Shown one piece after another: positions 1 to 40,774 of a stretch of DNA of 40,774 nt; positions within the stretch are counted from its first letter, which is position 1, and each line of letters begins with the position of its first letter. The notes beneath the pieces are model-generated. The model ran no database searches. It had not been told where the DNA came from and saw only the letters and a list, made by a program, of their open reading frames with translations. The stretch is from the IMG/VR virus record IMGVR_UViG_3300048550_000924, positions 1 to 40,774 of that record; one strand, written 5' to 3'. Position numbers and translations under genes: made by a program. The stretch comes from a virus.

Positions 1-2
1 AG

Positions 3-749
3 AAGGTGGACGTTAGAGGGGGGGATTTTTCGGGTTCGGATATGCGGGATCTTAACCTTGAGAATATGATTGCAACGGACGCTGTTTTCAAGGGTACTGA
101 CCTTAAAGGTGCGACATTTGACGGTGCGGATCTAAAAGGGGCAGACTTTACAGGTGCAGAGTTTGACCGTTTCACTTCTTTTAGGCGTGCAAAGATCAAG
201 GGTGCTATATTTGACTTGAAGAGCTTGTCTCTTCTCTCTAACATAGGCCTCAAGGGGGACTTCTCTTACAAGGTGTCCTATGTGGATAAGGGGTCTGTCA
301 CGGTGCAGAGCGTAGCTGCCTTTGTGAAGGTGCTGGAAGGCAAGTTCAAAAGTCTTTTTAATCGGACAAAGATACTAGTCAAGGACGAAGAGGAAGCACT
401 CAAGGCAGCTCTTCAAGACACCCTTATCAGAGAACATGGGAGTATGGAAGGCACTAGACGTTATAAGGGTATGTTAGGTCGAGGGGGTCGCTTAAATATC
501 GAGAGCGTCAAGGATACCTCTTTTGACCCTAATGTTGACTTCAATTTTGGTTTCAAGAAGAGAAGTAAAGAGATTGCCCGAGAGTACCGAAGACTCATGC
601 TTCTTGAAGTCCCCCCTTCGCTTATATCCTCTGCCTCTGTTTTCATGTTCGGGATCAAGAACGAGATCCGAGACGGGATCTTAAGAGAGTCCGCCAGATC
701 TAAGTCTCAATCTGGGGGTTGGAAGAATTATATTCCATTTTGGCGTTGA
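3..749 (+). CDS. Pentapeptide-repeat protein, 5' partial
   Basis: The first ~70 visible residues are pentapeptide repeats of the A(D/N)Lxx type (GADLKGADFTGAEF and neighbours), which normally fold into a right-handed quadrilateral beta-helix. The remaining ~175 residues have no motif I recognise and are rich in charged residues. The frame is open to the window edge. A GTG at 6 could serve as start, but it leaves no room for a ribosome site and the repeats are already under way, so I treat the gene as truncated by the window. It is one of only two apparently intact plus-strand genes here and converges on the minus-strand gene ending at 700, overlapping it by 50 bases. The function is unknown; pentapeptide proteins range from DNA mimics to structural spacers. 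Confidence 0.8.
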   Translation, partial: KVDVRGGDFSGSDMRDLNLENMIATDAVFKGTDLKGATFDGADLKGADFTGAEFDRFTSFRRAKIKGAIFDLKSLSLLSNIGLKGDFSYKVSYVDKGSVTVQSVAAFVKVLEGKFKSLFNRTKILVKDEEEALKAALQDTLIREHGSMEGTRRYKGMLGRGGRLNIESVKDTSFDPNVDFNFGFKKRSKEIAREYRRLMLLEVPPSLISSASVFMFGIKNEIRDGILRESARSKSQSGGWKNYIPFWR

Positions 750-984
750 CGCTGAGCTTCTCTAACTCTTTCTGCTCAGCTCGTTCTTTCTTTTTTCTGA
801 GGTCTTCAAAGTAGCCCCCTGTTTTACGCCACTTATACAGACACTTGGCACACATACCTGACCCGTCATGCCAGATCAGACCCCAACCCAATTTGGTCTT
901 TGGTAGAAGTACACCACAGCTAGAGCACCTGCACTTCGCCCTTCCTTGTGTCCTTTCTCTTGTCGGAGTTTTTGTCTTTTTCAT
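700..984 (-). CDS. Small Cys-rich, probably zinc-binding protein
   Basis: A 94-residue basic protein with CRCSSC near residue 18-23 and CAKC near residue 45-48, a spacing that fits a four-cysteine zinc-ribbon or treble-clef site. The C-terminal third is a charged helix rich in K and E. It is the last gene of the minus-strand series, about 100 bases downstream of the 1727-residue protein. Its start ATG has only a poor ribosome site (GAAAAG close to the ATG). Its last 50 bases overlap the convergent pentapeptide gene in antisense. The family is not recognised. The cysteine pattern and gene order argue that it is real, but the weak start and overlap keep confidence moderate. Confidence 0.55.
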   Translation of the reverse strand: MKKTKTPTRERTQGRAKCRCSSCGVLLPKTKLGWGLIWHDGSGMCAKCLYKWRKTGGYFEDLRKKKERAEQKELEKLSVNAKMEYNSSNPQIET

Positions 985-1088
985 TGCTTTTCAATCTTGC
1001 TTAAATGCGGGGCGGTTAACATGAACTAGCCTTTATTAAAAGTGGGGTGTATCAATTCACTCCAGAGAATAGGTTTCTCTAGGGATAC
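985..1088. other. Short intergenic gap without a gene
   Basis: This lies between the stop of the 1727-residue protein and the start of the Cys-rich gene. A minus-strand hairpin of about 8 bp (arms CTAGAGAA and TTCTCTGG, near 1062-1083) follows the large gene, but no T-run follows it, so a terminator is not supported. Confidence 0.4.
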
Positions 1089-4000
1089 TTACTTGGAGTT
1101 GTAAGGTGCAGGTTTGATGTTCAAGTCTTCTTGGTTTGAATGGGTCTTTGAAAGAGGCCTGCCTTTAATTCGGTATCTGTCAGCGGCGGCAAACCCTTCT
1201 CCATACCCTGTCGGTGAGATCTCACCTCCGATGGTAAGTTGAGAAGAGGTTGTGTTTGCTGTTAGAGGCGATCTTGTAGCCCCGTCTATACAGTGAGTCA
1301 CGACAAGTAATTGGAGTTCGTCCCCGTAGGATCTAACGTTTCCTTGAAACTCTTCATAAAAGTTCTTTACAAGCATCGCCCTACACGCCAGTGCCGACCC
1401 CTTGAGTACAGGCTTTGAACTTTCGTTAAGAGATGTCGTGAGGAAGCTGAAAGGAGAACCTGCTACATCTCCAGAACTGCCGAAGACAGCACCGCTTCCT
1501 CTAGAGACAGAGTAATAGTTATTGCTTTCAGCTAAAGGGACAGACTGACTTAGGTCTCCAGATGTCATTTGGAGAATATCACCAGACACGCCCACAGACC
1601 TTGAATAGGGTCTGCCATCAGGGTTGACGGGTACACTGTTGGACAGTGTAGAGATGTTCCCTGTAGAGGAGAAGAGGTAGCTTGATTGGTTATTGAGTAT
1701 GTCTTCACACACAAAATCTGCGTCTCTGACAAGAGACCCCAGCGGAAGCCTCGAAGTCAATCCTACGAGAGATATAGGAGTGATGCCAGATCCCGCATTT
1801 GTTGGGTTATACGAAGGTTTAGAGAATGACACAGAGGTTCGCGTCCTACTTGGGAGGCCATACTCATTTTCTCTGTTACCGACAACAACGGAATCATAGA
1901 AGTTGAAGCTCATAGGAGCTTCCCGCACGCCTTCGAAGAGCTGAAGATCTCTCCCCGCGAACTGAGTATCTAGAGACATTATAGTGTTATAGTTAGCATA
2001 AGGTTCACGGATCAAAATCCCATAGTATTTGTGATCTGACCCTGCATGCGTGTAGTCGCCCGTAACTTGGGAAAGCTCATACCCCCTGCCTTGCAGGAAG
2101 TTCATGAGCTCTGTCGCTATGATGGTTGCGTCTGCGTAACCTGCAAAAGGAAAGCTAAAGCTTTCTTTGGAATTTGAGAACGAGACAGTCGCGGTCGCGT
2201 ATTTATTTATGATCGCGATGTTATCAAAAAGGAAGATCGTTGCATACCCTCCCTTTTGAGGGGGTTGGGAAAATGTGGAGGTTTTCGTACTAGGGTATGC
2301 CCCTGTGTATAGGGTCGGATTCCTGAAAGGCTTGTGTTCAGTATGGTTTATGTCCGTCACTGTGGTAGGGTAAACTTCACCGCCGAGCTTGCCCGTACCT
2401 AGAGTGGTATAAAAGTCCATGCTCGCGAGAACTTGCAGGTTTCTTCTGTTGGGTAATTCAACGGTGTTTTGATCCCTGTTGCCGAGCTGTAGGTCGTCTA
2501 CACTCTTTCTGCCATAAGGTAGGGTTTGATCCGAGTCATCAAGAATATTTACGCCCTTTGTAAAGAAGGGGTTTCCTTGATAAACGGTTCGTTTGTACGC
2601 GACTGCGACTTTTGATCCTTGAGGAGGGGCAAAAGGGATCACGGAGTCTATTGTGATCTTGCTGGTATCAACCGCATTTCTGAGTACCCCAGACCCATTA
2701 TATTTCCTGAGAAGTACGTCTTGGTTTTTATTAATGAACCCATCTGCGAACCCGAAGACAACAGCCTCTATGACATAATCGAAGTCTTTAAAGGACTTCG
2801 TGTCATTGTAGTTAGGGCTTCTTGTGATGTCTATGGCGTGTTCTGTGAGTACATAGGTGTGTGCATCACCGTAAGAGGGGTCATTCACATCTTCATTACC
2901 ACCATTCTGGTTGATGTAGAGAGTGAAGTCTGAGACATCTGTCCTCAACAAGTTCGGGCATAGACCGTTAGTGAGGGCATCAATAGGCAGAACACGCTCA
3001 GAGTTGTGACCACTAGTATTACCGTTGCCTGCAATATGGGCTATGTACGATTCCCTGTCATAGACACCATAGATGCGAGCCACTCCGTAATAAGGGGGGA
3101 GCTCCACACCTTGTAGTGAAGTGCCAAAATCACTTGTTGGAACAAGGAGGGAGTCTGTACGATTTCCTGCAATACCTCCTTCTTCTCTTTTCCGCACACC
3201 AATAGCATTCACAGTCGCCAGACTCTGTGCGTATTCGCCGTAGTTGCCTTGAGTGTCAAAGAGGACAGGTTCAACCCCTTGGTTGCCGACATTTGAGACG
3301 CCTCCGACAATGTTAAACACCTCGTCGGAGACGGTCACTTTATCCGCGAATATGTGATTTAGACCTGAGAGGAAAGAATCGCTCCCAGATGTCCGAGTAT
3401 GCATCGGGATGTCTTGCCTACCGAATCTAGGCACTAGGGCTTCAGGTAATCTATACACGCCTTTTTTAACAAAGAGGCCGCCTCCATCTACAAGAGTTTG
3501 CCCGTTTGAGTAATTTGTGGGAATTTGGTCAGCTGCTTCGATGTGCTGGTGGAGAATAACCTGCTTCTTCTGGTAAGGTCTAAGGATAAGAGTCTTAGAT
3601 CCCTCATCTTTAAAGACCTCACTCTCCCGATCAGATTCTTCATTGATGACCCTACCTCCGAGGTTGGTAGTCCAGCCCGTGGGGAGATTAGAAGAGGGCA
3701 ACCTATTCCACAAGGAGATATGGTTCTTAGTAGGAAGGTCGATTTCACCTGAGATCAGGGGCAGAGCAGAGGCATTAGAAACATCTAAGTCACTGAGTGC
3801 GTTTCTCAAGAAGTGATCTCTGTTAGGGGGTGTGATCCCTACTTTGTGAATACTTGAAGGCACGTTCGCAGTTGCCCCTAGTGCAGGAGGGTACAAGATT
3901 GAAACGCTCAACTGAAACTCGTTCTGAGTGTAGAGTGAGTTGCTTGCTTGATCGGAGCTCGTAACTGCAATTGCGATTGAATCATCAAGCTCAGTGATCT

Positions 4001-6272
4001 TTTGGCTTCTGAACTCTACTCTTAAATCAAGACCATCTGCGATTTGAGCAAGTCTTACCCCTCTGTCATCTATTGGTTGTAGGATAACAGTGTTTGTTAT
4101 ACCTGCCGAAGGAGTCCAAAGAGTGTTCGCCACATCAAGATAGTAATCGGAGGCTGAGAAATTGTCTGACACAGAGATGACTCTAAATACACCATTAGCA
4201 CTAGACCCGTCTGTAGGATCTCCATACACAAGAGCATAAAGGTTTGATTCTTCTCTGGTCACGACACTAGAGTCATATGAAGAGATGAGGCTGATGTCCT
4301 CTTGAGTCAAAGGAATTGAGTTCAATTGAAGAGCTAAGACTTCATCAAAATCTATATTCACACCACCCTGTGAAATCGACATCTCGGAATCCGAGTATGC
4401 CGTCTTCTTATAAAGCACTGTAAAGTTGTGGTTGTTGCGATCAGGGTCTGAGGTAGAGGTTGTGAAAGTTTCAGCTCCTCTAAGTCTCCCTAGTACGATA
4501 AAGGGCTTTTCAAAGTTACTCTCGAAAGTAGGATAACTCAGGTTGTTGTGTTCAGCACCTAATTGTTCGATGATGAACGGAGGTCTCTTCACTTGACCAA
4601 GCGTCCCTATCTCAGAGGGGGCGATGAACCTGATACCCTTGTCTTGAATGGTGTTACCTTTGACCCCATACCCCAGATTATCTAAAGCACCGTCTAGAGT
4701 AAGAAACAGGATAGATCCTGTTTGCACGGGTGTGGTATCGAACAAGAATGCAGAGGGGGAGAGATCTGGTCCAATTTCCCATGTGTTTTGGTTACTCACA
4801 TCGAGGTTCTCTGTGCTGAGACCTGCGTTATTTGTAGCAACCGTAGGTTTTAGGTAAAGCGTCAGACCCATCTGGGGATAAGAAGCATCAGACCATGTGT
4901 CACGATACCCATTTGGGAAGTCCATCTGATGTGTTCTGTTTGAAGCTACGCTACTAAGGTAAGAGACTTCTTCAATGACAGTGCCTTTGCTAAAGGCATT
5001 GACGGAGCTTTGCTTGTATGTAGTCTTAAGTCTTCCGAATAAGAGGTCTGTCACGGAACTTTCAAGTAAAGACTGATAGTCCCACTCTCCTAATGTCGTC
5101 GCGTGTCTCATATCAAGCACATCTTCGAATTGGACTTCGTCGGCATACTTTGAGTCAGGTCGCGGATTAAACAGGGAAATAGGCGTGTCTGGTATGTGGT
5201 ACTTAGCTTGAGATCCCGCGACGCCTCTCTCTTCAATAACTATCCTGTTGTTACTTGTGTCGATGGAAGAAACCTTGATCACTTCACGGTTAATGCCTTG
5301 CCCGAGAACAAAGAATCGTGAGGTGTTCGCAGGAAAAAGATCTGAATCATCTAATCCAGAACCTACAAGGTCAGAGAGTGTGACGTTACCTATTTGATCT
5401 CTAGTAATAGCGACAGTAAGGCTAGATTGAACAAGAGAAGTCGCGTCGTTAGTAGAAGTGGAAGATGGTTTACGGTTTACCGCCCCATTATGGTTAGGCC
5501 CACCTGCATTTGCGACATCCCTATAAGGTTCTTCATTGCGTCGAAACACGCAACAAAGAGGTATTGCATAGATGGTGTTCTCTGAGAGGTAAACGTCATT
5601 AACGGACGCTGACCACAACCCTGCATCTCCTGTTACGTTTGAAAAGGGCTGATTCGCGAGGCCGTCTGTAGGGCCTACCGCAGTCACTAGAGGACTTGAA
5701 ATACCTTCAGGGTGTGATTTGGTGTCAACGCCACTGACGACTCTCACTTGGTATTGTGTTTGTACTCTCTTTGTCGTCTCAAAACCAACCTGTCCGTCTA
5801 CCAACTCATCTTCGAGAGTGTCTTGACCATCCACATTACCGTTTTGGTATATCGTAGTGGGGGTAGGCTTATTAGTTACCGCTCCCGATCCTTCTGCGGA
5901 TATGATTGTATTCCAAATTTCAAGGAATACGAAGTCCGTCCGAGCCCCTGATTCTGGAGGGGGAGGGAGTTTAATGTCGAGATCTTCAACCGTGACGAGG
6001 TTTCCGTTTACTAATGCACTGAAAGGCTTCAGCCTAAAGTAGTTCGACCATGTTTTTCTAAAGCTAAAGTCTCTGTCTGCAGAGCGAGGGTCAATAAGAA
6101 CCCCGCTATGTGCTTGAGATCTAACTAAGCTTGCTTGGTTTTGAGTCGCGATCTGACCCATAAGGTTCAATTCGCTGTCTAGTGGGGGCTTTCCTGCTTG
6201 CCAGATAACATTCTTATATTGAGTATTATCTGTATTCAGGGTTCTGCTTGCGTAGCTTTTGAAATCATCCAT
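1089..6272 (-). CDS. Very large tail fibre/baseplate-associated protein with DUF4815-like N-terminus
   Basis: A 1727-residue protein. Residues ~18-43 contain YKNVIWQAGKPPLDSELNL, resembling the N-terminal module of large phage tail proteins that attach to the baseplate (DUF4815/DUF6519-like; family recalled, not searched). The first ~450 residues are paralogous to the 12778-15963 product. Shared blocks are DFVFLE[IV]W, IYAIP..[CF]V[FY]RRN and ADE[VI]..EDVLD[ML]R. The rest is long, Ser/Thr/Asn/Gly-rich and beta-like, with no catalytic motif seen. The start ATG has AAGGTG upstream and lies 19 bases after the preceding gene. It is the last large gene of the tail operon. It probably acts outside the baseplate as a fibre, collar or adhesin; receptor binding is a guess. 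Confidence 0.8.
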   Translation of the reverse strand: MDDFKSYASRTLNTDNTQYKNVIWQAGKPPLDSELNLMGQIATQNQASLVRSQAHSGVLIDPRSADRDFSFRKTWSNYFRLKPFSALVNGNLVTVEDLDIKLPPPPESGARTDFVFLEIWNTIISAEGSGAVTNKPTPTTIYQNGNVDGQDTLEDELVDGQVGFETTKRVQTQYQVRVVSGVDTKSHPEGISSPLVTAVGPTDGLANQPFSNVTGDAGLWSASVNDVYLSENTIYAIPLCCVFRRNEEPYRDVANAGGPNHNGAVNRKPSSTSTNDATSLVQSSLTVAITRDQIGNVTLSDLVGSGLDDSDLFPANTSRFFVLGQGINREVIKVSSIDTSNNRIVIEERGVAGSQAKYHIPDTPISLFNPRPDSKYADEVQFEDVLDMRHATTLGEWDYQSLLESSVTDLLFGRLKTTYKQSSVNAFSKGTVIEEVSYLSSVASNRTHQMDFPNGYRDTWSDASYPQMGLTLYLKPTVATNNAGLSTENLDVSNQNTWEIGPDLSPSAFLFDTTPVQTGSILFLTLDGALDNLGYGVKGNTIQDKGIRFIAPSEIGTLGQVKRPPFIIEQLGAEHNNLSYPTFESNFEKPFIVLGRLRGAETFTTSTSDPDRNNHNFTVLYKKTAYSDSEMSISQGGVNIDFDEVLALQLNSIPLTQEDISLISSYDSSVVTREESNLYALVYGDPTDGSSANGVFRVISVSDNFSASDYYLDVANTLWTPSAGITNTVILQPIDDRGVRLAQIADGLDLRVEFRSQKITELDDSIAIAVTSSDQASNSLYTQNEFQLSVSILYPPALGATANVPSSIHKVGITPPNRDHFLRNALSDLDVSNASALPLISGEIDLPTKNHISLWNRLPSSNLPTGWTTNLGGRVINEESDRESEVFKDEGSKTLILRPYQKKQVILHQHIEAADQIPTNYSNGQTLVDGGGLFVKKGVYRLPEALVPRFGRQDIPMHTRTSGSDSFLSGLNHIFADKVTVSDEVFNIVGGVSNVGNQGVEPVLFDTQGNYGEYAQSLATVNAIGVRKREEGGIAGNRTDSLLVPTSDFGTSLQGVELPPYYGVARIYGVYDRESYIAHIAGNGNTSGHNSERVLPIDALTNGLCPNLLRTDVSDFTLYINQNGGNEDVNDPSYGDAHTYVLTEHAIDITRSPNYNDTKSFKDFDYVIEAVVFGFADGFINKNQDVLLRKYNGSGVLRNAVDTSKITIDSVIPFAPPQGSKVAVAYKRTVYQGNPFFTKGVNILDDSDQTLPYGRKSVDDLQLGNRDQNTVELPNRRNLQVLASMDFYTTLGTGKLGGEVYPTTVTDINHTEHKPFRNPTLYTGAYPSTKTSTFSQPPQKGGYATIFLFDNIAIINKYATATVSFSNSKESFSFPFAGYADATIIATELMNFLQGRGYELSQVTGDYTHAGSDHKYYGILIREPYANYNTIMSLDTQFAGRDLQLFEGVREAPMSFNFYDSVVVGNRENEYGLPSRTRTSVSFSKPSYNPTNAGSGITPISLVGLTSRLPLGSLVRDADFVCEDILNNQSSYLFSSTGNISTLSNSVPVNPDGRPYSRSVGVSGDILQMTSGDLSQSVPLAESNNYYSVSRGSGAVFGSSGDVAGSPFSFLTTSLNESSKPVLKGSALACRAMLVKNFYEEFQGNVRSYGDELQLLVVTHCIDGATRSPLTANTTSSQLTIGGEISPTGYGEGFAAADRYRIKGRPLSKTHSNQEDLNIKPAPYNSK

Positions 6273-6291
6273 GTCTCGTCACCTTATATTT

Positions 6292-7095
6292 TCAGTACAT
6301 CAATGTGTATGCTAGGAGGTTGATGTCCCAATCAGAGTAATTCACGAAAGCTAACCTTACTGTATCTTTTCTTTGACCGAAAGAGAAGGTTGTGAGGTTC
6401 TCAATCTCTGAATAAGAGTTGCCGTTATCTCCAGAGATATAAACTCTAAGGAAATTATCCTTGCCTACTTTTGTCTGGTATCCGACATCCCCCGACTTGT
6501 TCAAGGAATAGCCGTCGGCGGGCGTGCCTGCTAAACTAGTGCTATCCTTGGTGTATTTACGCACACAGTCCTTGAAGTATATCTTGAAGTCGAACCTACC
6601 AAGTCCGTCTTGTGTGCTGGATGCGACATCTATTTCAAGTGTCACAAGGCATCTATTAGAGGGAGAAGAAGAATCTACTGTTAGAACAGAACCCTCAACT
6701 GTATTCTTTCTAGGTGTCCGACCTAGCACACAAGTAGAATTAGGGGTGTCCCCTTGCTTATACCCCGCTCTCAAGAAAGCATTCGAGAGAGGGTCAGGAA
6801 AGCTGTCCGCAGAGAAAATGTTTGAAAACTCTGTGCTGTCTTCGAGGTAATTGAATTGGAACGTCTCAAATTGGGGGAACGCTTGTCTCATCTTATCTTC
6901 AGCGATGCTTTTAACATTAGCTTTGATATCTGCTATAGGTAGAGAGATATCGAGTTGGGTCATCTCCCTATTGACCTCCAAGAATTCAGGGTAGTCTATA
7001 ACGTACTTTCCTTTCATCTCTGTCAGCAGAGAGTTTGAGTAGGAAGGTAAGACTTGAATGAGGTCATCATCCGATCTCTTGAATATAGCAGGCAT
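6292..7095 (-). CDS. Hypothetical virion-associated protein
   Basis: A 267-residue soluble protein without signal peptide or membrane segment. The N-terminal ~90 residues look helical and charged; the C-terminal half looks beta-rich (RFDFKIYFKDCVRKY and FLRVYISGDNG segments) and ends in DINLLAYTLMY. I do not recognise the family. The start codon shares one base with the stop of the preceding gene (TAATG), which indicates translational coupling to the 1892-residue protein and suggests that the two products act together. It could be a small fibre subunit, adaptor or chaperone for the giant proteins on either side. Confidence 0.7.
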   Translation of the reverse strand: MPAIFKRSDDDLIQVLPSYSNSLLTEMKGKYVIDYPEFLEVNREMTQLDISLPIADIKANVKSIAEDKMRQAFPQFETFQFNYLEDSTEFSNIFSADSFPDPLSNAFLRAGYKQGDTPNSTCVLGRTPRKNTVEGSVLTVDSSSPSNRCLVTLEIDVASSTQDGLGRFDFKIYFKDCVRKYTKDSTSLAGTPADGYSLNKSGDVGYQTKVGKDNFLRVYISGDNGNSYSEIENLTTFSFGQRKDTVRLAFVNYSDWDINLLAYTLMY

Positions 7096-10000
7096 TAACC
7101 CTCTCCTTTCACGGGCTTCTTGTAATCGGAGCTTAGCTCTGAAGGTGATACATTAGACCCATGTGTGTAAGTTCTCTTATTCGTCAAAGCACTTGTAGAC
7201 ATCTCATACGTCTCATAGACCAGACCGTTCTCAGTTCTCCCATAATACAGAGTGGGGTTACCATATAGGTCAATACTTGTGTAATCAGGTCGTCCCATGA
7301 CGTGATCTCTATCATAGTTAGACCCGTCTTGTCGAAGCACCTCTATACCCATCAAACCCCTGCGAGACCAGAGAGGGCTTCTGTCATCTGGTGGGCATGA
7401 ATGCCCAAGATATGAAGTGTTAGGAGAAGGGCGTATATCTACAATAGAGACGTTGTTAGGGGTCGCATTAGCGATATCCGCTATTTCAAGAGTCAAGTCA
7501 TCAATATCTGTCGAGTTGACTAGCTTCGTATTGTCATCTGGGTGTACTTCGTACTTAGGGTGTTCTGGGTGTGAGAGTATAACCTTAACGAGGATCGGAG
7601 ACTCGAAGTTCTTAGCTCCATTTATGCCCACGTCTCTCGCAGACTTATTGTTTTGCCTATGTAAGTAAACCCTGTCGGAGGGGCAATTGTCTACTCTCAG
7701 GTTTTTAACAAAGCCAAGATACTCATCTGAAACCAAGTTACTGTCATAACCTATCGCAGAGTTCTCGTCCGCACCCCATGAGTTGAATGATGGAATCATG
7801 CCTAGATTTAAGTCCAAATCTAGGCAGACGAGTCCTTCTTCAGGTAAAAACTTTTCCGAGTAGGAGATACAACAGCCCGCCCCATCCAATTCCGTACTGT
7901 CTTTCAGTGAGGTCGCCCCATTTGGGTCAGCAAAACCAACATTCGAGTCCGTTTTATCACCCCTCCACTGCCGATAAGACTCCCCTACTTGGTTGTCGAA
8001 CACGCCGACATCGAGCCAAGAGGTGAGGCCTGGTACTTTAACAAAGACTCTCATCACTCTCTTCTTCACTAAGTAGTAGCCTCCGTCTACTTCGTGAACC
8101 ATGCCGTCTCTCTTCTGGAGAGGGTATCCCGTGTCCATGAACGAAATCATATTCCAATCGACGCCGACGAGCCTTAGCTTCACAGGTGCAAATTCAAGTT
8201 CGCCTCTTGAGTCTTGCATCACCCTCACCCACTGCTTCTTCTCAATCAAGCCGTAGTTCTGAGCCCCTCCTCCGCCCCTATACATAGTCCCTGTAGAAGT
8301 GGTCTCGTTCCAATCTTGATTCCAATAAGGGTGTTGGGGGGTAAGAGATGGGTTCTTCCCAAAGTTGACATCAAAGGCTCTCAAGTAACCCACATCAGGG
8401 TACTCGTTAGGGTCTGCAAAGTCACTCAAGAGGGCAGCCTTGTTGTAGTTAGGTTGGGCGTGTCTCAGCTTAGGGTTTAAGCTAACGCCCCCGTTGCCCC
8501 CATCATCATCTAACCAATCGGTACCTTCTCTTGTGTCAGAAGACCCCTTTCCTGCGTTAGGTAAGAAATATCCTTCGTTCGAGCTGATGAGGTTATTGCT
8601 CCCCACGGTTTGCTCTTCTAGAGTGAAAGGACTGTTGCCGTCAAAGTCTAAGTGTGGGTAAACAAGGATGCCGCGAGGGGGTGTTCCGTACTTTGACCCA
8701 CTCAAGAGATTTCGCGTCATGTCAGGGAAACCGATGACTTGAGCTTCTCTCCAATCACTTTCAGCGAGGTCAGAGGACATTGAGGATCTTCTGACATGCC
8801 AGCTATTTCGCAGGTAGCCTGCACCACCATGACCCGCCGTCCTTCGGAAAAGATCATCTGCAGGATCTGAATCTCTCAACTGAGTAAAGAGTTCGGGACT
8901 TATTGTTGATTCATCTCGAACAGGAACACAGATGTACCCTTTGTTTATACCCGACCCTGCATGAGGGATGCCTGGCCCTTGGAGATTCTCAATAAGGAAG
9001 TTGTTGGCACCGAACAGGTATGAGGGATCATAGCTGTTGCTTGCGGAGGTATTGCTATACCTTGTGGTAGATAGAGGATCGTCTGGCGTCAGCAACAAGT
9101 GATAGAGGCTAGACTCCATTCGGTAAGACTCATCTAAGAACCTTTCTTGGGTGTCTTTCCTGAGTGTGAACAATGACTTAAGGGGTATTCTAGAATTGTA
9201 CTCAGGTGCAGTTGCGTGGATTTGATCTTCTGTGTAGAATGGTTCATTACCTAGTCCTGAGACTGTGATGTACCCTCTTACGTCTTGTGTGAAGTTCCCA
9301 TACTCAGGAAGCTCCCTGTTCCCCGTTGGAGCTACTTCTAGGAAAGAGACTCCATAATTGATGTGTCCATTGTAGTCAACACTAGGTTGAGGATGGGGGT
9401 GAGGCTTCGCCGCGTCATAGGAAAAGGAGCTAGAACTCCTTATGTAAATGACACCCCTGACATGAGACGTGTTACCGAGATCTGCTTGAGGGCTAACATT
9501 GTAAGGGGCTTGAGTTGGGTCTAGGTTAACACCAAGCCATTGACATTGACTATCATTAACAGCACCCAAGTTAGAATATAAGCCATTAGTCCCCAAATAA
9601 CCTGCCCAAACATCTTGTGCGGGATTCTCTTCCCCCTCAATGATTAGTTGTAGGTCAGAGTACCCTGAACCTCCAAGAGTGAAGATTGTCTGGTTCACGG
9701 TGGTTTCATCGTAAGTAGAAGGATCAGGCCCTAACCCAGATGTGAATGGTACTGAAGGGTAACATTCGATGTAGTACTCCACATCTTTAACCATGAGGAA
9801 TTTAGCGTCCGCGTGAGATCTTAAAGATGTCCTCTCGAAGTTGCTCTCGGTCGGCCTATATACGGGTCGGTCTTGTGGGTATTTAAACGTGCTAGATGTG
9901 TTTACATCGTTTCCGTTCTCATCAACTCTCTTCCAGCCAGAACACAGCTCGAGAGCGTATCCGTTAGCTATAACCCCTCCAATCGGGAGAAGTTCTAGAT

Positions 10001-12773
10001 TCTGATACACCTTATAACCTTCTTCGTCGTACCGATACACAGAGAAGGATTGACCTGATGTCTTTGGGTTGTAGTCTTGGCTGACATCTGCTGTTGTGTT
10101 CTGCCACCAAGCAAAAACATAACCGTGGAGGAAACTCTCATCATTGCCCCCAGGGTATCCGTCGTCTCCGTATGGGCTAAATACATCGGATATGGAAGAA
10201 ATAGAAGTACCCCCAAGAGTTGTCCCCGATGGAGATAATCTTGAACCATGAAGTTCAAGTAGAGAGATCTTTCTTGCTGAGTGATATAAGACCTTTGAGT
10301 CATTAGTGACCGCGTTACCTAGAACGGTCTCAACGTCGTCGATCACAACATCGACGCCTACGTTTGACCACTGTCTGTGCGGGTTATTGATCAGAATTGA
10401 AGTCCGAGTCGCAGAGCTTGATAGGGTGCAGAGTCCGTCTTTCGGGTCTATGGCTGAAAGGTCAGATATCGGCTTTACGGCATCCCCTTTTGCGTAAACC
10501 TCTGTCGATAAAGATCCCGAGTACCCCTCAACCCACACACTTTGACCTGTAGGCACAAAATCATTAAACGTGCTATCTAATGCAGTAATGTTATTCTGAG
10601 CAGTCAAAGAACTCGATAAGAGCTGGGTGTGGGGTCTGACAGTAGAGGTTTTTGAGGGTCTTGAATCGACCCATCGAATTAGATCGTTGTCGTCAGCCGT
10701 ACCCGTGATTTGGATTTCATTTCTTATCTTTGAGAATTTACTTTCTTCTGGTGTGAGATCAATCGCGACGCCGTCTTCATCAGGGTGTCCTTCATAGACA
10801 AAAGGCATCGTAGGTGAGATATAGATCACACCCGAAATGAAAGAGAAATAGCTATTGTCTCTGTTTATCTTTGAAGAGTTAGCTGAGTTGTAGTTTGGGT
10901 ACAAGTAGTCTGTCTTGACACTTGCATTGATCTCGGCGTTGGCTGGTCTGTCACTGAACCTAGCTTTTTCGAAACAGACATTAGGCCTAAACAGGCTCAA
11001 ACCTAAAGCAGAGGCATAGGATTCTCGCCCATCTTCGATCCCATCTCCTCCAACCGTACCTTGATCAACTCTGATGTTCTCAGAAAGATCAGAGTAGTCT
11101 AAAAGATTTTGACTGTATAGCTCCTCATCTGAGGGGGGTATGCCGTCGCGTACAAGACGTTCAAAACCCGCTTCTGTTTTGAAGTGTAATAGAGCGAAAG
11201 ACCCGAAGTTGTATTCAGGGTTGTCAGTCAATGCGGTGATGTTCGCATAGGTATCTGGGGCAAGATCCATGAGATTTACGACATGTCGATACCTCGCTAC
11301 TTGGTAGCTGTAGTTATCTTTCCCCCCAAAGGTAACGAAGCCCCCCGCTGTTGAGAATAGTGTTCGGTACTCAGGGTTCTCTTGATCTAGGTTTGGGGTC
11401 TTTTTAACAAAAAACCTATCCCTTTCTTCTGTTTGCGTGACCATCCCGTCTGGAGAGTAGTCTTCTAACACGGGGAGGCGATAAGAGAGGAAATTCCTAT
11501 TATCGACAAGGGTTTTTGTGTTGCTTGATGTGGAGTACTCGTATGGAGAGAAGAGTATGGGGACTCCAAGAGGGTATTGGTTATCCTCTACGTTAAATGC
11601 TAGAGGGTCGGTGAGCAACCTGACCTGACCGATAGTAGGGTCTGCTGTGAGATTGGGGTTCGCTCCTGTTCTATGTGAGCCTAGAACGTAGTTACCTGTG
11701 TGTAACTCATAGAGATCGTGTTGCCCTGATCTGAGGGAGGGGAAGTCAGAGCCTTCAGATGTACTGAAGATACTGCCACCAGGTAAACCGTCACTCTGCC
11801 CCACCCCTTGACCTAAGTTGATCGCACCGACAACACGACTCAAGACTTCGCTATAGTCTGTTGCGGGGGTGTTAATACCTGCAGAGACAGAGTCTGAATT
11901 AGAAGGGAAGCGAATAAGGGCTAAGACACCCCGATCTGCGGGGAACAGAGTCCCAGAGATGACGAGGCCGATATCGTTTGATTTATTGTCAAAGAGATCT
12001 TTACTGAGGTAAGGCTGATAAGCCTGAGAGCTTATTGGAGCTACCGCAGTTGAGGGCTCTCCTTCTTTGACACCAAAAGAAGACCTGCCTCTACCTGAAC
12101 TCATACCTAGAGTATTACTCGTAGTGGCATTGAAGAAGTCGCTCCTTGTCTCACTACCGAAGATTGATTCTTGATAGTAGAAGGGGTAGATCAGACTGTC
12201 TTCTACATAGGAGAAAGAAGATCGAGGCACGGACTGAGAGATCTGAGGGAACAGAACATGAGTAAATTGGGTGTCCCCTAGCCCATAATAGCTCATTTGG
12301 TCATTGTCTCTATAGTTGAGGTTGATTGTATCATAAACCCCGCCTTCATTTACCCATTTGAAGTTTGTGAACGTAGCGTCGTCTTGTGCGTGTCCAAAAC
12401 CAATGTGGGGCATCTCTCGATTTTCTACCCAGACCCTGTTGCGGTGCATCCAAGCTGGGGTGTCTACTATCTTCGTAGCTCCCCAATCAGGCCTCCCGTC
12501 GTGAGTCGCAGATGCACCCGATTGATTTTGAAAGGTGACGGGATCTTGTCCCATAAGGGGGGGTCTGTTCTTTCTTGCCTCTGAAGAGAGACTATCCAAG
12601 TTAGATTGTACGTTCTCCCCAATGAACCCTCCTAAGTTATTGGAAGAGTTTATGTCAGAGGCTCTGACGATAAACTCCGAACTTGAGCTACCTGAAGATA
12701 CCATGCTGATATGATCTGTACCTTGAGAGGAAGCAACCGTGGTGGAATCGGTCTCTACTGTTTTCTTTGGCAT
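7095..12773 (-). CDS. Giant virion protein, 1892 residues, probable tail/fibre component
   Basis: Very large Ser/Asn/Asp/Gly/Tyr-rich protein with no enzyme motif seen. I place the start at the ATG giving MPKKTVETDS because GGGGGAG lies just upstream and the start falls 4 bases after the preceding stop; an in-frame upstream start at 12818 would overlap that gene. The N-terminal ~60 residues are Ser-rich and probably disordered, then comes NLGGFIGENVQSNLDSL, a helical segment that could be an attachment point. The rest reads as many beta domains separated by proline/glycine-rich turns. It lacks the LDSELNL module of its two large neighbours, so it is not an obvious paralogue. Its place in the operon and its size suggest a long fibre, baseplate spike or collar protein. 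Confidence 0.75.
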   Translation of the reverse strand: MPKKTVETDSTTVASSQGTDHISMVSSGSSSSEFIVRASDINSSNNLGGFIGENVQSNLDSLSSEARKNRPPLMGQDPVTFQNQSGASATHDGRPDWGATKIVDTPAWMHRNRVWVENREMPHIGFGHAQDDATFTNFKWVNEGGVYDTINLNYRDNDQMSYYGLGDTQFTHVLFPQISQSVPRSSFSYVEDSLIYPFYYQESIFGSETRSDFFNATTSNTLGMSSGRGRSSFGVKEGEPSTAVAPISSQAYQPYLSKDLFDNKSNDIGLVISGTLFPADRGVLALIRFPSNSDSVSAGINTPATDYSEVLSRVVGAINLGQGVGQSDGLPGGSIFSTSEGSDFPSLRSGQHDLYELHTGNYVLGSHRTGANPNLTADPTIGQVRLLTDPLAFNVEDNQYPLGVPILFSPYEYSTSSNTKTLVDNRNFLSYRLPVLEDYSPDGMVTQTEERDRFFVKKTPNLDQENPEYRTLFSTAGGFVTFGGKDNYSYQVARYRHVVNLMDLAPDTYANITALTDNPEYNFGSFALLHFKTEAGFERLVRDGIPPSDEELYSQNLLDYSDLSENIRVDQGTVGGDGIEDGRESYASALGLSLFRPNVCFEKARFSDRPANAEINASVKTDYLYPNYNSANSSKINRDNSYFSFISGVIYISPTMPFVYEGHPDEDGVAIDLTPEESKFSKIRNEIQITGTADDNDLIRWVDSRPSKTSTVRPHTQLLSSSLTAQNNITALDSTFNDFVPTGQSVWVEGYSGSLSTEVYAKGDAVKPISDLSAIDPKDGLCTLSSSATRTSILINNPHRQWSNVGVDVVIDDVETVLGNAVTNDSKVLYHSARKISLLELHGSRLSPSGTTLGGTSISSISDVFSPYGDDGYPGGNDESFLHGYVFAWWQNTTADVSQDYNPKTSGQSFSVYRYDEEGYKVYQNLELLPIGGVIANGYALELCSGWKRVDENGNDVNTSSTFKYPQDRPVYRPTESNFERTSLRSHADAKFLMVKDVEYYIECYPSVPFTSGLGPDPSTYDETTVNQTIFTLGGSGYSDLQLIIEGEENPAQDVWAGYLGTNGLYSNLGAVNDSQCQWLGVNLDPTQAPYNVSPQADLGNTSHVRGVIYIRSSSSFSYDAAKPHPHPQPSVDYNGHINYGVSFLEVAPTGNRELPEYGNFTQDVRGYITVSGLGNEPFYTEDQIHATAPEYNSRIPLKSLFTLRKDTQERFLDESYRMESSLYHLLLTPDDPLSTTRYSNTSASNSYDPSYLFGANNFLIENLQGPGIPHAGSGINKGYICVPVRDESTISPELFTQLRDSDPADDLFRRTAGHGGAGYLRNSWHVRRSSMSSDLAESDWREAQVIGFPDMTRNLLSGSKYGTPPRGILVYPHLDFDGNSPFTLEEQTVGSNNLISSNEGYFLPNAGKGSSDTREGTDWLDDDGGNGGVSLNPKLRHAQPNYNKAALLSDFADPNEYPDVGYLRAFDVNFGKNPSLTPQHPYWNQDWNETTSTGTMYRGGGGAQNYGLIEKKQWVRVMQDSRGELEFAPVKLRLVGVDWNMISFMDTGYPLQKRDGMVHEVDGGYYLVKKRVMRVFVKVPGLTSWLDVGVFDNQVGESYRQWRGDKTDSNVGFADPNGATSLKDSTELDGAGCCISYSEKFLPEEGLVCLDLDLNLGMIPSFNSWGADENSAIGYDSNLVSDEYLGFVKNLRVDNCPSDRVYLHRQNNKSARDVGINGAKNFESPILVKVILSHPEHPKYEVHPDDNTKLVNSTDIDDLTLEIADIANATPNNVSIVDIRPSPNTSYLGHSCPPDDRSPLWSRRGLMGIEVLRQDGSNYDRDHVMGRPDYTSIDLYGNPTLYYGRTENGLVYETYEMSTSALTNKRTYTHGSNVSPSELSSDYKKPVKGEG

Positions 12774-12777
12774 TTGA

Positions 12778-15700
12778 TTACTCCCCCAAGAGAATGAGAT
12801 TGTCAGTGCGGTAAACACAAGCTACAACAAGATTAGTGTTAAGGTCAGACCTCATGTCTACAGAGACACTCTGCCCCCAGCTAGAAGTTTTTATGAATAA
12901 GACCAAGACCACCTCTCCTTTTCTGAAGAGGGTGTGAGAGTCAGAGGTTACTTTCATCAGACAAGGGGCGACGTTCTTGTAGTGCCTGCTGATGTTAGAA
13001 AGGTTCTTAGCAAAGCTCGCAGGGAAGTATGTGTCTTCAATCACTGTCCTGTATAAAGCACGATTGTAGTTGTCTTTCACAGGAGGGGTTAAGGTACTCC
13101 CTAGCTGAATATTGGTGTTAGAAGATATTGGCACCAATGCAGGTAGGTCTACGCTTCCCGTGTTAATAGTAAGGTCGTCTAAGAAGACCTCGTTGCTGTT
13201 TAAGACAAGGTACTCATTGTATCCTTGACTCTCCGCCAGAGGTGCGGAAGCCAACTGCTCAAGAGGTTCTTCAAAAGGATAAGAGAAGTCGGATCTTGAG
13301 AGAGAGGTAATGTTGTCTCCGATAGCCAAAGGCTGGAGTTCCAACTCAACAGGTACAACACCACCGCTACTTGTGCTTATATTGGCTTGTGCGAGAGGGA
13401 AATCCGACCCGCACGTCTGAGGTGCAATTCTATTGTAAAAGACGAACACACTACTATTTGAGGTGTCCGTAGCGTGGTACGGAAGGACAGGGTGGTATTG
13501 GACTTCAACTGCCCTCTGGCCACTAACCCATCCTCCAACCCAGCTCAAAATAGGTTCTGAGTGTGAGAACTTAGAGTTTGCAGAATCTAAATTTAGGACA
13601 GTAGGGCTTGCGGGGTTTGAAATATCCGTCATTACGATAGTAGAGGTATCGCCATACACCCTGTGAGGTAGCCGTGTAAATGAGCTGTTGCTGGACACAA
13701 AATTATCAGTTCTCAGCCCATAGACATACTCTAGGGTGACTTCTTTTTTGCCTTTTCTGAAGTTCACAATCGGGGATGTCACCCCATTCCCGACACTCGG
13801 ATAGAGGTTCTGGGGGTTCTCAGGATCATTTAAGGGGATGACAGACCCTGTAGAGTATGAGCCTTTATGCGTGTCAGGTATTTCACTGACCAATCCTGTT
13901 AGCCCTAAATCTCCAGATGGTGTTTCTAATATTAACTCCACCAAGACAGTGTTGACACTACCACTCACCGCGAAGTCCTTACTAACAAGGGGTCTGTCAG
14001 CACCAGCAAGAGTGCCTCCATTTGATATGAGACTGTTCTCTGCAAAGGTCAAAGTGATCGTGTCAGTACCAAGCCCCAAGATGCTAGTAAATACAACGTC
14101 TTGAGCTATTGTGTTCACATAGTGTCCGTCATTGTGCCAACAGAGCCCGATATCTGTTACCTTCGTACCTGCAGGTAGGTTAATGCCGTTAACAGGGGTG
14201 TGGAGGATATCTAGAGGTTGCCAATTGATGTCTCCCTTAGAGTCGAGTTGAGATATATCAACCTCAACCACATCTCCCTCATGCCATCCCGTTTGAACAG
14301 GGTGGGAATTTGTGTAAGAAACACCTTGCGGGTTGCCTCCTGCACTAGGCAAGATCACGATGAAGACCCTCTCTACAACAGGGGCATTTGAGAACCTTCT
14401 GGAAAAGTGATTGAAGTCTCTCTTATGGTTGCCTATGTTCAAGGTGTTAGCGGAGCTTCCAAAAACATCACACATAAGAGGTGTGTGTGATATCCCCGCC
14501 GTCCCATTACCCGTATCCGCTAGATTGTGAGCTGAGGCAATCCAAGTCTTATTTGTTCCGTCTAAAAGAGAGTGGTATTGGCGTCTCAGTTCCGAAGACA
14601 AATCTAATCCTTGAGGAAACACCTTTCTCCTCAGATCCAAGACATCTTCTTCGGAGATCTCATCAGCGAACAAACCATCAGGGCGGTCTGAATCTGTAGC
14701 GGGGACATTATCTATGTAGATGTTCCCAGAGAGCGAACTTCCATCATGGTCATGTAGAACTCCCGTATTGTATCTATCGAGCGGTTGAAACCCCTCTGTG
14801 CCACTAACGGGCTTGTTTCTTCGATAGACAAAAGCAACAGGGATCGCATAGATATAGCCGTCCACCGTACCTAGATTCTCTGAATCAGATTCTGAACCCG
14901 ACCCCGAATACCAAAGCCCCGTATCTTCGATGTGTTTGGAAAAAGAGAAGTTGTTAAGGGGGGCTTGGTTAGACCCCTGAGCTCGAAGGTTAAAATGTTC
15001 AAATCCAAAGATGTTTTGGGAAACAGCATAGTTAAAGATTTGGTGTACCCTCAGTCGGTATTGAACCTGAACTCTTCTGCTCGAAGACACATTTAGGGTA
15101 GGGTCTTGGATATTGTCGTCTAGATATAGGCTGCTGTGACTATCCAGATTGCCTGCGTAATAGACCTTGTTGGCGTTCGGCTTACCTTCTCCATCTGACC
15201 CGCCTGCGGGGACACCTACTACAGTTACCCCTGTGCTATTAGGCGTAATGTTAAAAGTGGGAGAGTTGCCCTGACTTCCGCCTGTTAAACTAAGGAAGAG
15301 ATATTGCGTGCCTCTCGTCTCAGAAGTCACCTTGACATTACCCACTGTCAGCCCTAGTCCCTGCCCTCCATGATTGTTGATTGCATCAGAGAGGTTTCGA
15401 GCTGTCTCTGGGCTAGAGTTGCTTACTTGAAAATCCACACCCGCTGTTAAGGTAACAGTGGTGACACTGTCTGCAAAGGAGAGGGTGTCATTGTCAAGAG
15501 GGCTTGCTATTCGTAGCCTCGCCCGTGCACCCATAGAAGGAGTGACCTCTTTTCTCCATACTTCAAGGAACACGAAGTCTACAAGACTACCTGTCTCTAG
15601 AGGCTCTGAAAGAGTAACACGGTTCATGCTTGGATCTGTGGAGTTGGTTCCCTTAACGTCAACCAGCATACCATTTACGGATGCCTTGAACCTCTCAATG

Positions 15701-15963
15701 TTCAGAGTATTAGCGAGGAAAGAAGGGTTAGAAACCTTGTTTGGACTATCTCCTGTGAAGGGTGTTTCAAATACAATCTTGCCTGCATCCCTTGTTGCCT
15801 GAGAAGAGAGAACTCCTGATGGTGTAGTGAGCTTCTTATTCAACAAGTCTTGTGCTAAGTTGAGTTCACTGTCGAGCAGTGGCCTGTTGAATTGGTGTAC
15901 TACAGAGTCCCAAGCATAGTTCTTAGGGTCTAGGTCTCTGCTGGTAGAGGAAAGAAATTTCAT
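12778..15963 (-). CDS. Large tail fibre/baseplate-associated protein with DUF4815-like N-terminus
   Basis: A 1061-residue protein. Residues ~15-40 hold YAWDSVVHQFNRPLLDSELN, the same N-terminal module as in the 1089-6272 product, and both also share DFVFLEVW, IYAIPVAFVYRRN and ADEISEEDVLDLR blocks. The two therefore descend from one ancestor over their first ~450 residues and diverge afterwards. The ATG at 15963 is preferred over an in-frame TTG two codons upstream because AAGAAGG precedes it at good distance. LHDHDGSSL may be a small metal or turn site. It is likely a baseplate-attached fibre or collar protein; the divergent C-terminal part would set target specificity (inference). Confidence 0.8.
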   Translation of the reverse strand: MKFLSSTSRDLDPKNYAWDSVVHQFNRPLLDSELNLAQDLLNKKLTTPSGVLSSQATRDAGKIVFETPFTGDSPNKVSNPSFLANTLNIERFKASVNGMLVDVKGTNSTDPSMNRVTLSEPLETGSLVDFVFLEVWRKEVTPSMGARARLRIASPLDNDTLSFADSVTTVTLTAGVDFQVSNSSPETARNLSDAINNHGGQGLGLTVGNVKVTSETRGTQYLFLSLTGGSQGNSPTFNITPNSTGVTVVGVPAGGSDGEGKPNANKVYYAGNLDSHSSLYLDDNIQDPTLNVSSSRRVQVQYRLRVHQIFNYAVSQNIFGFEHFNLRAQGSNQAPLNNFSFSKHIEDTGLWYSGSGSESDSENLGTVDGYIYAIPVAFVYRRNKPVSGTEGFQPLDRYNTGVLHDHDGSSLSGNIYIDNVPATDSDRPDGLFADEISEEDVLDLRRKVFPQGLDLSSELRRQYHSLLDGTNKTWIASAHNLADTGNGTAGISHTPLMCDVFGSSANTLNIGNHKRDFNHFSRRFSNAPVVERVFIVILPSAGGNPQGVSYTNSHPVQTGWHEGDVVEVDISQLDSKGDINWQPLDILHTPVNGINLPAGTKVTDIGLCWHNDGHYVNTIAQDVVFTSILGLGTDTITLTFAENSLISNGGTLAGADRPLVSKDFAVSGSVNTVLVELILETPSGDLGLTGLVSEIPDTHKGSYSTGSVIPLNDPENPQNLYPSVGNGVTSPIVNFRKGKKEVTLEYVYGLRTDNFVSSNSSFTRLPHRVYGDTSTIVMTDISNPASPTVLNLDSANSKFSHSEPILSWVGGWVSGQRAVEVQYHPVLPYHATDTSNSSVFVFYNRIAPQTCGSDFPLAQANISTSSGGVVPVELELQPLAIGDNITSLSRSDFSYPFEEPLEQLASAPLAESQGYNEYLVLNSNEVFLDDLTINTGSVDLPALVPISSNTNIQLGSTLTPPVKDNYNRALYRTVIEDTYFPASFAKNLSNISRHYKNVAPCLMKVTSDSHTLFRKGEVVLVLFIKTSSWGQSVSVDMRSDLNTNLVVACVYRTDNLILLGE

Positions 15964-15975
15964 AATCAACCCTTC

Positions 15976-16626
15976 TTAGAAAGTAAGTCGCCATGTGATC
16001 GCGAGTATCGCCCCATTAGGCTTGTTGATTACAGGAAAGGTGAGGTAATTCACTAAAGTGTCGTAAGCGTTGATATTCTCGGTGATGTCCCTATCTTGAG
16101 GGAAATTATTTGGGTTGCTTACAAACCCCGTAGGTGTCTCATTCAAAGAGGAGACAAGACCCATCTCCGTCAACGCACCTACAGCCTCTGCGGATTCAAA
16201 AGTGGTGGTGAAGTCTACAATGTTTGTAGGTATTGGGTTACCGTTACCGTCTTCACTCAAAGAGCCGTCTGCTTTTCGATAGAGTACACTAGAGAAAGTC
16301 TTTTTATACAGAGGGGAATTCAACCCCCTTTGTTGGTAGTCGGGGATATCAGGGCTCTGTTGAGACCCAGATGCACCCGTACCCACGGATAACATATTAA
16401 CAAAGCGGGCGTTACCCGCTCCTGCATTATTTGAAAAGAGGATCGCGGCAAGAACCCCACCGTCTAGGGTGTAGATGTTCGATTTATCTATGACAATCTC
16501 TTCATCCCCAGAGGGGGACGTGAGGGTTGCAAAGACATCGCCTCTCACTTGAATTTGTGCTTCTTTGAAGCCAAATCCTAAGTTAAATGCAGAAGTACGA
16601 GGGGGTGTTATTCTAGATTTGATCAT
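15976..16626 (-). CDS. Phage tail fibre-family protein (small)
   Basis: A 216-residue protein. Its plan matches a family of small phage tail proteins: an N-terminal beta segment with GDVFATLTSPSGDEE, then NMLSVGTGASG, a VDFTTTFESAEAVGALTEMG block, and the C-terminal motif LTFPVINKPNGA followed by ITWRLTF. The gene just upstream (16706-17413) has the same plan, so the two look like an old tandem duplication. The ATG at 16626 follows GGAGG by 5 bases; an in-frame GTG four codons upstream overlaps that ribosome site and is less likely. The product probably forms part of a tail fibre or baseplate decoration. Confidence 0.7.
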   Translation of the reverse strand: MIKSRITPPRTSAFNLGFGFKEAQIQVRGDVFATLTSPSGDEEIVIDKSNIYTLDGGVLAAILFSNNAGAGNARFVNMLSVGTGASGSQQSPDIPDYQQRGLNSPLYKKTFSSVLYRKADGSLSEDGNGNPIPTNIVDFTTTFESAEAVGALTEMGLVSSLNETPTGFVSNPNNFPQDRDITENINAYDTLVNYLTFPVINKPNGAILAITWRLTF

Positions 16627-16705
16627 GTTTTCCTCCACAAGTTCTGGGGTATGACATGGAGGTGATAAAATAACTAAAAAGATCCCCTCCTACTTCAACC
16701 CATTA

Positions 16706-17413
16706 TTAAGCGTTAAGTGTGATGGTGTAGCTAATCTCAAGCGTACCATCGTCGGTCTTAGTAATGGTGTTAGAAAGCACTTTTCTCGCGAAAAGCCTCA
16801 TGTTGGAGGTCGAGGTAGGAGTAGTGGTGTTTACAAACCCCTCTGCGTCCACGTTGTCTCCCGCAGTCCAAAGCCCGATCTCCGCTATTCCGTTTGTGAT
16901 GTTACCTTCCGTAGTGGCGAACGTAGAGGTAAAACGGATCTTGTTATATGCAGGAAAAGACACCGAATCTACAATCCTTGCGAAGTAAGGGGCTGTGCTA
17001 GTGAGACTGAAAGAATCGTCCACCATGTTTACCTGCGTGCTCGGACTCCCAACGTCAGTGTTCTGGTCTCCGATAAGGTGGGCGTTACCCGCAGAGTCTG
17101 TTCCGACATTGTCACCCACAGCGATATAGCCGATGTTGTTAATCGTGTGTGCGGCTGAAGTGTTAGTGCTCGCTCCAGCAGGTCCGATGTAATTACCACC
17201 ATTAGGGAATGCGGTATCATCGTCCATGTTTGATCCTTCAGGTCTGTTAGCTACGGCAGTCGCACCGCCGTTTGAGCCTAGACGAGGAAGAATTGAGTCC
17301 ATGAGGATGTTATTCGACATTTGAACAACAGTGTTAGGGCCTTCTTCGTGCTGTAGGACATTGCCTTGGGCGTCCTTGAGGGTGACTTCTACATATCCTT
17401 GAATGTTAAACAT
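16706..17413 (-). CDS. Phage tail fibre-family protein (small)
   Basis: A 235-residue protein beginning MFNIQGYVEVTLKDAQGNVL, followed by NTVVQMSNNILMDSIL, then IGYIAVGDN, RFTSTFATTEGNITNGIAEI and a C-terminal strand NTITKTDDGTLEISYTITL. The order of blocks (opening strand, NxxxxxxxNxL helix, VG motif, F.TTF.tae..ngi.E.GL, terminal KTDDGT-type strand) matches the neighbour at 15976-16626. This layout is common in phage genes annotated as tail fibre or structural proteins. The start is preceded by AAAGGAG with 6 bases of spacing. It sits between the 1905-residue baseplate-associated protein and its probable paralogue. Confidence 0.7.
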   Translation of the reverse strand: MFNIQGYVEVTLKDAQGNVLQHEEGPNTVVQMSNNILMDSILPRLGSNGGATAVANRPEGSNMDDDTAFPNGGNYIGPAGASTNTSAAHTINNIGYIAVGDNVGTDSAGNAHLIGDQNTDVGSPSTQVNMVDDSFSLTSTAPYFARIVDSVSFPAYNKIRFTSTFATTEGNITNGIAEIGLWTAGDNVDAEGFVNTTTPTSTSNMRLFARKVLSNTITKTDDGTLEISYTITLNA

Positions 17414-17461
17414 CAGTTTCTCCTTTGATTGGTCTGAGGATAAGGGTGTATAAAAAGAGTA

Positions 17462-20400
17462 TTAAGACCCAGAAGGATCTTGCTCCCAGATGATGAACCC
17501 GTCTTTACGGATTGTAAAGAAGTGGTTCCATGTGGTCTCGAGACCATCATTGTTAGTGAGAAGCTCTGTGTATTCGAGCGTGTCTGACGAAGAGTATGTG
17601 GTGTCCCAAGAAGCCCCGCTGTCCTCAGCTCTCGCTTCTAGGCAGACTTCAAAGTCAGGGTTGTTGTCGTACTGAGTGGTTTGCAAGTGGTATCTTGTGC
17701 CGACGGTTAAATCCCAAGACACCTGAGCGTCATTGTCCGTGTTACTCACCGTAGAATTAGGTAGGGTCGTTTCAACGTAATTTCCGCTGGGTGCGGAGTT
17801 AGATAACCCTGCGATACTTGCGTGTATGCTAGGAGCCACCCAACCTGTTGTGTCCGCAGGAGACCCGTCAGGACTAGAGAACGTGGCTTCCGATTTCGCT
17901 TCCCTAAGTCTAAATACTGCCGAATCGTCTCCTGAGACAGAGTGTGTGAACTTAAAGTGCATATACAGCCTCGCATTTGAAGAGAAGCCGAAAGGGAAGG
18001 TGTTCGGATTATCTGCGTTGAAAACAACGACATCATCCGAGCTTCGAATACGGAAAGTGTGCAAATAGTATTTCCCAGAGTCTCCTGAAGAGGGATTACC
18101 AGGCATTAGGTCGTTATATCCTTTCCCGAACAAGAAAGCAGAGGGGTCTAGGGCAGAAGACCCTGCCCTGAATGCTGCGGAGATATCAGGGGAGCTGTCC
18201 AAAAACTCGGTATAGGCGTATAAGGTATAATTTGTGTCATACTCTAAGCTACCTATTCTCAGGTTAGCATCATCATTGGCGTTACTGTAGCTAGTGTCTG
18301 CTAGAGCCGCACTTATCCTGATCTCCTTACTGTCTTCAGCCACTACAACAGGGCTAATGCTGTTTGAGTCTGGCTGTATTGCAAAGACATCGGGGTACAC
18401 AAGAGTATCCATTGATCCCTTGTATATAGAGAACAGCTCGTTGTCGGCAAATGCGAAGTCATTATACTTAATTCCAAGTATGAGGGAGGGCGTAACAATC
18501 TCTCCTATAGAGGTGTTTGCTTCATCAGACAAAGATAGGGAGCTGGATACTTCAGCACGCTCCACAATTACCACCTCGTCTGTGAAGCTTAATTGGCTTT
18601 CTACATTAAGAGGCCCTATGGGTTCATTTAAAGTAATATCTACTTCATCACTAGCACTTACGACATCTTCGAGGGATACCATGCTGAGTGAGTATGATGT
18701 ATCCACTTCATCACTAGCACTCACGGCATCTCCTATTTCTACGGGAGAGAGCGATGGTGTAATAGAGATTTCATCCGTGCAGGACACGGTGTCTCCTACA
18801 CTCTTGTTGAGTGCGACAGATATTGAGACCTCGTCCTGAGCTTCAACTGTGCCTGTCATCAAATACCTTGAAGTGGTACTGACATCATCAAGATAGGTAG
18901 AAGCCACAGAGCCCTCAGACACAGACGCATAGTTATATTGTGTACTCACCTCGTCGGATAATGAAGTCGTGTCTGTGTAGAACAGGGACAAAGACTCTTC
19001 GGTACCATCACTGATAGAGGCATTTGAGCTCTCAACTGATATTGGAGTATAGCGGAATACCACAGTAGTCTCGTCGTCAACTGTCACGTTGTCTTCTATC
19101 GCGATATTGGAGAGCAGATAAGAAGTGTCTACCTCGTCAGATATGAAAACAGTATCTGATGTCAGTAACGAAAGAGAATCTATGACATCATCCGTAGGCA
19201 AAGGGTAGTCATCGTCAAGTGTCACAGGCTGATAGTTCGGGAGAATAGACACTGTGTCGGAGAAGCCAAGAGAGCTTTCTACATGGACGGAGGATAGGGA
19301 ATACGAGGCTGAAACCTCATCGCTCAACTCTAGCAAAGAAGATAACGACACGGAAGGCGTTCTTATAGAAACCCCGTCAGTGAGAACGGGAACGTCTGTA
19401 TTCAGCTCTGGTGTTTGGTAACTGAAGGTGGTTGTGACAACATCAGAAGGTGCAGGCGAACTATCCCCCACACTCGACGGAGTGAAGCTGTAGATTGTGC
19501 CTACTTCGTCTGAGATAGAAGAGTTTGAGTCTACTTTGAACGACGTGATCCTCGCAGTCACTTCATCTGAGAGACTTGCGTCGCTCTCTAAAAGAGGGGC
19601 TAAGTATTCAAGGTGGGTAGAAACTTCATCGTCTAGGAACAGGTCGTCTTCAATAAGAACATTTCCGAGATCATACGTATATTCAATCTCGTCGGATAAA
19701 GAGATCTCCTCTTCAAGGTTAGGTATCTGATATCTTAAAGCTACTCCAACCTCGTCTTCTGGGGTCGCAATTATCTCATCTACAGAAGAAGGTCTCAGGA
19801 AAAGGCTCGCACTAACGAGACTTGAGAAAGTTAATCCACTCTCATTGTCTGAGACAAGGTTGATTAAACCATGTTCTGCTACTGCATCAAATGCGAGTTC
19901 ATCTTCAACCTGACGGAAATAAGGGGTGCTTCCGTCAGGGCTGGAGGGCATGAAGTTAACGTTAGAATCAAACCCTAATGTCGGGGTAGGGAAGACATCC
20001 TCTGCGTAATAGGCGACCTCTAGGATATCATGAGTAAGACCGATATTCTCAGGGTCTTTGGGGTATGCAGGAAATTCGTCTAATGTGATATCAAAAGAAA
20101 CGACCTCACCTGGATTGGTTGCGAACAAGACCTCATAATAATAGGTCACACCTAGCCCGCCACCAAAAGCATCATCTAACCTGTAGGTTTCATTGGAGGT
20201 ATCCCAAGATGCCCCTAACACAATCGAGGCGTCTGACCCACTTGAGAAAAAGAACAAGGAGTCTGCCCCTCCTCCATCCTCTTCCATGAATAGCTCTATG
20301 AAGTACGTCTGATTTGGTATGTGGTTGAATGAAGCATTAACCTCGGCCAAAAAGTTGTCTGCAAGATCCCCGTTCGAGTAGTTGAGATTGAAACCTCCAC

Positions 20401-23179
20401 CAGACCCATCATCTACAAATCGGTAGGCTAGAGGTGCTCCGTTGGGGGCAGGCAGGTTTGGGTATTCTTCAACAGCAGAGAAACCATTAGAGTCAGCCCT
20501 CGGCGTGATAGTCTGGTAATACTTAACGCCGTCAAGTCCAACCCTGTAAATAGAGAAGTAGTGGCTGTCTCCTCCAAAAGTGTTAAGGAATAAATAGTTA
20601 AAGAACAGGTAGGTTGGGATCGTGTTTACCGTTGAGGTCTCTGTTTCGGTTCTAGGGCCTAAGATATATAGGGAGGGGTCTTGATGAAGCATCTCGTCTT
20701 TGTAAGACATGATGTTGAGGTCATTTAAGAACCCCGAAGACCCGTTAAGATTGTAACTCGCGACCTCGTCCTCATAAAAGGCGTACTCTCCTCGATGCCC
20801 TAGCTCCTTGACTACTCGATTAGCTATAATGTTGCGGTCTCGGTCTATCCCTAGTGGGTTTTGAATAATATCCTGCGGGCGATCTTCCAGAAGGTCGGGG
20901 AGACCTAATGTACTTTTCTTAGCGAGAAAGGCTTGCCCCTCAGCTAGCCTCTCTCCTTTAAACCAATCTTGCTCAAGATTAAGGGGCATCGAGGAGACGG
21001 CAGATATAGTTAAAGTCACGGGGCTTGTGTAACCGTCTAAGATGAGGCTAGTTTGAGTGACCTTAAAGGTGTAACTGATTGCATTCTGATCTACTACAGA
21101 ATAGACGAAAGAAGGGATGAACCCTAGCTGAGTGAAGAAGATCTCGCTCTTGGTGGCGGTTAAAGTTTTTGTTGCGGGGGCGTAAACTTGATCTTGAGAT
21201 AAGTTTTGATTCAGAGACCCTCTGTTCAAGGTAAACGTACTATTCAGATTTTGGTTGCGTGTGTTGAGGATGTCAGAGTTCTGAACAGAATATGTAGATG
21301 TCTTCTCTGATTGGGTCAGGGGTAATACGCCTGCAACGGAGTTTAAGACATAAGAAAGGGGTGGCGTGGTGGAAATGACTCTTTGACTGTCACCTCCCCT
21401 GCCAGACAGACTCACACTCCGCACAGGTCTTGTGGCGTTGAGGGTTATTTCAAGGTTGTTCAACTCTCGAAATAGCCTAACTTCAGAACTCGCTTTGGGG
21501 TATGTTATCTCGATGTCATCACCCCGAGCGAAGGCACCTGTGGAGCTTATCTTGTTCTTCCCCACATCCAAGAAGAAGTCCTCTAATACGACCCCGTTCA
21601 CTTTGAGTATGAAATCGGAAGAAATGATAGGGACACCAGAGTGAGTCTTGAGAACTTTCTTTTGGAAGTTCGAAGGCAAGTCTAGTACGTCAGCATTGTT
21701 ACCTATAGCTTCAAAAGATTCTGTGAAGTAGGAGATCTCTCGACGGGTAGTCCAAGGGTTTGAGGTAAGTCGAAACTTAACAAGTCCTTGTTTCAACACT
21801 TGAGAGTCTACTGTGACCACGGAGGCGGAGAGAGAGACTCTGTACCCATAAGGTTTCAGGGGTGGATTTACGGCATCCCCCTCATAGCCTAACAAGGAAG
21901 GGTAATACACTTTACCCTCTCTGCTATACAGGAGTGGCTCTCCGTCATTTGCAAAAACAGAATTGAAAGACCCGACTTCGCCAGCCTCGGGTGGCAGCAT
22001 AGCTCCCCCCTTTAGTCTCACGTCAGTAGCGAAGGCTGATTGTGTACCTACTTCACGAATAAAGGTTAAAGTGTCCCCTGTTGAGAAATCGACTTGGTCG
22101 TTGGGTATCTCGTCTTGAGTGTCGATTGCTCTCAGTTTCTGAGAGTACACCGTCTTCTGCAAGGTGTTAGGGTCTATGTCTTCCCACACTGCACACAGGT
22201 TATCTGCGATGCTTATGTCGTGCTTCCAGAATCTTATTTGATTACCTTCGGCGTAACCGAATATCTCATCTTCAGGCACACCTACCCGAGCTCTTCTTAA
22301 GTCCTCTTGATAGAGAGAGCCTAGACCAAGACTGATTGAGTCTAGGCCGTCTATAACATCGTTTGCATTGGGTGAGATTCTATCTCGTTCCGAGATTACG
22401 GAAGATACGCCCCCTATTCTCAAGTGGGCGGGCTTCAAGACACTCAGGGTTTTTAACAAGTTGCTCTGTAGTTGGAGTGTGTTTTCAGGCAGACCGAAAT
22501 ATATTTCGTGGGTGTGGGAAACCCCATCTTCATCTATATGAGGTTGCACAACGCCGTCGAGAATCTCATGGTGGTGTAGGAGGTCCCCCCAGCGGTATCC
22601 TATGGGCTTGTTTGTTGCCCCATACCCTGTTGGCTTGGCGAAAGCATAGTGTCTGTGAGTTCCAACTATTCCGTCTGTGTTAGTCTCAGTCGTAGCCAAG
22701 ATGGACGTATTAACATTAAGGATGTAGTCCTGTACCTCAGAGAACACGACAGCGTTTGAGGCTATTGCTTCGAGGGTCTGATCTATACTCTTCTTTGTAG
22801 CTCCTGCAAGCAAAGATTCATATGTCTGTAAGAGGATGCGTATGACATCCTCCACGTTATCCCCCTCTGGTATCGAGTCTTCGCGAGGAAAGACCGAGTA
22901 AAGAAGTCTCGTAGAGATATATTCGGCACGGAGCTGAGAGTACTCTACGTCTTCGATATTGTCTGCCGACTTTAGTATGATCTCTGCAAAGAGCCTCGCC
23001 GCTCCTTCATACAGGATTCTGTGATTAGACCCATAAGACCTAGTAATGTAGTTTGAAGCGGTTCCTGTGCTTAGAGAGTTGACGATTTGCTCTACAAGGA
23101 TGTCTTTCAATAGCCTGTAAGATGCAGACTCTGAATTGACACCCCCTTTAATATCTCTGGGGTCGTAATCAAAAATCAT
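17462..23179 (-). CDS. Giant baseplate/fibre protein with His cluster and ~21 SDEV-type repeats
   Basis: A 1905-residue protein translated from an ATGA overlap with the J-like gene, so probably coupled to it and a baseplate partner. Residues 1-160 look helical. Residues ~175-234 form a His-rich patch with HRH, HHHE and HTHE, recalling HxH metal sites in phage fibres. Residues ~235-1130 appear to be beta-rich domains. Residues ~1136-1563 consist of ~21 imperfect units of 18-23 residues with consensus (L/I/A)SDEV. The last ~340 residues are another beta-rich region ending WNHFFTIRKDGFIIWEQDP, which could be a ligand-binding head. Expected role: a baseplate-attached fibre with an acidic repetitive stalk. 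No hydrolase motif was recognised. Confidence 0.8.
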   Translation of the reverse strand: MIFDYDPRDIKGGVNSESASYRLLKDILVEQIVNSLSTGTASNYITRSYGSNHRILYEGAARLFAEIILKSADNIEDVEYSQLRAEYISTRLLYSVFPREDSIPEGDNVEDVIRILLQTYESLLAGATKKSIDQTLEAIASNAVVFSEVQDYILNVNTSILATTETNTDGIVGTHRHYAFAKPTGYGATNKPIGYRWGDLLHHHEILDGVVQPHIDEDGVSHTHEIYFGLPENTLQLQSNLLKTLSVLKPAHLRIGGVSSVISERDRISPNANDVIDGLDSISLGLGSLYQEDLRRARVGVPEDEIFGYAEGNQIRFWKHDISIADNLCAVWEDIDPNTLQKTVYSQKLRAIDTQDEIPNDQVDFSTGDTLTFIREVGTQSAFATDVRLKGGAMLPPEAGEVGSFNSVFANDGEPLLYSREGKVYYPSLLGYEGDAVNPPLKPYGYRVSLSASVVTVDSQVLKQGLVKFRLTSNPWTTRREISYFTESFEAIGNNADVLDLPSNFQKKVLKTHSGVPIISSDFILKVNGVVLEDFFLDVGKNKISSTGAFARGDDIEITYPKASSEVRLFRELNNLEITLNATRPVRSVSLSGRGGDSQRVISTTPPLSYVLNSVAGVLPLTQSEKTSTYSVQNSDILNTRNQNLNSTFTLNRGSLNQNLSQDQVYAPATKTLTATKSEIFFTQLGFIPSFVYSVVDQNAISYTFKVTQTSLILDGYTSPVTLTISAVSSMPLNLEQDWFKGERLAEGQAFLAKKSTLGLPDLLEDRPQDIIQNPLGIDRDRNIIANRVVKELGHRGEYAFYEDEVASYNLNGSSGFLNDLNIMSYKDEMLHQDPSLYILGPRTETETSTVNTIPTYLFFNYLFLNTFGGDSHYFSIYRVGLDGVKYYQTITPRADSNGFSAVEEYPNLPAPNGAPLAYRFVDDGSGGGFNLNYSNGDLADNFLAEVNASFNHIPNQTYFIELFMEEDGGGADSLFFFSSGSDASIVLGASWDTSNETYRLDDAFGGGLGVTYYYEVLFATNPGEVVSFDITLDEFPAYPKDPENIGLTHDILEVAYYAEDVFPTPTLGFDSNVNFMPSSPDGSTPYFRQVEDELAFDAVAEHGLINLVSDNESGLTFSSLVSASLFLRPSSVDEIIATPEDEVGVALRYQIPNLEEEISLSDEIEYTYDLGNVLIEDDLFLDDEVSTHLEYLAPLLESDASLSDEVTARITSFKVDSNSSISDEVGTIYSFTPSSVGDSSPAPSDVVTTTFSYQTPELNTDVPVLTDGVSIRTPSVSLSSLLELSDEVSASYSLSSVHVESSLGFSDTVSILPNYQPVTLDDDYPLPTDDVIDSLSLLTSDTVFISDEVDTSYLLSNIAIEDNVTVDDETTVVFRYTPISVESSNASISDGTEESLSLFYTDTTSLSDEVSTQYNYASVSEGSVASTYLDDVSTTSRYLMTGTVEAQDEVSISVALNKSVGDTVSCTDEISITPSLSPVEIGDAVSASDEVDTSYSLSMVSLEDVVSASDEVDITLNEPIGPLNVESQLSFTDEVVIVERAEVSSSLSLSDEANTSIGEIVTPSLILGIKYNDFAFADNELFSIYKGSMDTLVYPDVFAIQPDSNSISPVVVAEDSKEIRISAALADTSYSNANDDANLRIGSLEYDTNYTLYAYTEFLDSSPDISAAFRAGSSALDPSAFLFGKGYNDLMPGNPSSGDSGKYYLHTFRIRSSDDVVVFNADNPNTFPFGFSSNARLYMHFKFTHSVSGDDSAVFRLREAKSEATFSSPDGSPADTTGWVAPSIHASIAGLSNSAPSGNYVETTLPNSTVSNTDNDAQVSWDLTVGTRYHLQTTQYDNNPDFEVCLEARAEDSGASWDTTYSSSDTLEYTELLTNNDGLETTWNHFFTIRKDGFIIWEQDPSGS
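18490..19770 (-). repeat. Intragenic ~21-unit SDEV protein repeat
   Basis: Around 21 degenerate units of 18-23 residues, each opening with a variant of [LIFA]SDEV (SDEV, SDEI, DDEV, TDEV, SDTV, SDGV) followed by a hydrophobic-alternating stretch and an acidic [ED]D or ES turn. The DNA copies have diverged, so this is an old repeat and not a recent tandem expansion. The period and alternation suggest short beta-hairpins stacked into a stalk; the conserved acidic turns could bind Ca2+ (inference). Confidence 0.75.
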
Positions 23180-26100
23180 CCTTCAGTCTCCTCGTAGGTG
23201 AAGCTGAAGTCCCCGCTTGTCAGATATGAAAAGTCGTTCAACACAATCGAACTAACATAGCCTTCTGCCGCACCTGTTCTGTAATTGAGTTCAATCGTAT
23301 AGTTAGATGGGTGTTTGCCTTTCGGGAGGGAGACTAGAAGTCTCTGAGTCTGCCCCTCGATATCTTGAACCACACCATTAAGGTTCAATTTGAAGCCCTC
23401 TACCCCTACAATGCTTCCTGATGTGTAATTCCAGCTCTCTGCATTTTGACGCTGACTCTCATTGAGTAGTGGGAATTCTTCTTTGTTAAGGAAGAGTCTC
23501 GCTCCATCACCACCCGCCGTTGCGGGGATCTGCTTTAAGGGAATGTCACATGACCACACTTGATGGCTCGAAGAAACAACCTCTGAGATAACCGTAGGGG
23601 CTGTTGTTAAAACCTTCTCTCTCAAGATAAGAGTATCTGGGGAGAGGCTCACCTGAGATAAGGGGACGCTAACATGACTAACTCCCACGACAGAATCTAT
23701 CTCTTTAATTAAGTCTGAGGAGTAAATCCTGCCCCCTTGCCCTTCGGCTTCAATTCTGATAATGAGATTTGATCTCACAAGAGCATCTATGTTGGCTGGG
23801 TTCGACCCCTTCTCAATATAGACAAGGGCTTTGACATCCACAGGTGCGGGAGAGATTTCTTTAACAAGAACATCTGCCCCCATGTGCTTTTCTTGCTCGA
23901 TTTTAGCCTGCAGTGTGGAAAGTACAAGGTTTGTACTATAGCTGACGACAATGTTTTCAAGATGCTCGTAGTCAACCAAGACCGTTTCGGTATTTCCGAT
24001 GGTTGATGAGCTGGTTCTTTGTATGTACGCAAGGTTGTTCTCATCCGTATAGATATTGTAGTCGGGAGATGAGTCGGTGAGTTGACTTGAATAGTCTTGC
24101 AGAGAGGTCTGATTATATACCCTAACCGATGTGATATCTACACCTCTATTGGAGAGAGACTCGGGGTATAGGGCGTTGAATGTAATCTCTTCTTCGGTGA
24201 CATCTAAAATCTTAGACGAACCATCATTGTCAATGACAATATAGTCTTGGGCAGAGGGAGATCGCCCATTCCTTAGAGGGTCTTCACTCTTATATAGCGT
24301 GTAAGATGAGATAGCAACCCCATCTGCTTTGACTACAGAGGAGACGCTCCTGACAGGCTGTCGGTCTAAGATTACCTTGTTCGTCACATCAGTCCTATAG
24401 TCGCCGAGTATATTATCTGTGAAACGGTAAGAAGGCTGGCTCAAGGTAGTGTCTAAGGTAAGGATCTTACCTTCTGAAATAGTCGCATTAGTTAAGTCAA
24501 AGAACTCCCCCGAAGTCTGATTCCGAAGCCCAAACTTCCCTGTTCTGTCAATCATGCTATAGAGAGGGTCTTCACCTGTTGCAGTCGTAGCTTGAAAGGC
24601 GTAAGCTCCTTCAGCGTAGAGCGGAACAAACTTAGCTCCTCGCGTAGCTTGATAAGAGGGTGCGTACACATCGGTCACCTCATTCAACACCTCGCCTCTG
24701 ACCCAGATGTCCACCTTGCCCCCTAGACCTTCATCTCGAACCATATAAGGATCTCCTGCTCCAATAACAGAGTAGCTCTCTACGCCAGCAGACTCTCTCG
24801 ATATTCTCTCGTACCCCGCCTTTGTACCATTGTCTACGGAGGAGACATAAGATAAAGCCCTAGAGACCATTTTCCTATTAGATTCTCGGTCTTGCCCTCC
24901 AAAAGTGGGAGCTGTGTTCGTGACTCTTAACCCTAACGGAGCACCCTGCGTGATTTTACCTGATGTCAGGTTGCCACTAGAGCTTGGATCTTGAGCTTCG
25001 ATGGTAACGGAGACCTCATATCTCTTAGTTAGAGGGTTATAATAGTTGCTTGCAGAGCTTGAGAGTATGCTTGCTGACCTCGCCGTTCTAAACTGAACAT
25101 CGCCACTAGAAAGGATCAATCCTTGGGGGATGTCTAAATCAAAGGTGGGAGCACTTGTAGTGAAGAACACCACCTCCCCTCTTGCTTTAGAACCTTCTCT
25201 TCTTGTGACACCTAAGTTCTGAGCCAACCTTTGGAAGGCTTGGTCTATCAAGTTCTGAACTTGGGTGTCTGTGTCGAGGAAGAGAGCGTCCTTCAGTGTT
25301 TGCTTATAGCTAGAAGAGGCAACTGGAATAGACCCCCCTGAATTGAGAGGATCATCAATACCTAGTAGGCTTATGAAGTTAGTCGCTCGATAAGTGAAAT
25401 CAAGGACAAATCTAGTTCGGCTGACCTCTGAGACGAGAGGGTCTACAAACAGGTCTCGTATTACAGAACCTGCTTGGACGCTGGCGTCAGGGTCCGCGTC
25501 AAATATTGAAGTTAGAAGCTCTTCTGTCAGTTCTTCATCGGATGTTACGGGCAGTCCTGTATTGGCTTCTTTAATGTCTATAGGGCTTCCAGACACTTCA
25601 ACACCGAATACGGATTCGAGCTCCTGACCTTCTATGAAGCTAACCGCAGTTACTACATAATAAAGAGGGTCGCGGGTTGGGATTGTGTTGAAAGACCCTA
25701 TTGGTATCGTAGGAGGTGTTGAAGACAGGTTGTTTAACCTGCCGTGCTCGAAATAGACCCTCGTCTCCAAGCTAGAGGAACTGATGGTGCTGTTGATCCT
25801 GAGCCTGCTCACGTTTTCAGGTATTTCTGTTGTTCCCAAGGTGGTAGTTTGCGTCTCGCCCTGCACACTTTGAATCTCTACAATGAGCGGGTCTGCATCT
25901 ATGGTCAAGAGGTCCGAAGAGATCTCCGAAAGTTGAGTGATCCTCTCCTCGGATCTGCCATAGGAGATTGAGTCTAAGGGTATGGCGTTCACCCTGACAT
26001 AACCATTAGCTCCGCCCCCAGAGGTAGTCGAGGCGTAGATGTTGTAGTATTTAACATTCGAGTCTGAGTGCAACCAAGAGAGTGTGACGCTGTCTTGTGA

Positions 26101-26469
26101 TCTCTCTGCTTTGATATCTGTAGGAGGAGCTGGAGGGTTACCTAATGTGTCTCGCGGGAGTACCACGACAGCAGAAACTTTAACCCCGTTGCCCGCCGCG
26201 TCGGTGGCAGAGAAAACGAAGGTATTTGATCCTTGAACAAGATCTAGACCTTCGTTTGAGTTGGGGAATACCCAAGTGCCATCAGGGTTGATCGTGATAT
26301 CTGCTCCCGCACCAACGGAGGTGAAAGTAAGAGACTCATACCCCACCTCAATTGAGGTATATCCTTCAATTCTCCCATAGATCTTGATCTCTTCATCGGA
26401 GACAGAGTAGGTGAGGTCTGTAGAAGAAGATACCCCGTCGGGTCTAGTTATGCTAAAGCTGTTACTCAT
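23176..26469 (-). CDS. Baseplate J-like protein (gp47/gpJ family) with Ig-like and FN3 N-terminus
   Basis: A 1097-residue protein. Residues ~20-105 resemble a bacterial Ig-like domain (TINPDGTWVF, NTFVFSATDAAGN). Residues ~112-170 resemble fibronectin type III (PPAPPTDIKAERSQDSVTLSW). Residues ~310-600 carry Baseplate_J hallmarks: FDLDIPQGLILSSGDVQFRT and, further on, AGYERISRESAGVESYSVIG, then GDPYMVRDEGLGGKVDIWV. Known J-like proteins are about 300-500 residues and form the baseplate wedge with gp25- and gp53-type partners. This one is much longer because of the N-terminal Ig/FN3 domains and a ~450-residue C-terminal extension. The start overlaps the gp25-like gene as ATGA, and the end overlaps the next gene in the same way. 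Confidence 0.9.
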   Translation of the reverse strand: MSNSFSITRPDGVSSSTDLTYSVSDEEIKIYGRIEGYTSIEVGYESLTFTSVGAGADITINPDGTWVFPNSNEGLDLVQGSNTFVFSATDAAGNGVKVSAVVVLPRDTLGNPPAPPTDIKAERSQDSVTLSWLHSDSNVKYYNIYASTTSGGGANGYVRVNAIPLDSISYGRSEERITQLSEISSDLLTIDADPLIVEIQSVQGETQTTTLGTTEIPENVSRLRINSTISSSSLETRVYFEHGRLNNLSSTPPTIPIGSFNTIPTRDPLYYVVTAVSFIEGQELESVFGVEVSGSPIDIKEANTGLPVTSDEELTEELLTSIFDADPDASVQAGSVIRDLFVDPLVSEVSRTRFVLDFTYRATNFISLLGIDDPLNSGGSIPVASSSYKQTLKDALFLDTDTQVQNLIDQAFQRLAQNLGVTRREGSKARGEVVFFTTSAPTFDLDIPQGLILSSGDVQFRTARSASILSSSASNYYNPLTKRYEVSVTIEAQDPSSSGNLTSGKITQGAPLGLRVTNTAPTFGGQDRESNRKMVSRALSYVSSVDNGTKAGYERISRESAGVESYSVIGAGDPYMVRDEGLGGKVDIWVRGEVLNEVTDVYAPSYQATRGAKFVPLYAEGAYAFQATTATGEDPLYSMIDRTGKFGLRNQTSGEFFDLTNATISEGKILTLDTTLSQPSYRFTDNILGDYRTDVTNKVILDRQPVRSVSSVVKADGVAISSYTLYKSEDPLRNGRSPSAQDYIVIDNDGSSKILDVTEEEITFNALYPESLSNRGVDITSVRVYNQTSLQDYSSQLTDSSPDYNIYTDENNLAYIQRTSSSTIGNTETVLVDYEHLENIVVSYSTNLVLSTLQAKIEQEKHMGADVLVKEISPAPVDVKALVYIEKGSNPANIDALVRSNLIIRIEAEGQGGRIYSSDLIKEIDSVVGVSHVSVPLSQVSLSPDTLILREKVLTTAPTVISEVVSSSHQVWSCDIPLKQIPATAGGDGARLFLNKEEFPLLNESQRQNAESWNYTSGSIVGVEGFKLNLNGVVQDIEGQTQRLLVSLPKGKHPSNYTIELNYRTGAAEGYVSSIVLNDFSYLTSGDFSFTYEETEG

Positions 26470-27500
26470 GTTAGTTCTCCGTTAAGGGGATTCGACCCAG
26501 GTACTGCAAAGACTACGTTTACACTCACAGGTCTTCCTGCTCCGCTCCTTACTACCACATTACAGAGGATGGAAGTAGCATCGCCTCTCATTTGCTCAAC
26601 TCTTACGGATTCTACCCCTAAGAGCTTCTCTTCAGGGGAGAGTTCTTGTACCTGCTTTTGCAGTCTCTGTATATCTATGATTTTGTTTAAAGCTTGAGTG
26701 ACACTCTCCCGTAGAGACATCGCGGTTCCAGAGTTGACTTTGCGACCTACTAGGGTAAGTGCATTTGACCCATAAAAGCGGTGGTAAGGGTTAGACCCTA
26801 TCTCTGTCAGGATCGTCTTCGCGACATTCTGATAGAGCAGGTCTGTCCTCGTTAATCTACCTAACTGCCCGTCATCGCCCCAACGTATATCATTCTCAAC
26901 GCCTGTGCTGTTGCATCTTCGACAATGCTCTTTAGGTGTGGTGTATGAGATCTCTAACAGACCTTCAGGGGAGAGCTCTTTAGAGAATAGTATATCATAC
27001 CCGTTGAGTCTTTTAACAAGTGACCAAGAGGGTGTCACCCTCTTCGATTTAACTACTACCTTCTGATTTGCATAGCCTAGAGAGGAGAGTGCAGAACCTG
27101 TCAGGTTAAACCCGATGCCTTTCAGACCGTCCGTGAATTTGAGGCTCTTGCCCTCAACTACTACTGAGATCTCTTCTATCTGGGATGTGATTACCTTGTG
27201 AAGAGACTCAACAGTGTAGATCCTAGAGGGTATGTGGATCTCTTTGGCCATACCTGTTGAAGTGGTCAATGTCAGTGTATTGTTGCCCCTCACTCTATAT
27301 GGAGAAGACTGAGGAGTCACTGTGAATGCCTCTCTCAAGTTACCTTCTGAAGAGAGTAGAACTCCGTCTCTCCTAATCTCTAGAAGACCAGAGCCTCCAA
27401 TAGGAGACTTTGGCGACACTAGTCTTCCGTTAGTCGTCCCTACTCGCTCATATCGTATATGGTGTGGGCAAGCGTGGGCTATGTGCAGATCATAGCTCAT
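26466..27500 (-). CDS. gp25-like baseplate wedge protein with N-terminal extension
   Basis: A 344-residue protein. The C-terminal ~120 residues (about 219-340) match the GPW/gp25 baseplate family: LLYQNVAKTILTEIGSNPYH, FYGS, then helices ending in VSVNVVFAVPGSNPLNGEL. Gp25-like proteins alone are ~110-150 residues. Here an extra ~200-residue beta-rich N-terminal domain is followed by a CRRC pair at residues 193-196 that may bind a metal together with C11. The partner J-like gene directly follows with an ATGA overlap, the usual baseplate order. This is the first gene of the tail operon. Its ribosome site (CGAGGA) lies inside a perfect hairpin, so expression may depend on which transcript is made. 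Confidence 0.85.
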   Translation of the reverse strand: MSYDLHIAHACPHHIRYERVGTTNGRLVSPKSPIGGSGLLEIRRDGVLLSSEGNLREAFTVTPQSSPYRVRGNNTLTLTTSTGMAKEIHIPSRIYTVESLHKVITSQIEEISVVVEGKSLKFTDGLKGIGFNLTGSALSSLGYANQKVVVKSKRVTPSWSLVKRLNGYDILFSKELSPEGLLEISYTTPKEHCRRCNSTGVENDIRWGDDGQLGRLTRTDLLYQNVAKTILTEIGSNPYHRFYGSNALTLVGRKVNSGTAMSLRESVTQALNKIIDIQRLQKQVQELSPEEKLLGVESVRVEQMRGDATSILCNVVVRSGAGRPVSVNVVFAVPGSNPLNGELT

Positions 27501-27504
27501 AAAA

Positions 27505-27552
27505 AATCCTCGATGTCACTGTTAATATTGTCTCACAGTGACATCGAGGATT
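27505..27552 (-). promoter_or_regulatory. Perfect 18-bp hairpin that masks the ribosome site of the gp25-like gene
   Basis: Arms 27505-27522 and 27535-27552 are perfect reverse complements with a 12-base loop. On the minus strand the second arm ends GAGGATT and is followed by TTTTATG, so the Shine-Dalgarno lies inside the stem and the start codon directly after. A TATAAT box at 27550-27555 would start transcription inside the first arm and give an RNA lacking half of the stem. Alternatives are an intrinsic terminator with a short T-run, or a protein-binding palindrome. Confidence 0.7.
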
Positions 27553-27555
27553 ATA
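27550..27555 (-). promoter_or_regulatory. Putative -10 box (TATAAT) for the tail operon
   Basis: Minus-strand CTTCTATAATCC, with a perfect TATAAT ~50 bases upstream of the first tail gene. No recognisable -35 hexamer lies at 16-18 bases. The same TTC/TTT-TATAAT context recurs at other operon heads in this window. Confidence 0.4.
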
Positions 27556-27596
27556 GAAGATATACAAAAGCCAGACTCTCCCTAAAAGCTCTCTTG

Positions 27597-27602
27597 TATA
27601 AT
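27597..27602 (+). promoter_or_regulatory. Putative -10 box (TATAATAGGGT) before the pseudogene
   Basis: Plus-strand CTTGTATAATAGGGT. The 11-base string TATAATAGGGT also occurs on the minus strand at 31041-31051. No good -35 was seen. It sits only ~11 bases before the ruined start of the ATPase pseudogene, so it may have driven a near-leaderless message. Confidence 0.3.
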
Positions 27603-27612
27603 AGGGTCAAAA

Positions 27613-28130
27613 ACGAAAGGTTGAGCTGGAACCTGTAGTAGAGAAGCTGGCTGGAACCTCTGATTACAAGTTTGATGGTGCTAGCTCATTTGAAGTACCG
27701 AATTTTGAGATCCCGCCCAACTTCTCATTAGGGGTCATCTACGAGCCTAGTGGTTCTGGTAAGTCTACCCTATTGAAGGAGTTTGGGTCTGAGGACACTT
27801 TCACTTGGGATATGGACAAAGCAATCGCTTCTCAAGTAGACCCTGACCTACTCATGAGGCTAGGTCTATCTTCTATCCCCTCACTATGTAGGCCATACCA
27901 TGTCCTCAGCACACCCTAAGCTAGGTGAGCATCGAGAGAGATCTGACCTCTGGAAGCCCACTTCAAAGAACCGCATTCGTAGGTTAGACTACCTGACTCA
28001 AGGAGAAGATAAGAATTACAAAGGCAGGGCAACCCATGCTCACCGCTCTTGTTATTCCCATGAGTACATAGGAGACGGGAGCAGGGTACTAAAGAACCAA
28101 GAGCCTAAGAAGCCTGATTACCCCTTCTAG
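27613..28130 (+). pseudogene. Remnant of ABC-type ATPase/GNAT acetyltransferase fusion, internally deleted
   Basis: Frame one (to 27919) encodes a stretch with SSFEVPNFEIPPNFSLGVIY, EPSGSGKSTLLKEFG (Walker A) and SSIPSLCRPYHVLST, which matches the start of the COG2401-type ATPase-acetyltransferase proteins found in phages (recalled family). The sequence then jumps, in another frame, to HPKLGEHRERSDLWKPTSKN and CYSHEYIG, which matches the far C-terminus of the same proteins. The Walker B, signature and most of the acetyltransferase domain are missing, so a deletion of several hundred codons near 27907-27913 joined the ends out of frame. There is no intact start: ACGAAAGGTTGAG looks like a decayed ATGAAAGTTGAG. 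The usual first glycine of the P-loop is Glu. It is the only degraded gene seen and lies opposite to its neighbours. Confidence 0.7.
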
Positions 28131-28134
28131 GGTC

Positions 28135-28476
28135 TCAGTGGATGTCCTCTCTTGAAGCGACTTTATCGAAGGTGAGCAAGGCTTTCTTGAAGTCTCCCGT
28201 ATGGACAAGGGTCTCAGGATTACGCCCCCCTCCGCTACGGAAAACGAAGAAATCAAACCCCCCGAAGATGACTTTACCTCTTACAAGATAGATGTAGCCT
28301 GAACCGTTTTTACTCACAGCTTCTTGCATGACCTCGATCTTAACAATCGAAGGGTTCCTTGCGTGTACGTACTTCTTGAAGAACTCTGATGTGCGTGCTG
28401 TTTTGTTATGCTTTTCAAGCCTAGCGATACGGTTCTCAAGCTGGGCGATTTTCTGTGATGCGGTTAGTTGTCTCAT
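28135..28476 (-). CDS. Small protein with shared MRQLTASQKIA N-terminus
   Basis: A 113-residue protein. Residues 1-21 are the shared leader (MRQLTASQKIA, then LENRIARLEK), which has heptad spacing and would form a short amphipathic helix. The remaining ~90 residues form a small alpha/beta body (VKIEVMQEAVS, YIYLVRGKVIFGGFDFFVF) that I do not recognise. AAAAAGGAG sits 8 bases before the ATG. A strong terminator lies just upstream (28525-28563), so it may have its own promoter; TCTATATGGG near 28501-28510 on this strand is a weak candidate. It converges on the pseudogene with a 4-base gap. The leader suggests a common fate with the other four tagged proteins. Confidence 0.75.
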   Translation of the reverse strand: MRQLTASQKIAQLENRIARLEKHNKTARTSEFFKKYVHARNPSIVKIEVMQEAVSKNGSGYIYLVRGKVIFGGFDFFVFRSGGGRNPETLVHTGDFKKALLTFDKVASREDIH

Positions 28477-28524
28477 GACCTACTCCTTTTTTAGCCAGCA
28501 CCCATATAGATAAACTACAAACGG

Positions 28525-28563
28525 AAAAAAGCCCCCCCTCCCAATAGTAGGGAAGCGGGGCTT
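28525..28563 (-). terminator. Rho-independent terminator after the coiled-coil membrane protein
   Basis: On the minus strand: arm AAGCCCCGCTTCCC, 7-base loop, arm GGGAGGGGGGGCTT, then TTTT. Fourteen pairs with one mismatch and one G-U, ending in a run of six T in total. It ends the unit that runs down from ~31.0 kb. Confidence 0.85.
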
Positions 28564-28607
28564 CTTAAAGAGCGATCTCCTTGAGGTAAACTCAGGTACA
28601 ACTAGGT

Positions 28608-29192
28608 TTACTTCAGGGTTAACATCGGGATTGTGCAGCTTTTCAACTCGCCAGCGAGTTCAATTTCGCGACGTAGGAGGTTGCCCACACCTTTGTTTAG
28701 AGAAGCAATGGTGTGTTTCGCTTTCATAAGGTCGAGGCGAAGCACATCTGTCTCAAAAGCGAATTTTTCTTCTGATCGAGTCAGCTCATTCTGAAGGTTG
28801 CCCGCTCTCTTGACCGCCTTCACCAATGCTATATCTTTGCTCGACGAGATCTCTCGCAGAGTCAGATGCACCGAGTCAGTGAAAGCCTCTTCGAGACCGT
28901 TGGTGAATTTGAGATCCTCAAGCTCCTTTAATGTCTCAGTGAGAATGGCGTGTTGTTGAGTACGAACCAAGACTTCTTGTGCTAAAAGTTGTCTTAGCGT
29001 ACTCTCAGCCTGCGAAGCTTTAGAGGTCAACCCTTTAATATAGAGGAGGTTTTCAGCCTCCACCGCCTTCGATTCCATTTGGGCTTCGTGCTTGACTGCG
29101 TCAACCACATGGTTGGTGTATGAGTTAACCGCAAGGCCTACGAAGAGGACGAATAAGAGAGTAGAAATTAGTGTTCCTCTGAATTGTAACAT
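28608..29192 (-). CDS. Membrane-anchored coiled-coil protein
   Basis: A 194-residue protein. Residues ~7-25 are a single hydrophobic segment (LISTLLFVLFVGLAV) with a short cytoplasmic N-terminus, followed by a long, mostly helical charged region (residues 30-185) typical of coiled coil. It ends CTIPMLTLK with one Cys. This plan resembles an inner-membrane spanin (Rz-like), but the usual nested outer-membrane lipoprotein partner was not seen and no holin or endolysin is nearby. A virion membrane-interacting protein is equally possible given the membrane proteins at 36-40 kb. AAAGGA lies 9 bases before the ATG and a strong terminator follows. Confidence 0.7.
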   Translation of the reverse strand: MLQFRGTLISTLLFVLFVGLAVNSYTNHVVDAVKHEAQMESKAVEAENLLYIKGLTSKASQAESTLRQLLAQEVLVRTQQHAILTETLKELEDLKFTNGLEEAFTDSVHLTLREISSSKDIALVKAVKRAGNLQNELTRSEEKFAFETDVLRLDLMKAKHTIASLNKGVGNLLRREIELAGELKSCTIPMLTLK

Positions 29193-29208
29193 TTTTTAAA
29201 TCCTTTTG

Positions 29209-29239
29209 AAGTGAAGTGAAGTTTTTTGACACTTCACTT
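29209..29239. repeat. Inverted repeat with duplicated arm
   Basis: AAGTGAAGT occurs twice overlapping (29209-29217, 29214-29222) and both copies can pair with ACTTCACTT at 29231-29239, giving two mutually exclusive 9-10 bp hairpins. It lies just upstream of the ribosome site of the coiled-coil gene. There is no T-run on the minus strand, so it is not a clear terminator there. Confidence 0.5.
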
Positions 29240-29268
29240 ATCGTTTTTCTAGGGGGGTCACTATTTTT

Positions 29269-29610
29269 TTAGCGAACTTTTACATGCACGTCCACTTCGC
29301 CTGTTGGATATCGGTAGGTTAGATAGGAAGAGGACTTAGGCACATTGGGTACCTGCGTTACTTTATATGTGTTTTTGAAGTCATATCCGCTAACAGACTC
29401 CCGCACTACTTCTGGGTTAGAGACATTGAGGGCTTGAAGCACTTTCTGATCTACATCATCTGACAGCCTGAATGCTTGAGCTTTGCTTTTTGCGATTCCT
29501 CTCAGGCTGTAACCCACCTCTATAATATAAGAGGACTTTCCCTTACGCTCCAGATTTGCGATACGGTGTTCAAGTTGAGCTATTCTTTGCGATGCTGTTA
29601 GGTGTCTCAT
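29269..29610 (-). CDS. Small protein with shared MRHLTASQRIA N-terminus
   Basis: A 113-residue protein. Leader variant MRHLTASQRIA, then LEHRIANLER, the most diverged of the five copies. The body starts SSYIIEVGYSLRG and continues LSDDVDQKVLQAL, similar in pattern to the start of the 37101-37742 body (EYNVSFGYTIHK, then MAEIVDAKIKNFL). So two tagged proteins appear to share a related alpha/beta body. The start lies one base after the stop of the upstream gene (TGACATG), so translation is coupled. Function unknown. Its position among the other small proteins suggests a common structural or ejected-protein role. Confidence 0.75.
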   Translation of the reverse strand: MRHLTASQRIAQLEHRIANLERKGKSSYIIEVGYSLRGIAKSKAQAFRLSDDVDQKVLQALNVSNPEVVRESVSGYDFKNTYKVTQVPNVPKSSSYLTYRYPTGEVDVHVKVR

Positions 29611-29611
29611 G

Positions 29612-30229
29612 TCAATCTCTTTTCAACTCTAGTTTTACGACTAAGGTTGTATCCTTATGGAACGTCCTAGTCTTCACAGTCTTGTTGATTTTCTTCTTCA
29701 TCTTCTTGGTGAGCGTCGCGTTCTTCTCTAGGTAGAACACTGCATCAAGAGTCCTCCACCAAGATCTACCAAAACCTAGATTGAAAGAGCTAGGTCTGAT
29801 TGAAACATTCTTCGGTAATCCGTAATATTCCTCAAGCCAGACTCTTAGTTCTGAATGAAGGACTCTCTTACTGTCATATGAGCTCATACCTGTGAATAAT
29901 TCTTGAGGTAGCCTCGCTGACCTGACAGTCACCTTGAACTCCAGAGGTATCCTGTCCGCAGGCATCGACTTTATAATCTTCCAACCATATAAGGTGTAAC
30001 CGTAGGTATCAGACAGGTAGTCTGATACGATCTCATATCTTTTTTCTTCAAAGCCTTCTATCTCTGCTTCTACTAGCTTTTTCATTAGTCCAGAAGGCAA
30101 CTTAACTCTCAGAGGTAATCCCAGCTCAGTTCGGATCTCATCTTCAGAGAGGGTCTCGATGTCAATGACATCATCAATCTCGACATCTTCGAGATCCCAA
30201 TCTACTTCTATAACGTGTGGTACTTTCAT
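29612..30229 (-). CDS. Hypothetical protein, translationally coupled
   Basis: A 205-residue protein starting MKVPHVIEVDWDLEDVEIDD. I choose this start over an in-frame one at 30328 because it forms an ATGA overlap with the preceding gene and GAGAGG lies 7 bases upstream. The N-terminal ~35 residues are very acidic (DWDLEDVEIDDVIDIE), the middle mixed, and the C-terminus strongly basic (KKMKKKINKTVKTRTF). No signal peptide or membrane segment. The family is not recognised. The C-terminal region (RSWWRTLDAVFYLEKN) faintly recalls the end of the 37101-37742 product (WRWSGSIRVEQFHKLKKRKK), consistent with distant kinship but not proof. Confidence 0.7.
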   Translation of the reverse strand: MKVPHVIEVDWDLEDVEIDDVIDIETLSEDEIRTELGLPLRVKLPSGLMKKLVEAEIEGFEEKRYEIVSDYLSDTYGYTLYGWKIIKSMPADRIPLEFKVTVRSARLPQELFTGMSSYDSKRVLHSELRVWLEEYYGLPKNVSIRPSSFNLGFGRSWWRTLDAVFYLEKNATLTKKMKKKINKTVKTRTFHKDTTLVVKLELKRD

Positions 30230-30888
30230 AGTGACCTCTCTTTGATAAATTCGCTTGCAAAATCGTCGCACATGTCGAAGAACTTCTCTTGAGCATTGAG
30301 GTCTGGTCCTCTTCTTGTAGAGAACCATAAGTCAATGTATTCAACCATCTCTCCCATGAAGCCATCATAGTCATCATGGTTATCCTTAGCCGCCCGTAAC
30401 ACTTCTCGGAGGATGATAGTTATGAGACTAGAGTCCAGATACACGTACCCTCCATCCTCGTCACGATATTGAATATCCTCTAGGCCTCTAAAAGAGGCCT
30501 TAACATCTTCGAGCGTTATTTTTGGGGTTTTCTTATATGCTGGCTTTGGTAGCTTCTTTGCTCCGTAGCGATCTAGATGCCTGTTCAGGTCCGTGTGAGT
30601 CATCTCTTGAACTTCCAGCGTCACATATTTTCGTATCCTGCGAGTCAAAGTAACCCGAATATTCTTTGGTATCGTGACCTGATAGGTGGAAGGGAGAGCA
30701 AAGATCGTGACCTTTTGATATCCATTCGAGAAAGAGCCCTCTCGAAGTGCCTTGTGCTTTAACTTGAGCCTAGTGCGTATACTTCTCTCGACTATTTTAG
30801 ACATTTCCTTTGCTTCATAAAATGAAAACGCATATCTTTCGAGGTTATATTTGTACGTGAGCACGTTATAGGTAGGTTCTGTGTTCAT
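30226..30888 (-). CDS. Hypothetical protein related to tagged small proteins but lacking the leader
   Basis: A 220-residue protein starting MNTEPTYNVLTYKYNLERYAF. The ATG at 30888 is 11 bases after the stop of a 30-codon membrane peptide; an in-frame start at 31005 has no ribosome site and would overlap that peptide, so I reject it. The first ~60 residues (YNVLTYKYNL, then EAKEMSKIVERSIRTRL) match in pattern the body of the tagged 37101-37742 protein (YNVSFGYTIH, then IEDMAEIVDAKIKNFL). The rest is helical and acidic toward the end. It overlaps the next gene as ATGA. It appears to be an untagged cousin of the leader-bearing proteins. Function unknown. Confidence 0.7.
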   Translation of the reverse strand: MNTEPTYNVLTYKYNLERYAFSFYEAKEMSKIVERSIRTRLKLKHKALREGSFSNGYQKVTIFALPSTYQVTIPKNIRVTLTRRIRKYVTLEVQEMTHTDLNRHLDRYGAKKLPKPAYKKTPKITLEDVKASFRGLEDIQYRDEDGGYVYLDSSLITIILREVLRAAKDNHDDYDGFMGEMVEYIDLWFSTRRGPDLNAQEKFFDMCDDFASEFIKERSL

Positions 30889-30899
30889 AGTCTTTCTTT

Positions 30900-30992
30900 C
30901 TATAAGAATAATCCATAGATCGTAAACCCCGCGAGGGTAACAGTGAAGGCTTTTGCGATCAAGAGTGTTTGTCTTTGTTCTGGTGTCATCAT
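30900..30992 (-). CDS. 30-residue single-span membrane peptide
   Basis: A short reading frame starting MMTPEQRQTLLIAKAFTV and ending with a hydrophobic run of Leu, Phe, Ile and Gly, so a polar N-terminus then one transmembrane helix. GGAAAGTAAAG lies just upstream of the two adjacent ATGs. The gene is followed 11 bases later by the next gene on the same strand. A TATAAT box 54 bases upstream makes it the first gene of its unit. Small single-span peptides of this type are common among phage lysis, superinfection or membrane-remodelling genes, but I see nothing to choose between them. It is too short to exclude chance. Confidence 0.5.
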   Translation of the reverse strand: MMTPEQRQTLLIAKAFTVTLAGFTIYGLFL

Positions 30993-31040
30993 CTTTACTT
31001 TCCATTAGAGTTACACAGATGCTCTTTCGTAGCTTCTGTA

Positions 31041-31051
31041 ACCCTATTATA
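31041..31051 (-). promoter_or_regulatory. Putative -10 box (TATAATAGGGT) for the 28.6-31.0 kb unit
   Basis: Minus-strand TTTCTATAATAGGGT; TATAAT itself is at 31046-31051. It is 54 bases upstream of the small membrane peptide. No -35 hexamer is evident. It shares 11 bases with the plus-strand box at 27597. Confidence 0.45.
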
Positions 31052-31074
31052 GAAAGTAGAACGGGACACCTTTT

Positions 31075-32442
31075 TCAGATACCTTTTATCTTGTTCATGT
31101 ATGTATCTTGACCGCCAATCGCGGATAAGGCGAAGAGTGTGGTTTCAAAGTATTCTCTAAATTTGGGGTCTTGAGACAAGAGGCCCTCAGCCTCATTTAC
31201 ACTTAAAGATCCCTGATAGGCATCGCTCTCTTCATTCGTGATGTAAACAAAGCAGAGTACACCTTGACTGTCTTGTTTGGTGAAAGCCCTCATCTCTGTT
31301 CTGAGGTAGAGATTTGACCCCTTCCCTGCGTAGCCCCTTCTCTTGTCTAGGAGTGTTAAGACTTTTCCTGATACTTCTTGAGGGTACTCGTATAGAACCC
31401 CTTCAATTCTCCCACAAGGAGTAGTGCCAAAAACGAGATGGTTTCTACCCTTGTGTTGCATATTCAGCTCCCTTGAAACCCCATTTATGAAAGCTCTTCT
31501 CTCATTACAGATGCTTTCTGGTTCAATTGGGTCGGACATCAAAGACCCATAAGCGAAAACTTTGAGTGTGTCTTGACGCGGGTCTCTCGGTTTTGAGACT
31601 AACTTCTTTAGGTCTTCGTTTCTGACTTCTAAGTCACCTTTTTTGTTCCGAAAGACCTTCTTCACACAAACTTTGCACTTGGCAGGCCCTCTGAATTGCT
31701 TTTCATAACCTTCGTAGACGCTATCGTCATCAATAGTAATGATAGTCATCTTCTTTTTTGAGGGCTCAAAAATAAATTGGTTGCTGGTGAACATATCTGC
31801 TCTGCGAACTACATTGAAAGGGCTACTTATGTCTTTCATTCTTTGCTGATATAATTTCTTAACAATATCCATAGGGTATCGGATTTTTGATTCTAACACC
31901 TCTAATGTTTTATCTCGCCTCCGCCTTGAAGACTCTAAGTCCTCCCCTTGTGTGTAACCTGCATCCTGATGTCTTACCCCATGATTTGACCTCACGAAAT
32001 TCCGATCTACGATCTCTTCAACTTTTGCTTTGTGGTCGCTGGTCTGCTCCACAACAAAGGTATTCTTTTGGTCCGTGAGAATAGTATGGCCTCGAATACC
32101 CTTCCTGTAGTTTGTTATCTTATTTAAGGCTTCGAGGAGAGATTTGCACTCCAATGCTTCGAGGAATTTCCATGAGTCTGCAGAATACAGCGGTGCTCGC
32201 TTTTTCCCCTCTTTCTCATCGAGCTTAACCGCGAGAGCGGAGTTGGTAATACAGATGCCATACTCATTAATGCCCTCAATCCACCCTGAGACGGTATCTT
32301 GAAAGTACAAAATCTCCGTGCCATTATCTGCTATGCGGTGAATAATTTTGAAACGAGGCAGGTAATTCCTATCTCTGTTTTTGAATATGACTTTCCGATC
32401 CCCAAGATGGGTAAGGGCTATCACGCACGCATTCTTATTCAT
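31075..32442 (-). CDS. Ntn-hydrolase-like domain fused to gamma-glutamylcyclotransferase-like domain
   Basis: A 455-residue protein. Residues 1-~240 resemble Ntn hydrolases of the C45/acyltransferase or linear-amide hydrolase type: candidate nucleophile Cys6 after a short MNKNA leader, KNRDRNY at 21-27, EGINEYGICITNSAL at 56-70, RSNHG at 151-155 and ESSRRRRDK at ~170-178. In that family self-cleavage exposes the Cys. After a linker with CKVC, residues 295-~400 carry FAYGSLM (296-302), GVLYEYP and LLDKRRGY (364-371), the plan of gamma-glutamylcyclotransferases/AIG2 proteins. In these the catalytic Glu normally lies in D.REGY; here the equivalent residue is Arg369, so the second domain may be inactive or altered. 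AAGGAG precedes the ATG. It could process peptide or glutamyl amides; the substrate is unknown. Confidence 0.7.
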   Translation of the reverse strand: MNKNACVIALTHLGDRKVIFKNRDRNYLPRFKIIHRIADNGTEILYFQDTVSGWIEGINEYGICITNSALAVKLDEKEGKKRAPLYSADSWKFLEALECKSLLEALNKITNYRKGIRGHTILTDQKNTFVVEQTSDHKAKVEEIVDRNFVRSNHGVRHQDAGYTQGEDLESSRRRRDKTLEVLESKIRYPMDIVKKLYQQRMKDISSPFNVVRRADMFTSNQFIFEPSKKKMTIITIDDDSVYEGYEKQFRGPAKCKVCVKKVFRNKKGDLEVRNEDLKKLVSKPRDPRQDTLKVFAYGSLMSDPIEPESICNERRAFINGVSRELNMQHKGRNHLVFGTTPCGRIEGVLYEYPQEVSGKVLTLLDKRRGYAGKGSNLYLRTEMRAFTKQDSQGVLCFVYITNEESDAYQGSLSVNEAEGLLSQDPKFREYFETTLFALSAIGGQDTYMNKIKGI

Positions 32443-32507
32443 GTCAAATCTCCTTGTCTTTAGGACTTACCGCACTAAAACAAGGATATAAAACAGTTAT
32501 AAGGATC

Positions 32508-35015
32508 TTACTTCAAGAACCCGAAGGCGTAGACACCATGCTCAAGGCTTTTAGCAAGCTGTTGATGTTTTACCCTTAAGGACTCCCACTTAGATTTAAG
32601 TGTTGGGTCGGTGTACCACATCTTTTTGTGTTGATAGATACCTGCGTCCCAAGCGTTGAGGTGCAGATCAATCTCTTTACCCTTCTCAATCACTTTTGAT
32701 GTCTTAGATCTCAACTCAAAGCTCTCAACAAAAAGAACGTTAAGGTCGCTCATGATCTCTTGTGCGAGACGTGAAAGGTTAAGCGAGGGCAATACACGGG
32801 AAAAGTAAGGGTCTCCATCCTTAGCCCATTCTGATGCGTCTACGAGACCGCCCGCATGGTGATATGGGATAGGGTTATTTTTAGCATCTCGAAAAACGCT
32901 TCTAGCACTATTATGTGAGCCATAAAGATCAAGAGCTTCTTTACGAGTCAGCCAGAAGAAGTGATTGTGAATATTATAAGTCTTACCTTTGTATTCGACA
33001 CCCCTCATAGAGGTCATGTTATTCTTGTTTTCAAGCAGAGTGTAGACATGGCAGTCATCAACCCACTGCTCATAGCCCTCTTTCTCAGTCTGAGGAGCTA
33101 GGTACTCGTCATTATGTGTGATCCATGTATCCTTACTTAATTTACGAGCTGAGTAGAGCGAGATTGCCCTACGCCAACCGTCTCCTTCTAAAACTGACAA
33201 TCCGTTAGAAGCAGAACCACAAGAAGAAGTGAAAAACACAACTTGATTTTGCTGAGGGCAGTTAGCGTTGTTAGTTAAGTAAAGAAGTGAGTGCTCTACT
33301 AGCTTTCCTCTACCTTTCGGAGCGATAGAGAGTCCCGATCTCATCTGCGGAGCATCTCTACCTTTAAGACTCTTGACAGGAAATCGAACCCAATCAGAAG
33401 CCCTTCTATTGTCTGCGTTGTAAAGTTCTTTCTCTCTCAGGGAAACAACCTCTTCAAGATCACTCATGTCTTTCAGAGTAATAGGAAGGTCTTGAGTGAC
33501 CTCTGTCTTGCCCTCGTTCCAAAGAGTAAAACTGATAGCCCAAGACCCTTTAACATCTGCAAAATGAGAGGCTTGGAACATGAAGCCCGACTGATAAGAA
33601 TACTTTCTATACCAAAAGGGGCGAAACTTGGAAAAAGAACCACTCACCATATAAAGAATAGGTGAAAACACACCTACGCTCTTTTGTTTGAAGCCATACC
33701 CTGAAGCTACTTGTTCGCATTGAAATAAGAACTGAGCATAAAGCTGTTGAGAGCAAGCCCCTAACTTAGCCCCCTTCATCTCTTGGTTTACAATGGTACT
33801 CGCTACTCCCTTTCGAGATTCTGCACCATTTACCGCTGCTGCGGTAGCATAAGGGGGGTTGATAAGAAATACTAATCGCTTTCCACTCTCTGCCCCTTCT
33901 TTTAAGATCTTCTTCACTGAAAGTGGAAGCACATTGTCAGTTCCCTCAAAGAATGGACTCTCAGATTCGGGATTTAGAAAGTCATACTGAAATATTTCTG
34001 CTCCATTATTATACTCTTCTCTTTTCATTGCCTTTACATCTGGTTGCTCCGCAGTAGATAAGATCAGATTCTTAAAATCATAGTCTCTAGTCAAGTTGCC
34101 TGTACCTGCACAACAATCCCAAACGATACAGTCATCTCTCCATGTTTCACCAAGCACTTTGTCCATCTCAGAATGTGCTTCACCTACCCATAAAGTAGGT
34201 GTATAGAACGCACCTTGCCTCCTGCGTGTGTCATCTTCAATAATGCGATCTCTCATTGATAATAGATTATCAATGTCTTTTGCAGATAAACCACGCTCTC
34301 TACGCTCAAAGAATGCTCGCATAGAGGAAAGGTTTAGAGTATACTCTTTGCCTCCTAAGATGACGGTGTTCTTTTTTGAGGGGTGTTCATAAGCATAGTT
34401 GTCATCTTCCTCCGAATAGAACACACACCCGAAGAAAAGGTCTATCATCTCTACAGGCTGATAGCGATCAGAAGGGAAGATATGATCAACCCAATACTGA
34501 TACATCGCACTGATGTTCTTCTCCGAAGGCTTTACCTTAACAATAGCCCCTTCTGATAGTTGCTCACAAAGTTGTTTGAGCTTCTTTCCGTCTACTTCAA
34601 AAACAGACTCAAGCTGCACATCGACGGACACTTTTAGACTAGGGTCTGGTGAACTAGGTCGTCTACCCCAATCTATGTTAGCGTCTAAGAAACTTTTGAT
34701 AGAATCAAAACCCACCACAAAGCAAAACTTTTCATCTCCAATGAAAATGACGCTAGGTAGATGCTCCCCCTCTACTTCAAACCTCTTGCAGTAATAGAGA
34801 GCTTGAGCAAGAACACTTGATCGAGCTGTTTCTATAGTGAGGTCAGTGCCATACTTAGCCTCAAGTAAAACCCTTACAGGGGTCTTACTTGGTGTTTCCC
34901 AATCTAAGACTCCATCAGTAGCCCAATTTCGACCAGAGTAGGTCTTGAAGCTATTCCCGACCTCTTTTTCAAGAATGCCTCTTAGGAACGCATTTACATC
35001 TTGTTCTTTTCTCAA
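32508..35015 (-). CDS. Type IIG restriction-modification-like protein (nuclease + adenine-N6 methyltransferase)
   Basis: An 835-residue protein. N-terminal DGVLDW (34-39) with LEAKYG (51-56) fits a PD-(D/E)xK nuclease core (Asp38, Glu52, Lys54). The methyltransferase part has FYTP at 270-273 (motif X), VWDCCAGTGNL at 298-308 (motif I, SAM binding), QYDFLN at 343-348 and INPPYA at 385-390 (motif IV, NPPY, adenine-N6). The C-terminal ~400 residues would hold target recognition. This order and length match single-chain type IIG enzymes of the Eco57I kind. The start is TTG at 35015, with AAGG upstream. The gene has its own promoter and lies just after a terminator, so it is an insulated cargo gene. 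It may protect phage DNA, attack rival DNA, or only methylate if the nuclease is dead. Confidence 0.85.
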   Translation of the reverse strand: MRKEQDVNAFLRGILEKEVGNSFKTYSGRNWATDGVLDWETPSKTPVRVLLEAKYGTDLTIETARSSVLAQALYYCKRFEVEGEHLPSVIFIGDEKFCFVVGFDSIKSFLDANIDWGRRPSSPDPSLKVSVDVQLESVFEVDGKKLKQLCEQLSEGAIVKVKPSEKNISAMYQYWVDHIFPSDRYQPVEMIDLFFGCVFYSEEDDNYAYEHPSKKNTVILGGKEYTLNLSSMRAFFERRERGLSAKDIDNLLSMRDRIIEDDTRRRQGAFYTPTLWVGEAHSEMDKVLGETWRDDCIVWDCCAGTGNLTRDYDFKNLILSTAEQPDVKAMKREEYNNGAEIFQYDFLNPESESPFFEGTDNVLPLSVKKILKEGAESGKRLVFLINPPYATAAAVNGAESRKGVASTIVNQEMKGAKLGACSQQLYAQFLFQCEQVASGYGFKQKSVGVFSPILYMVSGSFSKFRPFWYRKYSYQSGFMFQASHFADVKGSWAISFTLWNEGKTEVTQDLPITLKDMSDLEEVVSLREKELYNADNRRASDWVRFPVKSLKGRDAPQMRSGLSIAPKGRGKLVEHSLLYLTNNANCPQQNQVVFFTSSCGSASNGLSVLEGDGWRRAISLYSARKLSKDTWITHNDEYLAPQTEKEGYEQWVDDCHVYTLLENKNNMTSMRGVEYKGKTYNIHNHFFWLTRKEALDLYGSHNSARSVFRDAKNNPIPYHHAGGLVDASEWAKDGDPYFSRVLPSLNLSRLAQEIMSDLNVLFVESFELRSKTSKVIEKGKEIDLHLNAWDAGIYQHKKMWYTDPTLKSKWESLRVKHQQLAKSLEHGVYAFGFLK

Positions 35016-35061
35016 TTGCTATACACCTTTATCTTGTGACATCCCTTGTTTAGAAGTCGGT

Positions 35062-35089
35062 ATTATAAGATAAAGGCGTGCCACGACAA
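35062..35089 (-). promoter_or_regulatory. Promoter of the restriction-modification gene
   Basis: Minus-strand -35 TTGTCG (35084-35089), 16-base spacer, -10 TATAAT (35062-35067), then a ~40-base leader to the TTG start. The -35 overlaps the T-run of the preceding terminator. Confidence 0.6.
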
Positions 35090-35120
35090 AAAAGCACATA
35101 CCCAAAGCTGGAATATGTGC
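35088..35120 (-). terminator. Rho-independent terminator after the virion protein gene
   Basis: Minus strand: GCACATA, a 13-base loop that can add CC/GG pairs, TATGTGC, then TTTTTT. It follows the stop at 35185 by about 65 bases and separates the virion gene from the restriction-modification gene. Confidence 0.75.
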
Positions 35121-35184
35121 ATGGTAGCAGTCGAAATTAAGGGTTAAAGTGCTGTCTAAAGCACCTCCTCATATTATTAGGTTC

Positions 35185-36150
35185 TTAGATGACCCCTTGA
35201 GCCACACTCAAAAACTCCGAAATCATCTCGTAAGTACCTAGAAATAAAGGGAAAACCAGAAAGTTTCTGGGTGAAAGAACGCCCCGACCGACATGCGGTC
35301 CGAAGGCACTCCTTATCCCCACGCCATATTTGGGTTGACGTAGACCCCTAATGAATTTGGTGGTTCGAGTCTTTGCTTCAACAGACTGAGACCACATCTG
35401 TTCTGCAGAAGACTTGAGGCTTTCATACTTTGAGCTACGGTCTATGTTAAGAGAGATGCCTCCTATACTGTAGTCAAACTCATCCACGATCCAATTCGCT
35501 TGTAGAGCCATAGCCGCAAACTGAATAGCTCCCTGAATTATTGGAGTTCTCCATGCAGGCTTACTAGATACGAGTCGGTCTAGTGTAGCGAGATCCTCTG
35601 TCTCAGGAGGTTGCATGTTCCACCAATCTAAAGCCCTCTCAAGATACTCAAGCATCTCTTCATCTTCCCACACTTGACCAAAGACACGATTGTAAGAACC
35701 TATGTTAGCTTCATGCTCTGGTGGTCGAAAATGGTAATATTTATCAGGGTTCTGGTCTCTGAGGAGCATACGCAACTTATAGATCATAGACTTCTGTGCC
35801 TCTGTGAGCTGTAGACCTAAAACAGCGTTCTCGGCGACCGCTCCGAACTCTTGCACCACGGTCTGAGGGTTACTGTTCACAAACTCTTTGAGAGTCCACC
35901 TTATACGGTATCTGCCATAAGTCGCGGTATTGGGTATGCGAACAGAGGCGTAGTATTCACCTACAGAGGGGTTCTCAGGTACACGTTGCGGGTCACCTAT
36001 GAGGACATCTGCCTCTGGAGGACCTGGTTCAACGAAGTAGAGAGCATATGTGATCTCAGCCGCGTTCGCCACGTTCCCATTTGAGTTGGTGAGGAAGATG
36101 TCAAGATCACCCCTACCTAATATTTGATTTCTCTTGAAAGCTACAGCCAT
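35185..36150 (-). CDS. Probable virion structural protein
   Basis: A 321-residue protein. Residues 1-~105 form a beta-rich Ig-like domain (VGEYYASVRIPNTATYGRYR is typical of a strand-turn-strand). The middle is helical with LTEAQKSMIYKLRMLLRD, YYHFRPPEHE and LEYLERALDWWNMQPPE, then a hydrophobic helix (IIQGAIQFAAMALQ). The C-terminal ~60 residues are Arg/Gly-rich, then PRNFLVFPLFLGTYEM. The combination (N-terminal Ig, helical body with a WWNMQPPE-type motif) recalls head-tail or neck proteins of large phages, but I cannot name a family. AAAGGAGG lies 5 bases before the ATG, the best ribosome site in the region, suggesting high expression. A terminator follows. Confidence 0.65.
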   Translation of the reverse strand: MAVAFKRNQILGRGDLDIFLTNSNGNVANAAEITYALYFVEPGPPEADVLIGDPQRVPENPSVGEYYASVRIPNTATYGRYRIRWTLKEFVNSNPQTVVQEFGAVAENAVLGLQLTEAQKSMIYKLRMLLRDQNPDKYYHFRPPEHEANIGSYNRVFGQVWEDEEMLEYLERALDWWNMQPPETEDLATLDRLVSSKPAWRTPIIQGAIQFAAMALQANWIVDEFDYSIGGISLNIDRSSKYESLKSSAEQMWSQSVEAKTRTTKFIRGLRQPKYGVGIRSAFGPHVGRGVLSPRNFLVFPLFLGTYEMISEFLSVAQGVI

Positions 36151-36161
36151 GCGACCCTCCT

Positions 36162-37079
36162 TTATCTCTTAACAAGAGGGTGAAGGTCTAAACTACGAAG
36201 TTGGAAACTCATAGTACGTCTATTTTTTTTATTAAGTAAAGGAGGATCCATACGATCAAAGTAGACAATTAAACCATCTATGTTCACACTGAATTTATTA
36301 TAATCAGAAAAAATGAAACCCGATACTCCTCTTTCTTCCGATCCGAAATAAGCATAACCCTGAAATTTAGCAGCTGAAGATACGGATGGGAAATAATTTA
36401 CATTGCTGAAATCTACACTCTCGAAAAAATCCTCAAAAAGAGATTCGAGAGTCTTGTGTAAATAATCCTTTTTTTCCTTTTCATCCCTCTCAAGATACTC
36501 CAAAAAGTGTCGGTGACCCAAGTTTACAAAATAGAACGAACTCACAATAATTGATATTAATGCGAAGGTATATAAAAGACCTGACGCTTCTTTACTCATT
36601 GAAGCTTTTCTAAAAGGTATCTTGCTCACAACCCACTGATAACAGATGTCTGCGATACAAAGTATCGCAATCAGAGACCCTGCTATACCTGCGGATTTAG
36701 CTAGAATAGTTAATGCAAGTAAAGCACTACCTCTTCTTCTCATGGATGCTCTTCTTGAAGACTCAAGCTCCCCACTCTTGTAAACATCAATAACATAAGC
36801 GACTTGTTTAACAGGAGAGCTACCTGCTTCTTTTTGAACCTGTTTGACCGCCTTCTTGAAGTCCGAGTTATTTCTCACCTTCATGTAGTCTTTAGCGATC
36901 TGCTTTGGGTTCTTTCTGGTGTCTTTAATGATCTTCTTGGTTTCAGGGAAGAGTCTCTTAAAAGGCTCCATCGCTTCAACGGCCTTAGCCTTAAGGCTGT
37001 CAAGCATAGCTTGTTTTTCAAGATGGGCTACCCTGTTCTCAAGGGTCGCGATTTTCTGTGATGCTGTGAGTTGTCTCAT
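36162..37079 (-). CDS. Two-span membrane protein with shared MRQLTASQKIA N-terminus
   Basis: A 305-residue protein. Residues 1-23 are the shared leader (MRQLTASQKIA, then LENRVAHLEKQA). Residues 25-110 are basic and helical, then come hydrophobic segments at ~118-150 (possibly a hairpin) and ~167-187. The ~115-residue C-terminal domain is soluble (FSNVNYFPSVSSAAKFQGYA, later FSDYNKFSVNIDGLIVYFD). EKQAM after the leader is shared with the 39196-39825 membrane protein. AAAAAAGGAG lies 8 bases before the ATG. The 38 bases around the start are identical to those of the next tagged gene. A membrane protein sharing a leader with soluble proteins argues that the leader sets destination rather than function. 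No family recognised. Confidence 0.75.
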   Translation of the reverse strand: MRQLTASQKIATLENRVAHLEKQAMLDSLKAKAVEAMEPFKRLFPETKKIIKDTRKNPKQIAKDYMKVRNNSDFKKAVKQVQKEAGSSPVKQVAYVIDVYKSGELESSRRASMRRRGSALLALTILAKSAGIAGSLIAILCIADICYQWVVSKIPFRKASMSKEASGLLYTFALISIIVSSFYFVNLGHRHFLEYLERDEKEKKDYLHKTLESLFEDFFESVDFSNVNYFPSVSSAAKFQGYAYFGSEERGVSGFIFSDYNKFSVNIDGLIVYFDRMDPPLLNKKNRRTMSFQLRSLDLHPLVKR

Positions 37080-37085
37080 AGTAGG
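37048..37085 (-). repeat. 38-bp direct repeat, copy 1 (start region of tagged gene)
   Basis: Identical, base for base, to 37711-37748. It covers the sequence from just before the ATG to about codon 11 of the shared leader. Other tagged genes carry diverged versions (28444-28476, 39793-39825). Confidence 0.85.
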
Positions 37086-37100
37086 ATTCTCCTTTTTTTA

Positions 37101-37742
37101 TTATTTTTTGTATCTGAAAGTCACTATGTTACCTGAAGGCAACTTCTTGCGTTTTTTGAGCTTATGGAATTGTTCAACCCTAATTGAACCAGACCATCTC
37201 CAAGTAAATTTCTGAGGACTTCTCGCTATAGGGAGGTAGAAAGCCACGTCCTCAGTAAATCCGTTTTCAATCAAAGTCTCTTGAATCTCAAGAGTCAAGG
37301 GGTCGTGTATCATTGCATTCCAGACATCAGGTGTAATACTTCTCGGCTTACGGACTTGTGCGAGGATCTCAAGATCTATAGTATTTCTGACAACGGAGAA
37401 ATAGACCTCTACTACCTCACCTTCAATATTGAATAGCTTTTCAAATTCTTCTTTGAAGTCAAAGTCGGGCTTTGCATCGACGATATAAGACCCTCCAAAC
37501 TCTGGTTTGTAAACATCATGCGAATACTTGAGGGGTTCTTTTACCTTCGCCCCTTTGGATGTGAGGAAATTCTTAATCTTGGCATCTACGATCTCTGCCA
37601 TGTCCTCAATATCATGTTTAGGAGATTTGTGTATAGTGTATCCGAAGGATACATTATACTCTGTGGCACGAGCCTGCTTCTCAAGTTGGGCGACTCTGTT
37701 CTCAAGAACAGCGATTTTCTGTGATGCTGTGAGTTGTCTCAT
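37101..37742 (-). CDS. Soluble protein with shared MRQLTASQKIA N-terminus
   Basis: A 213-residue protein. Residues 1-23 are the shared leader (MRQLTASQKIA, then LENRVAQLEKQA). The body starts ATEYNVSFGYTIHKSP, IEDMAEIVDAKIKNFL, and is matched in pattern by the bodies of the 29269-29610 and 30226-30888 products. The middle is acidic (PDFDFKEEFEKLFNIEGEVV); the C-terminus is basic (FHKLKKRKKLPSGNIVTFRY). No membrane segment. GAAGGAG precedes the ATG by 8 bases, and the gene runs 21 bases ahead of the next tagged gene. Function unknown. It is the best link between the leader family and the untagged relatives near 30 kb. Confidence 0.75.
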   Translation of the reverse strand: MRQLTASQKIAVLENRVAQLEKQARATEYNVSFGYTIHKSPKHDIEDMAEIVDAKIKNFLTSKGAKVKEPLKYSHDVYKPEFGGSYIVDAKPDFDFKEEFEKLFNIEGEVVEVYFSVVRNTIDLEILAQVRKPRSITPDVWNAMIHDPLTLEIQETLIENGFTEDVAFYLPIARSPQKFTWRWSGSIRVEQFHKLKKRKKLPSGNIVTFRYKK

Positions 37743-37748
37743 AGTAGG
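37711..37748 (-). repeat. 38-bp direct repeat, copy 2 (start region of tagged gene)
   Basis: Exact copy of 37048-37085. Identity extends outside the coding part, so it reflects recent duplication or recombination at the DNA level and not only protein constraint. Confidence 0.85.
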
Positions 37749-37819
37749 CTTCTCCTTCGCTATTTTCTAACAAAGGAGGGCTGACTATAAAAGAAATATT
37801 ACATTGCAAGCCACTTTCC

Positions 37820-37825
37820 TATAAG
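37820..37825 (+). promoter_or_regulatory. Weak candidate -10 (TATAAG) for the plus-strand orphan gene
   Basis: Plus-strand CTTTCCTATAAGAGGGGG, 25 bases before the ATG at 37851. It resembles the TTTCTATAATAGGG box at 31041-31051. The -35 is poor (TTACAT at a 15-base spacing). Confidence 0.3.
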
Positions 37826-37850
37826 AGGGGGACAGAAAGGACTTTACAAC

Positions 37851-38243
37851 ATGGATATTAACATCAGTTTTACACACACCCCCGACACCCTACGAGCCGA
37901 GAAGGTGGCTTACAGGTATTCGGACAAAGAAATTGGAAGCTTAATCAGGGACACCCTAAAAGAGCTTAAGGAAAACGTGTGCCTATATAGGAAGATACGG
38001 GGCGGTAAGGTTTTGGGTCGCATGGCCTTGATCCCCCGCAAGACACTCGCAGGTAAACCTGAAGTGAAAGTGATCTTCCCTGTCACACACTTTTCTTTGG
38101 AAGAGGGCGAGAGCCAAGTTTTGTGGCAGGCAGAGATTGTCATCGACGACAGAGATTGGCTCTATCAGACAGGTGAGAACTTCGTTGTCTCTATGAAGAA
38201 TCTTTACCCTAATACCAATCAAGAAAATGAATACTTCGTCTAA
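37851..38243 (+). CDS. Hypothetical plus-strand orphan gene
   Basis: A 130-residue protein, MDINISFTHTPDTLRAEKVA, with YSDKEIGSLIRDTLKELK, then a basic strand region (KIRGGKVLGRMALIPRKT) and an acidic C-terminus. AAAGGA lies ~9 bases before the ATG, and a TATAAG box lies further upstream. It is the only apparently intact plus-strand gene inside the minus-strand block and overlaps the stop of the convergent 38240 gene by 4 bases. Two shorter antisense frames exist, but they lack ribosome sites. The start pattern (alternating strand, then helix) loosely recalls the tagged-protein bodies. Function unknown; it looks like a small inserted cargo gene. Confidence 0.65.
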   Translation: MDINISFTHTPDTLRAEKVAYRYSDKEIGSLIRDTLKELKENVCLYRKIRGGKVLGRMALIPRKTLAGKPEVKVIFPVTHFSLEEGESQVLWQAEIVIDDRDWLYQTGENFVVSMKNLYPNTNQENEYFV

Positions 38244-39007
38244 TCTTCTAGGTCTCTTTTAAGATCTCGGATTTCAGACTTCAGCTCATTAAGCATCTGA
38301 GACGCAACACGTACTTGAGATGCTCTCTTACCCTTGAAAAACCTTTTAATTTTTCTGCCCAGAGAATAGTCGGAGGCGAGAGTCTTATAGGCTCTACTTT
38401 TGTACGCTTCAAGAGCGGCACTTAAGTCTTTGAGACCCTCCCTTTCGTCATAGGTGAAGTAATATTTCTCTGCGATGAAAGGGTGGGTCTCAAATAGTTC
38501 ACTTAAATCGACAGCTATCCTCTCGATCTTAGAGTCGTTCCCCTCATTGATTGCGGACTCTTCAAGGAGAGCGTCTACCTTTTCTTCAAGATCTTTTCTC
38601 TGAGCGTCAGACCTCCAAGCTCTATGCTCTACGGGGTCAATCTTACCGTTATCCCACATGAACTTGGCTCTTTTGATGATAAAGCCTGCATGATAGAAGT
38701 TGCCTCTAGCTAATGGTGTGTTGAGTTGGGCAGAGGAGAAATCCGCCCCCGTAAAGTCTACTTCAAGGTCTTTTCCGCCAAACATATCAGCGAAGACTTC
38801 ATCATAAGCACCCCGTTGGGACACAATCTTTTTAATGAAGTATTTAGGAAGCCGTGCGTTTTCAAACGTTATTTCCTCGATGGATTGGTTGTCTAGCAAA
38901 GAATCAGGGGCTAAGTCTGTGATTCTCCTCAGGTCAGCATCCTTGAAGTCCAACACAGGCCCTGATCCCTTTATGATGTCTTCATATTCTTTTTGATCGT
39001 ACTTCAT
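38240..39007 (-). CDS. Hypothetical protein with short pentapeptide-like stretch and C-terminal coiled coil
   Basis: A 255-residue protein. VDFTGADFSSAQLNTPLARG near residue 84 and LDFKDADLRRITDL near residue 19 resemble pentapeptide-repeat turns, and the left-edge gene (3-749) has clear ones, so the two may be relatives. The middle is charged and helical (DAQRKDLEEKVDALLEE). The C-terminus is basic (KRFFKGKRASQ), then a short coiled coil (LNELKSEIRDLKRDLED); ASQ..VASQMLNELKSEI is faintly similar to the leader LTASQKIAQLENRI but at the opposite end. The ribosome site is weak (AGAAAGA). No function assigned. Confidence 0.65.
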   Translation of the reverse strand: MKYDQKEYEDIIKGSGPVLDFKDADLRRITDLAPDSLLDNQSIEEITFENARLPKYFIKKIVSQRGAYDEVFADMFGGKDLEVDFTGADFSSAQLNTPLARGNFYHAGFIIKRAKFMWDNGKIDPVEHRAWRSDAQRKDLEEKVDALLEESAINEGNDSKIERIAVDLSELFETHPFIAEKYYFTYDEREGLKDLSAALEAYKSRAYKTLASDYSLGRKIKRFFKGKRASQVRVASQMLNELKSEIRDLKRDLED

Positions 39008-39030
39008 TTTTGGTCTTTCTTAGTAAACGT

Positions 39031-39075
39031 GATCCCTAACCCCTCTTCTCTTAATAAAGAGGTTATTAGGGGGTC
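39031..39075. repeat. Imperfect inverted repeat upstream of the 38240 gene
   Basis: Arms CCTCTT/AAGAGG and CCCTAA/TTAGGG separated by a small internal loop. No T-run follows on the minus strand. It lies in the 188-base gap 39008-39195, which otherwise holds no gene that I can support; it may be an attenuator or leader structure. Confidence 0.35.
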
Positions 39076-39195
39076 ATATTTCACTGCTAGGTTTAATGTG
39101 TTTGCTGTTCGAGAACCCTCCCAAAATGGGGTGTTCACTTCATCGTCTCAGTAAAGAAGTTGTCTTTATTCTCTTATGTGATCTGGAGGGTGCCG

Positions 39196-39825
39196 TCACG
39201 AAATACCCTGACCGATCAGGGAGGCAATGGCTTTTGCCAAGGTACTTATCCCTTTTAGTGGGTAATAGAGGATTTTGAGTACGAGCAACGCCCAAGAACC
39301 CGTCAAGTTAGATAGAAATCCTTTACCGAGGAGATTCCTATCTACCTTTGATATGAGGTCTTTCACCACGTCTGCAAGATAAGCAGAGCAAGTCCCTATT
39401 AAAATTAATCCTAGACACAGTCCTAGTCCAATAATGAATTCTTCAGGTGTCGCCATACCCAATGCTAGGGTAACAGATGCCTGCTTGCTTGGCCCTAGAT
39501 ACTTAACACCATACTTGGACTCGAGAACTTCAAGATTGTCTCTGTCCATAAGCATACCTGAGAGGGTCTTTATCTTTTGTTCATGAGACTTCCCTCGAAG
39601 ACTCTTGTCAAGTTGCCTGTACATCTTTGTCCTTGAAACCTTGCTTTGCTTACGCATAAGCTCTTGAGGCTTAAGGCCGAGGTCTTCTAAAGCACGGCTT
39701 GCTTCTTTGAGGGGCTTCAGTCTAGAGAACAAAGATCTTATCTTATTGAACATAGCTTGCTTTTCAAGCTGGGCAACCTTGTTTTCAAGAATCGCGATTT
39801 TCTGTGATGCTGTTAGTTGTCTCAT
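39196..39825 (-). CDS. Two-span membrane protein with shared MRQLTASQKIA N-terminus
   Basis: A 209-residue protein. Residues 1-23 are the shared leader (MRQLTASQKIA, then LENKVAQLEKQA), followed by AMFNKIRSLFSRLKPLK, a basic amphipathic helix. Residues 30-115 are basic and helical. Hydrophobic segments lie at ~128-150 (EEFIIGLGLCLGLILIGTCS) and ~174-195. The plan (leader, basic helical region, two membrane segments) matches 36162-37079, without its C-terminal domain. The ribosome site is poor: GGGAG lies ~14 bases from the ATG. Function unknown; a leader plus membrane helices would fit an ejected or capsid-internal membrane-active protein (inference). Confidence 0.7.
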   Translation of the reverse strand: MRQLTASQKIAILENKVAQLEKQAMFNKIRSLFSRLKPLKEASRALEDLGLKPQELMRKQSKVSRTKMYRQLDKSLRGKSHEQKIKTLSGMLMDRDNLEVLESKYGVKYLGPSKQASVTLALGMATPEEFIIGLGLCLGLILIGTCSAYLADVVKDLISKVDRNLLGKGFLSNLTGSWALLVLKILYYPLKGISTLAKAIASLIGQGIS

Positions 39826-39899
39826 AGTTTTTATACACTCCCACTTTAGTCAAGTGAGATAAGGTATAAAAGGAGTATAAAACGATTAATTTCTTAGCA

Positions 39900-40774
39900 T
39901 CAACTAGCCTCTGCTAAAGCTTCATTAATTTCTGGAGGTGCAGAGTCTTCGTCTACGTCATGCTTTCTTATTAGGTAGTTGAACATACTTGCGTTATCGC
40001 GGACATAGTCTAGTATTTCATCTCTGACGTAATTACCAGCGTTCAAAACGCCTGATATCGCGGACTTAATAGTATTCCAAACCCAGAAGAAGCCTAACTT
40101 AGCTTTCTGCCAACCCGTCGCCCGCCCCATTACGTCAGAGAAAGTTCTTGACTTCTGTATTACCTTTTTGGCCACAAAGACAAGGCAACCAAGTACGACG
40201 AAGGCGACTGCAAACCATGTCCCAAATGAGCCTCCTATGAGCCCCTTCAAGAATCCAGACACCATAGGGAGGCTTTTAGCTGAGATACTAATCAGCCAAT
40301 TGTAAGCGACAGAAGACCAATTTGCCACTGTCGATATCACAGTCCAACTGTTTTTAATTAAGTAAGCCCACCAAGCCCACTTAGCTGGTTTAGCGAGAAC
40401 CTCTCCTCTAGGGAGAAGGTCGATTAACCACTCTACAGCAGGCCCTCCTGTGATATAGCTTGCGAGACGCAATGCTTTCGAAGTAAATCCAGAATACCTT
40501 TCAAACTCTTCTCGAATATCTTCTTTCACCTCTTCATACTCTTGCTTATCTAAATAATCTTTCCCATCAAGTGAGTGAGGCCTCCCTGTCTCAGGCGACA
40601 CAGGATTCTTACCCTTGGGCTTTTGGCTCGGCTTCCCTTGAGCTTTCGGTGCGGGATCTCTTCTTGAAGAGGGTGCGGGATCTCTTCTTGAAGAGGGTGC
40701 GGGATCTCTTCTTGAAGAGGGTGCGGGATCTCTTCTTGAAGAGGGTGCGGGATCTCTCTGTCGAGGTCTTGCTT
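39900..40774 (-). CDS. Membrane protein with N-terminal DPAPSSRR repeats, 5' partial
   Basis: The frame is open to the window edge; a GTG at 40601 could start a 233-residue product, but in-frame codons continue upstream through a tandem octapeptide repeat DPAPSSRR (four copies plus a partial) and a basic Pro/Gly/Lys linker (KPSQKPKGKNPV). So the N-terminus is a disordered, Arg/Pro-rich tail cut by the window. The body has hydrophobic segments including GGSFGTWFAVAFVVLGCLVF and others around WWAYLIKNSW and WLISIS, a multi-span or re-entrant membrane protein. The C-terminus is acidic. No family recognised. It is likely a virion or host-membrane-interacting protein. The shared leader cannot be checked because the true start lies outside. 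Confidence 0.7.
   Translation of the reverse strand, partial: ARPRQRDPAPSSRRDPAPSSRRDPAPSSRRDPAPSSRRDPAPKAQGKPSQKPKGKNPVSPETGRPHSLDGKDYLDKQEYEEVKEDIREEFERYSGFTSKALRLASYITGGPAVEWLIDLLPRGEVLAKPAKWAWWAYLIKNSWTVISTVANWSSVAYNWLISISAKSLPMVSGFLKGLIGGSFGTWFAVAFVVLGCLVFVAKKVIQKSRTFSDVMGRATGWQKAKLGFFWVWNTIKSAISGVLNAGNYVRDEILDYVRDNASMFNYLIRKHDVDEDSAPPEINEALAEAS
40648..40757 (-). repeat. 24-bp tandem repeat encoding DPAPSSRR
   Basis: Four perfect 24-base copies (40648-40743) and a 14-base partial fifth, in frame with the minus-strand gene. Perfect identity at DNA level means recent expansion by slippage or recombination. The product is a Pro/Arg/Ser-rich disordered stretch. Confidence 0.9.

Follow-up and report, generated by a model that had tools for sequence, protein, structure and literature searches.

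The 24-residue leader that opens five genes of the virus record analysed here is, as comparison with relatives establishes, a genome-wide and modular tag, exchanged between protein bodies and conserved as protein, and its carriers are a large uncultured group of giant phages, an abundant jumbo-phage clade. With moderate confidence it is taken to be a prohead-core (capsid) targeting propeptide that would act genome-wide, be docked on the scaffold and be cut after residue 24. An N-terminal amphipathic helix of about 24 residues, with the coiled-coil spacing I10-L13-I/V17-L20, would attach a wide range of unrelated cargo proteins to the scaffold core during head assembly; the phage head protease, seemingly favouring [KR]xA↓[SG] (the arrow marks the cut), would remove it after residue 24 (LE[KR][QE][AS]↓), with many cargos probably being cut additionally near the C-terminus or between domains, and the mature proteins would remain inside the head, probably to be delivered with the DNA. 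We infer prohead location, docking partner, cleavage and ejection.

Five leaders on five different bodies

The window, i.e., the whole stretch of DNA that was analysed, is a complete virus record of 40,774 bases, and since it is the whole of that record, relatives were used for the genome-wide test of the tag. In it the pattern MR[QH]LTASQ[KR]IAxLE..[IV]AxLE[KR] opens five minus-strand genes (starts 28476, 29610, 37079, 37742 and 39825), and all five open reading frames and N-termini are as a first-pass annotation had described them:

28135..28476, minus strand: tagged gene 1, 113 aa, soluble body; KVAS 7 residues before the C-terminus, KTAR right behind the tag
28405..28476, minus strand: leader 1, MRQLTASQKIAQLENRIARLEKHN; residues 22–24 lack [KR]xA
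29269..29610, minus strand: tagged gene 2, 113 aa, soluble body; lacks a [KR]xA[SG] site
29539..29610, minus strand: leader 2, MRHLTASQRIAQLEHRIANLERKG; furthest diverged among the five, its end lacking [KR]xA
36162..37079, minus strand: tagged gene 3, 305 aa; body with two hydrophobic spans and five [KR]xA[SG] sites
37008..37079, minus strand: leader 3, MRQLTASQKIATLENRVAHLEKQA; candidate cleavage site behind A24 (37008/37007)
37101..37742, minus strand: tagged gene 4, 213 aa, soluble body; body lacks a [KR]xA[SG] site
37671..37742, minus strand: leader 4, MRQLTASQKIAVLENRVAQLEKQA; candidate cleavage site behind A24 (37671/37670)
39196..39825, minus strand: tagged gene 5, 209 aa; body with hydrophobic spans and the sites KEAS and KQAS
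39754..39825, minus strand: leader 5, MRQLTASQKIAILENKVAQLEKQA; candidate cleavage site behind A24 (39754/39753)

In the gene 3 body, RRAS stands directly ahead of the first span, with RKAS and KEAS between the spans. Fourteen of the 24 columns are invariant when the five leaders are aligned, including LE at 13–14 and 20–21, and the leaders score 81.2–90.6 as against 29.8 for the best other stretch in all six frames of the window. Once the leader is taken away the five bodies have no significant mutual similarity, the best phmmer match (E 0.02–0.04) being that between the two membrane-type bodies, and so the leader is not the ordinary family conservation that had been named at the outset as an outcome against the idea of a tag. 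The same comparison of leader-free bodies gives no support to an earlier suggestion that two of the soluble bodies are related. The five proteins have only weak sub-cutoff matches, none of them convincing, in Pfam or PHROG; relatives of the gene 3 and gene 4 bodies were not found in GenBank phages, nor one of the gene 5 body in IMG/VR. AlphaFold models of the gene 3 product and a tagged relative of it (mean pLDDT 51 and 55, respectively) are too low in confidence to interpret, and a PDB fold search with them gave no match at E ≤ 0.001.

The tag across a clade of jumbo phages

How far does the leader extend beyond these five genes? The search of relatives for further carriers, as the first-pass annotation had advised, found many: the same tag stands at the N-termini of up to ~30 genes per genome in one jumbo-phage clade (177–376 kb), with 26 tagged N-termini in G010 and 21 in G007, two genomes where few matches lie elsewhere in proteins, and 24–32 in G015. 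Relatives of the clade's capsid protein are encoded on 517 IMG/VR stretches. The consensus MRxxASxxIxxLExRIARLEKxA is the sole common part of 67 proteins from four genomes, the bodies behind it forming ~39 clusters, so that, as with the T4 capsid-targeting sequence (CTS), a short N-terminal leader is common to unrelated bodies. Within homologous pairs of the MRQLTASQ class the tag is 79–92% identical, the bodies 23–35%. Tags have also been swapped, in that tag class and body kinship disagree; G010:91547 carries a tag class belonging to another group, and pentapeptide proteins occur both with and without a tag. The idea of a sorting tag is thereby strongly supported, with many more carriers, unrelated bodies and tags exchanged between them. 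Tag codons vary synonymously across phages (S7 TCA/AGT/TCC/TCT/TCG; R16 CGT/AGA/CGC/AGG; A18 GCC/GCT/GCA), which indicates that it is the protein that is conserved rather than the DNA. Several tagged bodies have membrane spans, and others include a JmjC/cupin enzyme and pentapeptide-repeat proteins, both plausible as candidate cargo. Text search of the literature found no mention of the tag sequences.

The head module itself reaches further than the tag. Bacillus phage G, Tunturiibacter phage Tunturi_5, LR745208.1 and mycobacteriophage Myrna (cluster C) have homologous capsid and head protease (for the major capsid protein, LR745208 88%, Tunturi_5 47%, phage G gp27 38%, Myrna 29%). The clade's head module is present in LR745208 and Tunturi_5 as well, but both are without the tag, as judged by script and by profile search with positive controls; in phage G a profile search run without a positive control did not find it. 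Since that module occurs in relatives without the tag, the tag is not required for head assembly as such.

A head-protein motif in many tagged bodies and tag ends

The motif [KR]xA[SG] was first noticed in the G007 head proteins and tested afterwards. K.AS and R.AS rank first among the patterns of the scaffold (whose identity is assigned from position and composition), the head protease, which lies at 213912–215354 in G007, and a 781-aa core-like protein; the three together hold 41 [KR]xA[SG] sites against 5.0 expected (~8-fold; controls at or below ~1). Its excess was replicated in the G015 head proteins as an out-of-sample test, 38 scaffolds have 227 against 39.7 expected, and the excess extends to the tag-free relatives LR745208 and Tunturi_5, in their scaffold-like and protease proteins. 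The head protease appears from these counts to favour [KR]xA↓[SG]. The capsid N-terminus, looked at for the same specificity, has KLAAS in G007 and Tunturi_5 and not in phage G. Tagged bodies pooled from G007, G010, G001 and the window hold 59 sites where 16.0 are expected (3.7-fold, z 11.5), and 27 of the 59 lie within 35 residues of the C-terminus (8.4 expected); in one large body family the aligned sites are nearly invariant. The tagged bodies of G015 have 7 against 4.1 expected, which is neither significant nor higher than elsewhere in that genome.

At the tag ends of 80 N-termini, K/R is present at 22 in 86%, A/S at 24 in 82% and S/G at 25 in 35%, with the full [KR]xA[SG] in 22 of the 80. 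Tag removal is probably after [KR]xA at residue 24, in LE[KR][QE][AS], and not after Glu14 or Glu21; R16-x-A18 within the tag likewise fits [KR]xA, and the small residue at 24 could be explained by a coiled-coil core position instead of cleavage.

Need the helix lead to the head at all? Unlikely, though to be kept in mind, is an uncleaved helix that binds some other phage hub, such as a replication compartment, a membrane site or tail assembly: coiled-coil partners of any kind would suit the heptad pattern, membrane spans occur in several bodies, tagged genes are also spread over the genome and the tie of their products to the head rests on sequence. However, the excess of [KR]xA[SG] is common to scaffold, head protease, many tagged bodies and tag ends, and the tagged genes are concentrated 1–4 kb downstream of the major capsid gene. 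These same two features make the capsid core the best supported of the destinations that had been offered earlier, there being no specific support for the virion membrane interface. About as unlikely is a head-targeting tag whose cut, if any, lies at some place other than 24; left uncut, it would hold the mature protein at the inner shell or at the portal. [KR]xA is indeed missing at 22–24 from roughly one tag in three, and from two of the window's five leaders, and the G015 bodies have no excess of sites; against this, K/R22 and A/S24 are kept in tag ends that are otherwise variable, S/G is raised only at 25, and scaffold and protease are marked by the same motif.

The first-pass annotation had seen in the invariant LE at 13–14 and 20–21 a T4-like xLE context with a cut after Glu14 or Glu21. 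That now seems very improbable, as [LI]xE occurs about as often as chance predicts in the scaffold, the protease and the related head protein (39 against 39.1 expected), as do [ST].E (43 against 43.3), a proxy that covers the SxE part of the SPN3US-type (S/A)xE, and such Glu motifs in tagged bodies (119 against 120.7), while [KR]xA[SG] is strongly enriched instead and the helix accounts for the E residues; by these sequence proxies there is no sign of (L/I)xE cleavage by a gp21-type protease or of Glu-specific (S/A)xE cleavage of the phiKZ/SPN3US type. Least probable of all, and already largely refuted, is ordinary paralogy or recent copying of the 5′ end as a DNA or translation element whose peptide has no role, for though the window leaders are very similar at the DNA level, codon 2 is constantly AGA in their tag class and some tagged genes are true paralogues (a body cluster with 19 members), family conservation is ruled out by the ~39 body clusters, pentapeptide-repeat and JmjC/cupin folds among them, and by the tag swaps, and a DNA-level element by residues that stay constant while synonymous codons vary.

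A probable capsid-loading tag and its counterparts

For the preferred reading, a propeptide docked on the scaffold, a docking site for the tag was looked for on the scaffold and none was found. Descent of the tag by copying from the G007 scaffold helix TQRLARLERLAS is not convincing: the resemblance is reached by 11 of 300 shuffles in G007, and by 73–129 shuffles in three other scaffolds.

In T4 the CTS is a short N-terminal leader on IPI-III and Alt that serves for prohead-core targeting and is removed by the head protease (PMC9026906, PMC7411985). The likeness is that of a short leader on otherwise different proteins, with prohead-core targeting and protease removal being what is proposed here, and in both the cargo genes are variable and non-core (PMC9026906, PMC7411985). 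However, sequence and length differ from those of the clade tag, there are four cargo genes in T4 as against up to ~30 here, the cut is at (L/I)xE there and likely at [KR]xA here, a Pfam search with the clade head protease gave no peptidase family at E ≤ 0.1, the T4-type one included, and the function has been shown in T4 whereas we infer it here. The Pfam and PHROG families of T4 internal proteins have no match to the window proteins. The tag would seem to work like the CTS and probably not to be a member of it by sequence.

phiKZ, SPN3US and 201phi2-1 are also jumbo phages with N-terminal propeptides on many head proteins and C-terminal processing of the protease. Their propeptides are mostly of 111–254 residues, with two of 20–24, and are cut after Glu (PMC10052503); SPN3US gp53 and gp54, a paralogous pair, have an identical 15-residue N-terminus (PMC5694885), but a common tag on many unrelated bodies has not been described there. 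By comparison with the ejected head proteins of phiKZ and SPN3US, the clade tags are candidate propeptides.

A fuller version, offered tentatively, is a cargo-loading code across the clade, in which an exchangeable cleavable helix would mark ~10–30 fast-evolving proteins per genome for packing and injection and a [KR]xA↓[SG] protease would process them, its specificity unlike that of the T4 and phiKZ proteases, which are specific for Glu; some cargos would be precursors cut into membrane-spanning pieces and others enzymes (JmjC/cupin hydroxylase).

The shared helix is a probable address label for head loading, by which the virus could bring varied cargo into its host. If that is true, a 24-residue motif predicts which unannotated genes of the clade encode head-carried, possibly injected proteins, so that what uncultured giant phages inject could be read from sequence; a new head-protease specificity would be indicated, and with it a second capsid-loading tag, unrelated to the CTS of T4.

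The leader and its spread

The first-pass annotation placed a common N-terminal leader on five minus-strand reading frames, and these do start at 28476, 29610, 37079, 37742 and 39825, with MR[QH]LTASQ[KR]IAxLE..[IV]AxLE[KR] common to all five. On six-frame scoring of the window the five leaders reach 81-91, versus 30 for the best other stretch, and comparison of the five bodies, leaders removed, revealed no significant similarity among them. Is such a leader restricted to these genes? The window and the IMG/VR record are one and the same 40,774 bases, so wider tests were run on relatives, and a profile search of related phages finds many more tagged N-termini. Leader scans of IMG/VR gave 20 loci, including the jumbo-phage contigs G007 (297 kb), G010 (312 kb) and G001 (177 kb), and whole-record searches gave 20 leader matches in G007 and 28 in G010. 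The core profile IAxLExRIAxLEKxA matches 21 and 26 N-termini respectively, and very few of its matches fall at other places in proteins; in the 376-kb relative G015 there are 32 profile matches, and 24 genes have the strict N-terminal pattern. The gene models are longest ORFs and do not come from a trained caller. The contigs are metagenomic, and matches to the capsid protein in cellular genomes amount to only two contigs, in MAGs. Two further jumbo phages that share the head module, LR745208 and Tunturi_5, were searched and lack the tag.

When 67 tagged proteins are aligned, their consensus is MRxxASxxIxxLExRIARLEKxA, past which they have almost nothing in common; 74 tagged proteins from eight records fall into 39 body clusters. 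The body of G010:91547 carries an MRQLTASQ tag and its homologues carry MNKVSAQQ- or MNRHARV-type tags, while pentapeptide-repeat proteins exist both with the tag (three of them) and without it. Homologous pairs of the MRQLTASQ class are 79-92% identical in the tag versus 23-35% in the body. Tag codons differ synonymously, and therefore it is the peptide that is the target of selection.

Other features were noted in the window and in G007. The ORF at window 31075-32442 looks like a fusion of an N-terminal-nucleophile hydrolase with a gamma-glutamylcyclotransferase-like domain, and has close homologues in G007 and G010. The TTG-start ORF at 32508-35015 is N6-adenine DNA methyltransferase-like (NPPYA motif), its N-terminal part also being found in those two contigs. 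The record closes with 4.6 perfect tandem copies of a 24-base unit (40648-40757), which code for RRDPAPSS repeats. Two G007 proteins, the ribonucleotide reductase large subunit (192434-195031) and another (150944-153937), have intein-like insertions, judging by eye and from a split PHROG match.

Head genes and a candidate protease site

The portal and terminase of G007 were identified by PHROG matches, as were two of the following.

G007 213912-215354: maturation protease (PHROG match)
G007 215369-217036 (L101:15369-17036): putative scaffold, an acidic protein between the protease and capsid genes (position, composition, conserved C-terminus)
G007 217796-218674: major capsid protein (PHROG match)

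In the putative scaffold, Pfam EF-hand_6 matches EF-hand-like motifs for calcium binding at E 1.2e-4, which falls short of the curated cut-off; the aligned G010 copy lacks them. The small gene directly after the capsid gene, 218962-219216, has a tag-like sequence, IVRNLERRVARLEKSSR, at its C-terminus and not its N-terminus.

By eye, the putative scaffold and protease of G007 are rich in [KR]xA[SG]. Though noticed before being tested, the motif replicates in head proteins of records outside its discovery set. When every x.yz pattern in the head proteins was counted, no other was as enriched as K.AS and R.AS; [KR]xA[SG] occurs there 41 times versus 5.0 expected, permuted control motifs being at about 1 or below. 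The excess is kept across 38 putative scaffolds (227 versus 39.7), and is also present in head proteins of G015 and of the tag-free LR745208 and Tunturi_5. Few proteins have more sites than the protease and putative scaffold, as would be expected, we infer, if a maturation protease cuts both itself and the core.

Tagged bodies, counted after removal of the tag and eight further residues, have 59 sites versus 16.0 expected (z 11.5; controls 0.6-1.4), 27 of the 59 lying within 35 residues of the C-terminus versus 8.4 expected. G015 is a counter-case, its mostly small tagged bodies having 7 versus 4.1. A near-C-terminal KxAS is almost invariant in the alignment of one large body family, and in that of window gene 3 an RxAS directly before the first hydrophobic span is aligned in three of four members. 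Among 80 non-redundant N-termini, the tag ends with K/R at 22 in 86% and A/S at 24 in 82%, and residue 25 is S/G in 35%, versus 6-20% over the next ten positions.

Sites close to the N-terminus, such as RTASFNRVRTAS, RVASVSPSHLAKIAS and QKRAG, mark the untagged products of G007 239246-240856, 3046-3981 and 117813-118880 as possible head proteins with other propeptides.

Proposed targeting and removal

In 36 distinct capsid-gene loci, tagged genes cluster 1-4 kb downstream of the capsid gene (19 in 98 kb) and are rare upstream (4 in ~223 kb), counts that ignore relatedness. One such gene, G010 183903-184802 (L084:3903-4802), lies downstream at a distance of about 2.5 kb; its tagged product contains a hydroxylase domain of the Cupin_8/JmjC type (Pfam E 2.8e-22), and is a candidate virion-carried enzyme.

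The model for the proposed role is the T4 CTS, whose 10-19 residues direct internal proteins to the core and are removed by gp21 (PMC9026906, PMC7411985); ejected head proteins are processed in giant phages too, as in SPN3US (PMC5694885, PMC10052503). The leader differs from these in sequence, likely cleavage specificity and number of cargos. Literature searches for a comparable head tag led to T4, phiKZ-like and P1 work, and the tag sequences were not found in any paper of the literature searched.

Where might the leader be cut? The first-pass annotation, which proposed a sorting leader with the capsid core as one of its possible destinations, suggested cleavage after Glu14 or Glu21, and this is unsupported because [LI].E is at chance level in head proteins. 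The leader's hydrophobic residues, at 10, 13, 17 and 20, have a/d spacing, and it is modelled, with low confidence, as a helix. As a helix it would direct proteins to the prohead core and, after targeting, be cut at the end of LE[KR][QE][AS]. Such a helix, later cleaved, is the explanation that covers all of the points, its location, docking and cutting being what we infer from them.
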